From Zoogloea sp. 1C4 (GTDB lineage Bacteria; Pseudomonadota; Gammaproteobacteria; Burkholderiales; Rhodocyclaceae), in NCBI RefSeq assembly GCF_009469605.1, contig NZ_SSXU01000002.1, positions 1 to 64,000 on the forward strand: a stretch of 64,000 bases of DNA, read 5' to 3'. Both the position numbers and the translations under genes were made by a program. The notes under the pieces were generated by a model that ran no database searches, was not told the origin of the DNA, and saw only the letters and a list, made by a program, of their open reading frames with translations. Positions 1 to 64,000 of the stretch are shown here, piece by piece (position 1 is the first letter of the stretch; every line of letters begins with the position of its first letter).

Positions 1-47
1 TAATGCGTTAAGCTAACCAGTACTAATTGCCCGTGAGGCTTGATCCT
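1..47 (+). rRNA. rrl: 23S ribosomal RNA, 3' end only
   Basis: The first bases match the universally conserved 3' terminus of 23S rRNA (GCTAACC, GTACTAAT and CCGTGAGGCTT blocks in the right order). The rest of the gene lies left of the window. The exact end, about base 47, is estimated by comparison with E. coli. Confidence 0.9.
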
Positions 48-160
48 ATAACCTTGCAATACAAGGCAAACTCGAAAAACGTGCGCAATCGCACCACCCA
101 ACACCACACTTCTTCTCTTTGACGTTCTGCCCGAATACGCAGCAGAACGGTACAAGTTAC

Positions 161-276
161 AGTCTGACGACCATAGCGTCTTGGAACCACCCCTTCCCAT
201 CCCGAACAGGACCGTGAAACGAGACCGCGCCAATGATAGTGCACACACGTGCGTGAAAGTAGGTCATCGTCAGACT
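161..276 (+). rRNA. rrf: 5S ribosomal RNA
   Basis: A 116-nt stretch with 5S hallmarks: the terminal helix pairs AGTCTGACGA (161-170) with TCGTCAGACT (267-276), and the internal CCCATCCCGAAC and GTGAAAC blocks are present. It sits about 115 nt after the 23S end, as in a normal rRNA operon. Confidence 0.95.
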
Positions 277-284
277 CACCATTC

Positions 285-319
285 AACACCCCCTCAGGCA
301 AAATGCCTCAGGGGGTGTT
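285..319 (+). terminator. hairpin ending the rRNA operon
   Basis: Arms 285-300 and 304-319 pair over 15 of 16 positions (one C-C mismatch) around an AAA loop. No strong T-run follows, so it may be a processing or rho-assisted terminator rather than a classical intrinsic one. Confidence 0.75.
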
Positions 320-386
320 ACGCTTTACATTCACAAAACAAAATCGGCAGAAAAATCGCGGGGGCTGAATGAGAAAGGACGCTCGA

Positions 387-1091
387 ATGCGCTGGCGCTA
401 TTGGTCGGTACTTGTCTCACTATCTGTTCTCTTGCATATGGCGCTCTTCTGGCCATCGCCGAATCGAGATGTTCGAGCGCCTCTGTCCCCCGTGTTTTCC
501 GTGCGTATTGCTCAACTTCAGCCTTCGTCCGAATCCCCGCAGCGTCTGCATGATGTGCCTGGCGCTGGAGTTGAAACAACCCTAGTCGAGACAACGACTG
601 CGCCACCGCGGCCAACCCCTGATAATCCACCGCGTTCGTCGGTGGTGGGCAAGGCTGTGAAAGAGCGCGCCGGAACGCTGTCACGCGAGAGCGATCCTCA
701 GGAAGCGCCGCAGGTGTTGCCACACAGGCTAAAGCCGAGCACGCCGCCAGAGTCGCCGGAGCTCGTGGTTTCCGCGGTTAGGCGTGAGCCTGAAGATGCG
801 AAGGGGGTGTCGCTGTCCCGGTACCGTATCGCGCTTGCTGCGGCAGCCGTCCGCATGCAGTCGCTGGAGGCAGAAGTCTTGGGCGTGGCGGGTACGGCCG
901 TGGTGGATGTCCGCCTGGCTGGCGGTGGGCCACAGGTGCATCTGGTGACGTCCAGCGGGGTCGAGAAGCTCGATCGAAGAGCGCTGGTGCTGCTGGGCAG
1001 GGCTATCCGGGAGGTGCCAGCACCGGTCGGGGATGGCGTCTCTGATGCGTTTGTCAGGCTGCCTGTAGTCTTCTCAAAGGATGAGTCGTGA
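387..1091 (+). CDS. TonB family protein (energy-transducer-like)
   Basis: A 234-residue protein with one N-terminal membrane anchor (WSVLVSLSVLLHMALFW), a long proline-rich periplasmic stretch of about 100 residues, and a C-terminal TonB-like domain (VDVRLAGGGPQVHLVTSSG ... LDRRAL ... VRLPVVF). This architecture links proton motive force at the inner membrane to outer-membrane receptors. ATG 387 is preferred over ATG 369 because AAGGA at 375-379 lies 7 nt before it. No exbB/exbD genes are adjacent, so it may use partners encoded elsewhere. The C-terminal match is by pattern only and the domain is divergent. Confidence 0.65.
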   Translation: MRWRYWSVLVSLSVLLHMALFWPSPNRDVRAPLSPVFSVRIAQLQPSSESPQRLHDVPGAGVETTLVETTTAPPRPTPDNPPRSSVVGKAVKERAGTLSRESDPQEAPQVLPHRLKPSTPPESPELVVSAVRREPEDAKGVSLSRYRIALAAAAVRMQSLEAEVLGVAGTAVVDVRLAGGGPQVHLVTSSGVEKLDRRALVLLGRAIREVPAPVGDGVSDAFVRLPVVFSKDES

Positions 1092-1100
1092 TTGGGCTCA

Positions 1101-1676
1101 TCAGAACTTCTTGTCGGTTGTCGTCGGGCTGACGAGCCCCGTCATGGGTAGCGTGAGGCTGGTCGTGTGGAGTTCGAACCGATCGCGTCGGCGGTCGTCG
1201 AAGAAACTCCGAAGTGTGTAATCGACCGATCGGAACGCGATGTCACCCCAGGGGATTTCGGCTTCAGTCATCAGAACGGCCTCAAGCGATTCTTCTCCTG
1301 GCTGGAAATCAAGGTGAAGGAGTTCGGCGCGGTAGATGATGTGGATCTGGCTGATGTGAGGGATATCCACGAAGGTGAACATCGGCCCCAGGGCGACTCG
1401 GGCGCCGGCTTCTTCGAGGGTCTCGCGCAGCGCGGCTTCACCCGTGGTTTCGTTGTTTTCCATGAAGCCGGCCGGTAGTGTCCACTTGCCATAGCGGGGT
1501 TCGATTGCCCGCTTGCACATCAGGATCTTGTCCTCCCACGTGGCGATTGCGCCGACGACGACCTTGGGGTTCTGGTAGTGGATTGTTCCGCACTGGTCGC
1601 AGACGTGCCGGGGAAGATTGTCGCCGGGGGGAACTTTGAGGCTGACTGGGGCGCCACAGTGAGAGCAGAAGTTCAT
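1101..1676 (-). CDS. NUDIX hydrolase with N-terminal zinc ribbon
   Basis: A 191-residue cytosolic enzyme expected to hydrolyse a nucleoside-diphosphate-linked substrate, probably an ADP-ribose-like dinucleotide. A four-cysteine zinc ribbon (C4, C7, C26, C29) precedes the NUDIX domain. The NUDIX box is intact: G70, E76, R84-E85, E88-E89, G91, giving the metal-binding glutamates. It is convergent with the TonB-like gene, 9 bp apart. An imperfect inverted repeat (1094-1104 with 1129-1139) spans the junction and could act as a two-way terminator, although it has no T-run. Substrate is not predictable from sequence. Confidence 0.85.
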   Translation of the reverse strand: MNFCSHCGAPVSLKVPPGDNLPRHVCDQCGTIHYQNPKVVVGAIATWEDKILMCKRAIEPRYGKWTLPAGFMENNETTGEAALRETLEEAGARVALGPMFTFVDIPHISQIHIIYRAELLHLDFQPGEESLEAVLMTEAEIPWGDIAFRSVDYTLRSFFDDRRRDRFELHTTSLTLPMTGLVSPTTTDKKF

Positions 1677-1753
1677 GGCCGAAGGATACGCGTGGACAGT
1701 CCCGCCATTCTAATTCAAGGTGTCGCCCATGCTGCGATGCGCCTGGTGACGAT

Positions 1754-1780
1754 TCAAGAGTAAGTGGGCAGGACCGATAA
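1754..1780 (+). promoter_or_regulatory. predicted sigma28 (FliA) promoter of the HDOD-GGDEF gene
   Basis: TCAAGAGT (1754-1761), 11-bp spacer, ACCGATAA (1773-1780). The -10 matches the FliA consensus GCCGATAA at 7 of 8 positions with the canonical spacing, and the -35 shares the TCAAG start with the motA and cheV promoters here. Transcription would begin near 1787. Confidence 0.7.
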
Positions 1781-1825
1781 AATGGAGTAGTGCAGTCCCA
1801 GACTGCGGCAACAATTGGAACTTAC

Positions 1826-3865
1826 ATGGTTGTGTCAATCGACGTTACGAAGTTCGAGCAACTGAAGGCCTCGGGAGATCTCCCGTCGCCCAAGGGGGTG
1901 GCGCTGGCCATCATCCGCCTGATTCAGCAGGAGGGGAGCTCGATGGGCGATCTCGCCCGGGTCATCAAGACCGACCCGGCTTTCGTCGGCAGGCTGATCA
2001 AGGCGGCCAACGGGCTGACGGGCTACAACCGCAGGGCGATTGCGTCGGTTCAGGAGGCGTTGATGGTGCTCGGTCTGCCGGCCGTCCGCACCCTGGCGCT
2101 GGGCTTCTCGCTGCTGTCGAGCTACCGCGACGGCAACTGCAAGGGCTTTGACTACGGGCGCTACTGGACGAGCTGTCTAGTCCATGCGCTGGCAATGCAG
2201 GCCATCACCCAGCGCACCCGTGTTGCGGCGGCGGAGGAGACGTTCTGTCTCGGCTTGCTGGCGCGGATCGGCGAACTCGCGTTGGCGACGCTCTACCCAC
2301 AGGATTACGGGAAGGTCCTGAAGCAGACCCTCGAGTATCGGGATCTCCCGCTGGTGGCCCTGGAGCAGCGGGCTTTTGCGCTCAACCACCGGGAGCTGAC
2401 TTCGGCAATGCTGGCCGACTGGGGCTTGCCGCGGATCTTCCACGAGCCGGCCTTCTTTTCCGAAGCCCCCGAGGAGTCGGGCTACGCCGATGGCTCGCGG
2501 GAGTTCGTGATCGCCCATTCGCTGCATCTGGCATCCTTCATCGCCGAGGTGTTTCTGGCCGAGGAGGCCGAGCGGCCCAACCTGATGAGTCGCCTGTTTG
2601 AGATCGGTGGGCGGCTGGCCTTCGATCCGGTGGCGATCAACGAACTGTGCGACGGGGTGGTCCGCGAGTGGCAGGCCTGGGGCGCGCTGCTTGAGCTCGA
2701 TACCCTGGAGATCCCCCCGTTCAGCGAACTAGCTAGCCGTGGCGAGGCGATCGCCGCGACGCTCGCGACGGAGGCCAAGGCTCGCGTCCAGCATCTGCCG
2801 GGCGAATCCCATGAACTGCCGGTCGAGCGCGCGCCGATGCCGGGTGGCGCAAACCCGCTCACGCTGCCGGTGGGCATGTCCCAGGCCATGCGCGTGCTGA
2901 TCGTCGACGACGACGCGTCGATGCGTGCGCTGGTTCGCAAGGTGCTCGAGACCGTCGGGCATCAGGTGCTCGAGGCGTCGGACGGACGCGTCGGCATGGA
3001 GATGGCGCTGGAGTTTCAGCCCCAGCTGATGATCGTCGACTGGATCATGCCCGAGATGAGCGGGCTCGAACTCACTCGGGCGCTACGCCAGACGAAGATT
3101 GGCCGCAGCATCTACATGCTGATCATGACCAGCCTCGACGACGACGACAGGCTGATCGAGGCCTTCGAGAACGGCGTCGATGACCTCATGAACAAGCCGA
3201 TCAACCCGCGTGTGCTCGCGGCTCGGCTGCGTGCGGGCCAGCGGGTGATCCGCTTGCAACAGGAGCTCGACCGCGACCGGGAGGAGATTCGCCGCTTTGC
3301 GGCCGAGCTGGCCGTATCCAACCGGCGCCTGCAGGAAGTGGCGCTGACCGATTCGCTGACCGGCTTCCCCAACCGCCGCTACGCCATCGAGCGGATGCAG
3401 CAGGAGTGGTCGGTGTCATCGCGCACCCGCCGCCCGCTGTCGGGGATGGTCATCGACGTGGATCAGTTCAAGACCTACAACGATTCCCACGGCCACGACG
3501 TGGGGGATGCGGTGCTGCGGCAGGTGGCGACGTCGATCAAGGGCGCGCTGCGGGCCCAGGACATCGTGGCCCGCACCGGGGGCGACGAGTTCCTGGTGAT
3601 CTGCCCGGACACCGGGCTGGACGCGGCGCTGGCCTGTGCCGAGCGGGTGCGCTTTGCCGTCGAGATCGCGCCGCTCACGGTTTCCGGCCAGCCCCTCACG
3701 ATGTCGGTGAGCATCGGCGTGGCGACCCGCGACACGGTGATGACGGACCCGGATGCGCTGGTGAAGCGTGCGGACCAGGCGCTCTACCTGGCCAAGAACA
3801 AGGGGCGCAACCGCATCATGACCGCCCAGTCCCTGCGCCCGGGGCCGCTGATCCCGCCCCGCTAG
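1826..3865 (+). CDS. HDOD / receiver / GGDEF protein, likely diguanylate cyclase
   Basis: About 679 residues in three modules: HDOD (about 12-215), a CheY-like receiver (about 355-475, VLIVDDD start, IVDWIMPEMSG phospho-acceptor region), and a GGDEF domain. The catalytic motif is intact (GGDEF at about 585-589), and RAQD five residues before it is a complete inhibitory I-site, so c-di-GMP synthesis with product inhibition is expected. A GTG at 1790 is in frame, but the predicted sigma28 start site is near 1787, and GGAA at 1817-1820 supports ATG 1826. It directly precedes flhDC and is followed by a strong hairpin, so it is its own transcription unit. Confidence 0.85.
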   Translation: MVVSIDVTKFEQLKASGDLPSPKGVALAIIRLIQQEGSSMGDLARVIKTDPAFVGRLIKAANGLTGYNRRAIASVQEALMVLGLPAVRTLALGFSLLSSYRDGNCKGFDYGRYWTSCLVHALAMQAITQRTRVAAAEETFCLGLLARIGELALATLYPQDYGKVLKQTLEYRDLPLVALEQRAFALNHRELTSAMLADWGLPRIFHEPAFFSEAPEESGYADGSREFVIAHSLHLASFIAEVFLAEEAERPNLMSRLFEIGGRLAFDPVAINELCDGVVREWQAWGALLELDTLEIPPFSELASRGEAIAATLATEAKARVQHLPGESHELPVERAPMPGGANPLTLPVGMSQAMRVLIVDDDASMRALVRKVLETVGHQVLEASDGRVGMEMALEFQPQLMIVDWIMPEMSGLELTRALRQTKIGRSIYMLIMTSLDDDDRLIEAFENGVDDLMNKPINPRVLAARLRAGQRVIRLQQELDRDREEIRRFAAELAVSNRRLQEVALTDSLTGFPNRRYAIERMQQEWSVSSRTRRPLSGMVIDVDQFKTYNDSHGHDVGDAVLRQVATSIKGALRAQDIVARTGGDEFLVICPDTGLDAALACAERVRFAVEIAPLTVSGQPLTMSVSIGVATRDTVMTDPDALVKRADQALYLAKNKGRNRIMTAQSLRPGPLIPPR

Positions 3866-3917
3866 GATCGTCTGGCGCCGATGGTGAAAGCCGTCGCGCG
3901 CCTTGTACGCAGGTCAG

Positions 3918-3962
3918 AATGGCCTACGCAACTGCCCAGTTTGGGCGTATGCGTAGGCCATT
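3918..3962 (+). terminator. long perfect hairpin after the HDOD-GGDEF gene
   Basis: AATGGCCTACGCA (3918-3930) pairs perfectly with TGCGTAGGCCATT (3950-3962). Within the loop GCCC and GGGC can pair again. The right arm runs into TTTTCTTACTT, as in an intrinsic terminator, separating the cyclase gene from flhDC. Confidence 0.8.
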
Positions 3963-4024
3963 TTCTTACTTGCGTTTACGTGTTTGCTCCTACGTGATTT
4001 TCCGAAGCCCTCGCATGGCGAGAG

Positions 4025-4050
4025 TTGCCGGTGAACGGCAGAATTTGCCG
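4025..4050 (+). promoter_or_regulatory. clustered TTGCCG/CGGCA sites in the flhDC leader
   Basis: TTGCCG (4025-4030), CGGCA (4036-4040) and TTTGCCG (4044-4050) lie 33-58 bp before flhD. CGGCA and TGCCG form a palindrome with a 5-bp centre (4036-4050). The same half-sites recur upstream of fliA, flgB and flgG. Role is inferred only from recurrence. Confidence 0.4.
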
Positions 4051-4082
4051 CAGATAACGACAGGTCTGTCGAGGAGATAAAG

Positions 4083-4400
4083 ATGAACACAAACACGATG
4101 CATGACGAGATTCGGGAACTGAATCTGGCCTATCTGATGCTTGCTCAGCAGATGCTGCGCGCCGACCGCGCTGCCGCCATCTACCGCCTCGGAATCGGCG
4201 AAGAAGTGGCTGAAGTGCTGGAAGGGTTGAGTTCCGCCCAGGTGCTGCGGATGGCCAATTCGAACATGCTGCTCTGTCAGTTCCGCTTCAACGACACCAT
4301 GCTGGTCGATCTGCTGTCGTCCCATGGCCGTGAGCGCGGTGCGGCGCATCTGCACGCGGCGATCCTTGCTGCCGGGCGGCCTGTCGCCCATCTGGCCTGA
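4083..4400 (+). CDS. flhD: flagellar master regulator subunit FlhD
   Basis: A 105-residue FlhD (LNLAYLMLAQQMLRADRAAAIYRLGI and MANSNMLLCQFRF are family blocks). FlhD joins FlhC in the FlhD4C2 activator that switches on early flagellar genes. GAGGAG just upstream (4073-4078) supports the start; a second ATG five codons in is an alternative. It is followed by flhC after 27 bp. Finding FlhDC rather than FleQ as the visible master regulator fits Betaproteobacteria, although sigma54 promoters in the same locus show that another activator tier also exists. Confidence 0.95.
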   Translation: MNTNTMHDEIRELNLAYLMLAQQMLRADRAAAIYRLGIGEEVAEVLEGLSSAQVLRMANSNMLLCQFRFNDTMLVDLLSSHGRERGAAHLHAAILAAGRPVAHLA

Positions 4401-4427
4401 TCCGGCCCGCGGCTGAGGGAGACCATC

Positions 4428-4970
4428 GTGCGAAACAAGAGCGTGCTGCAGGAAGCGCAGGACATCCAGAAGGCGGTCGAGTTGATCCGTCTGGGTGCGC
4501 GCATGCAGATGCTTGAAGCCGAGACCGCCCTGAGCCGGGAACGTCTGCTCAAGCTCTACAAGGAAGTAAAGGGCGTCTCGCCCCCGAAGGGCATGCTGCC
4601 ATTTTCGACGGACTGGTTCATGTCGTGGCAGCCGAACATCCATGCCTCGCTGTTCATGGCGCTGTACCGCTTCGTCCAGACCAACGCGCACCTCGAAGGG
4701 CTGGACGCCATCATCCAGGCTTACCGGCTGTACAACGAGCACATTGAATCCTTCGAGATGGAGCAGGTGCTGTCGCTCACCCGGGCCTGGACGCTGATCC
4801 GTTTCTTTGACGCCAAGCTGCTGCAACTGGCCCGTTGCACCAGCTGCGGCGGACATTTTGTCTCCCACGGCTTCGATCCGACCCACGATTACGTCTGTGG
4901 CCTGTGCCACGTGCCGTCCCGCGCCGGCAAGACCCGGCGGGCCCAGGCGAACGAAGTTGCCATACCCTGA
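4428..4970 (+). CDS. flhC: flagellar master regulator subunit FlhC
   Basis: A 180-residue FlhC with GTG start. The four zinc-binding cysteines fall at C137, C140, C157 and C160, the same numbering as in E. coli, so the DNA-contacting zinc site is intact. It forms FlhD4C2 with FlhD. A GC-rich hairpin with a T-run follows, ending the flhDC operon before motA. Confidence 0.96.
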   Translation: MRNKSVLQEAQDIQKAVELIRLGARMQMLEAETALSRERLLKLYKEVKGVSPPKGMLPFSTDWFMSWQPNIHASLFMALYRFVQTNAHLEGLDAIIQAYRLYNEHIESFEMEQVLSLTRAWTLIRFFDAKLLQLARCTSCGGHFVSHGFDPTHDYVCGLCHVPSRAGKTRRAQANEVAIP

Positions 4971-4996
4971 CCTCCCTCTCGATTGACGATGAGGTT

Positions 4997-5029
4997 ACGC
5001 CGCCGGTTTCGATCAGGCGGCATTTTTTT
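4997..5029 (+). terminator. intrinsic terminator after flhC
   Basis: GCCGCC (4999-5004) pairs with GGCGGC (5016-5021) and is followed by A then seven T residues (5023-5029). Confidence 0.88.
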
Positions 5030-5066
5030 GTCCGCTTTCGGGTGACGACAGGCTTGCGTCAGGTGC

Positions 5067-5093
5067 TCAAGTTTCTTCAGGCAGGGCCGATAT
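5067..5093 (+). promoter_or_regulatory. predicted sigma28 (FliA) promoter of motAB
   Basis: TCAAGTTT (5067-5074), 11-bp spacer, GCCGATAT (5086-5093): 7 of 8 matches to each half of the enterobacterial FliA consensus (TAAAGTTT, GCCGATAA) with canonical spacing. It lies 65 bp before motA, just after the flhC terminator. Confidence 0.88.
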
Positions 5094-5157
5094 CGCCGGT
5101 GAAGAATAACGGATCCGGCAGGCGCCCCCAGCCTGCCAACCCAATGAGGTTTCGGCG

Positions 5158-6009
5158 ATGTTTCTGATCATCGGCTACGTCATCATCCTGGCGGCGTCTC
5201 TCGGCACCTATGCCGTGCACGGCAGTCTGGCGGCCCTGTGGGTTCCGACCGAATACATTGCGATCGTCGGTCTGACCATCGGTGGCTTCGTTGCGGGCAA
5301 CGGGCCGAAGGCGATCAAGGGCACCATCGCCGCGCTGCCGACGATCTTCAAGGGCTCGCCCTACAACAAGGCCTTCTACACCGATGTGCTGTGCATGCTC
5401 TACGAGATCCTCGCCAAGGTGCGCAAGGAAGGCCTGATGTCCATCGAAGGCGACATCGAGAACCCGGAAGCCAGCCCGATCCTCTCCAAGTATCCGGCCT
5501 TCACGGCCGACCACCACGCGGTGGATTTCCTGTGCGACTACCTGCGGATGATGGTTGGCGGCAACCTCAACGCCTTCGAGATCGAGAACCTGATGGACAT
5601 CGAGATGGAAACCCACCATCACGAAGCCCATACCCCGGCCCACGTGGTCTCGAAGGTGGGTGACGCGGTGCCGGCCTTCGGTATCGTCGTGGCGGTGATG
5701 GGCGTGGTGAACGTGATGGGCTCGGTGGGCCAGCCGCCGGCGGTGCTCGGCAAGATGATCGGCGGCGCGCTGGTGGGGACCTTCCTCGGTATTCTCATTT
5801 CCTATGGCTTCGTGGCCCCGGTGGCCGGCCAGCTGGAGCAGAAGGTCGAGGAGGGTGGAAAGATCTACCAGTGCATGAAGGCGGTGCTGCTGGCGAGCAT
5901 GAACGGCTACGCGCCCCAGGTGGCGGTGGAGTTCGGGCGCAAGGTGTTGTTCTCGACCGACAGGCCGAGCTTTGCCGAGCTCGAAGAAGCGATCAAGAGC
6001 AAGAAGTGA
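5158..6009 (+). CDS. motA: flagellar motor stator protein MotA
   Basis: A 283-residue MotA with four membrane segments (first at about 1-22, second about 34-50, the last pair about 168-225) and the large cytoplasmic loop that contacts the rotor. It pairs with MotB to form a proton-driven stator. It is preceded by a sigma28 promoter and followed by motB, so it is a late-class operon. A second, distinct pair (motCD) is encoded at 37.8 kb. Confidence 0.96.
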   Translation: MFLIIGYVIILAASLGTYAVHGSLAALWVPTEYIAIVGLTIGGFVAGNGPKAIKGTIAALPTIFKGSPYNKAFYTDVLCMLYEILAKVRKEGLMSIEGDIENPEASPILSKYPAFTADHHAVDFLCDYLRMMVGGNLNAFEIENLMDIEMETHHHEAHTPAHVVSKVGDAVPAFGIVVAVMGVVNVMGSVGQPPAVLGKMIGGALVGTFLGILISYGFVAPVAGQLEQKVEEGGKIYQCMKAVLLASMNGYAPQVAVEFGRKVLFSTDRPSFAELEEAIKSKK

Positions 6010-6070
6010 TGCGCGTCCCGGTGATGCGGCGTGATGCGTCGCGGATTCCCTCGCCTGCCGGATCGATGTC

Positions 6071-7081
6071 ATGAGTGACGATACCCAACAGCCAATCGTC
6101 GTCAAGAAGATCAAGAAGGGCGGCGGCGGTGCCCACGGTGGCGCGTGGAAGATCGCCTATGCCGACTTCGTGACCGCGATGATGGCCTTCTTCCTGCTGA
6201 TGTGGCTGCTCGGCTCCACAGCACAGGGCGACCTGCAGGGGATTGCGGAGTTCTTCAATTCGCCCCTCAAGGTGGCGATGAGCGGAGGTTCGGGCGCGGG
6301 CGATGCAACCAGCCCGATCGCCGGCGGCGGCCAGGATCTGACCCGCTCGGTGGGCCAGGTGAAGCGCGGCGACGTGGACGGTCGGCGTTCGATGAACATC
6401 GAGGCGGCCAAGGGCGCGACCAAGCCGGTGGGCGAGGACGAAGCCGAGGCCGTCAAGAAGGCCGAGGAGCGCAAGGAGCGCGCCAAGCTCGAAGACCTGA
6501 AGGGGCAGATCGAGGCGATCATCGAGGCGAGCCCAAGCCTGCGGCCGTTCAAGAACCAGCTGCTGCTGGACATCACCACCGAGGGCCTGCGCATCCAGAT
6601 CGTGGACGAGCAGAACCGGCCGATGTTCGATTCGTCCAGTGCATCGCTCAAACCGTACACCCAGGAGCTGCTGCGCTCGATCGGCGCGACGCTCAACGGG
6701 GTGGATAACAACGTGAGTCTGTCGGGGCATACCGACTCGACGCGCTACGCGGGCGGCGAGCGGGGTTTCTCGAACTGGGAGCTCTCTGCCAACCGCGCCA
6801 ACGCGTCGCGACGGGAGCTGGTGGCCGGCGGGCTGGCAGAAGGCAAGATGGTCCGGGTGGTCGGTCTGGCCGACACGTTGCCGCTCGATCCCGCCAACCC
6901 GGGCGGCCCGATCAACCGACGGATCAGCATCATCGTGCTCAACAAGCAGGCCGAGGCCGCGCTGCGCGGTGGCAACAAGAAGCTCGAAGTGAATAGTGAA
7001 ACCGGTGTCGACGTCGGGGATATCCGCGCCGGCCTTGGCACCGGGCAGGCCATCCGGCTACCCGGCCGCCCTAAAGAATAA
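6071..7081 (+). CDS. motB: flagellar motor stator protein MotB
   Basis: A 336-residue MotB. The single N-terminal membrane helix carries the proton-binding aspartate D32 (YADFVTAMMAFFLLMWLLG), as in E. coli. An OmpA-like peptidoglycan-binding domain fills the C-terminal half (LSGHTDSTRY ... ELSANRANASRREL). The gap to motA is 61 bp and the two are presumably co-transcribed. The stop codon overlaps a candidate sigma28 promoter for the next gene. Confidence 0.95.
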   Translation: MSDDTQQPIVVKKIKKGGGGAHGGAWKIAYADFVTAMMAFFLLMWLLGSTAQGDLQGIAEFFNSPLKVAMSGGSGAGDATSPIAGGGQDLTRSVGQVKRGDVDGRRSMNIEAAKGATKPVGEDEAEAVKKAEERKERAKLEDLKGQIEAIIEASPSLRPFKNQLLLDITTEGLRIQIVDEQNRPMFDSSSASLKPYTQELLRSIGATLNGVDNNVSLSGHTDSTRYAGGERGFSNWELSANRANASRRELVAGGLAEGKMVRVVGLADTLPLDPANPGGPINRRISIIVLNKQAEAALRGGNKKLEVNSETGVDVGDIRAGLGTGQAIRLPGRPKE

Positions 7082-7099
7082 GCGTGCTCGTGACGATAT
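7072..7099 (+). promoter_or_regulatory. possible sigma28 promoter before the first chemotaxis block
   Basis: TAAAGAAT (7072-7079), 12-bp spacer, GACGATAT (7092-7099). The -35 keeps the TAAAG core and the -10 matches 6 of 8, but the spacer is one base longer than optimal. It overlaps the motB stop codon. Confidence 0.4.
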
Positions 7100-7134
7100 G
7101 ACCGCGACTGCTTCTGATTCTTGCCAATAGGAAA

Positions 7135-8337
7135 ATGAAACCCTCTCGAACCACCGCGATACTCGTCGGCCTTCTGTGGTCGGGCGTGACAGTAGGTGTC
7201 ACCACCTACTTCCAGGCTGGGGCTGTGGCGACCCTGACGGGGGCCGGCCTGCTCGTGCTCGGGTGGGTTGTGCTGATGCTGCTGGTGTCGGCCGAACCTG
7301 CGACGACGGAAGCCCACGGGCGCGCAACCAGCCTTCCGGTCGACGAGCTGGTTGCCATCGAAGGCGTGCTGCGGGAATCGACGCAGGCCTTCCGTGGCCA
7401 GCATCTGGCCATCAAGGGCGAGGTGGATCGGGTGCAGGAGATGCTCTCCACTGCCATCGGCACCCTGATGGGGAGCTTTCACGGCCTGCTTGCGGCGACC
7501 CAGGCTCAGCAGAACGTGGCTGTCGGCCTCGCGCAGGATGACGAGGATGGCGATGCCGGTTCGCGCTTCGATCTGTTCGTGGCCAACACCTCGGCGGTGA
7601 TGCAGCGCGTCGTGGATAGCGTGATCCTCAACAGCAAGCTGGGCATGGAGCTGGTCGAGATGACCGACCGCATCTCCCAGCGGGCCAATGACGTGGAAAG
7701 CATCCTCGGCGAGATCAGCAGCATCTCCAAGCAGACCAACCTGCTGGCCCTCAACGCGGCCATTGAGGCGGCTCGGGCGGGGGAGGCCGGCCGTGGCTTT
7801 GCGGTGGTGGCCGACGAGGTGCGCGAGCTGTCGACCCGTACCGCCCAGTTCAGCCAGCAGATCAGCATCGTCATGAAGTCGATGCGCGAAGGCGTGGAGG
7901 GCGCCGAGGACGCGATCGAGCGTCTTGCCTCCACCGACATGAACTTTGCCGTCGAATCGAAGCAGCAGGTTGAGCAGGTGCTTGCGTCGATCGAATCGAT
8001 CAACCAGCAGCGCGGCAAGGCCATCGTCCGGCTGGGCGAGCAGGCCCGCGAGATGGACGTGGAAGTCAATCGGGCGGTGACCGCGCTGCAGTTTCAGGAT
8101 CTGGTGTCCCAGCTCATCGGGCACGTGGATCGGCGGGTGGAAGGGCTTGGGCAGTTGATGACCGAGTTCGACGCCCTCACCGATGGCATCCAGCACGCCA
8201 TTTCGGCGGGTGATTTCGGTCCGCTGCGCAATGCTGCCGCGGCAATCCAGACGTCACTGGCGACGCTCGATCAGCGCGTCGGGGGCAACCCGGTGAGCCA
8301 GCAGGATGTCTCGCACGGCGAAATCGACTTGTTTTAG
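7135..8337 (+). CDS. short methyl-accepting chemotaxis-like protein without a periplasmic sensor
   Basis: A 400-residue protein with two closely spaced membrane helices (about 8-28 and 32-52) and almost no extracytoplasmic loop. A receptor signalling hairpin follows ([20 protein letters not shown]). It therefore probably senses membrane or internal state, or relays signals from other receptors. It ends in GEIDLF rather than the EWEEF tail of the large receptors. It directly precedes cheY, so it is probably the first gene of the che operon. AGG just upstream is a weak ribosome site. Confidence 0.8.
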   Translation: MKPSRTTAILVGLLWSGVTVGVTTYFQAGAVATLTGAGLLVLGWVVLMLLVSAEPATTEAHGRATSLPVDELVAIEGVLRESTQAFRGQHLAIKGEVDRVQEMLSTAIGTLMGSFHGLLAATQAQQNVAVGLAQDDEDGDAGSRFDLFVANTSAVMQRVVDSVILNSKLGMELVEMTDRISQRANDVESILGEISSISKQTNLLALNAAIEAARAGEAGRGFAVVADEVRELSTRTAQFSQQISIVMKSMREGVEGAEDAIERLASTDMNFAVESKQQVEQVLASIESINQQRGKAIVRLGEQAREMDVEVNRAVTALQFQDLVSQLIGHVDRRVEGLGQLMTEFDALTDGIQHAISAGDFGPLRNAAAAIQTSLATLDQRVGGNPVSQQDVSHGEIDLF

Positions 8338-8360
8338 TTTCAGAACCTTAGGAAATGACA

Positions 8361-8726
8361 ATGGCCAAGACCGTACTCACCGTTGATGATTCTGCCTCCA
8401 TCCGGCAGATGGTGTCCTTCACCCTTAAAAGCGCCGGCTACGAGGTCGTCGAGGCTGTCGATGGCATGGATGGCCTTGACAAGGCCAAGTCCCGCGCCTG
8501 CAACCTGGTCCTCACCGACCAGAACATGCCGCGCATGGACGGCCTGTCCCTCATCAAGTCGCTGCGGGCGATGCCCCAGTACCGCACGGTGCCGATCCTG
8601 ATGCTGACGACCGAATCGTCCGACGCCATGAAGTCCCAGGGCCGCGCCGCCGGCGCGACCGGCTGGCTGGTCAAGCCCTTCGACCCGCAGAAGCTCATCG
8701 AGGTGGTCAAGAAGGTGATCGGCTAA
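8361..8726 (+). CDS. cheY: response regulator CheY, first copy
   Basis: A 121-residue stand-alone receiver. VDD near the N-terminus, the phospho-acceptor aspartate in LVLTDQNMPRMDG, the TTE switch region and KPF are all present. ATG 8361 is preferred to ATG 8355 because TAGGAA at 8349-8354 is correctly spaced only for the former. It sits between the short receptor and cheA. Its sequence (TDQNMPRMDG) differs from the enteric-type CheY at 26.5 kb, so it may be a phosphate sink or serve CheA1 specifically. Confidence 0.93.
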   Translation: MAKTVLTVDDSASIRQMVSFTLKSAGYEVVEAVDGMDGLDKAKSRACNLVLTDQNMPRMDGLSLIKSLRAMPQYRTVPILMLTTESSDAMKSQGRAAGATGWLVKPFDPQKLIEVVKKVIG

Positions 8727-8761
8727 GCCGAGGCTGGCATTCGCGCGTCAGGGAGACAGGC

Positions 8762-11032
8762 ATGGCCATAGACATGAGCCAGTTCTACCAGGTGTTTTTC
8801 GAGGAAGCCGCCGAGCACCTGGCGAGTATGGAGGCGTTGCTGCTGGCGATCGACCCGGCCGCGCCCGACGAGGAGGAGGTTAACGCGCTTTTCCGCGCCG
8901 CCCACTCGATCAAGGGGTCGAGCGGCACCTTCGGCTTCCAGGACATGATGGAGGTCACCCACATCCTCGAGACCATGCTCGACCGGGTTCGCAAGGGCGA
9001 AGCCCCGCTCACCGACGACATGGTGGATGCCTCCCTGGTGGCGGGGGATGTGCTCAAGAACCTGCTTGCCGCCCACCGGGGCGAGGACGAGGCGGACCGG
9101 GAGGCGGCAGAGGCCATCTGTCATCGCCTGCAGGCCTTGTGCAACGCCCTCGACGCGCCCGCCGCCGTATCGTCGATCCCGGCACCCGAGCCCATTGCGC
9201 TGGGCGTGCCGGTCTGCGTCACCGGCTTCGATCTGTATTTCTCGCTGCTTGGCGCATCGCCCGAGGAGCGCCTGGGCAATCTCATCGAGGAGCTGGGCAG
9301 CTTCGGCGTGGTGGAGACGCTCGCCACGCCAACCGCCGACAATCCGGAATGTCACCTGCGGATCACCACCGAGGTCGGCGCCGACGTGCTCCGCGGGATC
9401 ATCGACTTTGTCGCCGACGGCGAGACCGTGCGCATCGAGCCCTTCGGCCAGCAGGACGCCGATGGACATGAGGCCTACGGCTTCTTCCACGACATGATCC
9501 AGCCGGCCGATGAGGCCTACGGCTTCTTTGACCCTCAGCCCGAACCCGATGGCTCGTCAGGCGGCGCGCCGGCGGTGTTTTCGGTCGATGGCGGTGAAGC
9601 CTACGGCTTCTTCACCGATCTTCCCGCCCAGTCCGACGCCCCGGCCGAACCCGAGCCCTATGGGCTGTTCACCGATCCCGAGCCTGCCGCTGCGCCGGCC
9701 GAGACAGCTTACGGTTTCTTCGATCCCCTGCCGCAGGCCGCTCCGGCGGTTGTGGCGGCTGCGCCCGAACCCGCTGCGGTCGTCGAGGCGCCGGCTCCGG
9801 TCGCTGCGCCCACCAAGAAGCCGCCGGCAGTGCGCGCGGCCGGTAGCGGTGACAGTGGCTCGATCCGCGTCAGCGTCGAGAAGGTGGACCAGATGATCAA
9901 CCTGGTGGGCGAACTGGTCATCACCCAGGCCATGCTCACCCAGGCGGCCAGCAACGTCGATCCGGTGATCTTCGAGCGCCTCATCAACGGGCTCGCCCAG
10001 CTGGAGCGCAACACCCGCGATCTGCAGGAATCCGTGATGTCGATCCGGATGATGCCGATCTCGGTGGTGTTCAGCCGCTTCCCGCGGGTGGTGCGCGATC
10101 TGTCCCAGAAGCTCGGCAAGCAGGTCGAGCTGAAGACGATCGGCGAGACCACCGAAATGGACAAGAGCCTCGTCGAACGCATCACCGACCCGCTCACCCA
10201 CCTTGTGCGCAACAGCCTCGACCACGGCCTCGAAACCCCCGAGAAGCGCCGCGCCGCCGGCAAGCCGGAAACCGGCACGATCACCCTGTCGGCCTACCAC
10301 CAGAGCGGCAACATCGTCATCGAGGTGGGTGACGACGGTGCCGGCCTCAACCGCGCCCGCATTCTCTCCAAGGCCAAGGAACGCGGCATGGCGGTGAGTG
10401 ACGCGATGAGCGACCAGGACGTCTGGCAGCTCATCATGGAGCCGGGCTTCTCGACCGCCGAGCAGGTCACCGAGGTGTCCGGCCGTGGCGTGGGCATGGA
10501 CGTGGTCAAGAAGAACATCTCGGCGATGGGCGGGCGGATCGAACTCGATTCGATGCCCGGCGTCGGCACCCGCATCACGGTGCGTCTACCGCTCACCCTG
10601 GCGATCCTTGACGGCATGAGCGTCGGCGTCGGCCCCGAGACCTACATCATCCCGCTGGGCTACGTGATGGAGTCGATGCAGCCGGAGCGCGGCATGATGA
10701 AGAGCGTCTCCGGTGTCGAGCGGCTGATCCAGGTGCGTGGCGAATACCTCCCGGTGATCTGCCTGCACGACGTGTTCCGCATCCAGGGCGCGATCACCGA
10801 CTGGTCGAAGGGGATCATGGTGGTGCTGGAGGCCGACGGACAGAGCGCGGCCCTGTTCATCGACCAGCTCGTCGGCCAGCACCAGGTGGTCATCAAGAGC
10901 CTGGAGGCCAACTACCGGCGGGTGCCGGGGGTGGCCGGGGCAACCATCATGGGCGACGGCCGCGTGGCGCTGATCCTCGACGTGCCGATGCTCGTCGGCA
11001 TGGCCCGGCGGGTGTTGCCGGCGGCGGCCTGA
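8762..11032 (+). CDS. cheA: chemotaxis histidine kinase CheA, first copy, with AYGFF repeats
   Basis: A 756-residue CheA. Domain order: P1/Hpt (about 1-105, phospho-accepting H48 in [10 protein letters not shown]), a P2-like segment (about 140-235), a linker with five (A/P)YG(F/L)F motifs between residues 237 and 321, a proline/alanine-rich spacer, P3 dimerisation (from about 365), the ATPase ([11 protein letters not shown]-box, VGDDGAGL and [10 protein letters not shown]-boxes), and the CheW-like P5. The kinase is intact. It phosphorylates CheY, CheV and CheB. An intrinsic terminator follows, but cheW is only about 130 bp away. Confidence 0.95.
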
Positions 11033-11053
11033 GACAGTCCGTCGCGCGTTTCG

Positions 11054-11078
11054 AAGGCCGCCTCAGGGCGGCCTTTTT
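11054..11078 (+). terminator. intrinsic terminator after cheA1
   Basis: AAGGCCGCC (11054-11062) pairs with GGCGGCCTT (11067-11075) around TCAG and runs into TTTTT. It would reduce read-through into cheW, so cheW probably has an extra promoter or this is a partial attenuator. Confidence 0.85.
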
Positions 11079-11160
11079 CATGCTGGGCGACTGTCTCGAG
11101 ACGCCTTCAGAAACATGGGGGGCTGCCGTAAAAGCCTCTATCGCCAACGAGGAGCATCCC

Positions 11161-11664
11161 ATGTTGCAGGCAACTCAAACCGCTGCCGCCCTGGAGTCGG
11201 AAGGATCCGGCTTCGCCCAGGAGCTGCTGACCTTCACGCTGGGCGCCGAGGAGTACGCGATCGATATCCTGAAGGTCCAGGAGATCCGCGGCTACGACGC
11301 CGTCACCTCGATCGCCAACGCCCCCGCGTTCATCAAGGGGGTGATCAACCTGCGCGGCACCATCGTGCCGATCGTCGATCTGCGCATCAAGTTCGCCGTC
11401 GGCGTCGTCGAATACACCCCCTTCACTGTCGTGATCATCCTCAACATCGGCGGCCGCGTGGTCGGGATGGTGGTGGATGCCGTGTCGGACGTCATTGCGC
11501 TCCAGCCCGAGCAGATCCGCCCGGCGCCGGATTTCGCCTCGTCGGTCGACACCGCCTACATCATGGGCCTGGGCGCCCTGGGCGAGCGGATGCTGATCGT
11601 CGTCGACATCGAGCGCCTGATGCTCTCCAGCGAGATGGCGCTGGTTGACGAAGTGGCGCAGTAG
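11161..11664 (+). CDS. cheW: chemotaxis coupling protein CheW
   Basis: A 167-residue single-domain CheW that bridges receptors to CheA ([47 protein letters not shown] blocks). GAGGAG 6 nt before ATG 11161 fixes the start, excluding an upstream in-frame codon at 11080. It is the only stand-alone cheW in the window; the second CheA must share it or use the CheV proteins. Confidence 0.96.
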
Positions 11665-11706
11665 GCCTGCCTCCGCCGACCCCAACACAAGCTGAGAGTG
11701 ACTGTC

Positions 11707-14700
11707 ATGAGTGGAATTCTTTCGCCGGCCATTGGCGTGATGAACCGGCTGTCCGTGCAGGGCAAGCTGGCCCTGCTGGGGATCATCGGCATGGTGCCGG
11801 TGATCGTGCTGGCCTACCTGCTGCTCGACCGCATCCAGGGCGAGGTGGCGTTTACCCGCCTCGAGACCCGGACCGTGCCGATTGTGATGCCGGCGCGTCA
11901 GCTGCTTCAGGCGGCGCAGGCGCACCGGGGTGTGTCGCAGGCGGTCATCGGTGGCAATACGGCTCAGGCCGGCCGGCTGACCGAACTCGAAGCCAAGGTT
12001 GATGCGGCCCTCAAGGCGGGGGATGCGGCGGGCGCCGAACAACGTGCTGCCGAGCTCGCCACCGACGCCACCTGGCGCGGGCTGGCAAAGGATTGGGCCG
12101 ATGTGAAGGCGCGTGCCGTGACTGTTTCCGGGCCGGAGAGCTTCCGCCTGCATACCGAATACATCAACCGGGTGCGCGACTACATCACGCGGGTGGCCGA
12201 CGCGACCAACGCGACGCTCGATCCGGAGCTGGAAACCTACTACCTCATGGACATGTTCACCGCGCGCCTGCCCGGGCTCGCGGAGGATGCGGGCGCCACG
12301 CGGGCGATTGGCACCGGCATCGCATCGCGCCAGAAGATCGTGGAGAGCGAGCGGGTTGATCTGGGGGTGCTGATGCAGCGCATCGCCGATGCGCGCAGTG
12401 GCGTGGACGCGGCGGTGCAGAAGGCAGGCAGCAAGGACGCCGGCCTGCAGACGCTCCTGGCCGGGCCGGGCAAGACGCTGGCCTCCGAGATGCAGGGCTT
12501 CACCGAACTGGTGAATGGCAGCGTGCTTAAGGCCGCCGAGATCAACATCGCACCGAACCGGGTTTTCGAGACCGGAACCCGGGCGGTGGATAGCGCCTAC
12601 GCCCTGTTCGACATCGCCGCTGCGGAGTTTGACCGTCGCCTGGCGGAACGCCTGACGCGCCTCGAGCAGCTGCGCATGCTGGTCATCGCGGTGATCGTCG
12701 TCTGTCTGCTGGTGGCGGGTTATCTCTTCCTCGGCTTCCGCCGCACGATGCTCACCTCCATCAGCGAGATCCAGTCCGGCCTTGGCCGGATGAGCGCGGG
12801 CAAGCTGGATGAGTCGCTGGTCGTGTGTTCGAGCGACGCCTTCGGCGAGATCGCCGGCGCCCTCAACGGAATGCAGACCAGCCTGAAGGCCAAGATCGCT
12901 GCCGACCACGAAGTGTCAGCCGCCAACCTGCGGGTGCGCAACGCCCTCGACAAGGCCTCGACCAACATCATGCTGGCCGACAACGATGGTCAGATCGTCT
13001 ATTGCAACGAAGCCGTGCTGAGCATGCTGCGTCAGGCCGAATCGGACATCCGCAAGGAGCTGCCCGCATTCAGCGTCGAAGGGCTGGTGGGACGCAACTT
13101 CGATGCCTTCCACAAGAACCCGGCGCATCAGCGCAACGTGCTCGGCCGGCTCACCGGCGAGCATCGTGCCCAGGTAAAGATCGGCGGCCGGACCTTCAGC
13201 CTCATTGCCAACCCGGTGTTCAATGCTCAGGGTGAGCGTCTTGGATCGGTGGTCGAGTGGGGCGACCGGACCAGTGAAGTGCGTATCGAAGAGGAAATGG
13301 CCGACCTGATGGCGGCTGCGGTTGCGGGCAACTTCGCCCGCCGGCTGTCCCTCGAGGGCAAGACCGGTTTCTTCGCGACACTCGCCGACGGCATGAACAA
13401 CCTGATGGGCATCGTGGCGACTAATCTCGACGACATCGCCCGGGTGCTCAATGCCATTGCCCGGGGCGATCTGACCGAGAAGATCACCGCCGACTACGGC
13501 GGCACCTTTGGCCAGCTGAAGGACGACACCAACACCACGGTCGAGCGCCTGCGCGAGGTGGTCGGTCAGATCAAGGACGCGTCCGAATCCATCAACACCG
13601 CGGCCCAGGAAATCGCCGCTGGCAACGCCGACCTGTCGGCGCGCACCGAAGAGCAGGCCAGCAGCCTCGAAGAAACCGCCAGCTCGATGGAGCAGCTCAA
13701 CGCCACCGTCAAGCAGAACGCCGAGAACGCCCGCCAGGCCCGCAACCTCGCCAGCTCCAGCAACGAGGTGGCGGAGCAGGGCGGGGCGATGGTCAATCGG
13801 GTGGTCGAGACCATGGGCTCGATCCAGGACAGCGCGAAGAAGATCGCCGACATCATCGGCGTGATCGACTCGATCGCCTTCCAGACCAACATCCTGGCGC
13901 TCAACGCGGCGGTCGAGGCCGCCCGCGCCGGCGAGCAGGGCCGCGGCTTTGCGGTGGTGGCGAGCGAGGTGCGAAGCCTCGCCCAGCGCAGCGCCCAGGC
14001 CGCCCGCGAGATCAAGGCGCTCATCGCCGACAGCGTGGACAAGGTGGAGGACGGCGCCAGGCTGGTGAACGAAGCCGGCCAGACGATGGAAGACGTCGTC
14101 ACCAACTTCCAGCGCCTGTCCGCCCTGGTTACCGAGATCGCCGACGCCAGCCAGGAACAGAGCGGCGGCATCGAGCAGGTGACCCAGGCCGTCGGCCAGA
14201 TGGACGAAGTGACCCAGCAGAACGCCGCGCTGGTGGAAGAGGCCGCCGCCGCTGCCGAGAGCCTGCAGGAGCAGTCCATGTCCCTGGTGCGCTCGGTGGC
14301 CCATTTTCAGCTCAAGGGCAACTCGGCCCAGGAGCAGCGTGCGCCCACTGCCCTCGACTTCGACGGCGTGATCCAGGCTCACATGGGCTGGAAGCAGAAA
14401 TTGCGGGATTTCATCTCCGGGAGCGGGGAGAACCTCGACCCGGCCGTCGTCTCCCGGGACGACAAGTGCGTGCTGGGCTGCTGGATCCACGGCGAAGGCC
14501 AGCGCTACGCCAGGGAATCCGGCTTCGCCCGCCTCACCAAATCCCATGCCGATTTTCACCGCTGTGCGGGTGACGTCGTCCGCGCCCAGCTGGCCGGTGA
14601 CGAGGCGGGGGCCAAGCGCCTGCTGCTGAACGACTTCTCGGTGCTCTCCGACGAGACCATCCAGGAGATCCGCCGGATGAAGGCCTTGCATGGCCAGCAG

Positions 14701-14850
14701 GCGCCCGTGCCGGTCGCGCCGAAGCCGGTCACGGCCCAGGTCGCCGCCCTGCCGCTGCGCAGCGCCAAGGGGGGGCGGGTTGGAACACCGCTGCCGAAAG
14801 TCCGGCAGCAGGCCGCCAATCTGGCGGAAAGCGAGTGGGAAGAGTTCTGA
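11707..14850 (+). CDS. chemoreceptor with PAS, zinc-binding CZB domain and EWEEF tail
   Basis: About 1047 residues. Two membrane helices (about 18-40 and 322-344) flank a large helical periplasmic sensor. HAMP, a PAS domain (about 410-530), a second HAMP-like stretch and the signalling hairpin follow. After it lies a CZB-like domain (about 885-970) with candidate zinc ligands H in AHMGWKQ, C in KCVLGCWIHG and the H residues of SHADFHR. The last residues EWEEF resemble the NWETF pentapeptide that tethers CheR/CheB. ATG 11707 is chosen (GAGAG at 11694-11698). Its signalling region is nearly identical in DNA to that of the next receptor. Confidence 0.93.
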   Translation: MSGILSPAIGVMNRLSVQGKLALLGIIGMVPVIVLAYLLLDRIQGEVAFTRLETRTVPIVMPARQLLQAAQAHRGVSQAVIGGNTAQAGRLTELEAKVDAALKAGDAAGAEQRAAELATDATWRGLAKDWADVKARAVTVSGPESFRLHTEYINRVRDYITRVADATNATLDPELETYYLMDMFTARLPGLAEDAGATRAIGTGIASRQKIVESERVDLGVLMQRIADARSGVDAAVQKAGSKDAGLQTLLAGPGKTLASEMQGFTELVNGSVLKAAEINIAPNRVFETGTRAVDSAYALFDIAAAEFDRRLAERLTRLEQLRMLVIAVIVVCLLVAGYLFLGFRRTMLTSISEIQSGLGRMSAGKLDESLVVCSSDAFGEIAGALNGMQTSLKAKIAADHEVSAANLRVRNALDKASTNIMLADNDGQIVYCNEAVLSMLRQAESDIRKELPAFSVEGLVGRNFDAFHKNPAHQRNVLGRLTGEHRAQVKIGGRTFSLIANPVFNAQGERLGSVVEWGDRTSEVRIEEEMADLMAAAVAGNFARRLSLEGKTGFFATLADGMNNLMGIVATNLDDIARVLNAIARGDLTEKITADYGGTFGQLKDDTNTTVERLREVVGQIKDASESINTAAQEIAAGNADLSARTEEQASSLEETASSMEQLNATVKQNAENARQARNLASSSNEVAEQGGAMVNRVVETMGSIQDSAKKIADIIGVIDSIAFQTNILALNAAVEAARAGEQGRGFAVVASEVRSLAQRSAQAAREIKALIADSVDKVEDGARLVNEAGQTMEDVVTNFQRLSALVTEIADASQEQSGGIEQVTQAVGQMDEVTQQNAALVEEAAAAAESLQEQSMSLVRSVAHFQLKGNSAQEQRAPTALDFDGVIQAHMGWKQKLRDFISGSGENLDPAVVSRDDKCVLGCWIHGEGQRYARESGFARLTKSHADFHRCAGDVVRAQLAGDEAGAKRLLLNDFSVLSDETIQEIRRMKALHGQQAPVPVAPKPVTAQVAALPLRSAKGGRVGTPLPKVRQQAANLAESEWEEF
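13440..14270 (+). repeat. direct repeat, copy 1: receptor signalling domain
   Basis: About 830 bp encoding the signalling hairpin are nearly identical to 16746-17576, about 3.3 kb downstream. Uninterrupted identity reaches at least 65 bp around 13850-13914. The flanking sensor and tail segments are not similar, so the similarity is confined to the module. Confidence 0.85.
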
Positions 14851-14909
14851 GCTGCAAATCCGTTTGAGGTCTGACACATAGGGTCGGTCTGGTACAGAAG
14901 GAACAAGAA

Positions 14910-17786
14910 ATGAAAATCAACATGCCTGTCACCCAGCATGAGGTGGAGCTGTCCGAGAACTCGCTGATCGTGTCGAAGACCGATCTGAAGGGGCAGATCA
15001 CCTACATCAACCGGGATTTCATCGAGATCAGCGGCTTCACCGAGAGCGAACTGCTCGGCCGGCCGCACAACATCGTCCGACACCCGGACATGCCGGTGGA
15101 AGCCTTCGCGGACATGTGGGTCGCCCTCAAGGAACACCGGCCGTGGGTGGGCCTGGTGAAGAACCGCTGCAAGAACGGCGACCATTACTGGGTCGAGGCC
15201 CATGCCGCGCCGATCGTCGAAAACGGCCAGACCATCGGCTACATGTCGGTGCGCCGCAAGGCCTCCCGCGACCAGATCCAGGCGGCCGAGGCGGCCTATG
15301 CCCTGTTCCGCGAGGGTAAGGCCGGCGGGATGAAGATCCGCGATGGCCGCGTCGTTCGTGACGGGGTGTTCGGGCCGGTGAAGCATCTCCTGTCGAGCAT
15401 GAAGGTGCGCAGCGCGATCATGATGTCCATGACGCTGATGACGATCATCGTCGTGGCCCAGGGTTACATCGGGATGGCCAAGCTCTCGGAAGCCGATGAG
15501 GCCATCAGCCAGACTTACGAGCGGCGTCTGAAGCCTGCCATCGATATTGCGCGGGTCGAGAATGCCATCGCCGAATCCCGCTCGCAGATCCTGCTGGGCC
15601 TTGTCCATGCGCCGGACAATCCGGCCAGCAAGACGCTGAACCATACCCTCGACGGGCACCTGACGGCGCTCGACAAGTCGATGGCCGAGGCGGCCGCGCT
15701 GTGGAACGTCTATGGCGACGAGAACTACGCCCGCACGGCGGAGCTCAAGGGGCTGCTCGCCAAGTTTGGCGAAGCCCGTCAGGGGCTGATCGCCAAGGGT
15801 CTGACCCCCGCCCGTGAGGCGCTTGCCGCCGGTCGGTTCGACGACGCCAACCGCATCGTCGCCACAGAGCTGGCGGCCCACTTCGACGCGGCCCGTGTCG
15901 CGGCCCGGGGTGTTCAGGAGTACATGCTCACCCGCGCCGACCAGCAACGTCAGGAGGCCATCGCCCAGTACCAGAAGACGCTTTACCTGACGATTGCCGG
16001 TGTGGTGCTGTCGGTGCTGTTTGCGCTGGTGCTGGTGTGGTGGCTGGTCCGCCGGATCGTCGGTCCGCTCAGGAGCGCGGTCGGTGTGTTCCAGCAGATC
16101 GCCCAGGGCAACTTCCAGTCGGCGGTCGAAACCGGCCGCCGGGACGAAATCGGCCAGGTGCTCGATGGACTCGAATCCATGCAGGTGCGCCTGGGTTACG
16201 ACGTGGCGGAGGCCAAGATCGTCTCTGACGCGATGGCCCAGATCAAGGTGGGCCTGGATACGGTGGAAACCAACGTCCGGATCGCCGATGTGCATGGTCG
16301 CGTGCTGTACGCCAACCCGGCCCTGCTCAAGACCATCGCCGGGATCGAGGATCGCATCCGCGAATACGCCCCGGGCTTCAGCGCGAGCAGTTTCGTGGGG
16401 AGCAGCATCGGGGGGCTTTACCCCGATCCTGATGCGGCGCTGCGCCGTCTTGCCGGCTTGACCGAGACCGCCCGCACCCAGATGGTAATTGGCGGCCGGA
16501 CCTTCGACGTGGTGACCAGCCCGGTCTTCAGCGAAACCGGCGAACGCCTCGGTTCGGCGGGCGAATGGCGTGACCGCACCGATGAACTGGCCGCCGAGCG
16601 CGAAGTGCAGGCCATCGTGTCGGCCGCTGCCGACGGCGACTTCTCGGCGCGGCTCGAAAGCACCGGCAAGACCGGCTTCTTCCTCGATCTGTCGAATGGA
16701 CTCAACCGCCTGATGGAAGGCGTGGCAGCGAGCCTCGGCGACCTGGGTCGCGTGATGAACGCCATCGCCCGGGGTGACCTGACCGAGAAGATCGATGCGG
16801 ATTACAGCGGGACCTTCGGCCAGCTGAAGGACGACACCAACACCACCGTCGAGCGCCTGCGTGAGGTGGTCAGCCAGATCAAGGAAGCGGCCGAATCCAT
16901 CAACACCGCGGCCCAGGAGATCGCGGCCGGCAACTCCGATCTGTCGGCCCGTACCGAAGAGCAGGCCAGCAGCCTCGAAGAAACCGCCAGCTCGATGGAG
17001 CAGCTCAACGCCACCGTCAAGCAGAACGCTGACAACGCCCGTCAGGCCCGCGAGCTGGCCAGCTCCAGCAACGAGGTGGCCGAGCAGGGCGGCGAGATGG
17101 TCAATCGTGTCGTCGGCACGATGGGCTCGATCCAGGAAAGCTCCAAGAAGATCGCCGACATCATCGGCGTGATCGACTCGATCGCCTTCCAGACCAACAT
17201 CCTGGCGCTCAACGCGGCGGTGGAAGCCGCCCGCGCCGGCGAGCAGGGCCGCGGCTTTGCGGTGGTGGCGAGCGAAGTGCGCAGCCTTGCCCAGCGCAGC
17301 GCCCAGGCCGCCCGGGAGATCAAGGCGCTCATCGCCGACAGCGTGGACAAGGTGGAAGACGGCGCCAAGCTGGTGAACGAAGCTGGCCAGACCATGGAAG
17401 AGGTGGTGGCCAACTTCCAGCGCCTGTCGGTGCTGGTGACCGACATCTCCGAGGCCAGCCAGGAGCAGAGCGGCGGCATCGAGCAGGTGACCCAGGCCGT
17501 CGGCCAGATGGACGAAGTGACCCAGCAGAACGCCGCGCTGGTGGAAGAAGCCGCAGCAGCAGCGGAGAGCCTGGAGGACCAGGCCCGCACGCTGGTCCGC
17601 GCCGTCTCGATGTTCCGCCTGAGCGCGGCTGGCGCGCCTTCCGCCGTCGTGCCGGACAACGTCGCCCGCCTGCCCGAGCGCCCCGCACGGCCGGCGCCGA
17701 AGGCGGTGGTTGCGCCGGTGTCGAAGGTGCGCAAGGCGAGCGTCGCCGTTGGCGGTGACATGGATGACGAGTGGGAAGAATTCTGA
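14910..17786 (+). CDS. Aer-like PAS chemoreceptor with EWEEF tail
   Basis: A 958-residue receptor. An N-terminal cytoplasmic PAS domain (about 1-125, [21 protein letters not shown] ... NIVRHPDMP) is of the Aer energy-taxis type. Two membrane helices (about 169-190 and 358-380) flank a helical periplasmic domain. HAMP, a second PAS (about 440-565) and the signalling hairpin follow. It ends DEWEEF, a CheR/CheB-binding-like tail, with cheR starting 11 bp later. It plausibly senses redox or electron transport, but the flavin-binding residues were not verified. Confidence 0.93.
16746..17576 (+). repeat. direct repeat, copy 2: receptor signalling domain
   Basis: Partner of the repeat at 13440-14270. 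Both copies are in the same orientation and frame, so unequal recombination would yield one in-frame chimeric receptor and delete about 3.3 kb. Confidence 0.85.
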
Positions 17787-17797
17787 AGAGCCCGGCA

Positions 17798-18712
17798 ATG
17801 ACTGAAAAACTCACAGCACGCCGGCCCCTGTCGGCAAGCACGGCCCCACGGCCTGCACCCCGCCCGGTTTCCACGGGCGTGGCCCAACCGGATCGGGAGT
17901 TCGCCTTCTCCCCCGCAGACTTCGAACGGGTCCGCGCGCTGATCTACAAGCACGCGGGCATCTCCCTGTCGCCGGTCAAGCAGGACATGGTCTATAGCCG
18001 GCTGGCCCGGCGCCTGCGGGCGCGGGGCGACCGGACCTTCGCCGAATACCTCGACCGGGCCGAGCGGGAGCCGGACGAATGGGAAACCTTCGTCAATAGC
18101 CTCACCACCAACCTGACCTCGTTCTTCCGCGAGGCTCATCACTTCGACATCCTCGCCGAGCGCCTGAAGAAGCACGCTGGCCGTGGCCCGGTGCGGATCT
18201 GGTGCAGCGCGGCATCCACCGGCGAGGAACCCTACAGTCTGGCGATCACGGCCTGCGAAGCCTTCAACACGATGACGCCGCCGGTGCAGATCGTCGCCAC
18301 CGACATCGACACCAACGTGCTCGCCACCGCCGGGAAGGGCGTGTATGGCCTCGACCGGGTCGATCGCCTGTCGCGGGAGCGGATGCAGCGCTTCTTCCTC
18401 AAGGGCACCGGCACCCAGGCCGGGCTGGCGCGGGTGCGGCCCGAGCTGCAGCGGCTGATCGAATTCAAGCGCATCAACCTGCTTGATACCCACTGGGCGC
18501 TGCAGGGGCCTTTCGATTACATGTTCTGCCGGAACGTGATGATCTATTTCGACAAGCCGACCCAGCACACCATCCTCAAGCGCTTCGTGCCCCTGCTCAA
18601 GTCGGACGGCCTGTTGTTTGCCGGCCACTCCGAAAGCTTCCTGCACGCCGCCGATCTATTCCGGTCGCTCGGTCGGACGGTCTACGAAAGGACGGATGCC
18701 CGTGACCGATGA
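17798..18712 (+). CDS. cheR: chemotaxis protein methyltransferase CheR
   Basis: A 304-residue SAM-dependent enzyme that methylates receptor glutamates. N-terminal helical domain, then the methyltransferase fold with the SAM-binding STGEEPYS motif and the FCRNVMIYF block. An N-terminal extension of about 35 proline-rich residues precedes the core. ATG 17798 is chosen (GAAGAG upstream) over GTG 17771, which lies inside the previous gene. The EWEEF tails of the two upstream receptors are the likely docking site. Its end overlaps cheD by 17 bp. Confidence 0.95.
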   Translation: MTEKLTARRPLSASTAPRPAPRPVSTGVAQPDREFAFSPADFERVRALIYKHAGISLSPVKQDMVYSRLARRLRARGDRTFAEYLDRAEREPDEWETFVNSLTTNLTSFFREAHHFDILAERLKKHAGRGPVRIWCSAASTGEEPYSLAITACEAFNTMTPPVQIVATDIDTNVLATAGKGVYGLDRVDRLSRERMQRFFLKGTGTQAGLARVRPELQRLIEFKRINLLDTHWALQGPFDYMFCRNVMIYFDKPTQHTILKRFVPLLKSDGLLFAGHSESFLHAADLFRSLGRTVYERTDARDR

Positions 18713-19316
18713 TCCCGGCTATGTGGAACATCTGGCGACCAATCGCTATTTCGACCGGACCTTTGATTGCGACGCGGTAAAGGTGCTGCCGGGCGAATAT
18801 TTCGTCACCACGTCCGACATCCTGCTGGTCACCGTGCTGGGGTCCTGCGTTACCGCGTGCATCCGCGATCGGGAGAAGGGGCTGGGGGGCATGAACCATT
18901 TCATGCTGCCGGAAACGAATGAGGGTTCGGGAATGCTCAGCACCTCGGCCCGCTACGGCGTTTATGCAATGGAGGTCTTGCTGAACCATCTGCTCAAATT
19001 GGGTGCGCGCAGGAGCAGTCTCGAAGCCAAGGTATTTGGCGGCGGAAAGGTATTGGCAAGCCTGACCCAGGCGCAGGTGGGAGAGAAGAATGCGCAGTTC
19101 GTTCTCGATTATCTCGACACCGAGCGGATACCCATCGTGGCGCAGGATCTACTCGATATCTACCCCCGCAAGGTGTACTTCTTTCCGGCCAGCGGGCGGG
19201 TCATGATGAAAAAACTGGTTCGCGTGAAAAACGACACGCTCGTTGCTCGCGAGCGCGAATATGAAGCCCGACTTCGACGCGACAATGTGCAAGGCGACGT
19301 CGAGCTATTTGGTTGA
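18696..19316 (+). CDS. cheD: chemoreceptor glutamine deamidase CheD
   Basis: A 206-residue CheD that deamidates receptor glutamines and can interact with CheC-like partners. The catalytic cysteine (VLGSCVTAC) and histidine (GGMNHFMLP) are present. ATG 18696 overlaps cheR; a GTG at 18702 has better spacing from AAGGA (18688-18692) and is a close alternative. The protein ends GDVELFG, resembling the GEIDLF tail of the short receptor at 7.1 kb. Confidence 0.93.
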
Positions 19317-19354
19317 CCGGGTTTTTGCACCGGTTTCGATACTGGAAACAGAGC

Positions 19355-20449
19355 ATGGCAATCAAGGTTCTAATCGTCGACGACTCCGCGCTGATGCGGA
19401 GCATGCTGTCAGAGGTCATCAATTCCGCGTCCGATCTCGAAGTGGTTGGCGTTGCACCCGACCCCATCATCGCGCGGGAAATGATCAAGACGCACAATCC
19501 GGACGTTCTGACGCTGGATATCGAAATGCCCAAAATGGACGGGCTCGATTTCCTGGCGCGTCTGATGCGGCTCCGGCCGATGCCCGTCGTGATGATTTCG
19601 AGCCTGACGCAGCGGGGTTCTGAAGCCACGCTGCAGGCGCTCGAATTGGGCGCGGTGGATTTCCTGCCCAAGCCGAAACTGGACTCGACGGCCGGAATAG
19701 AGAACTATCGTGTAGAAATTTGTGAAAAGGTCCGGGCCGCGTATGGCGCCAGGCCCCGTGTGCCGTTAAGAGCTGTAACAGCACCGAAACCCTTGCTGCG
19801 AGAGCCTTCCGAGGGGATTGGCGGGGGGGCTGGAAACCTTCCCGAACGGGTATTGCAGGAGAAACTGGTGCTGATCGGGGCCTCGACGGGTGGCACCGAG
19901 GCCATCAAGGAAGTGCTATGTTCTCTGCCCGGGCAAATGCCTGGAATCCTGATCGTTCAGCACATGCCGGAGATGTTCACCGCGTCCTTCGCGAAACGTC
20001 TTGATGGGCTGTGCCAGATGCGGGTCAAGGAGGCCGAGCATGGCGAGAAGGTGATGCCGGGCACAGCCTATCTGGCGCCGGGGCATTCGCATCTGTCGCT
20101 GCGGCGCGTGGTGGGGGGCTATGTCTGCGAACTCGCCCAGTCGGAGCCGGTCAATCGGCACCGGCCGGCGGTGGATGTGCTGTTCCACTCGGCGGCCAAG
20201 CAGGTCGGGGCCAACGCGCTGGGGGTGATCCTCACCGGGATGGGCAAGGACGGCGCCCAGGGGCTGCTGGCGATGAAGCAGGCCGGCGCATGGACGATCG
20301 GACAGGATCAGGAGTCCTGCGTGGTTTACGGCATGCCGCGTGAAGCGGCAGCCATCGGCGCCCTCGATGATGTGGCGCCGCTGAAGGAAATCGGGCAACG
20401 TGTGCTCTCCCGTCTGCGCGGGATCGAACGCCGGGGTCTGAGGGCATGA
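19355..20449 (+). CDS. cheB: receptor methylesterase CheB
   Basis: A 364-residue CheB. N-terminal receiver ([12 protein letters not shown], phospho-aspartate in [12 protein letters not shown]), linker, then the methylesterase with the serine ([11 protein letters not shown]), histidine (VQHMP) and aspartate ([10 protein letters not shown]) of the catalytic triad. It removes methyl groups added by CheR. ATG 19355 begins the conserved [10 protein letters not shown]; the upstream in-frame extension is not conserved-looking. It closes the cheR-cheD-cheB set. Confidence 0.96.
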
Positions 20450-20512
20450 ATTGAGCGATGGCCGGCGCGAGCCGGTGATGTGGTAAGTGGAACGTACAAT
20501 TAGAGGCTAGAA

Positions 20513-20818
20513 ATGGATACCAGCGTCAGCACCCAGCAGAGTCAGGCCAGGATTCAGCTCTCCGGGCGGTTTGATTTCAACTCCCACCGGGAATTCCGCG
20601 ATGCGGTGGACAAGGCCCTGGGCAGTCCCGGCACCACCGAGGTCGCCGTTGATCTCGGCAACGTCGCCTACCTCGACAGTTCTGCCCTGGGCATGCTGCT
20701 GATGCTCCGCGACAAGGCCAAGACATCCGGCAAGACTGTCTGCCTGGCCAATGCCCGTGGCAGCGTGCGGCAGGTTCTGGACATCGCCAACTTCGGCAAG
20801 CTCTTCCCGATCGTGTAG
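20513..20818 (+). CDS. STAS-domain anti-sigma factor antagonist, HsbA-like
   Basis: A 101-residue single STAS domain. The motif YLDSSALGML places the predicted phosphorylated serine at S56, directly after D55. In Pseudomonas, HsbA is a protein of this kind, phosphorylated and dephosphorylated by HsbR and able to bind the anti-sigma factor FlgM. The adjacent gene encodes an HsbR-like protein starting 2 bp after this stop. HsbA/HsbR function is inferred from domains and pairing; CrsA/CrsR-type control of a general stress sigma factor is the main alternative. Confidence 0.85.
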   Translation: MDTSVSTQQSQARIQLSGRFDFNSHREFRDAVDKALGSPGTTEVAVDLGNVAYLDSSALGMLLMLRDKAKTSGKTVCLANARGSVRQVLDIANFGKLFPIV

Positions 20819-20820
20819 CG

Positions 20821-22569
20821 GTGGCCGAGCAAGACCCCGAATCCCTCTTCATTCTTGTTGTAGATGACAATCCCGACGATCTTTTCCTGATCCGTCGGGA
20901 TCTGGTGGCCCTTGGTCACCGTGTCGCTGGTGTCAGCACGGCCAAAGAGGCGCTTGCGCACATCGCCCGGGCTTACCCCGACGTTCTGATGACCGATGTC
21001 GGCCTGCCCGGCATGGACGGCATTGAATTGCTCCAGACGGTCCGGATGCGGACCGACGGCAGCTGGATTCCCAGCCTGGTGTTCACCGGCAGCCTGGATG
21101 AGGCGACGCAGATGCGTGCCCTCGAAGCGGGCGCCGACGCCTACCTCTGCAAGCCCGCCTCCCGCGAAATGCTGCGCGCCAAGCTCGGAGTGATCCTCCG
21201 GCTCAAGGCCATGCAGCGGCAGGCCGAGGCGCGCAACCGCGAGCTTGCCCGCTACCGCAGCCTCCAGGAAGAAGAGCAGCGGCTGGCGCGCTTCGTGATG
21301 GAGCGCCTGATCAACCGCGAGGCTCTGGGCGATCCCGCCCTGTCCCACTACATCGCCTCCGCGGCCGAATTCTCCGGCGACCTGATCGCCGCCGCCCGAA
21401 CCCCCGCCAACGTACTCCACGTGCTCCTCGCCGACGGCGCCGGTCATGGCCTGGCCGCGTCGCTCAACGTGCTGCCGGTGACCGCGCCTTTCTACCGGAT
21501 GACCGAGCGGGGTTTCGGCATCGACGCCATCGCCCGCGAGATCAACAGCAAGGTGCGTGCGCTGCTGCCGGTCGATCGCTTCATCGCGGCCACCCTGGTC
21601 GCCGTCAATTTCCGCGAGCGCTACGTGACCGTCTGGAACGGCGGCAATCCGGGGCCGCTCCTGGTGCGGCCGGATGGCCGCGTGCGCATCCATTTCAACC
21701 GCCACCACTTTCCCCTCGGGGTGGTGGATGACGACGAGTTCGACGGCACCGTCGATACCCACGTCGTCAATCCCAGCGACCACCTGCTGCTGTTCTCCGA
21801 CGGCCTCATCGAGCAGGAGGACGCCGATGGTGCGGCCCTGGGGGTCGAAGGGCTCGGGGGCGCGCTCGAAGGGCTTGAAGCCGATGCCCGGCTGCCGCGT
21901 CTCATCGACATCGTCCACCAGCTCACTGGCGGCAACCCGCCCCGGGATGACATCTCCATCGCCCAGATCGCCCTGGCCGACTCCCCCAGCCGGGTGCCCA
22001 GCCAGCTGCCGGGCGAGGCGGTGGCGCCGTTCAACACCAGCGACTGGCGCCTGGTGCTGCGCCTGGGGGCGACCGACCTCAAGCGCCTCGACGCGGTGCC
22101 ACTGATCCTCGGCGCCATCGAGCAGTTCGAGGGCGTGCGTCCGTTCACCGGGCGCCTGTTCCTGGTGCTGTCCGAACTCTTCAACAACGCGCTGGATCAC
22201 GGCCTGCTGCGCCTGCCTTCGTCCCTCAAGGTCGGGGCGGAGGGCATGGACGTGTTTCTCGAGGAGCGCTCCCGCCGGCTTTCGCGGCTGGCGGTGGGGG
22301 CGGTCGAGTTCGAACTGACCCTGCGTCAGAGCCTCGACCGGGCGCCGATGCTGCACATCGGCTGCGTCGATACCGGCCCCGGTTTCGACCACGAGCAGCA
22401 GGTGGCGGAGGCCATGCGCGAGCCGACCACCGAAGAAATGCTCAAGGGCCACGGCCGCGGCATTCCGCTGCTGCTGCGGGTCTGCGAGGAAGTGCGCTAC
22501 AGCGGTTCCGGCAACCGGGTGGATGTGGTCTTCCGCCTTGCCGAACGGGGCGCCGACGGGCTCAAGTAG
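20821..22569 (+). CDS. receiver / PP2C phosphatase / anti-sigma kinase protein, HsbR-like
   Basis: A 582-residue three-module protein with GTG start. Receiver (about 9-128, phospho-acceptor D59 in LMTDVGLPGMDG), SpoIIE-type PP2C phosphatase (about 185-385, LADGAGHG, GGNPG and DDISIAQ blocks), and a GHKL ATPase of the anti-sigma kinase kind (about 405-575, LSELFNNALDHG and GHGRGIPLL). It should phosphorylate and dephosphorylate the neighbouring STAS protein under control of receiver phosphorylation. Location inside the che cluster suggests CheA or an Hpt protein as phosphodonor, which is an inference. Confidence 0.88.
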   Translation: MAEQDPESLFILVVDDNPDDLFLIRRDLVALGHRVAGVSTAKEALAHIARAYPDVLMTDVGLPGMDGIELLQTVRMRTDGSWIPSLVFTGSLDEATQMRALEAGADAYLCKPASREMLRAKLGVILRLKAMQRQAEARNRELARYRSLQEEEQRLARFVMERLINREALGDPALSHYIASAAEFSGDLIAAARTPANVLHVLLADGAGHGLAASLNVLPVTAPFYRMTERGFGIDAIAREINSKVRALLPVDRFIAATLVAVNFRERYVTVWNGGNPGPLLVRPDGRVRIHFNRHHFPLGVVDDDEFDGTVDTHVVNPSDHLLLFSDGLIEQEDADGAALGVEGLGGALEGLEADARLPRLIDIVHQLTGGNPPRDDISIAQIALADSPSRVPSQLPGEAVAPFNTSDWRLVLRLGATDLKRLDAVPLILGAIEQFEGVRPFTGRLFLVLSELFNNALDHGLLRLPSSLKVGAEGMDVFLEERSRRLSRLAVGAVEFELTLRQSLDRAPMLHIGCVDTGPGFDHEQQVAEAMREPTTEEMLKGHGRGIPLLLRVCEEVRYSGSGNRVDVVFRLAERGADGLK

Positions 22570-22599
22570 CGCCGGCGGCGTCTCTCCTGTCGGTCTCCC

Positions 22600-22626
22600 T
22601 TAAGTTCCCCGGGGGCCTGTCGATAA
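22600..22626 (+). promoter_or_regulatory. predicted sigma28 (FliA) promoter of the receptor at 22.7 kb
   Basis: TTAAGTTC (22600-22607), 11-bp spacer, GTCGATAA (22619-22626). The -10 matches FliA consensus at 7 of 8 positions. It lies about 100 bp before the receptor start. Confidence 0.75.
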
Positions 22627-22729
22627 GAACGTCGATATTGTGGGCTGCCCAGCCGGGCCGCCCGTCGAGTTGCCGGTAGCGCGTTGCGCTGTCCGGTCAT
22701 CGTTCGAGACAGGGGAGTGGCCGGACATC

Positions 22730-24409
22730 ATGCGAGTTCAACTTGTTTCAGGCGCCATCGGATTATGCGCAGCCATTGGTGCCGCGGGAGCCGGGCTGGC
22801 CTTCGGTGCTCCGCTGACGGCCGGCTTCGCGGGCGTGAGTGTGGCCCTCGGGGTCTTCATCGGTGTGGCGACGATCATGGCCTGTCGGGTGCTGTTCGTG
22901 CAGCCTCTGGGCGAGATGCGTGACACCATCCGGGCGATGCAACGGGATGGCGATCTTTCCCGCCGCGCGCCGGTCTCCGGTGGCCAGGTGGGTGAAGTCG
23001 AGCTTGTCTTCAACGAGCTGATCGAGAGCCTGCAGGGCATCGTCGGCAAGGTGATCTTCGACGCCCAGCGGGTGTATGAGGCGGCCGACCTGCTGTCGGG
23101 CTACGCCGGCCGGGTGGCGGAAGGCTCCTCCGGGCAGCGCGACGCAGCCGAGAGCATGGCCGTGGCGATCGAGCAGATGACCGCCGGCGTCAATGCGGTG
23201 GCCGACCACGCCAGTCAGACGGCGGCCAACGCCCAGGCGGCGCGGGAGCTGTCGGTGCAGGGCGGCGAGGTGGCGACCAGCGCCTCGCGGGAGATCGAGC
23301 GCATCGCTGCCTCGGTGGCCGATTCGGCCCGGGTGATCGCCTCGCTGGGCGAGCGCTCCGAGGCCATCAGCGGCATCGTCAAGGTGATCCACGAGATTGC
23401 CGACCAGACCAACCTGCTGGCGCTCAATGCGGCGATCGAACCCGCCCGGGCCGGCGAGCAGGGGCGTGGCTTCGCGGTGGTGGCCGATGAAGTGCGCAAG
23501 CTTGCCGAACGCACCTCGTCGGCGACCCGGGAGATCGGCGGCATGATCTCGGCGATCCAGTCCGAGACCAAGAGCGCCATCGCCGCCATCGACGTGGGCA
23601 GCGTGCAGGCCCACGCCGGGGCCGACCTGGCCCGCCGGGCAGCAAGCTCGCTGGACCAGATCAACCAGGGCGCGCTGCAGACGATGGAGAAGATCGATGC
23701 GATCGCCGTCGCCATCACCACCCACAGCCACGAGGCCGAGCAGATCGCCGGCCACGTGCGGCAGATCATGGAGATGGCCGGCCACAACTCGGAAGGCGCG
23801 CGGGAAACCCTCGCCGAGGCCACCAGCCTGCGGGATCTGGCGGTAAACCTGAAGGAGATCCGCCGCGTCTTCAAGCTGGGCCCCGCGGGCGAACAGGCGA
23901 TGGTGGTGCACAAGAAGATGCCCGACATCGTCCGCGAAGCCTCCCGCCAGATCAGCGAGATGCTCGAGCGGGCGGTCGCCAGCGGGCAGATCAGCGAGGC
24001 CGACCTGTTCGACGAAGCCTACAAGCCGATCCCGAACACCCGTCCGCAGAAATACAGCACCCGCTTCGATGCGCTCACCGACCGGCTCTTCCCCAGCCTC
24101 CAGGAGCGCCTGCTGGACGGCAATGGCGAGGTGGTCTACGCCATCGGCACCGACCGCAACGGCTATGTGCCGACCCACAACAAGCGCTTCTGCCAGCCGC
24201 TCACCGGCGACTACAACAAGGACATCGTGGGCAGCCGGACCAAGCGGATCTTCGACGATCCGGTGGGCAAGCAGTGCGGCAAGAACCAGATGCCCTTCCT
24301 GATCCAGACCTACCGCCGGGATACCGGCGAAATCATGCACGACATCTCTGCGCCGATTTACGTGAACGGCCGCCACTGGGGCGGTTTCCGGATCGGTTAC
24401 AGGGCCTGA
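22730..24409 (+). CDS. chemoreceptor with membrane hairpin and C-terminal cytoplasmic sensor domain
   Basis: A 559-residue receptor. Two adjacent N-terminal membrane helices (about 8-58) leave essentially no periplasmic domain. HAMP-like and signalling regions follow, then about 135 residues of a Cache/PAS-like C-terminal domain ([19 protein letters not shown] ... [17 protein letters not shown]). Sensing is therefore probably cytoplasmic. The hairpin tip reads [12 protein letters not shown], with proline at about residue 238 where alanine is usual. No EWEEF tail. ATG 22730 is preferred; the upstream in-frame region has no membrane or domain features. Confidence 0.85.
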
Positions 24410-24484
24410 CGCGCGGTGCGGCATGACGCGTCCTGCGGGGGCGCGCGGGTGCTGCGGCCGCTCTCGAAGAGGCGCTTCCCAGCC

Positions 24485-24511
24485 TCAAGATTATTCTTAC
24501 CCCGCCGATAT
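24485..24511 (+). promoter_or_regulatory. predicted sigma28 (FliA) promoter of the cheV operon
   Basis: TCAAGATT (24485-24492), 11-bp spacer, GCCGATAT (24504-24511). It is nearly the same as the motA promoter and lies 62 bp before cheV. Confidence 0.88.
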
Positions 24512-24572
24512 TTATTTCAAGTCGAAGCTTGCCCCATCAGGGTGGCAGGCGGTCCACGACGGAGATCGAGTG

Positions 24573-25541
24573 ATGTCGGAACTTCTCAAGAACATTGACG
24601 CGCGTACCCGGCTGGCGGGCACCAACAAGCTGGAAATCCTGCTGTTCACCCTTGGCCTGGATTCACGCACCGGCCGGCGCGAGACGTTCGGTATCAACGT
24701 CTTCAAAGTGCGCGAGGTGATGCGCACCCCGCCGATCACCGCCGCGCCGGAAATGCCTTCTTCAGTCGAAGGGATGGTCAGCCTGCGGGGCGTGCTGGTG
24801 CCGGTGGTTGACCTGGCCAAGTATGCCGGGATGGGCATCGACACCCCCCGCGACATCATGATCGTCACCGAATACAACGGGCACACCCAGGGCTTCCTGG
24901 TCGAGGCGGTGGATACCATCCTGCGCCTCGACTGGTCGCAGATGCGTGTGCCGCCCGACATGCTCACCGCCAACCTGGGCGGGCTGGTCACCGCGGTGAC
25001 CGAGCTGCCTGGCCCCAAGCTGGTGATGCTGCTGGATGTCGAGAAGGTGCTCTCCGAGACCACCCGCTACGACGACGAGTTCCTGTTCAAGGGCATCGAA
25101 CCGATCGTGGCGGACGAGCCGGTCACGGTCTATTTTGCAGATGACTCGTCGGTGGCCCGCAAGCAGATCGAGCGGACTCTCGACGCTCTTGGCGTGCGCT
25201 ACGTGGGTTCGGTCAATGGCCGTCAGGCGTGGGATGAGCTTGAGAAACTCGCCTCCTACGCCAGCAGCAGCGGGCGCAAGGTCAAGGACATGCTGGCCCT
25301 GATCCTCACCGATGTGGAGATGCCCGAGATGGACGGCTACATCCTCACCAAGCGGATCAAGACCGATCCACGCTTCGAGGGGGTGCCGGTCATCATGCAT
25401 TCGTCCCTGTCGGGCATGTCCAACCAGCAGCTCGGCCGTTCGGTCGGGGTGGATGAATACGTGGCCAAATTCGAACCGCAGCGGCTGGCGGAGGTCCTGC
25501 GCCGCCTGATCACGCAGCACAGTGCGGCCAAGGCCGCGTGA
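24573..25541 (+). CDS. cheV: CheV, CheW-receiver coupling protein, first copy
   Basis: A 322-residue CheV: a CheW domain (about 15-165) fused to a receiver (about 185-315, phospho-aspartate in LILTDVEMPEMDGY). It couples receptors to CheA and can adapt through phosphorylation. ATG 24573 is chosen because GGAG (24561-24564) lies 8 nt upstream and MSELL begins the conserved part; an upstream in-frame ATG (24423) would overlap the sigma28 promoter. It is followed 16 bp later by a second cheV. Confidence 0.94.
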   Translation: MSELLKNIDARTRLAGTNKLEILLFTLGLDSRTGRRETFGINVFKVREVMRTPPITAAPEMPSSVEGMVSLRGVLVPVVDLAKYAGMGIDTPRDIMIVTEYNGHTQGFLVEAVDTILRLDWSQMRVPPDMLTANLGGLVTAVTELPGPKLVMLLDVEKVLSETTRYDDEFLFKGIEPIVADEPVTVYFADDSSVARKQIERTLDALGVRYVGSVNGRQAWDELEKLASYASSSGRKVKDMLALILTDVEMPEMDGYILTKRIKTDPRFEGVPVIMHSSLSGMSNQQLGRSVGVDEYVAKFEPQRLAEVLRRLITQHSAAKAA

Positions 25542-25557
25542 GCGAAAGAGGAGCGAG

Positions 25558-26511
25558 ATGAACATGGATCGTGTCGATCGCGGGTTGCTGGAGTCGGTGG
25601 ACGCCAGGACCAAGCTGGCGGGTTCGAACCGCATGGAAATCCTGCTGTTCTCGCTGGGAACCCAGGAGATTTTCGGGATCAACGTGTTCAAGGTCCGCGA
25701 GGTGTCCCGGGCGCCCTTCATCACCAAGGCCCCCAACATGCCGGCCGGCGTGGAAGGGCTGATCTCGCTGCGGGGCAACGTGATCCCCGTGCTGGCCCTC
25801 GCCAAGGTGATGGACATTGCCGTGCCGGGCGAGCCCCTGGGCGGCTCGATGATGGTCACCGAATACAGCAAGCGCACCCTGGGCTTCCTGGTGCACGAGG
25901 TGGATCGCATCATCCGCGTCGAATGGGACAAGGTCCGCGCGCCGGACAACGTCACCTCCAGCGGCCATCACTTCATCACCGCCATCACCGAGCTGCAGGA
26001 CGGCAAGCTGGTGTCTATCCTCGATGTGGAAACCATCCTGGCAAGCACCTTCGGCGAGGCCGTGGTCGGCCAGATCCATCCCCTCGAAGGTGCCCACGAC
26101 GTGAACATCTTCTTCGTGGATGACTCCGCGGTGGCCCGCAAGAAGATCGCCGAAACCCTCGACAAGCTGGGGGTGCGTCACAAGCACGCCCTCAACGGGC
26201 TGGAGGCCTGGACCCGTCTCGAAGGCATGGCGAGCCACGCCCAGCAGCGCGGCATCGACCTGCGCGAGGAGGTCAATCTGATCCTGGTGGACGCCGAGAT
26301 GCCCGAGATGGACGGCTACGTGCTCACCCGCAACATCAAATCGGATGCCCGCTTCGAAGGCATTCCGGTTGTCATGCACTCGTCCCTGTCGTCCGAAGCC
26401 AATCGGGCGATGGGCAAGAGTGTCGGTGTCGATTCCTACGTCGCCAAGTTCGACGCCGACGTCCTGGCTGAAACCCTGCGCCCCCTGCTGATGCGTTCCT
26501 GCCGGGACTGA
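25558..26511 (+). CDS. cheV: CheV, CheW-receiver coupling protein, second copy
   Basis: A 317-residue paralogue of the preceding gene with the same CheW-receiver layout (LILVDAEMPEMDGY phospho-acceptor region). Alignment by eye shows clear homology over the full length with substantial divergence, so it is an old duplication. AGAGGAG (25547-25553) supports ATG 25558. It lies between the first cheV and cheY2, probably in one sigma28-driven operon. Confidence 0.94.
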   Translation: MNMDRVDRGLLESVDARTKLAGSNRMEILLFSLGTQEIFGINVFKVREVSRAPFITKAPNMPAGVEGLISLRGNVIPVLALAKVMDIAVPGEPLGGSMMVTEYSKRTLGFLVHEVDRIIRVEWDKVRAPDNVTSSGHHFITAITELQDGKLVSILDVETILASTFGEAVVGQIHPLEGAHDVNIFFVDDSAVARKKIAETLDKLGVRHKHALNGLEAWTRLEGMASHAQQRGIDLREEVNLILVDAEMPEMDGYVLTRNIKSDARFEGIPVVMHSSLSSEANRAMGKSVGVDSYVAKFDADVLAETLRPLLMRSCRD

Positions 26512-26526
26512 ACGGAGATCAACAAC

Positions 26527-26925
26527 ATGTCGGACCCCAAGATGAAATTTCTCGTAGTCGATGACTTTTCCACCATGCGGCGCATCGTCCGCAACCTGCT
26601 CAAGGAGCTCGGTTTCACCAACGTGGACGAGGCCGAGGACGGGCAGATCGCGCTGCAGAAGCTCAACTCGCTGCCCTTCGATTTCGTGGTGACGGACTGG
26701 AACATGCCCAACATGGACGGTCTCACCTTGCTGCAGAACATCCGTGCCACGCCGGCCCTGAAGCACCTGCCGGTGCTGATGATCACCGCCGAAGCGAAGA
26801 AGGAAAACATCATCGCGGCGGCCCAGGCCGGTGCCAGCGGGTACATCGTCAAGCCCTTCACGGCGGCAACCCTTTCCGAAAAGCTCGAGAAGATCTTCGA
26901 GAAGATGGGCAAGAAGGCAGCTTGA
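26527..26925 (+). CDS. cheY: response regulator CheY, second copy (enteric-like)
   Basis: A 132-residue CheY close to the classical motor-binding type: [57 protein letters not shown]. CheY-P should bind FliM and change rotation. It sits directly before cheZ, its phosphatase, so this copy rather than the one at 8.4 kb is the best candidate for the main motor-signalling CheY. Confidence 0.96.
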
Positions 26926-26952
26926 CGGCCCTCGACAGCACGGAGTTCCATC

Positions 26953-27810
26953 ATGGCAAAACGTCTCAAATTTGACGAATCCGGCGACAGCGACGATCTG
27001 CAGGCGCTGTTCGACAGCATCTCCGGAACACCCTCCGCCGCGAGCGCCCAGCCGCGCCTCGAAGTGGTCGCCAGTTCTGCCGCCAGCGCCAGCGTCGCGG
27101 GTGGTGACGACGACGACCTGCAGGCGCTGTTCGATACCGTGGCGGAGGAATACACCGCCGAACACGACCACGACGCGCCTGCCGCCGGTGAGGCCCGTCC
27201 CCACAGCTGCGACAACGTATTCAACCGGATCGGCGTGATGACCCGTCAGCTCCACGATACCTTGCGCGAACTGGGCTACGACCGCAGTCTGCAGGAAGCC
27301 GCCCACGCCATTCCCGATGCCCGCCAGCGCCTGGCCTACATCGCCGAGATGACCGAGCAGGCTGCGAGCAAGGTGCTCAACGCCACCGACATCGCCAAGC
27401 CGATCCAGGACAAGGTGCACGCCGATGCCGAAACCCTGCGCGCCCGCTGGGACCGCCTCTACGCCCGGCAGATGAGCGCCGACGAGTTCCGTGCCCTGGC
27501 TGGAGAAACCCGCGATTTCCTCGGCAGCGTGGTCAGCGGCACCCGCGAAACCAACGCCCAGCTGATGGAAATCATGATGGCCCAGGATTTCCAGGATCTC
27601 ACCGGCCAGGTCATCAAGAAGGTCGTGGACCTCGCCCAGGGACTGGAGCAGCAGCTGCTGCAGGTGCTCATCGAGGCAATGCCCGCCGAACGCAAGGCCG
27701 AGGCACCGGAAGGTCTGATGAATGGCCCGGTGATCAGCGCAGTCGGTCGGGACGACGTGGTATCGAACCAGGAGCAGGTGGACGACCTGCTCGAAAGTCT
27801 CGGTTTCTGA
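26953..27810 (+). CDS. cheZ: CheY-P phosphatase CheZ with N-terminal LQALFD repeats
   Basis: A 285-residue CheZ. The catalytic pair falls at D215 and Q219 in [11 protein letters not shown], and the C-terminal CheY-binding helix DDLLESLGF is present. The N-terminus, about 70 residues longer than in E. coli, carries two copies of DDLQALFD (about 14-21 and 54-61), which resemble the C-terminal peptide and FliM EIDALL-type motifs. It dephosphorylates CheY-P and probably acts on the adjacent CheY2. Confidence 0.94.
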
Positions 27811-27847
27811 GCCGGCGAGCGCGGGCCAGACCGCAAGGAGCAATGCA

Positions 27848-29839
27848 ATGAGCGATTTTTCCGGGATGGAAGACCTTCTGCAGGATTTCCTCGTCGAAGC
27901 GGGGGATCTGCTGTCCGGCGTGGATAACAAGCTGGTGGATCTCGAACGGGCGCCCGACGACAAGGGACTCCTGAACGACATCTTCCGCGGCTTCCACACC
28001 ATCAAGGGCGGTGCTGGCTTTCTCAACGCGGCCGAGCTGGTCACCCTGTGCCACCTTACCGAGAACCTCTTCGATCTCCTGCGCAACGGCGAACTCGTCG
28101 TGACGCCCGAGATCATGGACGTGATCCTGTCGTCCACCGGCTCGGTGCGCGACATGTTCGGCTATCTCGAGCAGGGCGTGCAGCCACCGGCTGCCGATCC
28201 GCACCTGATCGAGGATCTGCGCCGCGCCATTGCCGGCGAGCTGAGCCAGTCGTCATCGTCTGCTCCGGCGCCCGCCCCGGCAGCTGCGCCCGTTGCTGTC
28301 GCACCGGCGCCTGCCGCTGCTCCGGTGCTTGCCGCGGATGGCCTCGACTGGAACGAACTGCTCGAAGCCGTCACTGGCGCCCCGGCGAGCGCGCCGGCTC
28401 CAGCGCCCGTGCTGCAGGCCGTGCCTGCACCGGCACCTGCTCCCGCTCCCGCTCCCGCTCCCGCACCCGCGCCGGTGGTCATGCATCAGAGCGACGCCGA
28501 ACTCGCCAGCAAGTCGCCAGAGGAAGTCATCAAGGCCGCCGTCGGCCGCCGTGCCTCCGATCGCCCCGGCGCCAGTGGCCCGGTGGGCCGCCGCGACACC
28601 GAGAAAACCCGTGACAACTCGATCCGCGTGGACACCTCGCGTCTCGATCAGGTGCTCAACCTGTCCGGCGAGATCGGCCTCACCAAGAACCGCCTCAACG
28701 CCCTGCGCAGCGACATCCTCAACGGCCGCAGCGACACCGAGACCCTGCACGCCCTCGATCTGGCCGTGAGCCAGCTCGACCTGCTGGTGTCCGACCTGCA
28801 GAACGCGGTGATGAAGACCCGCATGCAGCCCATCGGCCGGCTGTTCCAGAAATACCCGCGCATCGCCCGCGATCTGGCCCGCAACCTGGGCAAGGACGTG
28901 GAGCTGGTGCTCTCCGGCGAAGACACCGAGATCGACAAGACGATGATCGAGGATCTGTCCGATCCGATCATCCACCTCATCCGCAACGCGGTGGACCACG
29001 GCGTCGAGGAAACCCAGGAGCGCCTCGCCAACGGCAAGCCCGAGAAATCCATCGTCCGCCTCGAAGCCCGCCAGGAAGGTGACCACATCGTGATCCTGGT
29101 GGCCGACGACGGCCGCGGGATGAACGCCGAGAAGCTGCGCGCCAAGGCGGTCGAGAAGGGCCTCATCACCGATGAGGAAGCCAACACCATGGACGAGCGC
29201 CAGAGCTACAACCTGGTGTTCCTCCCCGGCTTCTCGATGGCCAGCCAGGTGTCGGACGTGTCCGGCCGCGGCGTGGGCATGGACGTGGTGCGCACCAACA
29301 TCCAGAAGCTCAACGGCTCCATCGACATCCGCTCGAGCATGGGCAAGGGCACCACCTTCATCATCAGCCTGCCGCTCACCCTGGCGATCCTGCCGGTGCT
29401 GCTGGTGCGTCTCGGCGATCAGCCCTTCGCCGTGCCCCTGTCGATGGTCCGCGAGATCCTTCCGATCGAGCCCGCCGAAGTGCAGGAAGTCGGCGGCCGC
29501 GCCACCATGGTCGTGCGCGGTGAAGTCCTGCCGATCATGCCGCTCTCGACCCTGCTGGGCTGGGAGCAGAACCAGACGCCCGAATACGGCGTGCTCATGC
29601 AGAGCGCCGAGCAGAGTTTCATCCTCGCCATCGACAGCTTTGCCGGCCGCGAAGACGCGGTGATCAAGTCCCTCGACGACTTCCGTCCGAAGGGTGTTGC
29701 CGGGGTCACCACCTTGTCCAACGGCCAGATCGTGCTGATCCTCGACATGAAGGAGCTTCTCGGTGCGATGGGCGACACCCGCGGCGTCTCCCGTCGGGTG
29801 CTCCTCGCCCACCTCGAACTGCCGGCCCTCGCGGCCTGA
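27848..29839 (+). CDS. cheA: chemotaxis histidine kinase CheA, second copy
   Basis: A 663-residue CheA of the Pseudomonas kind. P1/Hpt with phospho-accepting H50 ([11 protein letters not shown]), a long alanine/proline linker (about 135-220) with no recognisable P2, P3 ([23 protein letters not shown]), an intact ATPase ([28 protein letters not shown]) and P5. It follows cheY2-cheZ. It has no adjacent cheW and differs strongly from CheA1, so two separate kinases operate from one locus. Confidence 0.95.
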
Positions 29840-30030
29840 TCGCGGAGTGAGAACTACGTAACGGAGACACGAAGCCCGCGCTGAGACATCCTCCACAGCG
29901 CAACACTCTGCAACAAGATGGCGTGAATTTCGCCGCTCGACCCAGGGCGGGGCTCGGTTAGGATCGTTCCTGACCGCCCCCGCCCGCTGCCGTTCCGGCA
30001 CCGGAGCCTGGATGGGCCGGGAGAGCGCAG

Positions 30031-30336
30031 ATGGGTGACTTCGACTTCGATTACTGGAAAGACCTCGCCGAGCAGGACCCGCCCGGGTTCTTTCGTGCCC
30101 GCGAGCAGCTCCTGCGTCAGTGCATCGCCCTCCATCCCCAGCAGGCCCAGGAACTCACCGAATTCCAGGCCCACATCGACGCCACCCGACTGCTGGCCGG
30201 CAGCCCGCTGCTGGCCAGCCGCGCGTTGTTCAGCCTCCTCGAAGACCAGCTGATGCTGCTCAGCGCCAGGCTCGGCGAACTGCACCGGGAAACCAGCGGC
30301 CTGCGCGACCTGCTGGCCAGCGGGCAGACCGCCTGA
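30031..30336 (+). CDS. small uncharacterised protein, DUF3135-like
   Basis: A 101-residue acidic protein with no membrane segment (FDFDYWKDLAEQDPPGFFRAREQLLRQCI). The opening resembles the DUF3135 family, whose function is unknown; this is pattern recognition, not a search result. It lies between cheA2 and flhB on the motility strand, 190 bp after cheA2. No clear ribosome site beyond GGGAGAG about 10 nt upstream. Confidence 0.6.
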   Translation: MGDFDFDYWKDLAEQDPPGFFRAREQLLRQCIALHPQQAQELTEFQAHIDATRLLAGSPLLASRALFSLLEDQLMLLSARLGELHRETSGLRDLLASGQTA

Positions 30337-30345
30337 ACGGCCACG

Positions 30346-30494
30346 GCGGAGCGGGTAAGAGGAAGCAGGAAGTAGGGAGTAGGAAGTGGGAAGTGGGAAG
30401 TGGGCGCGGCCAAACGTCGGCGCACCGCTCATCAGCACAGCCCCTCTTCCCACTCCCCATTTCCCATTCCCCCTCACCATTTCCCACGCTCCGC
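30346..30494. repeat. long imperfect palindrome of purine/pyrimidine arms
   Basis: Bounded by a perfect 8-bp inverted repeat, GCGGAGCG (30346-30353) and CGCTCCGC (30487-30494). The left arm is purine-rich with repeated GGGAAGT units (about 30360-30406); the right arm is the pyrimidine complement with TTTCCCA/TTCCCAC units (about 30443-30486). It fills most of the gap before flhB and looks like a REP/MITE-type or slippage-derived element. Confidence 0.65.
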
Positions 30495-30591
30495 TCCCTC
30501 GAATTAACCCTCCAATCCCCATCTGTTCGTCGCCTTGTCCGCCACCGGAAGCCGGTATCGTTGCACCATCTGAACGACCGTCGAGCGGGCC

Positions 30592-31740
30592 GTGGCTGAA
30601 GACAGCGACCTCGAAAAAACAGAATCAGCATCAGCGCGAAGACTGGAGCAGGCCCGCGAGGAAGGGCAAGTTCCCCATTCCCGCGAGCTGGCCACCTTCA
30701 TCTCGTTGATGGTCGGCGTGGTCGCCCTGTACGTGCTGGGGCGCTGGGGTGGGCACCGGATGATGGAGCTCGTCCGTAGCGGGCTCAACTTCGAACGCCA
30801 GAAAGCCTTCGAGCCCGAGGGCATGCAGCAGGTGCTCGCCCAGCTCGCCACCGACGGGCTCCTCACCATCGCGCCGCTGCTGCTGGCCTCGGTGGTCGCG
30901 GCGCTGGTCACGCCCTTCCTGTTGGGCGGCTGGGTGTTTTCCACCAGTGCGCTCAAGTTCGACCTCACCCGCCTTGATCCCCTGCAGGGCCTGGGGCGGA
31001 TGTTCTCCACCCACGGCCTGGCCGAACTGGTGAAGGCCACCCTCAAGTCGGTGCTGGTGGCCAGCGTGGGGGGGTGGGTGGTGTGGCGGGAGCGTGACCA
31101 CCTGTTCTCCCTGATGCTCCAGCCGCTCGCAACCAGCATGGACGACTTTGCCAGCCTGGTGCTGCTGTCGGCCCTGCTGATCGTCGGCAGCCTGGCGGTG
31201 ATCGCCGCCATCGACGTGCCCTTCCAGCTGTGGGAATTCCACCGCCGCCTGCGCATGACCAAGGACGAACTGCGCCAGGAAATGAAGGAGCAGGAAGGCG
31301 ACCCGCAGATCAAGGCGCGCATCCGCGCTGCCCAGCGCGAGATGTCCCGCCGCCGCATGATGAGCAACGTGCCCACCGCCGACGTGGTGGTCACCAACCC
31401 GACCCACTACGCCGTGGCCCTCAAGTACGACCCCGACCGGGCCGGCGCGCCCATCGTGGTGGCCAAGGGCGCCGATGTCGTCGCCGGCAAGATCCGCGAA
31501 CTGGCCCGCGAGCACAACGTCCCCATCCTCGAAGCCCCGCCGCTCGCCCGAGCGCTGTTTGCCCACTGCGAGCTCGAACAGCAGATCCCCGCCGCCCTCT
31601 ACACGGTGGTCGCCGAAGTGATGGCCTGGGTCTTCCAGCTCAACCACTGGATCGCCGAAGGCGGCCTCCCGCCCGACGTGCCCGGCGCCCTCGCGGTGCC
31701 CGAGGGCATGGACCCGGGGACGGGTGAGGGGGCCGAGTGA
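30592..31740 (+). CDS. flhB: flagellar export apparatus protein FlhB
   Basis: A 382-residue membrane protein of the type III export gate. Four membrane segments in the first 210 residues, then a cytoplasmic domain with the self-cleavage motif N269-P270-T271-H272, the same numbering as in Salmonella. Cleavage switches export from hook to filament substrates. GTG start at 30592 keeps the conserved DLEKTE...REEGQVPHSREL beginning; the ribosome site is weak. No terminator was seen between here and fliA. Confidence 0.95.
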   Translation: MAEDSDLEKTESASARRLEQAREEGQVPHSRELATFISLMVGVVALYVLGRWGGHRMMELVRSGLNFERQKAFEPEGMQQVLAQLATDGLLTIAPLLLASVVAALVTPFLLGGWVFSTSALKFDLTRLDPLQGLGRMFSTHGLAELVKATLKSVLVASVGGWVVWRERDHLFSLMLQPLATSMDDFASLVLLSALLIVGSLAVIAAIDVPFQLWEFHRRLRMTKDELRQEMKEQEGDPQIKARIRAAQREMSRRRMMSNVPTADVVVTNPTHYAVALKYDPDRAGAPIVVAKGADVVAGKIRELAREHNVPILEAPPLARALFAHCELEQQIPAALYTVVAEVMAWVFQLNHWIAEGGLPPDVPGALAVPEGMDPGTGEGAE

Positions 31741-31866
31741 GCGCTGCGGGCCGCCTTCGTCGGCGTGCCCCGGCCAACCTGTCCCAGACGATGCGCGTAG
31801 GCTAGACTCAAAGCGTGAGCCGGCGCTCGCTCCCGAATGCCGGCCCCCCAAGCAGGCTTTGCGATC

Positions 31867-32190
31867 ATGGCTGACCTTTTCCTCTACACCCTGGGCCCCC
31901 CGCTTCTCGTCGTGGCCCTGTCCGCCCCGTGGGTGCTGCGCGCGGGCAAGTCCGACCCCGGTCTCGTCTGGCGTCTGGCCTTCATCATCGGCTCGGTCGG
32001 CGGCTTCTTTATCTTCGTCGCCGTCGGCTGCGCGGAGGATCGATCCTTCGCAGAGGGCCATGGAGGGCGGGCGCTGATGATCTCGTCCGCCTCCATCTCG
32101 GTGATCTACGGCGGAATCTTCAGCCCACTGGGCGCCGCAATCGGTGCCACACCCCTGTGGCTCTACGCCAGACGGTCGAAGGGGCGCTGA
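31867..32190 (+). CDS. small predicted membrane protein between flhB and flhA
   Basis: A 107-residue protein with three hydrophobic segments (about 3-22, 37-58 and 75-98). No family recognised. ATG 31867 begins the hydrophobic part; an upstream in-frame ATG at 31837 is possible. The coherent membrane pattern argues that it is real. It interrupts the usual flhB-flhA order and lies 126 bp after flhB and 117 bp before flhA, so it could be an insertion or a novel accessory membrane protein. Confidence 0.5.
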   Translation: MADLFLYTLGPPLLVVALSAPWVLRAGKSDPGLVWRLAFIIGSVGGFFIFVAVGCAEDRSFAEGHGGRALMISSASISVIYGGIFSPLGAAIGATPLWLYARRSKGR

Positions 32191-32307
32191 TGCGCGGCGC
32201 GTGCCTGCGTGTTCATAAGGTCGCTGCCGTCCTCCCCCCGAATTACCCCGCCTTTCCCCCTCACTTCCGGCCTTTCCCCGGAGGTCGCTTGAGCGACCAT
32301 CCGGAGC

Positions 32308-34395
32308 ATGAACAGTAGTCTGAACCTGCGCACCCTTTTCGCCCCGAGCAACATCCGCACGCTCGCCGGGCCGCTGCTCATCATCCTCGTTCTGTCGATG
32401 ATGGTGCTGCCGCTACCGGCCTTCGTGCTTGACCTGATGTTCACCTTCAACATCGCGGTGTCGGTGATGGTGATGCTGGTGGCGATGTACACCAAGAAGC
32501 CGCTGGATTTCTCGGTGTTCCCCACGGTGCTGCTGGTCACGACGCTGCTGCGCCTGTCGCTCAACGTGGCCTCGACGCGGATCGTGCTGCTCGAAGGCCA
32601 CACTGGCCCCGACGCGGCGGGCAAGGTGATCGAGGCATTCGGCCACTTCCTTGTCGGCGGCAACACCGCGGTGGGCCTGGTGGTGTTCATCATCCTCACG
32701 GTCATCAACTTCGTGGTGATCACCAAGGGCGCCGGGCGGATTGCCGAAGTGGGCGCGCGCTTCACCCTCGACGCCATGCCCGGCAAGCAGATGGCCATCG
32801 ACGCCGACCTCAACGCCGGCCTCATCGACGAAAAGGAAGCCAAGAAGCGCCGGGCCGAGACCTCCCAGGAGGCGGATTTCTACGGCGCGATGGACGGTGC
32901 GTCCAAGTTCGTCCGCGGTGACGCGGTGGCGGGCATCCTGATTCTCGGCATCAACGTGATCGGCGGGCTGATCGTCGGCGTGCTCCAGCACAACATGGAG
33001 CTGGGTCAGGCGGCCACCAACTACACCCTGCTGACCATCGGCGACGGCCTGGTGGCCCAGTTGCCGGCGCTGATCATCTCGGTGGCGGCCGGTCTGGTGG
33101 TGTCGCGGGTGGGCGACGACGGGGACATGGGGTCGCAGGTGATCGGCCAGGTGTTCTCCAACCCGCAGGTGCTGGTGCTCACCGCGGCGATCCTGGGCAT
33201 CCTCGGTCTGATCCCGGGCATGCCCAACTTCGTGTTCCTGATGCTGGCCAGCGGGCTGGGCTACATGGCCTGGCGGGGCGGCATCAAGCAGGCCGCCATC
33301 GAAGAGGCAGAGGCCCCCGTCGCCGCGCCGGTGGTGCCGGCCGAGAGCCAGGAAGCCAGCTGGTCGGACGTCACCCCGGTGGATGTGCTGGGCCTCGAAG
33401 TGGGCTACCGGCTGATCCCGATGGTCGATAAGGGCCAGGACGGCGAGCTCCTCAAGCGCATCCGCGGCCTGCGCAAGAAGTTCGCGCGGGACATCGGCTT
33501 CCTTGCCGCGCCGGTGCATATCCGCGACAACCTGGAGCTCAAGCCCAACGCCTACCGCATCGTGCTGAAGGGCGTCGAGATCGGCACCGGCAGCGCGTTT
33601 CCCGGGCAGTTCATGGCGATCAACCCGGGGCGGGTGTCCGGCCCGCTCGCCGGCCGCGAGACCACCGATCCGGCCTTCGGCCTGCCGGCGGTGTGGATCG
33701 ACGCCAGCCAGCGGGAGCAGGCCCACGCGTTGGGCTACACCGTGGTGGACGCCAGCACCGTGGTGGCGACCCACCTCAACCACCTGATCCTCAGCCACGC
33801 GCCGGAGCTCCTCGGCCGCGCCGAGACCCAGGCGCTCCTCGACCACATCGCCAAGGACAGCCCCAAGCTGGTGGAAGACCTGGTGCCCAAGCTGCTGCCG
33901 CTGGCCACCGTGCAGCGGGTGCTGCAGAACCTCCTCGACGAAGGCGTCAACATCCGCGACATGCGCTCCATCGTCGAGGTGCTGGCCGAGTTCGCGCCGC
34001 GGGTCCAGGACCCGCTGGAACTCACGTCCCGCGTGCGCCAGGCCCTGGGCCGGGCGATCGTCCAGAGCCTCTTCCCGGGCAGCGGCGAGGTGCAGGTGAT
34101 GGCCCTCGATCCGGGCCTCGAGCGGGTGCTGATGCAGGCCATGGGCGGCGGCGGGCCGGAAGGCGGCGCCATCGAGCCGGGCCTCGCCGACACCCTGCTG
34201 CGCGAAACCGCCGCTGCCGCCCAGCGCATGGAAGACATCGGCCTGCCGCCGGTGCTGCTGGTGCCGGCGCCGCTGCGCTGGCTGCTGTCGCGCTTCCTGC
34301 GCCGCAGCGTGCCCACCCTCAAGGTGGTGGCCAACTCCGAAGTGCCCGAGACCCGCCTGATCCGCGTCTCGGCGATGATCTCTCCCACCGCCTGA
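32308..34395 (+). CDS. flhA: flagellar export gate protein FlhA
   Basis: A 695-residue FlhA. About eight membrane segments in the first 330 residues, with the family signature loop (ARFTLDAMPGKQMAIDADL), then the cytoplasmic domain that forms the nonameric ring docking chaperone-substrate complexes. Length is normal. It couples proton flow to export together with FlhB. Confidence 0.97.
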   Translation: MNSSLNLRTLFAPSNIRTLAGPLLIILVLSMMVLPLPAFVLDLMFTFNIAVSVMVMLVAMYTKKPLDFSVFPTVLLVTTLLRLSLNVASTRIVLLEGHTGPDAAGKVIEAFGHFLVGGNTAVGLVVFIILTVINFVVITKGAGRIAEVGARFTLDAMPGKQMAIDADLNAGLIDEKEAKKRRAETSQEADFYGAMDGASKFVRGDAVAGILILGINVIGGLIVGVLQHNMELGQAATNYTLLTIGDGLVAQLPALIISVAAGLVVSRVGDDGDMGSQVIGQVFSNPQVLVLTAAILGILGLIPGMPNFVFLMLASGLGYMAWRGGIKQAAIEEAEAPVAAPVVPAESQEASWSDVTPVDVLGLEVGYRLIPMVDKGQDGELLKRIRGLRKKFARDIGFLAAPVHIRDNLELKPNAYRIVLKGVEIGTGSAFPGQFMAINPGRVSGPLAGRETTDPAFGLPAVWIDASQREQAHALGYTVVDASTVVATHLNHLILSHAPELLGRAETQALLDHIAKDSPKLVEDLVPKLLPLATVQRVLQNLLDEGVNIRDMRSIVEVLAEFAPRVQDPLELTSRVRQALGRAIVQSLFPGSGEVQVMALDPGLERVLMQAMGGGGPEGGAIEPGLADTLLRETAAAAQRMEDIGLPPVLLVPAPLRWLLSRFLRRSVPTLKVVANSEVPETRLIRVSAMISPTA

Positions 34396-34565
34396 CCTCG
34401 CCTGCACGACGCCCGAAATGGGCGTCATTGGGGTTCGCTGAAGGAATAGCACCCTAAAACCTGTCTTTTCCCGGCCATCGAAAGACGGCCGGCTACGGAT
34501 AATCAAACGTACCGAAGTGCCCACGCCGATCCCGTGAAAGCCTTCGTACCCCCGGAGACAGGAGC

Positions 34566-36107
34566 ATGAACGTCAAGCGCTACTTTGCAAAAACCGCCCG
34601 CGAGGCCCTTCGCATGCTGAAGGACGACCTCGGTCCGGATGCCGTGGTGCTTGCCAACCGTGCGGCCAATGGCGGCGTCGAGATCCTCGCCTTGCCGGCC
34701 GGCGATGTGGCGAGCCTGCAGCGCGCCCGCAGCCAGGCCCAGGCCGCCGCTGCCGCCCCTGCGCCCGCCCCGGTGGCGGCTGCCCCCGCGCCTGCTCCTG
34801 CGCCGGATTTCTTCGACGACGACTTCCGCGTCAGCCTGTCCCGCGCTGCCGCCGCCAACCGTCCGGCTCCGTCGCCCGCGCCTGCGCCGGTGGCCCAGCC
34901 CCGTCCGGCCGCGCCCCGCGCCCCCGAAATGCAGCCCTTCAACCCGCCGCGGGTCGAGCTCAACCGCGACGTGTTCAATGCCGCCTCCAGCCAGGTGCGC
35001 CGCCCGCCCGCCGAGGCGCCCCGCGCGCCGGCGCCGGCCCAGCCCCGTTCGCCCCTGCGCAGCGACGCCGCCGCACCCCGCGCCCCCGAGCCGGCCCGCC
35101 AGCGCCCCGCCGGCATCGAGGAAGAAGCCCGCATCCGCGCCCTCGAATCCGCCAACTCCCAGATGGCCAACGAACTGGCCGCCATCCGCGGCATGATCGA
35201 ACGCCAGCTCGCCGGCTTTGCCTGGGGCGAACTGAGCCGCAGCGCCCCTGGCCGCGCCCGCCTGATCGGTGATCTGCTGGAAGCCGGCTTCTCCGCCGTG
35301 CTGGCCCGCGAACTGGCCGAGAGCGTGCCCGAGGACGAAGCCCCCGAAGAAGCCCACCGCCTGCTCCACGCCGAGCTCGCCCGGCGCTTCCGCGCCATGG
35401 ACTGCGACGCCGACATCATCGACCGGGGCGGCGTGTTCGCCCTCGTCGGCCCCACCGGCGTCGGCAAGACCACCACCACCGCCAAGCTCGCCGCCCGCTG
35501 CGTGGTGCGCCACGGCGCCGACAAGCTGGCCCTGATCACCACCGACAGCTACCGGATCGGCGCCCACGAACAGCTGCGCATCTACGGCCGCATCCTCGGC
35601 GTGCCGGTTTATGTGGTGCGCGACGCCAACGACCTGCGCGAAACCCTCGCCAGCCTGCGCGACAAGCACATGGTGCTGATCGACACCATGGGCATGAGCC
35701 AGCGCGACAAGATGGTCGCCGAGCAGGCCGCCATGCTCACCGGCGCCGGCAAGGTGTCGCGCCTGCTGCTGCTCAACGCCACCAGCCGCGGCGACACCCT
35801 TGACGACGTGGTCAATGCCTACGGCGGCGACGACCTCTCCGGCGTGATCCTCACCAAGATGGACGAAGCCATGTCCCTCGCGCCGGTGCTCGACGTGGCC
35901 GTGCGCCACCAGGTCAATGTGTATTACGTCGCCAACGGCCAGCGCGTGCCGGAAGACCTCCACCTGCCCGACCGCGATGCGCTCCTCGATCAGGCGCTGC
36001 GCGAACTGCCGGCCAACTCGCCCTTTCGGCTCGACCCCCTCGAAGCCGGCCTGATGATGGCCAACGCGGGGCAGACCGGGGTGGCCCAGCTGCGCGGAGG
36101 GCTTTGA
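34566..36107 (+). CDS. flhF: flagellar placement GTPase FlhF
   Basis: A 513-residue SRP-type GTPase that sets flagellar position. N-terminal basic start (MNVKRYFAKTAREAL), a long proline/alanine-rich linker (about 60-190), helical N domain, then the G domain with P-loop GPTGVGKTTTT (about 295-305), DTMGMSQRD and TKMDEA. FlhF is typical of polar flagellation. The 170-bp gap upstream holds a weak sigma28-like pattern (TAAAACCT, 11 bp, GCCATCGA), which is not convincing. It ends one base before the next gene. Confidence 0.95.
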   Translation: MNVKRYFAKTAREALRMLKDDLGPDAVVLANRAANGGVEILALPAGDVASLQRARSQAQAAAAAPAPAPVAAAPAPAPAPDFFDDDFRVSLSRAAAANRPAPSPAPAPVAQPRPAAPRAPEMQPFNPPRVELNRDVFNAASSQVRRPPAEAPRAPAPAQPRSPLRSDAAAPRAPEPARQRPAGIEEEARIRALESANSQMANELAAIRGMIERQLAGFAWGELSRSAPGRARLIGDLLEAGFSAVLARELAESVPEDEAPEEAHRLLHAELARRFRAMDCDADIIDRGGVFALVGPTGVGKTTTTAKLAARCVVRHGADKLALITTDSYRIGAHEQLRIYGRILGVPVYVVRDANDLRETLASLRDKHMVLIDTMGMSQRDKMVAEQAAMLTGAGKVSRLLLLNATSRGDTLDDVVNAYGGDDLSGVILTKMDEAMSLAPVLDVAVRHQVNVYYVANGQRVPEDLHLPDRDALLDQALRELPANSPFRLDPLEAGLMMANAGQTGVAQLRGGL

Positions 36108-36108
36108 G

Positions 36109-36894
36109 ATGCTCCACGCCTCCGATCAGGCCGCCGGCCTTCGCCGCCTGTTCCGCCGCACCCCGTCGGCCGTGGTGGCCTTGTTCACCTCGGGCCGCTC
36201 GCCGCGGGATCTGGCTGTCCAGACCCTCACCGCGCTCACCGAAGGGGCCCGCCGGGTGGTGGCCATCGACGAACACGCGCCCGACCGCGGCTCCCTGCTG
36301 GCGGCCTTCGGCTACCCCGACGGCGGCGACCTGCTGGGCGCCCTGCAAGGGCAGCACGACGTGACCGAGACCATGCGCGAAGTCGCCGACGGGCTGTGGG
36401 TCGTGCCGGCCGCCGCCACCGTGCTGGCAGTGCCGCTCCTCGACGAGACCCAGCACGCCCGCCTCGAAGCCGGCATCGCCGAACTCCAGCGCCGTGCCGA
36501 CCTGCTGGCGATCCACACCGTCGGCGACGTGCGCAGCCTCACCCCCTTCGCCCGCGCCGCCGGCCGTCGCCTGCTGGTGGTGGAGGCGAGTGGCGTTGGT
36601 GCCCGCGGTGCGTGTCAGTGGATCAAGGGCCTGGCCGCGGCCGGCGCCGGATCGCTGGAGATCGCCGTCAGCGGCGCCCGCGACCGGGCCGACGCCACCG
36701 CGCTCTTTGCCAGCCTCAACGACTTCACCGCCCGTCACGTGGGGCTGCCCCTGGTGTGGCGCGGCGAGGTGGAGCGCGACCCCCTGGCCGACGCCATGAC
36801 CACGCCCCTCGGTGCCCGTCATCCGGCCGAGGGTGCCCAGGCCTTCATCCGCCGTCTGCGCGCCTGGTCGTCCCAGGCCGGTGTGGCTGGTTGA
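36109..36894 (+). CDS. flhG: FlhG/FleN-like MinD-family protein lacking the Walker A motif
   Basis: A 261-residue protein in the FlhG position, one base after flhF and before fliA. The N-terminus has the MinD-like beginning VVALFTSGRSPRDLAVQTLTAL and VVAIDEH, but the deviant Walker A (KGGxGKT) is replaced by SGRSPRD. ATP binding as in FlhG is therefore doubtful. FlhG normally restrains flagellar number with FlhF; this version may act as an ATP-independent partner. Assignment rests mainly on context, length and fold pattern. Confidence 0.65.
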   Translation: MLHASDQAAGLRRLFRRTPSAVVALFTSGRSPRDLAVQTLTALTEGARRVVAIDEHAPDRGSLLAAFGYPDGGDLLGALQGQHDVTETMREVADGLWVVPAAATVLAVPLLDETQHARLEAGIAELQRRADLLAIHTVGDVRSLTPFARAAGRRLLVVEASGVGARGACQWIKGLAAAGAGSLEIAVSGARDRADATALFASLNDFTARHVGLPLVWRGEVERDPLADAMTTPLGARHPAEGAQAFIRRLRAWSSQAGVAG

Positions 36895-36895
36895 A

Positions 36896-36960
36896 ATCGG
36901 CAAAAAGTGAAATTGTGAAATCTTGTGTCGTCGGCTGCATGAAAGCCTATCGTTGCCGAT
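36896..36960 (+). promoter_or_regulatory. CGGCAA/TTGCCG inverted repeat upstream of fliA
   Basis: ATCGGCAA (36896-36903) and TTGCCGAT (36953-36960) form a perfect 8-bp inverted repeat separated by 49 bp, in the 119-bp gap before fliA. The right half read backwards (ATCGGCAACGATAG) loosely resembles an enterobacterial FlhDC box. No convincing sigma54 or sigma28 promoter was found in this gap. Confidence 0.45.
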
Positions 36961-37013
36961 GAGTAGTGTGAGCGCCGCGCGACTCCAAAACCCGACCAGA
37001 AAGCAGACGAAAG

Positions 37014-37787
37014 ATGTACACCGCTTCCGGCACCCTCGATAAAGAGCAACTCGTCGTCCAGTACGCGCCGCTGGTCAAGCGCATTGCCAATCACCTGATG
37101 GCCAAGCTTCCGGCCAGCGTACAGGTGGAAGACATCATCCAGAACGGCATGCTGGGCCTGCTCGACGCCATCAACCGCTACGAAGAAGGCCTCGGCGCGC
37201 AGTTCGAGACCTACGCGGTGCAGCGCATCCGTGGCTCGATGCTCGACGGCCTGCGCGAGAACGACTGGCTACCCCGCAGCCTGCGCCGGGACATGCGGCG
37301 CATCGAGGCGGCGGTGCACCAGCTCGAACAGGCCAACGGGCGGCATCCCACCGAGGCCGAACTGGCCGATTCCCTGGGCGTGCCCCTGGCCGAATACCAG
37401 CACATGCTGCAGGAGGCCCGCGGCTATCAGCTGGTGTACTTCGAGGATTTCAGCGGCGAGGGCGACGACGACTACCTCGAACGCCACATCACCCTCGAGG
37501 GCAACGACCCGCTCACGCTGCTCCTCGACAGCAACATGCGCGACGTGCTCATCAAGGCCATCGACGACCTGCCCGAGCGGGAGAAGACCGTGATGGGCCT
37601 CTACTACGAACAGGACATGAACCTGCGGGAAATCGGCGAGGTGCTCGGCGTCTCCGAATCCCGCGTGTGCCAGCTCCACAGCCAGGCCATCGCCCGCCTG
37701 CGCTCGCGCATCTCCGGCGCGATCCAGACGGCGCCCAAGGCCAAGGGTGAGGGGCGCGGCCGCGGCCGTCGCCCGGCCGCCGGCTGA
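37014..37787 (+). CDS. fliA: flagellar sigma factor FliA (sigma28)
   Basis: A 257-residue sigma28. Region 2 (YAPLVKRIANHL, VEDIIQNGMLGLLDAI, RYEEGLGAQFETYAVQRIRGSMLDGLR), region 3, and region 4 (LPEREKTVMGLYYEQDMNLREIGEVLGVSESRVCQLHSQAI) are complete, with a basic C-terminal tail. It should read the promoters marked before the HDOD-GGDEF gene, motA, the 22.7-kb receptor, cheV and flgM. Its anti-sigma factor FlgM is encoded 3 kb away on the other strand. Confidence 0.97.
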   Translation: MYTASGTLDKEQLVVQYAPLVKRIANHLMAKLPASVQVEDIIQNGMLGLLDAINRYEEGLGAQFETYAVQRIRGSMLDGLRENDWLPRSLRRDMRRIEAAVHQLEQANGRHPTEAELADSLGVPLAEYQHMLQEARGYQLVYFEDFSGEGDDDYLERHITLEGNDPLTLLLDSNMRDVLIKAIDDLPEREKTVMGLYYEQDMNLREIGEVLGVSESRVCQLHSQAIARLRSRISGAIQTAPKAKGEGRGRGRRPAAG

Positions 37788-37807
37788 ACCGGGCCCGGGG
37801 CGTTTCC

Positions 37808-38548
37808 ATGGACAGCATCAGCCTGATCGGCATCACCCTCGCGCTGGCCGCGATCCTCGTCGGGCAGGTGCTCGAGGGTGGTCACGTCGGCTCGTTGATC
37901 CAGCCGACGGCCTTTCTCATCGTCATTGGCGGCACCCTCGGCGCGGTGATGCTGCAAAGCTCGCTCAAGGTCTTCCGGCTGGGCATGCAGATGGTCCGCT
38001 GGGTCTTCGTGCCGCCCAGGCTGGATCACGATGCGCTGATCGCCGAAGTGGTCAGGTGGAGCAACGTGGCCCGCAAGGAAGGCCTGCTGGCGCTCGAAAG
38101 CCAGATCCCCGCCATCGACGATCCGTTCATCCAGAAGGGCCTTCAGCTGCTGGTCGATGGCGTCGAACCCGATCGCCTGCGCGAGGTGCTCGAGGTCGAG
38201 ATCGACACCTGGGAAGGCCAGATGAAGCAGGGCGCCAAGATCTGGGAAGCCGCCGGCGGCTACGCGCCGACCATCGGCATCCTGGGCGCGGTGATGGGCC
38301 TTATCCACGTGATGGAAAACCTCTCGGATCCCTCCAAGCTCGGCTCCGGCATCGCGGTGGCCTTTGTGGCGACCATCTACGGCGTCGGTTCGGCCAACCT
38401 GATCTTCCTGCCGGTCTCGAAGAAGCTGCTCGGCGTGATCGGCACCCTCACCTCAATGCGCGAGATGCTGGTGGATGGCCTGGTCGGCATTGCCAACGGC
38501 GACAACCCGCGCATCATCGAGAGCCGCCTCAAGGGCTACGCGGGGTAG
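37808..38548 (+). CDS. motC: second stator protein MotC (MotA paralogue)
   Basis: A 246-residue MotA/PomA-type membrane protein (ISLIGITLALAAILVGQVLEGG, GGYAPTIGILGAVMGLIHVM). It is shorter and clearly different from MotA at 5.2 kb, matching the MotC group of Pseudomonas. It starts 20 bp after fliA and is followed by motD. Dual stators usually let one motor work at different loads; whether these are proton- or sodium-driven cannot be told with certainty. Confidence 0.92.
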   Translation: MDSISLIGITLALAAILVGQVLEGGHVGSLIQPTAFLIVIGGTLGAVMLQSSLKVFRLGMQMVRWVFVPPRLDHDALIAEVVRWSNVARKEGLLALESQIPAIDDPFIQKGLQLLVDGVEPDRLREVLEVEIDTWEGQMKQGAKIWEAAGGYAPTIGILGAVMGLIHVMENLSDPSKLGSGIAVAFVATIYGVGSANLIFLPVSKKLLGVIGTLTSMREMLVDGLVGIANGDNPRIIESRLKGYAG

Positions 38549-38552
38549 GGCG

Positions 38553-39413
38553 ATGGCGCGGCGCCGCAAGCACGAGGACGAGCACGAGAACCACGAGCGC
38601 TGGCTCGTCTCCTACGCCGACTTCATCACCCTGCTGTTCGCCTTCTTCGTGGTGATGTATTCGCTCTCGTCCATCAACGAGGGCAAGTACCGGATCATGT
38701 CCGACTCGGTGGTGAACGCCTTCCGCAAGCTCGGCGTGCAGTCCAACAACGCCCAGATGTCGTCCGCCCCGATTCCGTCGATCCGTCCCAGCCCACCGCC
38801 GCCCAGCCCCGAGGTGGAAGAGGCGCGCAAGGCCAAGGCCGAGCGAGTCAAAAACATGGCCGAGGAGATCCGCAAGGTGCTCGCCCCACTGGTGGCCGAT
38901 GGCCAGGTGCGGGTGACCGAGGGCGCCTTCGGCATCACCGTCGAGATCAACGCCAGCGTGCTGTTCAATCCCGGCGAGGCCCAGCTCGGCCGCGATGCCG
39001 TCACGGCCCTGCGGGCGGTGGGGCAGGTGGTGGCGCCGGCGGAGTTTCCGATCACCGTCGAAGGTCACACCGATACGATTCCCATCGCCACCGCGGCTTT
39101 CCCCTCCAACTGGGAGCTCTCGGCCGTGCGGGCGTCGAGCGTGGTGCGACTGTTTGTGGAAAGCGGCGTACGGCCAGCGCGGCTGACCGCTGCCGGCTAC
39201 GGCGACCAGCGGCCGGTGGCCGACAACCTCACGCCCGAGGGGCGCGCCCGCAACCGGCGGGTGACGATCCTGATCGAATCGCGGGTGGTCGAGCCTGAGG
39301 TGCAGCCGAAGGTGAGGGCGTCCGGCATCGCCGATTCGATCCTGCCATCCGATGCGGCGCCGCCGGTGCCGGTTGCGCCCGAGGCCGAAGCAAAGCCCCA
39401 GCCGGCGCAGTAG
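38553..39413 (+). CDS. motD: second stator protein MotD (MotB paralogue)
   Basis: A 286-residue MotB-type protein. Membrane helix with the ion-binding aspartate at D23 (SYADFITLLFAFFVVMYSLS), a proline-rich linker, and an OmpA-like peptidoglycan-binding domain (VEGHTDTIPI, NWELSAVRASSVVRLF). ATG 38553 lies 4 bp after motC; an upstream in-frame ATG (38475) lies inside motC. Convergent with flgN 99 bp downstream; that gap holds a small GATCCG/CGGATC hairpin and no gene. Confidence 0.93.
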   Translation: MARRRKHEDEHENHERWLVSYADFITLLFAFFVVMYSLSSINEGKYRIMSDSVVNAFRKLGVQSNNAQMSSAPIPSIRPSPPPPSPEVEEARKAKAERVKNMAEEIRKVLAPLVADGQVRVTEGAFGITVEINASVLFNPGEAQLGRDAVTALRAVGQVVAPAEFPITVEGHTDTIPIATAAFPSNWELSAVRASSVVRLFVESGVRPARLTAAGYGDQRPVADNLTPEGRARNRRVTILIESRVVEPEVQPKVRASGIADSILPSDAAPPVPVAPEAEAKPQPAQ

Positions 39414-39512
39414 GGCTAGGCTCCGCGTCTTGCCACGCATGGACGCAACAACGCCGGGCGGCGATCAAACCCGTGGCTGGATGAAATTGCTGAAGACGAT
39501 CCGCCGGGCGGA

Positions 39513-39989
39513 TCAGACCGAACCGAAGTGGCGGCTGCCGGCGGTGGGGCGGGACTGACCGTCCGGGCCGTAGATCTGCGGGTGCTCCGCGGCGGCGAGG
39601 AGGGTCGTGAGGGCCTGCTGGTTGTTCTGCAGGCGCTGGGTGATCAGCTGGCCATTGACCCGGTTGCGTTCCTTGGCTTCTTCGGCCAGGGCAACCACGT
39701 CTTCCCAGGCCGCGAGGGCTTCGGGATTGCTGGCGAGCACGATGCGGATGTTCTCGTTCGTGACCTTCGCGCCGAGGCGGGCAAACATCACCACCCGGTC
39801 GTCGGACAGGCGCTGGAGGGCGCGGTAGAGCGCGGTCTTTTCTTCGGCAAGCAGAGCGAGTGCGTCAATCTGGCTGTGCACCAGCAAGGCCTCTTCCCGC
39901 TCAAGCAGGGCGACGAAGCCGCGCATGCCGCGGCGCTCGTCCTGGATGAGCTGGGCGAGGCGAGCGTGGAAGCCGGGATCGACGGCCAT
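39513..39989 (-). CDS. flgN: flagellar export chaperone FlgN
   Basis: A 158-residue helical protein ending in the family-type YGPDGQ tail. FlgN binds the hook-junction proteins FlgK and FlgL and delivers them to the export gate; both substrates are encoded at 49.7-53.2 kb. It starts 6 bp after flgM on the same strand, and the ribosome site lies in the end of flgM. Confidence 0.9.
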   Translation of the reverse strand: MAVDPGFHARLAQLIQDERRGMRGFVALLEREEALLVHSQIDALALLAEEKTALYRALQRLSDDRVVMFARLGAKVTNENIRIVLASNPEALAAWEDVVALAEEAKERNRVNGQLITQRLQNNQQALTTLLAAAEHPQIYGPDGQSRPTAGSRHFGSV

Positions 39990-39995
39990 GCCCGC

Positions 39996-40307
39996 TTACG
40001 CCTTGGCGGTTTGTGCGTTCAGCATCTGACGCACGCTGTCGATGAGGCCGTCGGCCACCTTTTCGGTGTCCACCTTGAAGCGCCCTTCGCTCATCGCCTG
40101 TTTGATCTCGTCCACCTTTGCGCTATCCACCACGGGGGTGTTGGCGATGGTTTCTTCCATCTGCTGCAGGCGCGCAGACAGGGACGACAGTTCGACCCGT
40201 TCGCCACCCGCGGAATCCTGAGTCTTCGGTGATTCCTTGGCAGCACGTGCGCGGCCTTCGCCGGACGGCAGATTGCTGGTCGCTTTGACAGAGTTATCGA
40301 TCTTCAC
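39996..40307 (-). CDS. flgM: anti-sigma28 factor FlgM
   Basis: A 103-residue FlgM (MKIDNSVK start, VELSSLSARLQQMEETI, SEGRFKVDTEKVADGLIDSVRQML). It holds FliA inactive until the hook is finished and it is exported. GTG start at 40307 with AAAGGG upstream. The preceding gap contains a sigma28-type promoter, so it is probably part of the regulon it inhibits. It is also the expected partner of an HsbA-like protein, one of which is encoded at 20.5 kb. Confidence 0.95.
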   Translation of the reverse strand: MKIDNSVKATSNLPSGEGRARAAKESPKTQDSAGGERVELSSLSARLQQMEETIANTPVVDSAKVDEIKQAMSEGRFKVDTEKVADGLIDSVRQMLNAQTAKA

Positions 40308-40339
40308 GGCATTGCCCTTTCATCCATAAGTCGACTGGG

Positions 40340-40366
40340 TATACGACTCGTGGAGATGAAACTTTA
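40340..40366 (-). promoter_or_regulatory. predicted sigma28 (FliA) promoter of flgMN
   Basis: On the minus strand TAAAGTTT (40359-40366) is a perfect FliA -35 element; after 11 bp comes GTCGTATA (40340-40347), a weak -10 match (4 of 8). Position 33 bp before flgM fits a late promoter. Confidence 0.6.
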
Positions 40367-40398
40367 ACCCATTGGAGTCCTTCGGGATGGGTGCGGTT

Positions 40399-41085
40399 TC
40401 ATGGCAGCGTGATTTCGACTACGCCTCCGCTGCGGGCAATGCCCCGCACGACCTGTCCGTTCGACAGGCGCACCTGGGCGGCCTGGCCGTTGCTGGCCGA
40501 ACTGAGGGCCACGCCGTCGTTGGCCACCTGGAATCCGGCGCCGCCGGAGACGACCTTGACCGGCTGGCCCTGCATTACCGCGGGCTGCTGGCGCAGGTGG
40601 CTGGTGGCCAGCGGACGCCCCGCGCCGAGGCTGATCCGCGCCGCCTGGCCGATGGCCTGGGTCGGGTCGGTGATCACGTCGGCGGCCATCGCGGTGAGTT
40701 CGCCCGATTCGACGCGCAGGTCGCCCGGGCTGACGATCTGGCCGGCAGCCAGCGGCCCGTTGGTGACCACGTAAGGGCCCTTCACGCGCACGTCGGCCGG
40801 CACCCACGCCGACCAGCTGACGGGCGCCAGACAGCGCACGCCCACCGAGATCCGCCCCCACGCGCGGCCGTTGGGCGGCAGGAAGGCTTCGAGCTGGAGG
40901 CAGGGCGCAAGCTGGTTGTCGGCGCTGAACTCGCCCACCTGAATGCTCACCTCGCCCGACAGGCTGCGGGTCTGCGTGGCCAGGAAGCGGCCCACCTCGG
41001 CCCGCACCGGCGCGGCGTCCTGGCGGGCGAAGGCCGGCGTGGCGAGGCAGAGCAGTACGAGGAGGAGGGGAATCAGGCGGGTCAC
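40399..41085 (-). CDS. flgA: flagellar P-ring assembly chaperone FlgA
   Basis: A 228-residue periplasmic protein with a clear signal peptide (MTRLIPLLLVLLCLATPAFA). Core blocks VSIQVGEF, PNGRAWGRISVGVRC, WVPADVRV and the C-terminal SAF-like domain (VVTNGPLAAGQIVSPGDL) match FlgA, which helps FlgI form the P ring. GTG 41085 is chosen because the signal peptide begins there; the reading frame continues upstream without signal-like sequence. It is divergent from flgB. Confidence 0.92.
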   Translation of the reverse strand: MTRLIPLLLVLLCLATPAFARQDAAPVRAEVGRFLATQTRSLSGEVSIQVGEFSADNQLAPCLQLEAFLPPNGRAWGRISVGVRCLAPVSWSAWVPADVRVKGPYVVTNGPLAAGQIVSPGDLRVESGELTAMAADVITDPTQAIGQAARISLGAGRPLATSHLRQQPAVMQGQPVKVVSGGAGFQVANDGVALSSASNGQAAQVRLSNGQVVRGIARSGGVVEITLP

Positions 41086-41214
41086 GGCGCGGGCGTGGAG
41101 AAGTTCGATGGCGCCATTGGAACATGTGGGCGCCTGCTCCGGCGGCAGAAACAGAGACGCTTTCCCGGCCTTATTCGGGCTGGCCGGCAGGCGTGCCGGC
41201 GAGGCGGCAGATGC

Positions 41215-41229
41215 CGGCAAACTTTGCCG
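41215..41229. promoter_or_regulatory. perfect CGGCAAA-C-TTTGCCG palindrome between flgA and flgB
   Basis: Seven-base arms around a single C. It lies about 107 bp upstream of the sigma54 -24 element of flgB, a normal distance for an enhancer-binding activator, and could also serve flgA. FlhDC is the alternative ligand. Confidence 0.5.
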
Positions 41230-41335
41230 CAGCGGCAGGGGCGGGGAGGCAAAACCCGGAGCCAGGGATGGGAATTGGGGCGCGAATTGCCGCCTGTTCG
41301 GCCCATCGACGGGGCCGGGCGGCTCATAAGATGAC

Positions 41336-41351
41336 TGGCACGGAAGCTGCA
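41336..41351 (+). promoter_or_regulatory. predicted sigma54 promoter of flgB operon
   Basis: TGGCACGGAAGCTGCA matches the consensus TGGCACG-N4-TTGCA at all but one position, with the invariant GG and GC ten bases apart. It lies about 70 bp before flgB. Confidence 0.85.
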
Positions 41352-41422
41352 AAGGTGTAGCTGCCAGCCAGTCTGCAAAAACTTACGGCGGACACGGCGA
41401 CAAACTTGAGGACTTGGCAGAG

Positions 41423-41827
41423 ATGACGAACCGACTGGACGAAACGCTGCGCTTCCACCAGACCGCACTGAATGCCCGTGCCTACCGCCAGCAGGTGATC
41501 GCCTCCAACATCGCCAACGCCGACACGCCCAACTTCAAGGCCCGCGACGTGGATTTCCGCGAAGCCCTGGCGGGTGCCCTCGGCGGCGCGACCAGCGGCC
41601 TGCCCCTCAAGACCACCGCCAAGCGCCATATCGCCGGCGCCGCCGCCAGCCCGCTGGAAGCCAGCCTCAAGTACCGCACCGAAGAGCAGGGCGCGGTGGA
41701 TGGCAACACGGTCAATATGGACACCGAGCGCGCCGCCTTTGCCGAGAACTCGGTGCAGTACCAGGCCAGCGTCACCTTCATCAACGGCCTGCTGCGCTCC
41801 ATGCAGATGGCCGTCCAGGGTCAGTAA
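41423..41827 (+). CDS. flgB: flagellar rod protein FlgB
   Basis: A 134-residue proximal rod protein. The N-terminal [18 protein letters not shown] block ([19 protein letters not shown]) and the C-terminal [20 protein letters not shown] helix are diagnostic. ATG 41423 follows GAGGAC; a TTG at 41414 is in frame but less likely. First gene of the sigma54-driven flgBCDEF operon. Confidence 0.96.
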
Positions 41828-41837
41828 GGAGAGCGCC

Positions 41838-42248
41838 ATGAGCATGCTCAACGTCTTCCAGGTGGCCGGTTCGGCGCTTCACGCCCAGTCGATGCGCCTC
41901 AACACCACCGCCAGCAACCTGGCCAACGCCGACAGCGTGGTGGGTGCCGACGGCCAGCCCTACAAGGCCAAGCAGGTGGTGTTTGCCGCCACCCCGATGC
42001 CCGGCGCCGGCGTGGCCGCCCAGGGCGTGCGGGTGACCCAGGTGGTCGAGAGCGCCGCCCCGATGCGCATGGTGTACGACCCGAAGAACCCCGCCGCCAA
42101 TCCCGAGGGCTACGTGACGATGCCCAACGTGAATGTGGTCGAGGAGATGACCAACATGATCTCCGCGTCCCGCGCCTATCAGACCAACGCCGACATGATG
42201 GGCACGGCCAAGAGCCTGATGGAAAAGACCCTCGCCATCGGCCAGTAA
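41838..42248 (+). CDS. flgC: flagellar rod protein FlgC
   Basis: A 136-residue rod protein ([57 protein letters not shown]). GGAGAG 8-10 nt before ATG 41838 fixes the start, 10 bp after flgB. Builds the rod together with FlgB, FlgF and FlgG. Confidence 0.96.
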
Positions 42249-42272
42249 CCAGACACCGAAAGCTGAACAATC

Positions 42273-42953
42273 ATGAGCACCGTCAATTCCACCGGTTCCA
42301 CGACTTCCGCCGACGTCATCGCCGCGCTGCAGAAGGGTTCCAGCTCGTCCGCGTCCAAGACCGACGCCGCCCAGAGCCGCTTCCTCAAGCTGCTCACCGA
42401 GCAGCTCAAGAATCAGGACCCGCTCAACCCCGTCGACAACGCCCAGATGACCTCGCAGATGGCCCAGATCGAGACGGTCAATGGCCTCGACAAGCTCAAC
42501 ACCACCCTCGCCTCGATGCTCCAGAACAGCCAGTCCAGCGAAGTGCTGCAGGCCGCGGGGCTGGTCGGCAAGGGCGTGATGGTCGCTGGCAACAGCCTCA
42601 GCCTCACCAGCGGCAGCAAGACCTACGGCGGCTTCGAGCTGCCCAGCGCGGCCGACAAGGTGACGGTGACGATCAAGGATGCCAACGGCCTCGAAGTGCG
42701 CAAGCTCGAACTGGGCGATGCGGACGCCGGCGTGCACAACTTCTCGTGGGACGGCCTCACCACCAATGGCGCCCAGGCCGCCAGCGGCAACTACACCATC
42801 AGCGTGGCCGCGACCCGGGGTGACACCACCCTGAAGCCCGTCGCGCTCCAGATCTCCACGGTGAACAGCGTCCTGCGTACCAGCAGCGGCAGCGTGTCCC
42901 TCGACGTGGGCAGCGGTCTGGTGAGCCTCGCCGACATCAAGCAGATTCTCTAA
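42273..42953 (+). CDS. flgD: hook capping protein FlgD
   Basis: A 226-residue hook scaffold. The conserved N-terminal export and capping region (FLKLLTEQLKNQDPLNPVDN) is followed by a FlgD Ig-like domain (FSWDGLTTNGAQAASGNYTI). It caps the growing hook while FlgE is added and is then discarded. Lies 24 bp after flgC and 13 bp before flgE. Confidence 0.96.
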   Translation: MSTVNSTGSTTSADVIAALQKGSSSSASKTDAAQSRFLKLLTEQLKNQDPLNPVDNAQMTSQMAQIETVNGLDKLNTTLASMLQNSQSSEVLQAAGLVGKGVMVAGNSLSLTSGSKTYGGFELPSAADKVTVTIKDANGLEVRKLELGDADAGVHNFSWDGLTTNGAQAASGNYTISVAATRGDTTLKPVALQISTVNSVLRTSSGSVSLDVGSGLVSLADIKQIL

Positions 42954-42966
42954 GCGGAGACAGAAA

Positions 42967-44919
42967 ATGGCATTCCAGCAAGGTTTGAGCGGTCTTTCCA
43001 TCGCTTCCAAGGCCCTCGACGCCATCAGCAACAACGTGTCCAACTCGGGCACCGTCGGCTTCAAGGAAGCCTCGGCCCAGTTTGCGGACGTCTTCGCTGC
43101 GTCGCTGTCGGCCGGCAGCGCCACCCAGGTCGGTATCGGCGCGTCGGTGAACAAGGTGTCCCAGCAATTCACCCAGGGCAACATCTCCACCAGCAGCAAC
43201 ACGCTCGATCTGGCGGTCAATGGCGCCGGCTTCTTCCGGATGAGCGACAGCGGCACCATCACCTACAGCCGCAACGGCCAGTTCCATGTGGACAAGGAAG
43301 GCTACGTGGTCAATTCCAGCGGCCTGCGCCTCACCGGCAACACCTACGACGCCAAGGGCCTGCCCTCCGGTGTGGGCGGCGATATCCAGCTGAGCTTCGG
43401 CGATGCCGATCCGAAAGCCACCACCGACGCGGGCTACACCGTCAATCTGGATTCCCGCTCTGCGTCGCCCAAGTCCCTGACCCAGGCGCTCCTGAAGGGC
43501 ACGAGCACGCCCGTCTCGTCGTCCGCGCCGCTGAGCTTCACCGCCGCCAACAACGACCTGACGATCACCGTCGACGGCGAGACCACCGCCACGGCCAAGA
43601 TCGCCGCCAGCACCTACACCGACACCAGCTCGCTGGTCGCCGCAATCCAGACCGCCATCGACCAGACCACCCTCAAGGGCCGGGTCACCGCCTCCAGCGA
43701 CAGCAGCGGCATCATCACCCTCAACTCGACCCACGGCGGCCGACTCTCCAGCCTGGACGTGAGCGGCAACGCCGCCATGCAGCTGAACCTCGCGCCGACC
43801 GCGACGGCCATCATGTCGGTGAGCGGCAGCAACGCCACCTACGCCAGCCTCACGGGCACGGTCGTCCCTGCCTACCCGCTCACCATCCCGGCGTCGGTCA
43901 TGAACATCGCGGTCGATGGTGGTTCGGCGGTTGCCGTCTCCGTGCCGGCCGGTACCTACGCCACGGCGGCCGTGCTGGCCACCGCGCTGCAGGCTGCGGT
44001 GGATGCAACCGGCGCGGGCTCCTCCGGCCTCCGGGGCAAGGTCGTCGTCGGCACCAACCCCTCCGACGCCATCACCTTCAGCTCGGCCACGGCCGGCGGC
44101 ACGTCGAAGATCGTCGTGTCCGACGGCTCCGGCACGCTCGCCGGCACCACCCTCGGCATCCCCACCTTTGCCGCCACCGCCAACACCGGCGGCTTCAGCA
44201 TCACCGACCCGGCCAGCTACACCAGCACCACGTCCCAGACGGTGTACGACTCCCTGGGCAACCCGCACACCCAGTCGCTGTACTTCGTGAAGACGGCTCA
44301 GGCCAACAAGTGGGATGTCTACACCAGCCTGGATGGCGGCTTCCCGCCCGAGATCGACCCGGCCACCGGCCTGCACAGCCCCACCACCGTCAGCTTCGAC
44401 TCCAACGGTGGCCTGCTCACGCCCAAGACGATCTCCACCTCCTACACCGTGACCACCGGCGCCACCAAGGCGCTCACCGTCACCGTCGATCTGACCAACT
44501 CCACCCAGTTCGGCAACAGCTTCGGCGTCGCCAAGCTGAGCCAGAACGGTTACAAGCCGGGTTCGCTGTCGGGCCTCACCGTCGAGGCCGACGGCACCAT
44601 CCTCGGCAACTTCAGCAACGGCCAGTCCCGCACGATGGGCCAGGTGCTGCTGACCAACTTCCGCAACCCCAACGGCCTGGTGTCGGTGGGCGGTAACCAG
44701 TGGCAATGGACGCCGGACGCCGGCGCGGTGGACGGTGCCGGCGCTGCGCCGGGCACCGGCACCCTGGGCGTGCTCCAGTCGGCCGCCATCGAAGAATCCA
44801 ACGTGGATCTCACCTCCGAGCTGGTCAACATGATCACCCAGCAGCGCGCCTACCAGGCCAACGCCCAGTCCATCAAGACCCAGGACCAGGTGCTGCAGAC
44901 CCTGGTGAACCTGCGCTGA
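42967..44919 (+). CDS. flgE: flagellar hook protein FlgE, enlarged
   Basis: A 650-residue hook protein, against about 400 in E. coli. Terminal regions are canonical (GLSGLSIASKALDAISNNVSN; SNVDLTSELVNMITQQRAYQANA). The extra length is mainly two tandem segments (about 187-285 and 302-395) resembling the Flagellin hook IN motif, each with a xITVDG/NIAVDG strand, a TxxxLxxAxQxAxD helix and a GxVxxxxxxxxITxxS strand. They should form surface-exposed domains of the hook. Confidence 0.95.
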   Translation: MAFQQGLSGLSIASKALDAISNNVSNSGTVGFKEASAQFADVFAASLSAGSATQVGIGASVNKVSQQFTQGNISTSSNTLDLAVNGAGFFRMSDSGTITYSRNGQFHVDKEGYVVNSSGLRLTGNTYDAKGLPSGVGGDIQLSFGDADPKATTDAGYTVNLDSRSASPKSLTQALLKGTSTPVSSSAPLSFTAANNDLTITVDGETTATAKIAASTYTDTSSLVAAIQTAIDQTTLKGRVTASSDSSGIITLNSTHGGRLSSLDVSGNAAMQLNLAPTATAIMSVSGSNATYASLTGTVVPAYPLTIPASVMNIAVDGGSAVAVSVPAGTYATAAVLATALQAAVDATGAGSSGLRGKVVVGTNPSDAITFSSATAGGTSKIVVSDGSGTLAGTTLGIPTFAATANTGGFSITDPASYTSTTSQTVYDSLGNPHTQSLYFVKTAQANKWDVYTSLDGGFPPEIDPATGLHSPTTVSFDSNGGLLTPKTISTSYTVTTGATKALTVTVDLTNSTQFGNSFGVAKLSQNGYKPGSLSGLTVEADGTILGNFSNGQSRTMGQVLLTNFRNPNGLVSVGGNQWQWTPDAGAVDGAGAAPGTGTLGVLQSAAIEESNVDLTSELVNMITQQRAYQANAQSIKTQDQVLQTLVNLR

Positions 44920-44938
44920 TTAACCCAGGGAGCCCGCC

Positions 44939-45679
44939 ATGGACCGCCTGATCTACACCGCAATGACCGGCGCCTCCGCCACCATGGGGCAGGAGGCGGC
45001 GGTGGCCCACAACCTGGCCAACGCCACCAGCACCGGCTTCAAGACCGAGCTCCACAAGCTGCGCGCGGTGCAGGTGCAGAACGCCCCGATGCCCACCCGC
45101 GCCTTCGTGGCCGATGCCAGCGTGGCCGACGACCTCACCCCCGGCCCGCTCCAGCACACCAACCGCAACCTGGACATGGCGATCCAGGGCAAGGGCTGGT
45201 TTGCGGTGCAGATGCCTGACGGCACCGAGGGCTACACCCGCAACGGCAACTTCGAAGTGAGCGCCAACGGCATCCTGCAGACCCGCGGCGGCCTGCCGGT
45301 GCTGGGCACCGGTGGCCCGATCACCGTGCCCCCCGACGTCGAAGTGGCGATCGGCTCCGACGGCACCATCTCCACGGTGCCGCGCACCGGCGCCCGCAAC
45401 AGCACCAGCGCGGTGGACCAGCTCAAGCTCGTCAACCCGCCGGAGGCCGATCTCAAGCGCGGCGGCGACGGCTTCTTCCGCACCGCCAACGGCGCCGCCG
45501 CCCCGGCCGACCCGGCCGTGCGCGTCGCCTCAGGCTACCTCGAAGGCAGCAACGTCAATGTGGTCGAGCAGATGGTCTCGATGATCTCCCTGGCCCGCCA
45601 GTACGAGATGCAGACCAAGATGCTGTCCACCGCCCAGGAAATGGACCGCTCCGCCGGTCAGCTCGTCGCCAAGAGCTGA
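44939..45679 (+). CDS. flgF: flagellar rod protein FlgF
   Basis: A 246-residue distal-proximal rod protein (MDRLIYTAMTGASATMGQEA, NLANATSTGFKTELHKLRAV, YLEGSNVNVVEQMVSMISLARQYEMQTKML). GGGAG precedes ATG 44939. Last gene before an intrinsic terminator, so flgBCDEF form one unit and flgG starts a new one. Confidence 0.96.
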   Translation: MDRLIYTAMTGASATMGQEAAVAHNLANATSTGFKTELHKLRAVQVQNAPMPTRAFVADASVADDLTPGPLQHTNRNLDMAIQGKGWFAVQMPDGTEGYTRNGNFEVSANGILQTRGGLPVLGTGGPITVPPDVEVAIGSDGTISTVPRTGARNSTSAVDQLKLVNPPEADLKRGGDGFFRTANGAAAPADPAVRVASGYLEGSNVNVVEQMVSMISLARQYEMQTKMLSTAQEMDRSAGQLVAKS

Positions 45680-45714
45680 CCGGCCCGCGCCGGCTGGGCC
45701 ATCCTTCCATCCCA

Positions 45715-45744
45715 GCGCCTGCCGGATCACCGGCAGGCGTTTTC
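45715..45744 (+). terminator. intrinsic terminator between flgF and flgG
   Basis: CGCCTGCCGG (45716-45725) pairs perfectly with CCGGCAGGCG (45730-45739) around ATCA and is followed by TTTTCATTT. Confidence 0.92.
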
Positions 45745-45765
45745 ATTTCGGCGGTGCTGCCGCCC

Positions 45766-45819
45766 TCCGGCAAGATTTTCCGGGGTGGCTGCCGGTGGCC
45801 CCCGCGGATTCTTGCCGGA
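45766..45819 (+). promoter_or_regulatory. 10-bp inverted repeat upstream of the flgG promoter
   Basis: TCCGGCAAGA (45766-45775) and TCTTGCCGGA (45810-45819) are a perfect inverted repeat separated by 34 bp. The nearer half lies 49 bp upstream of the sigma54 -24 element. The core CGGCAA is shared with the fliA, flgB and flhDC regions. Confidence 0.55.
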
Positions 45820-45868
45820 TCGTGCTTTCCCCCTGAATTGACAGCCTTTTCACCACCTTCTCCGGGGC

Positions 45869-45884
45869 TGGAACAGGACTTGCA
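45869..45884 (+). promoter_or_regulatory. predicted sigma54 promoter of flgG operon
   Basis: TGGAACAGGACTTGCA: the invariant GG and GC are correctly spaced and the -12 TTGCA is perfect. It lies about 80 bp before flgG and 125 bp after the flgF terminator. Confidence 0.82.
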
Positions 45885-45964
45885 AAGGATAGGATGACCC
45901 TGCCGCATTGAAGCGGCCAACCCTGTCGCCCCCGCCGGCGACGCCCGAAGTACAGGAGCCCACG

Positions 45965-46747
45965 ATGATCCGCGCCCTCTGGATTGCCCGAACCGGTCTC
46001 GACGCCCAGCAGACGCAGCTCGACGTCATCTCCAACAACCTGGCCAACGTGGCCACCAACGGCTTCAAGCGCTCCCGGGCGGTGTTCGAGGATCTGCTCT
46101 ACCAGAACCTGCGCCAGCCGGGCGCCCAGTCCACCCAGCAGACGACGATCCCCTCCGGCCTGCAGATCGGTACCGGCGCGCGCCCCATCGCCACCGAGCG
46201 CATCCACACCCAGGGCAACCTCACCCAGACCGGCAACGCCCTCGACGTGGCGGTGCAGGGCGACGGTTTCTTCCAGATCCTGCTGCCCGACGGCACCACC
46301 GCCTACACCCGCGACGGCGCCTTCCAGAAGGACGCCAACGGCCAGATCGTCACCTCCAGCGGCTACCCGCTGCAGCCGGCGATCACCATCCCCGCCAACG
46401 CCCTGTCGGTCACCATCGGCAAGGACGGCGTGGTGTCGGTGACGCTGCCCAACCAGGCCGCGCCGTCGCAGATCGGCAACATCCAGCTGGCGGGCTTTGT
46501 TAACCCCGGCGGCCTGCAGAGCATGGGCGAGAACCTCTATCTCGAAACCGCCGCCAGCGGCACGCCCAATCCCAACACCCCGGGCACCAACGGCGTCGGC
46601 GTGCTCAACCAGACCTACGTGGAAACCTCCAACGTCAACGTGGCCGAAGAGCTGGTGCTGATGATCCAGACCCAGCGCGCCTACGAGATCAACTCGAAGG
46701 CCGTGTCCACGTCCGACGCCATGCTCGGCAAGCTCACCTCGCTGTAA
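45965..46747 (+). CDS. flgG: flagellar distal rod protein FlgG
   Basis: A 260-residue distal rod protein ([81 protein letters not shown]). CAGGAG 6 nt before ATG 45965 sets the start, excluding an in-frame codon at 45908. First gene of the flgGHIJ unit. Confidence 0.97.
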
Positions 46748-46766
46748 TCGCGGCGCGCGGAGAACG

Positions 46767-47450
46767 ATGATGATGAAGACCGTCCGGCAACTTGTTCCGG
46801 TGCTGGCCGCGGCCGCCCTGGCCGGTTGTGCCGCCCTCCAGGCCACGCCCCCGACCGCCGTGCATCAGCCCATGAGCGTGCGCCCCGAGCCGCGCACGGC
46901 CCTGGCGTCCCAGCCCGGCGCGATCTTCCAGCCCAACTTCTCGCGGCCGCTGTTCGAGGACCGCCGCGCCCGCTTCATCGGCGACGTGATCACCGTCAAT
47001 CTGGTCGAATCCACCGCCGCCAGCAAGAAATCCTCCACCGCCGCCGAGCGCAGCGCCAGCCTGTCGGCGTCGATCTCGGCGATGGACAAGCTGCCGCTCA
47101 AGGGCCTCGCCGGCCTCGACGCCACCGCCTCCGACGCCACCAAGTTTGGCGGCAAGGGCGACGCCGCCGCCAACAACACCTTCACCGGCACCATCACCAC
47201 CACGGTGATCGAGGTGCTGCCCAACGGCAACCTGCTCGTCTCCGGCGAGAAGCAGATCGCCGTCAATCAGGGCAACGAGTTCATCCGCTTCTCCGGGGTC
47301 GTCAATCCGGTCTATGTGACCGGCGCCAACACCGTGCAATCCACCCAGGTGGCCGACGCCCGCGTCGAATATCGCGCCAACGGCTATCTGGACGAAGTCC
47401 AGACCATGGGCTGGATGCAGCGCTTCTTCCTCACCGCCATGCCGTTCTGA
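46767..47450 (+). CDS. flgH: flagellar L-ring lipoprotein FlgH
   Basis: A 227-residue outer-membrane lipoprotein. Signal peptide with lipobox LAGC (cysteine about residue 21), then the L-ring core (GSxF-like [49 protein letters not shown]). Three consecutive ATG codons make the exact start uncertain by two residues. Forms the outer-membrane bushing around the rod. Confidence 0.96.
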
Positions 47451-47461
47451 GGACTGCCGTC

Positions 47462-48610
47462 ATGCCTCGCCGTACCCACCGCCGAATCCTCACCGTCACC
47501 CGCCCGCTGTCCCGCTGCGTGCTCGGGCTGCTCACCGCCGTGTGCCTGCTGGGCAGCCCGTCGGTCGAGGCCGAGCGCCTGAAGGATCTCGCCTCCATCG
47601 GCGGGGTGCGCCAGAACCAGCTGATCGGCTACGGCCTGGTGGTTGGCCTCGATGGCTCCGGCGACCAGACCACCCAGACCCCCTTCACCGTGCAGAGCAT
47701 CATCAACATGCTCGGCAACCTGGGCGTCACCCTGCCGCCGGGCCAGTCGCTGCAGCTCAAGAATGTGGCCGCGGTGATGGTCACCGCCAGCCTGCCGCCC
47801 TACGCGCGGCCAGGCCAGCAGATCGACGTCACCGTGTCGTCCATGGGCAACGCCCGCTCGCTGAAGGGCGGCACCCTGCTGATGACGCCCCTGAAGGGCG
47901 CCGACGGCCAGGTGTACGCCATGGCCCAGGGCAGCCTCGCGGTGAGCGGTGCCGGCGGCGCCGCGCCGTCGGGCGGCAAGGTCACCGTCAATCACCTTTC
48001 CGCCGGGCGCATCCCCAGCGGCGCCACCGTCGAGCGCGCCGTCGCCAGCCCGGTGGGGCAGGGCGATTCGGTCTTCGTCGAGCTCAACAACACCGATTTC
48101 GGCACCGCCCAGAAGGTGGTCGACGCGATCAACGCCGTCGCCCCCGGCAGCGCCCAGGCCGTCGACGGCCGGCAGATCCAGGTGCGCGCGCCGGAAGATC
48201 CCAACCAGCGGGTGGCCTTCCTGGGCAAGCTCGAGAACCTCGACGTGACCCCCGCCATCCAGGCCGCCAAGGTCATCATCAACTCCCGCACCGGCTCGGT
48301 GGTGATGAACCAGAAGGTCGCCCTGCAGAACTGCGCCGTCTCCCACGGCAGCCTCACCGTCACCATCACCAACGAGCAGCAGGTCAGCCAGCCCGGCGCC
48401 TTCTCCGGCGGGCAGACAGCGGTCACGAACAAGGGCGGCGTGGATATCAAGCAGGAAGGCGGCAACATCTTCAACATCAAGGGCGGCACCAACCTCGCCG
48501 ACGTGGTCAAGGCCCTCAACGCGGTGGGCGCCAACCCCCTCGAACTCATCGCCATCCTCCAGGCCATGAAGGCCAGCGGCGCCCTGCGCGCCGAGCTTGA
48601 GGTGATCTGA
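47462..48610 (+). CDS. flgI: flagellar P-ring protein FlgI
   Basis: A 382-residue periplasmic ring protein with signal peptide ([20 protein letters not shown]) and the start of mature FlgI ([26 protein letters not shown]). ATG 47462 has GAGGA 8 nt upstream. The reading frame stays open backwards through flgH, but that is a GC-rich shadow. Assembly depends on FlgA. Confidence 0.97.
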
Positions 48611-48611
48611 C

Positions 48612-49583
48612 GTGGCCGCCTCCGATTTCAGCCAGATCAACGCCCTCGACCCGAACACCCTCGGCGGCCTGCGCCGGCTGTCGAAGGAGAGTTCGCCCGA
48701 GGCGACCAAGGAAGCCGCCCGCCAGTTCGAGGCGCTTTTCGTCCAGCAGATGCTCAAGTCGATGCGCGACGCGACGCCCAAGGGCAGCATGTTCGACAGC
48801 GACGAGACGCGCATGTACCAGTCGCTGCTCGACCAGCAGATGTCGATGCAGCTCTCCACCCGCGCCGGCGGCATCGGCCTTGCGAAGGTGATCGAGCGCC
48901 AGCTCAATGCCGGCAAGGGCGAGGTGAAGCTGCCCGACGGCCCGGTGCCGCTGGATGCGGCGATCCGTCGTGGCTTCGACGGCGCCGTGTCGCCGTCCGC
49001 CACCGGCACGGCAAGCCAGGCGGCAAAAACTGCCGGAGCGGCAGCTTCGTCTGCGGCAACTGCCGTCCCGATGATCCCCAGCATGCCGGCCGGTGCCGGC
49101 CCGCGGGCCTTCGTCGAGAAGGTGTGGCCCCAGGCCGTCGAGGCCAGCCGCGCTACCGGCATCCCGGCCCGCTTCCTGGTGGCCCAGGCCGCGCTGGAAA
49201 CCGGCTGGGGCAAGTTCGAACTGAAGAACGCCGACGGCACGCCCAGCCACAACCTCTTCAACATCAAGGCCGGCCGCAGCTGGTCCGGCGACACGGTGAG
49301 CACCGCCACTACCGAATACGTGAATGGCGCCGCGACCCGCGAGAACGCCCGCTTCCGGGCCTATGGCAGCTATGCGGATTCCTTCCGCGACTACGCCAAC
49401 CTGATCCGCAACAACCCGCGCTACGCCGCGGTGGTGGGCCAGAGCGACGCCACCGCCTTCGCCCGCGGCCTGCAGGCTGCCGGCTACGCCACCGATCCGC
49501 ACTACGCCGACAAGCTGGCCCGGATCATCAACGGCAACACCCTGCGCGTGGCCCTCTCGAGCAGCGCCAGCCCGTCGGCCTGA
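48612..49583 (+). CDS. flgJ: rod cap and peptidoglycan hydrolase FlgJ
   Basis: A 323-residue two-domain FlgJ with GTG start one base after flgI. N-terminal rod-capping domain (FEALFVQQMLKSMRDATP, YQSLLDQQMSMQL) and C-terminal glucosaminidase-type domain (FLVAQAALETGWGKFE, NLFNIKAG, YADSFRDYANLI) with catalytic glutamate in ALETGWG. It opens the peptidoglycan for the rod. The alanine/threonine-rich linker (about 130-157) is encoded by DNA carrying two CGGCA-TGCCG palindromes. Confidence 0.96.
   Translation: MAASDFSQINALDPNTLGGLRRLSKESSPEATKEAARQFEALFVQQMLKSMRDATPKGSMFDSDETRMYQSLLDQQMSMQLSTRAGGIGLAKVIERQLNAGKGEVKLPDGPVPLDAAIRRGFDGAVSPSATGTASQAAKTAGAAASSAATAVPMIPSMPAGAGPRAFVEKVWPQAVEASRATGIPARFLVAQAALETGWGKFELKNADGTPSHNLFNIKAGRSWSGDTVSTATTEYVNGAATRENARFRAYGSYADSFRDYANLIRNNPRYAAVVGQSDATAFARGLQAAGYATDPHYADKLARIINGNTLRVALSSSASPSA
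49021..49065 (+). promoter_or_regulatory. two CGGCA-TGCCG palindromes inside flgJ
   Basis: CGGCA-AAAAC-TGCCG (49021-49035) and CGGCA-AC-TGCCG (49054-49065) lie in the FlgJ linker codons, about 550 bp before the flgK sigma54 promoter. They resemble the sites upstream of flgB and in the flhDC leader. The distance is long for an activator, so function is speculative. Confidence 0.3.
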
Positions 49584-49594
49584 CCGCGCCCGCG

Positions 49595-49620
49595 CTGCCG
49601 GTTTCAAAACTGGCAGAGTT
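49595..49620 (+). terminator. hairpin after flgJ overlapping the flgK promoter
   Basis: CTGCC (49595-49599) with flanking GTTT pairs with AAAAC and GGCAG (49612-49616), and a T-rich run follows. The right arm and T-run are the same bases as the sigma54 -24/-12 elements of flgK. Confidence 0.55.
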
Positions 49621-49626
49621 TTTGCA
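49611..49626 (+). promoter_or_regulatory. predicted sigma54 promoter of flgKL
   Basis: TGGCAGAGTTTTTGCA: -24 GG and -12 GC correctly spaced, TTTTTGCA typical of strong sigma54 sites. It lies 40 bp before the flgK start. Confidence 0.85.
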
Positions 49627-49665
49627 TAGGTAGGAGCAGACACCACCGACGCAAGGACGCGGATC

Positions 49666-51996
49666 ATGGGCAGCAGCATCTTCAGCATTGGCCTCACCGG
49701 ACTCAACGCCGCCCAGGCGGGCCTGGTCACGACCAGTCACAACATCTCCAACGCCGGCACCTCCGGCTACAGCCGCCAGAACACCGTCCAGAGCACCAAC
49801 CCGGCGATGTTCACCGGCGCCGGCTTCTTCGGCGAAGGGACCAAGGTCGATACGGTCAAGCGCGCCTACAGCGCCTTCCTGACCAACCAGGTGCTGTCCG
49901 CCGACACCAAGTTCAGCGAGTACGACACCTACAACACCGAGATCAGCCAGATCGACAACATGCTGGCCGATGCCACCGTGGGCCTCACCCCGGCGATCCA
50001 GTCGTTCTTCAGTGGCGTGCAGGAAGTGGCCGCCAACCCGGCCAGCGTGCCGGCCCGCCAGTCGATGATCTCCACGTCCCAGAGCCTCGTGGCGCGCTTC
50101 CACAACCTTTCCGAGCGCCTCGACGACGTGCGCTCCGGTGTGGAAAGCCAGATCGACGAGACCGTCGGCGCCATCAGCAGCTACGCCAAGGACATCGCCG
50201 AGATAAACAACAAGATCATCATCGCCCAGCAGGCCGGCTCCAACCAGCCCGCCAACGATCTGCTCGACACCCGCGACCTGCTCATCAGCGAGCTCAACAA
50301 ACTGGTCCGCGTGTCCACCAACGTCGCCGACGATGGCTCCATGTCGGTGTTCATCGGCACCGGCCAGCCGCTGGTGATCGGCACCAACGCCACCAACCTC
50401 GACGCCCGGCCCTCGCTGTCCGATCCGACCCGGCTCGACGTGAATATCATCGCGTCCAATGGCAGCGCCATCCCCATCCCCGAGAGCCTGCTCGGCGGCG
50501 GCAAGCTCGGCGGCCTGCTGTCGATGCGCACCTCGTCCCTCGACGCGGCCCAGAACCAGCTCGGCCTGATCGCCGTGGGCATGGCCACCGCCTTCAACGC
50601 CCAGCACGCCCTCGGCCAGGATCTCAACGGCAACCTCGGCACCGACTTCTTCACCCAGCCGGACATCTACGTCACCCGCAACGCGCTGGCCTCCACCGCC
50701 TTCAGCAAGGACGACGTGCACTACGACGACATCTCCAAGCTCACCGGCGACGACTACCGCATCACCTTCACCGACACCGTCGGCAACTACAAGCTGACCC
50801 GCGTCTCCGACGGCGCCACGATCCCCACCGACACCGGCGTCGGCCTCAGGATCGACAAGCCGACCTCGTCCAACGTGGGCGACAGCTTCCTGATCCAGCC
50901 GACCCGCTACGTGGCCGGCACCTTCGGCGTCGCGATCACCGACACCCGGATGATCGCCGCCGCCGCCCCGATCAGCAGCAGCGCCGGCTCCCAAGGCCTG
51001 CTCAGCACCATCGGCAGCAGCGCGACCGCCTCCATCAGCGCGCCCGCCGTGCTCAGCTCGGACAAGTTCGCCAGCCTCGCGGCCGCCAACACCGTGTTCA
51101 GCTTCAGCGCCAGCCCCGACACCCTGTCGATCTCCGGCCTGCCGAGCGGGATGAAGGTCAGCTACACCGACGCCAGCGGCACCGTCGTCGGCCCCAGCGC
51201 CCTGTCCAGCATCCCCTACACCCCCGGGATGACCGTTGGCCTGTGGCACGCCACCGGCGCCACCACCAACCAGCAGGACGTCTCGTTCTCCTTCACCGGC
51301 ACCCCGGCGGCGGGCGACAGCTTCCTCCTGCGGGGCGGCACGCCCAACAAGGGCACCGCCGCCATCAGCGCCCCGGTGGTGTCCGACACCACCAACCTCA
51401 CCGCCCTCAAGGCCGGCTATACCACCCTCAGCTACAACAGCAGCGGCATGCTCACGGTGAGCAACCTGCCCCCCGGCATGGCCGTCGCCTACACCCCGCT
51501 CAATGGCACCCAGACCGTCGGCTCGCCGGTGCCCTACAGCAGCGGGATGAGCATCGCCTTCGGCCACATGAGCGGCACCGATTTCGTGTCCGAGGTGTCC
51601 TTCACCGTCTCCGGCGCCCCGTCCGTGAATGACCGCTTCAACATCGGCGCCAACACCGCCGGCGTCTCCGACAGCCGCAACGCCGTGCTGCTGGGCAACC
51701 TGCAGACCACCAAGACCCTGCTGTCCGCCTCCGGCCAGCCCTCGGCCACCTTCCAGTCGGTGTATTCCCAGCTGGTGAGTGCCGTGGGCAACAAGGCGCG
51801 GGAGCTCGGCGTCAATCGCGACGCCCAGGAAAGTCTGGTCCAGCAGGCCTCGAGTGCGCAGCAATCCCTTGTTGGGGTAAATCTCGATGAAGAAGCGGCC
51901 AATCTGATCCGTTATCAGCAGGCATACCAGGCCGCGAGCAAGGTGATGAGCGTTGCCTCCAAGCTCTTCGACCAAGTGCTGGCCCTCGGCCAATAA
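49666..51996 (+). CDS. flgK: hook-filament junction protein FlgK, enlarged
   Basis: A 776-residue HAP1, against 547 in E. coli. Canonical ends: SIFSIGLTGLNAAQAGLVTTSHNISNAGTSGYSRQN-type start and the VNLDEEAANLIRYQQAYQAASKVM end. The central extra part holds two tandem copies of a roughly 100-residue domain (about 455-560 and 566-655), each beginning ISAPxV and closing with VSFxxxGxPxxxDxFxxxG. Exported with the help of FlgN. Confidence 0.96.
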   Translation: MGSSIFSIGLTGLNAAQAGLVTTSHNISNAGTSGYSRQNTVQSTNPAMFTGAGFFGEGTKVDTVKRAYSAFLTNQVLSADTKFSEYDTYNTEISQIDNMLADATVGLTPAIQSFFSGVQEVAANPASVPARQSMISTSQSLVARFHNLSERLDDVRSGVESQIDETVGAISSYAKDIAEINNKIIIAQQAGSNQPANDLLDTRDLLISELNKLVRVSTNVADDGSMSVFIGTGQPLVIGTNATNLDARPSLSDPTRLDVNIIASNGSAIPIPESLLGGGKLGGLLSMRTSSLDAAQNQLGLIAVGMATAFNAQHALGQDLNGNLGTDFFTQPDIYVTRNALASTAFSKDDVHYDDISKLTGDDYRITFTDTVGNYKLTRVSDGATIPTDTGVGLRIDKPTSSNVGDSFLIQPTRYVAGTFGVAITDTRMIAAAAPISSSAGSQGLLSTIGSSATASISAPAVLSSDKFASLAAANTVFSFSASPDTLSISGLPSGMKVSYTDASGTVVGPSALSSIPYTPGMTVGLWHATGATTNQQDVSFSFTGTPAAGDSFLLRGGTPNKGTAAISAPVVSDTTNLTALKAGYTTLSYNSSGMLTVSNLPPGMAVAYTPLNGTQTVGSPVPYSSGMSIAFGHMSGTDFVSEVSFTVSGAPSVNDRFNIGANTAGVSDSRNAVLLGNLQTTKTLLSASGQPSATFQSVYSQLVSAVGNKARELGVNRDAQESLVQQASSAQQSLVGVNLDEEAANLIRYQQAYQAASKVMSVASKLFDQVLALGQ

Positions 51997-52013
51997 CCTG
52001 AAGGAACATCATC

Positions 52014-53192
52014 ATGCGAGTCACCACGGGCATGATCTACGACACGGGCGTCGCGCAGATGCAACGGCAGAGCGCCCAGCTCCTCGACACCCAGCAGCAG
52101 GTCTCCACCGGCCGGCGCATCCTGCGTCCGTCGGACGACCCGGTCGCCTCGGCGCGGGCGCTGGAAGTCTCCCAGTCGAAGAGCGTCAACGCCCTCTACA
52201 CCAGCAACCAGGGTTATGCGGGCGACGCCCTCAAGCTGGTGGACAGCAAGCTGATGGCCGCCACCGACATCGTCACCTACGTGCGCACCCGCGCGGTCGA
52301 GGCGGGCAACGGCACCTACTCCGCCAGGGAGCACGCCGCCATCGGCGAAGACGTGGCCCAGCAGTTCGATGCCTTGCTCGGGGTTGCCAACAGCCAGGAT
52401 TCGGCCGGCGACTACGTGTTCGGCGGCTATCGCAGCAACAGCCTGCCGTTCTCCGGCTCGCTCGCGGCCGGCGTCCAGTACCAGGGCGACCAGGGCGCGC
52501 GCACGCTGCAGATCTCCGCCTCGCGGGAGCTCCCGATCACCACCTCCGGTGACGACATCTTCAACGCCATCCACGCCTCGCCGGGCTCGGGCTTTGCGCT
52601 GTCGAGCGCCGCCAACACCGGCTCGGCGCTGGTGTCGGGCCTGTCGCTGGCGGGCAGCTACAACGGCCACGCCTACGCGGTGAACGTCGCTTCCGGCCCG
52701 GCCTATTCGGTGGTCGATGCCACCACCGGCGCCACCGTGCCCGTCACCTCCTCGACGAGCGGCACCAGCACCACCCTCAGCTTCGGCGGCGTCACCCTCA
52801 GCCTCGACGGCGCGCCCGCGTCGGGCGACAGCTTCAACGTCTCCACCGTGGCCAGCGCCTTCGACGTGCTGGGCAACTTCGTCACCTCGCTCAAGTCGGG
52901 CAACGCGTCGGCCATCGCCTTCGGCAACAGGCAGGCCATCGCCAGCATGGATGCCACCCAGGACAACATCTCGCGGGTCCAGTCCGGCGTCGGCTCGCGG
53001 ATGGTCGAAGTGGAAACCCAGCAGAACATCGGCAGCGACCTCGACCTCCAGTACAACCAGGCCCTGTCCCGGCTCGAGGACGTGGATTACGCCGAGGCGG
53101 TGAGCAACCTCACCCAGCAGAAGACCTTCCTCGAAGCCGCTCAGCAGAGCTTCCTGAAGGTCAGCAACCTGTCGCTGTTCAACTATCTGTAG
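52014..53192 (+). CDS. flgL: hook-filament junction protein FlgL
   Basis: A 392-residue HAP3 (MRVTTGMIYDTGVAQMQRQSAQLLDTQQQVSTGRRILRPSDDPVAS-type start; LEDVDYAEAVSNLTQQKTFLEAAQQSFLKVSNLSLFNYL-type end). A middle segment with GAPASGDSFNVS resembles the repeated FlgK domain. It starts 17 bp after flgK, presumably one operon. Confidence 0.96.
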   Translation: MRVTTGMIYDTGVAQMQRQSAQLLDTQQQVSTGRRILRPSDDPVASARALEVSQSKSVNALYTSNQGYAGDALKLVDSKLMAATDIVTYVRTRAVEAGNGTYSAREHAAIGEDVAQQFDALLGVANSQDSAGDYVFGGYRSNSLPFSGSLAAGVQYQGDQGARTLQISASRELPITTSGDDIFNAIHASPGSGFALSSAANTGSALVSGLSLAGSYNGHAYAVNVASGPAYSVVDATTGATVPVTSSTSGTSTTLSFGGVTLSLDGAPASGDSFNVSTVASAFDVLGNFVTSLKSGNASAIAFGNRQAIASMDATQDNISRVQSGVGSRMVEVETQQNIGSDLDLQYNQALSRLEDVDYAEAVSNLTQQKTFLEAAQQSFLKVSNLSLFNYL

Positions 53193-53200
53193 TTGATGTG

Positions 53201-53665
53201 ATGACGCGCCGCACGCCCGTTATCGCCCTGGCCCTCGCCGCGCTCCTGGCCGGTTGCGAGAACATGCCGGCCAAGGAGTGGGGCCTCGTCCCTGCGGCCG
53301 CGCTGCTGGTGCAGGATGCCGGCTTCCTGAAGGCACCCTTCGGTGCCGCGGCGGCCGCCGTGTACATCGTCAGCGACCCCTTCGCGCCCAACTGGACGAT
53401 CGAGGAATCCCGCCAGTCCGACGACCACTACATCATGGCCCTGCGCCACAAGGCGATGCACAGCGGCGGCGGCGGCGAGGCGCGTCAGGTGTTCGCCCGC
53501 CGGGCGGCGCAGCTGGCGGGCCAGCCGGGCTTTGGCGCCTACGAGGTGGTGCGGTGGCAGATGGGCATCGAGAGCGGCCGGCCCTTCGCCCAGCGCGTGG
53601 CCTACGGCGAGGTGCGGCTGGTGCGGCTGGTGCCGCCCCGGGACGTGGCCAATTCGGCGCCCTGA
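53201..53665 (+). CDS. uncharacterised lipoprotein downstream of flgL
   Basis: A 154-residue protein with a lipoprotein signal (MTRRTPVIALALAALLAGC). The mature part has a short hydrophobic patch (APFGAAAAAVYIVSDPFAP) and a region ALRHKAMHSGGGGEARQVFARRAAQL; no family was recognised. It begins 8 bp after flgL, suggesting read-through transcription. A GTG at 53198 is an equivalent start. A surface or motility accessory role is possible from context only. Confidence 0.65.
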   Translation: MTRRTPVIALALAALLAGCENMPAKEWGLVPAAALLVQDAGFLKAPFGAAAAAVYIVSDPFAPNWTIEESRQSDDHYIMALRHKAMHSGGGGEARQVFARRAAQLAGQPGFGAYEVVRWQMGIESGRPFAQRVAYGEVRLVRLVPPRDVANSAP

Positions 53666-53815
53666 GCCGGGCGCGCATCTGTACCTATCGTTTTTTCAGT
53701 TTGATTCATCTGTGCCGGTTTCGCGCTGCCGCCTGCAAGCGTCTCTGAACCTTGCGACGCCGGTAGGACTTCCGTAAGGTGCGCCCATCGCAGGCACAAC
53801 CAATCGAAAGCGCAC

Positions 53816-54121
53816 ATGGACCGCATGACCGAACGCCGCCGGGATCGCCGCATCCCCCTCGGCTGCAAGGTGGGCATCAAGCTCCCCCATTCCACGCAGG
53901 CCGTTGTCGGCACCTGCGTCGACCTCAGCGTCGGCGGCCTGACCATCCGGTCCACCCACGTGCCCCAGATGGATGAAGTCTTCGAGATCGCCGTGCTGCC
54001 GCCCGACATGGGTGGCCCGTTCCAGCCGCTGCACGCGCGGGTGCGCGTGCGTCGCTGCCACGGTCTGGAACAGGCCGGGCTCTACGAGATGGGCGTCGAG
54101 ATCGTCGACATCATCAAGTAG
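53816..54121 (+). CDS. PilZ-domain c-di-GMP-binding protein
   Basis: A 101-residue single PilZ domain. The two ligand-binding elements are present: an arginine cluster ERRRDRRIPL near the N-terminus and DLSVGGL (D/NxSxxG type) about 30 residues later. It should bind c-di-GMP and adjust motility or surface behaviour. It stands alone at the end of the flagellar cluster, 150 bp after the lipoprotein gene; that gap holds only a weak TTGCGA/TAAGGT promoter-like pair. ATG 53825 is an alternative start. Confidence 0.85.
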   Translation: MDRMTERRRDRRIPLGCKVGIKLPHSTQAVVGTCVDLSVGGLTIRSTHVPQMDEVFEIAVLPPDMGGPFQPLHARVRVRRCHGLEQAGLYEMGVEIVDIIK

Positions 54122-54133
54122 CGCCCGGTCGGG

Positions 54134-56137
54134 TCAGCGCTGGCGCAGCCCCGCGTGGGCCGCGCCAGCATCGGCGTAAAGCTGGCCCGGTGTCGCGCTG
54201 CGGTCGAAAGCCCCGGCCAGCTGCAGGCGCAGGAAGGTGCTCGAGGTGTAGCGGGTGACCTGCGTGTAGTGGCGTTCGACCAGCGCCTTGACCATCGCCG
54301 CGTACTCATCCACCACCTCCGGCGCAATGCTGAAGCGGTCGTAATTGACCACCGCCGCCACCTTGTGGCCGATCGCCGCCAGCCGCCCTTCCACCGCCAC
54401 GCGGATGCGTTCGATGTCGGCGCTGGTGCGCAGGTTGAGCCCCTCGAAATTCACGAAGAACAGCTGCCCGGCCGGGTCGTAGGAGAGCCGCTCGTCCAGC
54501 GGCATCTCCAGCAGATCCGGGCGCAGGTGCATCGGCCCGTCGGCAAAGATGCGGGGGTCCATCAGCGCCGGCTCGGCCGGGATCTGCGGGCGGAAATCCA
54601 TCCGGGCGAGGATGTCGCGCTCGATGTCGATGCCCGGCGCCACCTCGGCGAGCACCAGCCCGTCGGGCCCCAGCCGGAACACGCAGCGCTCGGTGATGTA
54701 GAGCACCGGCGTGCCGCGCCGGTTGGCCTCGGGGCCGCTGAAGGTGCGGTGTTCCACCTGCTCCACGAACTTCGAGGCCGAGCCGTCGTTCTCGATGATG
54801 AGCTTGCCGGCCTCGATGGCCACCTTCAGGTTGCCCGCGGTGAAGGTGCCCACGAAGACCACCTTCTTGGCGTTCTGGCTGATGTTGATGAAGCCGCCGG
54901 CGCCGGCCAGCCGCGGCCCGAAGCGCGACACGTTGAGGTTGCCCTCGCGGTCGGCCTGGGCGAGCCCCAGGAAGGCCATGTCCAGCCCGCCGCCGTCGTA
55001 GAAGTCGAACTGGCTGGGCTGGTCGATGATCGCCTGGGGGTTGATCGCCGCGCCGAAGTTGAGCCCGCCAGCCGGCACGCCGCCGATCACGCCCGGTTCG
55101 GCGGTCATGGTGATGAGGTCGGTCACCTTCTCTTCGGCGGCCACCGCGGCGAGTCCCTCGGGCATCCCGATGCCCAGGTTCACCACCGCGTTGGCACGCA
55201 GCTCCAGCGCTGCGCGGCGGGCGATGATCTTGCGCTCGCTCATCTCCATCGGCGCCACCGCCGACATGGGCACCCGCAGCTCGCCGGCGAAGGCCGGGCT
55301 GTAGGATTCGATGAAGGTCTGCATGTGGTATTCGGGCTTCTCGGCCACCACCACGCAGTTCACGAAGATGCCGGGAATCTTCACCTGCCGCGGGTTGAGG
55401 CTGCCCCGCTCGGCGATGCGTTCCACCTGGGCGATGACGATGCCGCCCGAGTTATGCGCGGCCATCGCGATGGCCTGGGCCTCGAGGGTGAGGGCCTCCT
55501 TCTCCATCGTGATGTTGCCGTCGGCGTCGGCGGTGGTGCCGCGGATGATCCCCACGTTGATCGGGAAGGCCTTGTAGAACAGGTATTCCTCGCCGTCGAT
55601 CTCCATCAGCCGGACGATGTCGGTGGTGGTGCGCTCGTTGAGCTTGCCGCCGCCGAAGCGCGGATCGACGAAGGTGCCCAGGCCCACCCGGGTGAGGGTG
55701 CCGGGCTTGCCGGCGGCGATGTCGCGGAACAGGTGGGTGATCACGCCCTGGGGCAGGTTGTAGGCTTCGATGCGGCTCGCCACGGCCAGCTGCTGCAGGC
55801 GCGGCACGAGGCCCCAGTGGCCGCCGATGACGCGGGCGACGAGGCCGTCGTGGCCGAGGTGGTTGAGGCCGCGATCCTTGCCGTCGCCCTGGCCGGCGGC
55901 GTACACCAGCGTCAGGTTGCGGGGGGCGCCGAGACCGCGCATGTCCTCGCCTTCGGTCTCGAGGAAGTACTCCTCCAGCGCGACGGCGATGTTCTCGGGA
56001 AAGCCGATGCCGACGAAGCCGCCGGTGGCGACGGTGTCGCCGTCGCGGATCAGGCGCACGGCTTCACGGGCCGAGACGATCTTGCCGTTGCCGGCGGTGG
56101 GTAGCGCGGTGGTGACGGGGTTCTGGCTGGTGTTCAT
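54134..56137 (-). CDS. acyl-CoA:acetate / 3-ketoacid CoA transferase, long form
   Basis: A 667-residue fusion of the two family I CoA transferase domains. N-terminal domain begins [27 protein letters not shown]; the C-terminal domain has the catalytic glutamate in [13 protein letters not shown]. The extra C-terminal 120 residues fit the YdiF-like long type. It moves CoA between acetyl- or acetoacetyl-CoA and short carboxylates. AGGAG precedes the start, 32 bp after the permease gene, so the two form an operon. Substrate is inferred from the permease neighbour. Confidence 0.9.
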
Positions 56138-56169
56138 GGCGACTCCTGTGCCTGAAGGTCCGCCGCGTC

Positions 56170-57570
56170 TCAGACGAGGCCGGTGAGGTAGTAGGTGGCG
56201 ATGATCGCAAAGACCGCGCTGGTCTTGATCATCGTGATCGCAAAGATATCCTTGTAGGCCACCTTGTGGGTGAGGCCGGTGACGGCCAGCAGGGTGATGA
56301 CCGCGCCGTTGTGGGGCAGGGTGTCCATGCCGCCGGAGGCCATCGAGGCGACCCGGTGCAGCACTTCCAGCGGAATGCCGGCGGCGTTGGCGGCGCTGAT
56401 GAAGGTTTCGGACATGGCGGCCAGCGCGATGCCCATGCCGCCCGACGCCGAGCCGGTGATACCGGCCAGGGTGGTGACGGTGATGGCTTCGTTGATCAGC
56501 GGGTTGGGGATCACCTTGAGGGCGTCGGCCACCACCAGGAAGCCGGGCAGGGCGGCGATCACGGCGCCGAAGCCGTATTCGGACGCGGTGTTCATCGACG
56601 CCAGCAGGGCGCCGCCGACGGCGGCCTTGGTGCCTTCGGCAAAGCGCGCCGCGACGGTCTTCCAGGCGAACACCATGACGGTGAGGATGCCCACCAGCAG
56701 CGCGCCTTCCACCGCCCAGATGGCGGCGATCTTGGAGACGTCCTGCACCACCGGGGCGGCCTTGCCGATCACCGCCGGCACGAAGCTGTGGCTCTTGCCG
56801 TAGATGGTCGGGATGAGGTCGGTGAAGAGCTTGTTGGTGACGCCCACCAGCACCAGCGGCAGGACCGCGAGGATCGGGTTGGCCAGCTTTTCCTTGTCGT
56901 CGAAGGGTTCGGGTTCATTCACCAGGTTGGTGCCGTAGCCTTCACCGGCCGCGGCAGCGGCGCGGCGACGCCATTCCAGGTAGGCCATGCCGAGCACGAA
57001 GATGAAGATCGAGCCGATCACGCCCAGCACCGGGGCGGCGTAGATGTTGGTCTTGAAGAAGGTGGTCGGGATGACGTTCTGGATCTGCGGCGTGCCGGGC
57101 AGGGAATCCATCGTGAACGAGAAGGCGCCCAGGGCGATGGTGCCGGGGATCAGGCGCTTGGGAATGCCGCCCTGGCGGAACATCTCGGCCGCGAAGGGAT
57201 ACACCGCGAACACCACCACGAACAGCGACACGCCGCCGTAGGTGAGCAGCGCGCACACCAGCACGATGGAGAGCATCGCCCGCTCGGCGCCCACCAGCTT
57301 GATGACCGACGAGACGATGGATTTGGAGAAGCCGGAGAGCTCGATGACCTTGCCGAAGATGGCGCCGAGCAGGAAGACCGGGAAGTAGTTTTTGACGAAG
57401 CCGACCATCTTGTCCATGAAGAGGCCGGTGAACATCGGGGCGACGAGGGTCGGGTCGGTGAAGAGAACCGCGCCGAGGGCCGCCACCGGCGCGAAGAGGA
57501 TGACGCTGTAGCCCCGGTACGCGATGTACATCAGGAAGCACAGCGAGGCTAATACGATCAGGAATGACAT
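56170..57570 (-). CDS. GntP-family permease
   Basis: A 466-residue permease with about twelve membrane segments ([22 protein letters not shown] start; [16 protein letters not shown] and [20 protein letters not shown] blocks are typical of GntP-type transporters annotated as 3-hydroxybutyrate permeases). A strong AACGGAGGAG ribosome site and a sigma54 promoter lie upstream. Partnered with a CoA transferase and a sigma54 activator, an arrangement like the 3-hydroxybutyrate regulon of Pseudomonas (HbcR), so uptake of 3-hydroxybutyrate or a similar acid is the best guess; gluconate is the alternative. Confidence 0.85.
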
Positions 57571-57610
57571 GGTTGGAATCTCCTCCGTTATGGGTTTGCG
57601 GCGATGTATG

Positions 57611-57626
57611 CGCAGAAACCATGCCA
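57611..57626 (-). promoter_or_regulatory. predicted sigma54 promoter of the permease-CoA transferase operon
   Basis: Minus-strand TGGCATGGTTTCTGCG has the invariant GG and GC at correct spacing. It lies about 40 bp before the permease start and just downstream of the gene for a sigma54 activator. Confidence 0.8.
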
Positions 57627-57678
57627 GTGTTTTTACTTATTGATTCATAAGGAAAACGTATTTTTGCTGCGGTGCATT

Positions 57679-57736
57679 GTGTCCGTGGCGCCGGGCAGGG
57701 TGTCTGGTGCCTCGGACAGGTGTCGCGGTGCTGTCG

Positions 57737-57745
<9 letters not shown>
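57679..57745. repeat. four GTGT(C/T) repeats at 20-21 bp spacing, probable activator sites
   Basis: GTGTC at 57679, 57700 and 57720 and GTGTT at 57741, spaced 21, 20 and 21 bp, so all face the same side of the helix. They lie 53-119 bp upstream of the sigma54 promoter, the usual place for enhancer sites. The last one is inside the activator gene's 3' end. Confidence 0.6.
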
Positions 57746-59167
<1,422 letters not shown>

Positions 59168-59222
59168 CGGTCTCCTGCCTCGTTCTTGTTCTCGTTCGTC
59201 AAGCATAGCGCACCTGACGTGG

Positions 59223-59999
59223 CTAATGCCTGCGCGGCTGCAGTCCGATCTCGATGGCGGTCTGCGGGCCGATCAGCGTGTCGGCGAGGCTGTCCGGCTC
59301 TTCGGCGCGGCCTTCGGCAACCGGGATGCGCCCGGCCATGATCTCGGCCAGGGCCTGGGGGTGGCGCGGCTGGCGGTTGGGCTCGGCGTAGCCGTCGGGG
59401 TAGGTCGGCTGAAGGGTCTGCAGATCGTACTTGTCGGTGGCGCCGAGGGTGTGGAGCAGCTCGTGGGCGATCACCACCGCGTTGCGCTGGCGCTCGTCGC
59501 GGCTGGCGAAGACTTTCACCACGCCGATCAGGCCCTTCTGCAGGCCGAGGGAGTGGTCGAGCTGGGGCGTCCGGGCCGGGTCGTGGTAGAGCACGAACAG
59601 GCGGATCTCCGGGCGCGGCCCCGGCGCGGCGTCGTGGCGCCAGGCCCAGTAGCGCAGCTGCAGGCTCCACAGGGCCACCGACAGCCGGCTGCCACCTTCC
59701 GGGAGCGGCGGCGGCAGGGCATTGACCGGCGGCGCCAGGTTGATCGCCACCGGGCGCAGCAGCGGCCGGCCGTAGCGGCGCACTTCTTCCTGCAGCCATT
59801 CGCCGATGGGCGCGAAGTCGTCGGGGTGCAGGCGCTCGACGATCTGGCGGGTGACCGGCGAATCGTCGGCCATGATGGGGTAGATCGTGGTGTGCACCGA
59901 GTGCTTCCAGTCGGTGGCCTGGGCGCCGGCGCGCCAGGCGCCGACGGCAACCGTGACGAGGATGAACAGCAGGATGGCGATGCGCAGTTTGCGGAACAT
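59223..59999 (-). CDS. membrane-anchored protein with HExxH metallopeptidase-like motif
   Basis: A 258-residue protein with one N-terminal membrane anchor (LRIAILLFILVTVAVGAW) and an outside domain. VVIAHELLHTLGATDKYD contains HExxHxxGxxD, the pattern of zinc metallopeptidases with an aspartate or histidine third ligand. No family was recognised beyond this motif. It lies 37 bp after the LysR gene on the same strand and may be co-transcribed; no link to bicarbonate transport is evident. Confidence 0.65.
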   Translation of the reverse strand: MFRKLRIAILLFILVTVAVGAWRAGAQATDWKHSVHTTIYPIMADDSPVTRQIVERLHPDDFAPIGEWLQEEVRRYGRPLLRPVAINLAPPVNALPPPLPEGGSRLSVALWSLQLRYWAWRHDAAPGPRPEIRLFVLYHDPARTPQLDHSLGLQKGLIGVVKVFASRDERQRNAVVIAHELLHTLGATDKYDLQTLQPTYPDGYAEPNRQPRHPQALAEIMAGRIPVAEGRAEEPDSLADTLIGPQTAIEIGLQPRRH

Positions 60000-60036
60000 G
60001 GTCAGGCGTGGGGGGCAGGGGCAGATGGCGAAGCGA

Positions 60037-60969
60037 TCACATTCTAGCGATGCCGGCCCCGGGGCTGTCCACGGCAGGCAGGGCCGGGGCCTGGCGCAGC
60101 TCGTCGAGAAAGGCCCGGGCCGGCAGCGACAGCACCTTGCTGCGCAGATGCACCACGTTCCACGGGCGATGCAGCGGAAAGCCCGCCACGTCGAGCACGC
60201 ACAGCCCCTCGGCCTCCAGGCGCTCGCCCAGGGCGTGGCGCGACAGCACGGTGAGGCCCATGCCGGTGCCGGCGAGCTCCAGCAGCGCCTCGTTGCTGGC
60301 CAGCGACAGGCGTACTCGCAATTGCACGCCGGCCGCTGCGGCGAAGGCGTCCACCGCGTGGCGCGAGCCGGAGCCGGGCTCCTTGAGCAGGAAGGGCTCG
60401 CCGGCCAGTTCGGCCAGCGTCACCGGCCGACCTGCGGCCCAGTGGTCGCGGGGGGCGAGCACCACCAGCTCGTTGTCGAGGAAGGGATGGACGACGATGT
60501 CCAGGTCGTCGGGCGGGTAGGACATCACATACAGGTCGTCCTCGTTGCGGCGCAGGCGCTCGACGATCTTGGCCCGGTTGGCGATCTCCAGCTCGATGGA
60601 GACATCCGGGTAGCGCCGGCAGAAGGCACCGACCATGCGCGGCACGAAGTACTTGGCGGTGGTGACGAGCGCCACCCGCAGCTTGCCGCGACGCAGGCCG
60701 CGTAGCTCGTCGATGGCCGAGTCGAAGCGGTTCCACACGTCATCGAGGTTGCGCACGGTGGCGAGGAGCTCGTCGCCGGCGGCGGTGAGGCGCAGTTCGC
60801 GCCCGGTCTGGTCGAAGAGCGGCATGCCGACGGTGTCGGCCAGCTGGCGCAGCTGGATCGACACCGCGGGCTGGGTGAGGTGCATGGCCTCGGCGGCGCG
60901 GCTGAAGCTGCCCAGGCGGGCCACGGCGGCGAAGGTTTCGAGCTGGCGGAAGGTGATGCGGCGGCGCAT
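60037..60969 (-). CDS. LysR-family regulator, CbbR/CmpR-like
   Basis: A 310-residue LysR regulator. N-terminal winged HTH (FRQLETFAAVARLGSFSRAAEAMHLTQPAVSIQLRQL) and the two-lobed effector domain. The HTH and effector openings resemble CbbR/CmpR regulators of carbon fixation and bicarbonate uptake. It is divergent from the SbtA-type transporter gene with a 111-bp gap holding a palindrome, the classical LysR arrangement. The frame stays open upstream to 62004, but that part is antisense to sbtA and rejected. Confidence 0.88.
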   Translation of the reverse strand: MRRRITFRQLETFAAVARLGSFSRAAEAMHLTQPAVSIQLRQLADTVGMPLFDQTGRELRLTAAGDELLATVRNLDDVWNRFDSAIDELRGLRRGKLRVALVTTAKYFVPRMVGAFCRRYPDVSIELEIANRAKIVERLRRNEDDLYVMSYPPDDLDIVVHPFLDNELVVLAPRDHWAAGRPVTLAELAGEPFLLKEPGSGSRHAVDAFAAAAGVQLRVRLSLASNEALLELAGTGMGLTVLSRHALGERLEAEGLCVLDVAGFPLHRPWNVVHLRSKVLSLPARAFLDELRQAPALPAVDSPGAGIARM

Positions 60970-60971
60970 GT

Positions 60972-60987
60972 ATAAGTTATGGCTTAT
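60972..60987. promoter_or_regulatory. LysR-type operator ATAAG-N6-CTTAT
   Basis: A 5-6-5 palindrome 3 bp before the LysR start codon, in the AT-rich LysR-sbtA gap. The position suggests autorepression of LysR and control of the divergent transporter. Confidence 0.55.
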
Positions 60988-61080
60988 TGGTTTGTCGAAA
61001 AGCTTTAATTGGATTTTATGCTGCACCGCCCCCAAGCTTGCAAGTGTTCTGTTGTCTGCGGGCGGCTGCCCGATCCAAGC

Positions 61081-62022
61081 ATGCCTTTCGAACCTGTCAT
61101 CCTGTTCTTCGTGCTCGGCCTGGTGGCCGGCATCGTGCGTTCCGACCTCAAGCTGCCCGGCGTGGTGTATGAGGCCCTGAGCATCTTCCTGCTCCTCGCC
61201 ATCGGCCTGAAGGGCGGCGTCGAACTGTCGCGCCACAACGTGGCCGATCTGGCGCTGCCGGCGCTGGTAATCGTGGCGGTGGCGCTGCTGATTCCCCTCG
61301 CGGCGTTTCCGGTGCTGCAGCGGCTGGGTCGCCTGCCGCGGGCGGATGCGGCGTCGATTGCTGCCCATTATGGGTCTGTGAGCGTGGTCACCTTTGCTGT
61401 GGCGAGCAGCTATCTGGCCAGCCGCGGCGAGCCGGCCGAGGGCTACATGGTGGTCTTCCTGGCGCTGCTGGAGCTGCCGGCCCTGGTGATGGGCGTGGCG
61501 CTGGCCCGCCGGGGCGCGGCGGACACCCGCTGGGGCAAGCTGTTCCACGAGGTGCTGGCGGGCAAGAGCATCGTGCTGTTGGGCGGTGGCCTCTTGATCG
61601 GCTGGCTGGCCGGGCCGGAAGGCATCCAGCCCCTCGACCGGGTGTTCTTTGACCTGTTCAAGGGCATGCTGGCCTTCTTCCTGCTGGAGATGGGCCTGGT
61701 GGTCGCCGGGCGGCTGGCCGACCTGCGCCGGGCGGGGGTCTTCCTGGCTGTGTTTGCGGTGCTGATGCCGCTGGCGGGCGGCCTGCTGGGGGTGCTCACC
61801 GCCAATCTGCTGGATTTCTCGGTGGGCGGCGCGATGCTGCTCGCCACCCTGTACGCCAGCGCGTCGTACATTGCGGCGCCGGCGGCGATGCGCATCGCGG
61901 TGCCAGAGGCCAACCCGGCCCTGTCGATCGGCGCGTCGCTGGGCATTACCTTCCCGTTCAACCTGCTGGTCGGCGTGCCGACCTACCACTGGCTCGCCAG
62001 CCACCTTGCCGGAGTGATCTGA
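61081..62022 (+). CDS. sbtA: SbtA-type sodium-dependent bicarbonate transporter
   Basis: A 313-residue protein with about ten membrane segments in two inverted halves (PFEPVILFFVLGLVAGIVRSDLKLPGVVYEALSIFLLLAIGLKGG start; FFLLEMGLVVAGRL; ASYIAAPAAMR). It matches the SbtA/DUF897 family, known for high-affinity bicarbonate uptake in cyanobacteria and present in many proteobacteria. ATG 61081 is preferred over an in-frame ATG at 61009. It is followed by an SbtB-like gene whose start overlaps the stop, so the two are translationally coupled. Confidence 0.88.
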   Translation: MPFEPVILFFVLGLVAGIVRSDLKLPGVVYEALSIFLLLAIGLKGGVELSRHNVADLALPALVIVAVALLIPLAAFPVLQRLGRLPRADAASIAAHYGSVSVVTFAVASSYLASRGEPAEGYMVVFLALLELPALVMGVALARRGAADTRWGKLFHEVLAGKSIVLLGGGLLIGWLAGPEGIQPLDRVFFDLFKGMLAFFLLEMGLVVAGRLADLRRAGVFLAVFAVLMPLAGGLLGVLTANLLDFSVGGAMLLATLYASASYIAAPAAMRIAVPEANPALSIGASLGITFPFNLLVGVPTYHWLASHLAGVI

Positions 62023-62345
62023 TGAATCTGCCCCTGAGCCTGCGCAGGCTCCTCACCATCATCTGCGAAGCCAGCCTGGAGCCCGAGCTGGTGCGCGAAC
62101 TGGCCCGCCTCGGGGCCCGCGGCTACACCATCACCGAGGCCCGCGGGCAGGGCGCCCACGGCCTGCGCGACGGGGCGTGGGGGGCGTCGGCCAACATCCG
62201 CGTGGAGGTGCTGTGCGACGAGCTGACCGCCGAGGCCATCGTGGATACGCTCCACGCCGGCTACTCGGCCAACTACGGCATGGTGATGTTCGTGACCGAC
62301 GTGGCCGTGCTGCGCCCGGACAAGTTTCGCGGCGCGCCGGGCTGA
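62022..62345 (+). CDS. sbtB: SbtB-like PII-family signalling protein
   Basis: A 107-residue PII-fold protein (LLTIICEASLEPELVRELARLGARGYTITEARGQGAHGLRDGAWG ... VEVLCDELTAEAIVDTL). The GAWG part corresponds to the T-loop region. It probably gates SbtA in response to adenine nucleotides, as SbtB does in cyanobacteria. The C-terminal CGPxGC redox extension of some SbtB proteins is absent; it ends RPDKFRGAPG. The start overlaps the sbtA stop (TGATG). Confidence 0.85.
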   Translation: MNLPLSLRRLLTIICEASLEPELVRELARLGARGYTITEARGQGAHGLRDGAWGASANIRVEVLCDELTAEAIVDTLHAGYSANYGMVMFVTDVAVLRPDKFRGAPG

Positions 62346-62363
62346 GCCTGGCAGGGCTCAGTC
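62340..62363. terminator. shared hairpin at the sbtB / EAL-gene junction
   Basis: GGCTGAGCC (62340-62348) pairs with GGCTCAGTC (62355-62363) apart from one position. Both convergent stop codons lie inside the arms. No T-run, so it may act as a roadblock or RNA end rather than an intrinsic terminator. Confidence 0.4.
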
Positions 62364-64000
62364 CTGGTCGGCGAAGGCCGGCAGCTCTTCGAGGACGCGG
62401 GCCGGCACCGGCCGGCCGAAGTGATAGCCCTGCAGGGTGTCCACTTCGAGCTCGCTCAGGGTGGTGGCGGTCTGGGCGTCCTCGACGCCTTCGGCCACCG
62501 TGCGCAGCCCGAGGGCACGGCCCAGCTGGACGATGGCCTGCAGGATGCGCAGGCCGTCGGGGGTGTGCACCCGCTGGACGAAGGAGATGTCGATCTTGAG
62601 CTCCTGCACCGGCAGTTCGTGGAGTTGGGACAGCGAGGCGTAGCCGGTGCCGAAGTCGTCGATCGACAGGATGAAGCCCGCGTCCACCAGCTGGCGCAGG
62701 CGCTCCTCGGCGAACTCCACTTCGAGCAGGGCGACGGATTCGGTGATCTCCAGCACAATGGCCGAGGTGGGCAGGTCGTGCCGGCTCACTTCGTGGATCA
62801 GCCCGCTGACGAATTCCGGCGCAAACAGCTGGCGTTTGGAGATGTTGAGCGACAGGTGCAGTTCGGGCCGGCGGGTGTGCCAGCGCTGGAACTGGGCCAG
62901 CGCGAGGGTCGTCACCCGCTGGCCGAGGTCGGCGATCAGGCCCAGGCTCTCGGCCATCGGGATGAAGGTGGCCGGGGAGATCCAGCCCAGATCGTTGTCG
63001 TGCCAGCGGGCCAGGGCCTCGATGCCCACCAGGCGGTGGCGTCCTTCGGCGTCGCGTTCGGTGCGCACCTGGGGCTGGAACCACACCTCGATCTGCCCGC
63101 CCTGGATGGCGTCGGCGAGCTTGGCCTGGATGTACAGCTCCTTCTTGCCGAGGCCCTTGGCCGACATCTCAGAGAACAGCTGGAAGTTGTTCCGCCCCTG
63201 GGACTTGGCGTAGAACATCGCCCGGTCGGCGTGGGCCAGCAGGGATTCGACGCTGTCGCCGTCGTCGGGGAACATCGCGATGCCCATGCTGAAGGTGGCG
63301 TTGATCGGCTGGCCGGCCACCGCGAAGCTGCGCGGCATCACCTTCTGCAGCTTGCGCGCCACCTGCCGGGCGTCCTCGATGTTGACGATGCCGGGCAGGA
63401 GGGCGACGAATTCGTCACCGCCCCAGCGGGCCACGGTGTCGCCGTCGCGCAGGTTCTTCTCGAGGGCCTGGGCCATGGACAGCAGCAGCGCATCGCCGGC
63501 CTTGTGACCATAGGCGTCGTTGATGTTCTTGAAGTGGTCGAGATCGATGAAGCACACCGCGACCCGATCCTGGTTGCGGCGGGCCAGCTGGATGGTCTTG
63601 CAGACGCGGTCTTCCAGCAGCACCCGGTTGGGCAGGCCGGTGAGGGCGTCGTGCAGCGCCATGTGGGCGATGTGACGTTCCTGCAGGTAGGTCTTGGTGA
63701 TGTCCCGCAGGACGCCGCGGATGCCGACGATCTTGCCGGCGTCGGTCAGTTCGGTGACAAAGCGGCACTCCATCCAGCGTTCGTAGGCGGCGTCGCCCAC
63801 GAAGCGGAAGCGCCCGTGGAACTCGTCCTTGGTGCCGTCGGCGAGGCTGTTGAGGCAGCCCGCGAAGGCGGCCTGATCTTCCGGGTGGACGGAGTCGAGA
63901 AGCGGGTAGGTGCCGGGGGCGCGGCCGGCCAGCTGCCACCAGCCGCTGTTGGCGTTGATGATGGTGCCGTCGGGGCGCAGCTCGATGACGGCCTCTTCGA
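62358..64000 (-). CDS. PAS-GGDEF-EAL c-di-GMP protein, 5' part outside the window
   Basis: At least 547 residues; the frame continues beyond base 64000. The visible part has a PAS domain (ELRPDGTIINANSGWWQLAG at the edge), a GGDEF domain with intact RWGGDEF and an I-site RDGD five residues before it, and an EAL domain with the signature in GIEALARW, DFGTGYASL and KIDISFV. Both catalytic motifs look functional, so it could make or degrade c-di-GMP. A GTG at 63800 is not the start because the PAS domain reads through it. Confidence 0.93.
   Translation of the reverse strand, partial: EEAVIELRPDGTIINANSGWWQLAGRAPGTYPLLDSVHPEDQAAFAGCLNSLADGTKDEFHGRFRFVGDAAYERWMECRFVTELTDAGKIVGIRGVLRDITKTYLQERHIAHMALHDALTGLPNRVLLEDRVCKTIQLARRNQDRVAVCFIDLDHFKNINDAYGHKAGDALLLSMAQALEKNLRDGDTVARWGGDEFVALLPGIVNIEDARQVARKLQKVMPRSFAVAGQPINATFSMGIAMFPDDGDSVESLLAHADRAMFYAKSQGRNNFQLFSEMSAKGLGKKELYIQAKLADAIQGGQIEVWFQPQVRTERDAEGRHRLVGIEALARWHDNDLGWISPATFIPMAESLGLIADLGQRVTTLALAQFQRWHTRRPELHLSLNISKRQLFAPEFVSGLIHEVSRHDLPTSAIVLEITESVALLEVEFAEERLRQLVDAGFILSIDDFGTGYASLSQLHELPVQELKIDISFVQRVHTPDGLRILQAIVQLGRALGLRTVAEGVEDAQTATTLSELEVDTLQGYHFGRPVPARVLEELPAFADQD

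Follow-up and report, generated by a model that had tools for sequence, protein, structure and literature searches.

Does the sensory array with which a bacterium steers its swimming also influence which sigma factor it uses? The question is raised by two adjoining genes of Zoogloea sp. 1C4, which lie directly behind cheB in the window, the whole stretch of 64,000 nucleotides analysed here. At a probability of roughly 55%, we propose that a chemosensory array drives the partner switch encoded by this pair, which is akin to CrsA/CrsR and HsbA/HsbR, the most likely target being the general-stress sigma factor RpoS held by the HATPase domain of the regulator. If this is true, the sensors that steer swimming also set sigma-factor use, and one array governs both the direction of swimming and the moment at which motility is given up.

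Domains, residues and predicted fold of the pair

The first gene (20513-20818, forward strand) encodes a STAS-only protein of 101 amino acids, a predicted HsbA/CrsA-like anti-sigma antagonist, which matches the Pfam families STAS_2 (8e-19) and STAS (5e-15) and the NCBIfam family ant_ant_sig, each above its cut-off. Its candidate phospho-acceptor Ser56 is the first serine of a D55-S56-S57 motif and is unchanged in every one of the 11 STAS proteins aligned. After 2 bp follows the gene for a putative HsbR/CrsR-like regulator of 582 amino acids with a GTG start (20821-22569, forward strand), assigned through Pfam, residue reading, AlphaFold and Foldseek. Its Pfam matches to Response_reg (9e-21), SpoIIE/PP2C (2e-31) and HATPase_c_2 (5e-7) all exceed the cut-offs and delimit, on the same strand, a receiver (20851-21186) with D15/D16, the presumed phospho-site D59, T89 and K111, a phosphatase domain of the PP2C (SpoIIE/RsbU) type (21412-21963) with D187, D205, D327 and D376/D377, and a SpoIIAB-like HATPase domain, by Pfam, residues and fold a candidate kinase and anti-sigma domain (22144-22530), with E452, N456, H460 and D517. 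Every tested catalytic residue of the three domains is present at the 20 positions read in the window's protein. D187 lies just ahead of the stretch matched by the Pfam phosphatase model. The closest titled locus comes from a Zoogloea metagenome-assembled genome, with a regulator 98% identical. The original prediction of a STAS protein with S56 paired with a receiver-PP2C-anti-sigma-kinase protein, and of a pair of the HsbA/HsbR type, is thus borne out by both open reading frames, their Pfam domains, architecture and residues, and its membership of the CrsA/CrsR-HsbA/HsbR class of partner switches appears close to certain from domains, residues and modelled fold. An anti-phage system was ruled out, as PADLOC returned no anti-phage match for either protein.

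The AlphaFold model of the whole regulator (14 sequences; mean pLDDT 79.1, pTM 0.49) finds in Foldseek its best match in RssB of Pseudomonas aeruginosa (3eq2/3f7a), with which it shares the layout of a receiver and a PP2C fold, and at rank 6 the RsbU-RsbW protein Rv1364c, which its PP2C-HATPase part resembles. RssB possesses no HATPase domain and in E. coli hands RpoS over to proteolysis; it is not known to be paired with a STAS gene. The HATPase domain modelled alone (mean pLDDT 83.5, pTM 0.81) matches first the Leptospira response regulator LvrC (9qih) and then five entries of SpoIIAB (1tid, 1til, 1th8, 1l0o and 1thn), among them a complex with a sigma factor (1l0o). No further structure matches this model at E below 0.05, and entries named histidine kinases appear only from E 0.13 upward. 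The matches to SpoIIAB and the weakness of those to histidine kinases therefore make the C-terminal domain of the regulator look like the anti-sigma/serine-kinase type, unlike the kinase domain of chemotaxis. An ordinary histidine kinase at this place was ruled out, with LvrC and SpoIIAB preceding all kinases. The top match LvrC is itself not named as an anti-sigma factor.

Relation to known partner switches

In the SpoIIAA/SpoIIAB/SpoIIE and RsbV/RsbW/RsbU systems, a STAS antagonist, a HATPase protein acting as kinase and anti-sigma factor and a PP2C phosphatase work together, and the Zoogloea pair likewise combines these three components, with a HATPase model resembling SpoIIAB. Unlike in the Spo and Rsb systems, kinase and phosphatase are fused behind a receiver in Zoogloea, and the likeness does not imply a target of the SigB/SigF family.

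The nearest studied case by gene context is CrsA/CrsR of Shewanella oneidensis, reported as a STAS protein and a receiver-PP2C-anti-sigma protein as in Zoogloea (PMC6482189). Both units contain chemoreceptor genes, cheY, cheA, cheW, cheR, cheD and cheB (PMC9855816). CrsA/CrsR, encoded in the Che1 operon, are described as controlling RpoS, a control in which Che1 'could be involved' (PMC9855816, PMC7666153). While Shewanella Che1 is reported to be distinct from Che3, the cluster for flagellar chemotaxis (PMC7666153), the Zoogloea unit starts with motAB and a FliA-type motif and has flagellar genes behind it; the regulator is likened to CrsR by domains and context. HsbA/HsbR of P. aeruginosa has the same domain architecture and even the same number for the phosphorylated serine, S56 (PMC6482189). 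HsbR is there fed by HptB, the gene of which is linked (PMC5085249), whereas in Zoogloea no linked Hpt was found except in cheA, and no linked form of hsbD is recognised in Zoogloea, in contrast to P. aeruginosa.

We infer phosphotransfer, the direction of the switch, its target and its dependence on FliA along the following lines. The SpoIIAB-like domain would phosphorylate the STAS protein at Ser56 and hold a sigma factor, most likely RpoS (sigma-S). CheA1 would phosphorylate Asp59 of the receiver and thereby activate the PP2C domain, which in its active form would dephosphorylate the STAS protein and so bring about a change of partners and an altered availability of the sigma factor. A second output from the STAS protein via FlgM to FliA, as in Pseudomonas, may exist alongside. 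As a FliA-type promoter seems to stand at the head of the unit that runs from motA to the pair, it is chiefly cells with active FliA that would produce the switch.

Genomic context and FliA-type sites

From motA (starting at 5158) to the end of the regulator gene (22569), genes overlap or are separated by gaps of at most 63 bp, with motA, motB, mcp, cheY1, cheA1, cheW, two further mcp genes, cheR, cheD and cheB preceding the pair (5158-20449, forward strand). The pair thus appears to be transcribed together with cheA, cheW, mcp, cheR, cheD and cheB and ends the motAB-to-cheB unit. It had been placed between cheB and a receptor gene, and so it lies: cheB (19313-20449) directly precedes the STAS gene, and after a gap of 160 bases behind the regulator a chemoreceptor gene follows (open reading frame 22640-24409, likely start 22730), then genes for CheV proteins. 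The cheV-cheY-cheZ-cheA2-flh-fliA genes come thereafter. Likewise present in the window, as had been claimed, are fliA for sigma-28 (37014-37787, forward strand), flgM for its anti-sigma factor (39999-40307, reverse strand; Pfam FlgM 6.5e-18) and a cyclase gene, which encodes a HDOD-REC-GGDEF protein (1790-3865) and lies upstream of flhDC, at a distance of about 17 kb from the pair on its upstream side.

Between 20200 and 24500, scans of weak power found neither a sigma-70-like promoter nor a terminator-like site on the forward strand. FliA-type sites are encountered on either side: an exact match to TCAAG-N14-GCCGATA upstream of motA (5067-5092), another exact match upstream of the likely start of cheV (24485-24510) and a degenerate site upstream of the receptor gene that follows the regulator (22600-22625), all on the forward strand. 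The textbook FliA promoter consensus, the starting pattern, gave 7 matches against 2.96 expected, with as many in 6 of 100 shuffles. The pattern was subsequently fitted to the sites seen, so that the later figures are somewhat favourable, namely 2 exact matches in the window against none in any of 100 shuffles and 12 matches against 3.25 expected when up to two mismatches are allowed. The cheV site is exact in all 12 Zoogloea loci (L001-L012), and the site right behind the regulator is good in 6 of these 12 (two exact, four relaxed) and degenerate in the window. The relaxed motif is absent from all 7 regions taken from relatives further away, four of which hold motA; as the other Zoogloea loci stop short of motA, the comparison of the motA site is limited to these relatives. 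With a FliA-type motif at the start of the operon, upstream of motA, FliA stands upstream of the pair as well and therefore probably drives it: transcription of the unit closed by the pair probably starts at the motA-upstream site, and new FliA-driven units probably begin behind the pair.

Conservation of the chemotaxis linkage

The STAS gene directly precedes the regulator gene in 22 of 22 loci of the L001-L024 set with upstream DNA. Among Zoogloea, Rhodocyclaceae and near kin, all 21 loci long enough to show it keep the order cheB-STAS-regulator, which is for this reason not a product of chance. Left out of these counts were L029-L034, which match the receiver part, and L020 and L024, which begin inside the regulator. 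CheV, CheY, CheZ, CheA2 and flhB come next in the titled loci that extend far enough. The four Pseudidiomarina/Idiomarina loci carry STAS and regulator genes with no che match in reach, and the three receivers examined there are degenerate.

A sample of the class comprised 274 genomes, 66 of which hit the regulator profile with an E of at most 1e-40; 53 of these were kept, chosen by hand from the coordinates where one match covers the HATPase part (G122 and G237, with no matched receiver, are among the 53, while G090 and G259, whose parts fall into separate matches, are excluded). In 25 of the 53 genomes, the window's genome included, cheD and cheB lie within reach of the pair and on its strand, while 10 loci of 9 of the 53 genomes are too short to judge linkage to cheR-cheD-cheB. 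A sample of the order comprised 349 genomes, 102 with a regulator match at E 1e-90, from which 80 besides the window's were taken by hand where the match reaches the HATPase part. In a tree from a short search, the Zoogloea regulators belong to a group of 12 rows, every one of them from a che cluster (SH-aLRT 100). The pair is widespread in che clusters. A 2018 review of these switches reportedly put forward that their sensing modules are frequently chemosensory systems, so that the linkage is not to be called new; in an incomplete literature search, no paper on this pair in Zoogloea was recognised.

Ten core residues of the regulator (D59, K111, D187, D205, D327, D376, D377, E452, N456 and D517) are all present in 89 of 111 rows. 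Some che-linked members have degenerate receiver residues (G327, G285 and G139). In G519, the pair adjoins flhDC and the receiver aspartate is replaced by glycine, which would fit the loss of its CheA; as the receiver of G327 is degenerate inside an intact cluster, G519 supports no conclusion.

Candidate sources of the phosphoryl group

Two CheA proteins are encoded in the window. CheA1 (8762-11032, forward strand; Pfam Hpt, HATPase and CheW domains) is assigned to the CheA type of cheD-containing clusters, and CheA2 (27848-29839, forward strand), an alternative candidate donor, is by CheA comparison of the type adjoining cheY-cheZ. In a like-for-like comparison with the CheA of cheR-cheD-cheB clusters, CheA1 scores higher than CheA2 in 13 of the 13 class-sample loci where both matched, while CheA2 scores higher against the cheZ-linked CheA of L158, L159 and L170 and slightly so in the F6-like cluster of L067 (339 versus 304 bits). 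Through this closeness to the CheA of cheD clusters, CheA1 is the likely preferred phosphodonor.

Beside the pair in Zoogloea, no linked stand-alone Hpt gene (hptB) was found, the only linked Hpt being that of cheA, and an Hpt model built from two sequences matched nothing in 12 Zoogloea and Rhodocyclales-type rows. As no other Hpt gene was found beside the pair, CheA is the best-linked phosphodonor, with unlinked Hpt domains present elsewhere in the Zoogloea genome. A strict filing of the pair as an Hsb pathway was ruled out since no linked hptB was found. Among 24 cheD-type loci of the class sample, the window not counted, 8 carry, up to about 3 kb downstream of the regulator, an Hpt domain that stands by itself or belongs to a larger protein (two of these finds have a Pfam Hpt match), so that CheA need not be the donor there. 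The order cheR-STAS-regulator-Hpt of L070 is the one reported for P. aeruginosa (PMC5085249). Of the original proposal that CheA might control FliA activity directly through the receiver, the first half is supported to the extent that CheA is the best-linked candidate phosphodonor; its second half is narrowed, FlgM/FliA being just one of two published outputs.

Candidate targets: RpoS, FlgM or both

Both HsbR and CrsR are reported to bind the general-stress factor RpoS (PMC6482189, PMC9855816). An interaction with a general-stress sigma regulator, which the original prediction had listed as its refutation, is consequently the very outcome published for the related systems. Because CrsR, from the Shewanella Che1 operon, and Pseudomonas HsbR bind RpoS, this sigma factor leads as a target, and in our analysis it is the most likely one in Zoogloea, with FlgM, or both together, as live rivals. 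The window's genome encodes RpoS (430 bits against a cut-off of 378.7) as well as FliA and FlgM, and since all three genes are there, both outputs are possible.

An output through FlgM would mean that FliA is released when the STAS protein, once dephosphorylated, binds FlgM; the array would thereby tune flagellar genes, and RpoS would not be the main target. Dephosphorylated HsbA of P. aeruginosa is indeed reported to bind FlgM (PMC6482189, PMC5085249), and flgM and fliA share the flagellar region with the pair. Published FlgM binding was, however, found for the Pseudomonas HsbA only, and the HATPase fold of the regulator points to a direct sigma-factor client. Across the class sample, the pair tracks FlgM (present in 44 of 53 genomes with the pair versus 105 of 221 without, p=2e-6) and not RpoS (43 of 53 versus 154 of 221, p=0.13, with RpoS scored at E 1e-100), the genomes behind these statistics not being independent; within either the FlgM-positive or the FlgM-negative genomes of this sample, the pair shows no association with RpoS. 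An association with flagella is, on the other hand, expected from the linkage of the pair with che genes, which confounds this argument. The pair also occurs where FlgM is undetected (9 of 53) or FliA falls below the cut-off (7 of 53, three of them with a FlgM match), and taken together we consider FlgM unlikely to be the main target.

Ten of the 53 class-sample genomes have the pair and no detected RpoS; searched again at E 1e-15, they yield only RpoD-, RpoH- and FliA-like matches (best 291 bits), as assigned from score and length. In six of them, each at least 97% complete, the pair is in a cheD-type cluster; all six have FliA above the cut-off and four have FlgM, in favour of the FlgM output. 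In the order sample, RpoS is above the cut-off in 56 of the 80 pair-bearing genomes. Among the 24 below it, six were discounted because the housekeeping factor, too, scored lower than usual, and G432 because of a cut RpoS-like match. Twenty order-sample regions were fetched, ten of them from genomes below the RpoS cut-off, and in nine of these ten the cluster cheR-cheD-cheB-STAS-regulator is found, including the single-contig genomes G453 and G492; the cheD of G446 is only 28% identical, and the tenth, G377, has a looser cluster. The ten core residues are all kept in 17 of 20 regulator rows from RpoS-less genomes, the exceptions being G327, G285 and G010. This retention of the pair argues that RpoS is not the sole target of the CrsA/CrsR-HsbA/HsbR family, and a module serving RpoS only was ruled out since several lineages keep the pair with no detected RpoS. 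RpoS-less genomes with a che-linked pair, among them G453 and G492, offer natural experiments in which to look for some other target.

A module serving FliA only was likewise ruled out, on the ground that seven of the 53 pair-bearing genomes score below the FliA cut-off. Six of the seven pair-bearing class-sample genomes with FliA below the cut-off have RpoS; five of these six show no cheD-type cluster in the fetched DNA, and the sixth, G221, is 82% complete. FliA may be missed in G034, G154 and G221, three of the seven, because a FlgM match is present there.

That either target can go undetected while the pair stays would also fit two simultaneous outputs, with RpoS bound to the HATPase domain, FlgM bound to the free STAS protein and phosphorylation trading stress response against motility. 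This is the model published for Pseudomonas (PMC6482189), and Zoogloea encodes RpoS, FliA and FlgM alike. Against it speaks that the phosphorylation state in which STAS protein and regulator bind differs between the two studied systems (PMC6482189), and we regard it as a possible reading, if one on the unlikely side.

Distinctly improbable is a target other than RpoS and FlgM, for example a cyclase, the chemotaxis machinery itself or a different sigma or anti-sigma factor. Two genomes, 97-99% complete (G075 and G203), carry a cheD-linked pair with neither RpoS nor FlgM detected, although both have FliA and the absence of FlgM is uncertain because this protein is short and divergent. A cyclase would have a precedent in P. 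aeruginosa, where phosphorylated HsbA is reported to act with the cyclase HsbD (PMC5085249), and the HDOD-REC-GGDEF gene upstream of flhDC is a candidate counterpart here.

More broadly, it is conceivable, if rather doubtful, that in flagellated proteobacteria the core sigma output of the array is FlgM-FliA or another flagellar target and not RpoS, the RpoS control in Shewanella representing one branch. Were this so, chemotaxis signalling would be coupled to flagellar gene expression, and an FlgM-FliA output in Zoogloea would form a feedback loop, as FliA appears to drive the operon of the switch.

Neighbourhood of rpoS

Gene neighbourhoods, too, are counted in favour of RpoS as the target. 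Three genomes belonging to a single genus (G287, G544 and G602) carry a full rpoS gene convergent to the regulator gene, about 45-180 bp away, at the end of the cheR-cheD-cheB-STAS-regulator cluster, and each has a second rpoS elsewhere; G334, the fourth pair-bearing genome of this genus, has no rpoS neighbour. In G198 and G066 of another genus, rpoS is located 6-11 kb downstream of the regulator on the same strand. These neighbourhoods amount to two events, about one per genus, and are suggestive only; the genus in which rpoS adjoins the pair is a natural experiment for RpoS.

In the fetched loci L113, L118 and L070, an Hpt domain is encoded directly 3' of the regulator, the receiver-PP2C-HATPase partner of the STAS protein, and in two of the three this set lies within a cheR-cheD-cheB cluster. 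These loci are forms intermediate between the chemotaxis-linked arrangement and the HptB-linked arrangement of Pseudomonas aeruginosa, in which an Hpt gene lies beside the HsbR and HsbA genes. The end of the chemotaxis cluster in three further loci (L151, L152 and L153), from genomes of one genus, carries an extra copy of rpoS, which is convergent to the regulator gene. In one genome of the window's family (G519, locus L160), the pair is flanked by flhDC and cheY-cheZ instead of being located 3' of cheB, and its regulator has Gly in place of the receiver phospho-Asp.

Outside the window, the genome of Zoogloea sp. 1C4 itself encodes a CheA-sized frame of 747 aa (contig C96, approximately 296.6-297.2 kb) with a second STAS domain immediately N-terminal to an Hpt domain, which is possibly another STAS-chemosensory linkage. 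On contig C64 (approximately 176.7-178.7 kb), a HATPase_c_2 match is followed by a PP2C match, and this locus may perhaps constitute a second serine-phosphorylation switch.

Within the window, an HDOD-REC-GGDEF gene (1790-3865) is located upstream of flhDC, with a FliA-type site, a promoter-like motif matching TCAAG-N14-GCCGATA with one mismatch, just 5' of it (1754-1779). A single flagellar region encodes two stators, one by motAB (5158-7081) and the other by motCD (37808-39413), as well as two types of CheA. Between cheA2 and flhB, a DUF3135 protein is encoded (30031-30336), which recurs in the Zoogloea loci that extend that far.
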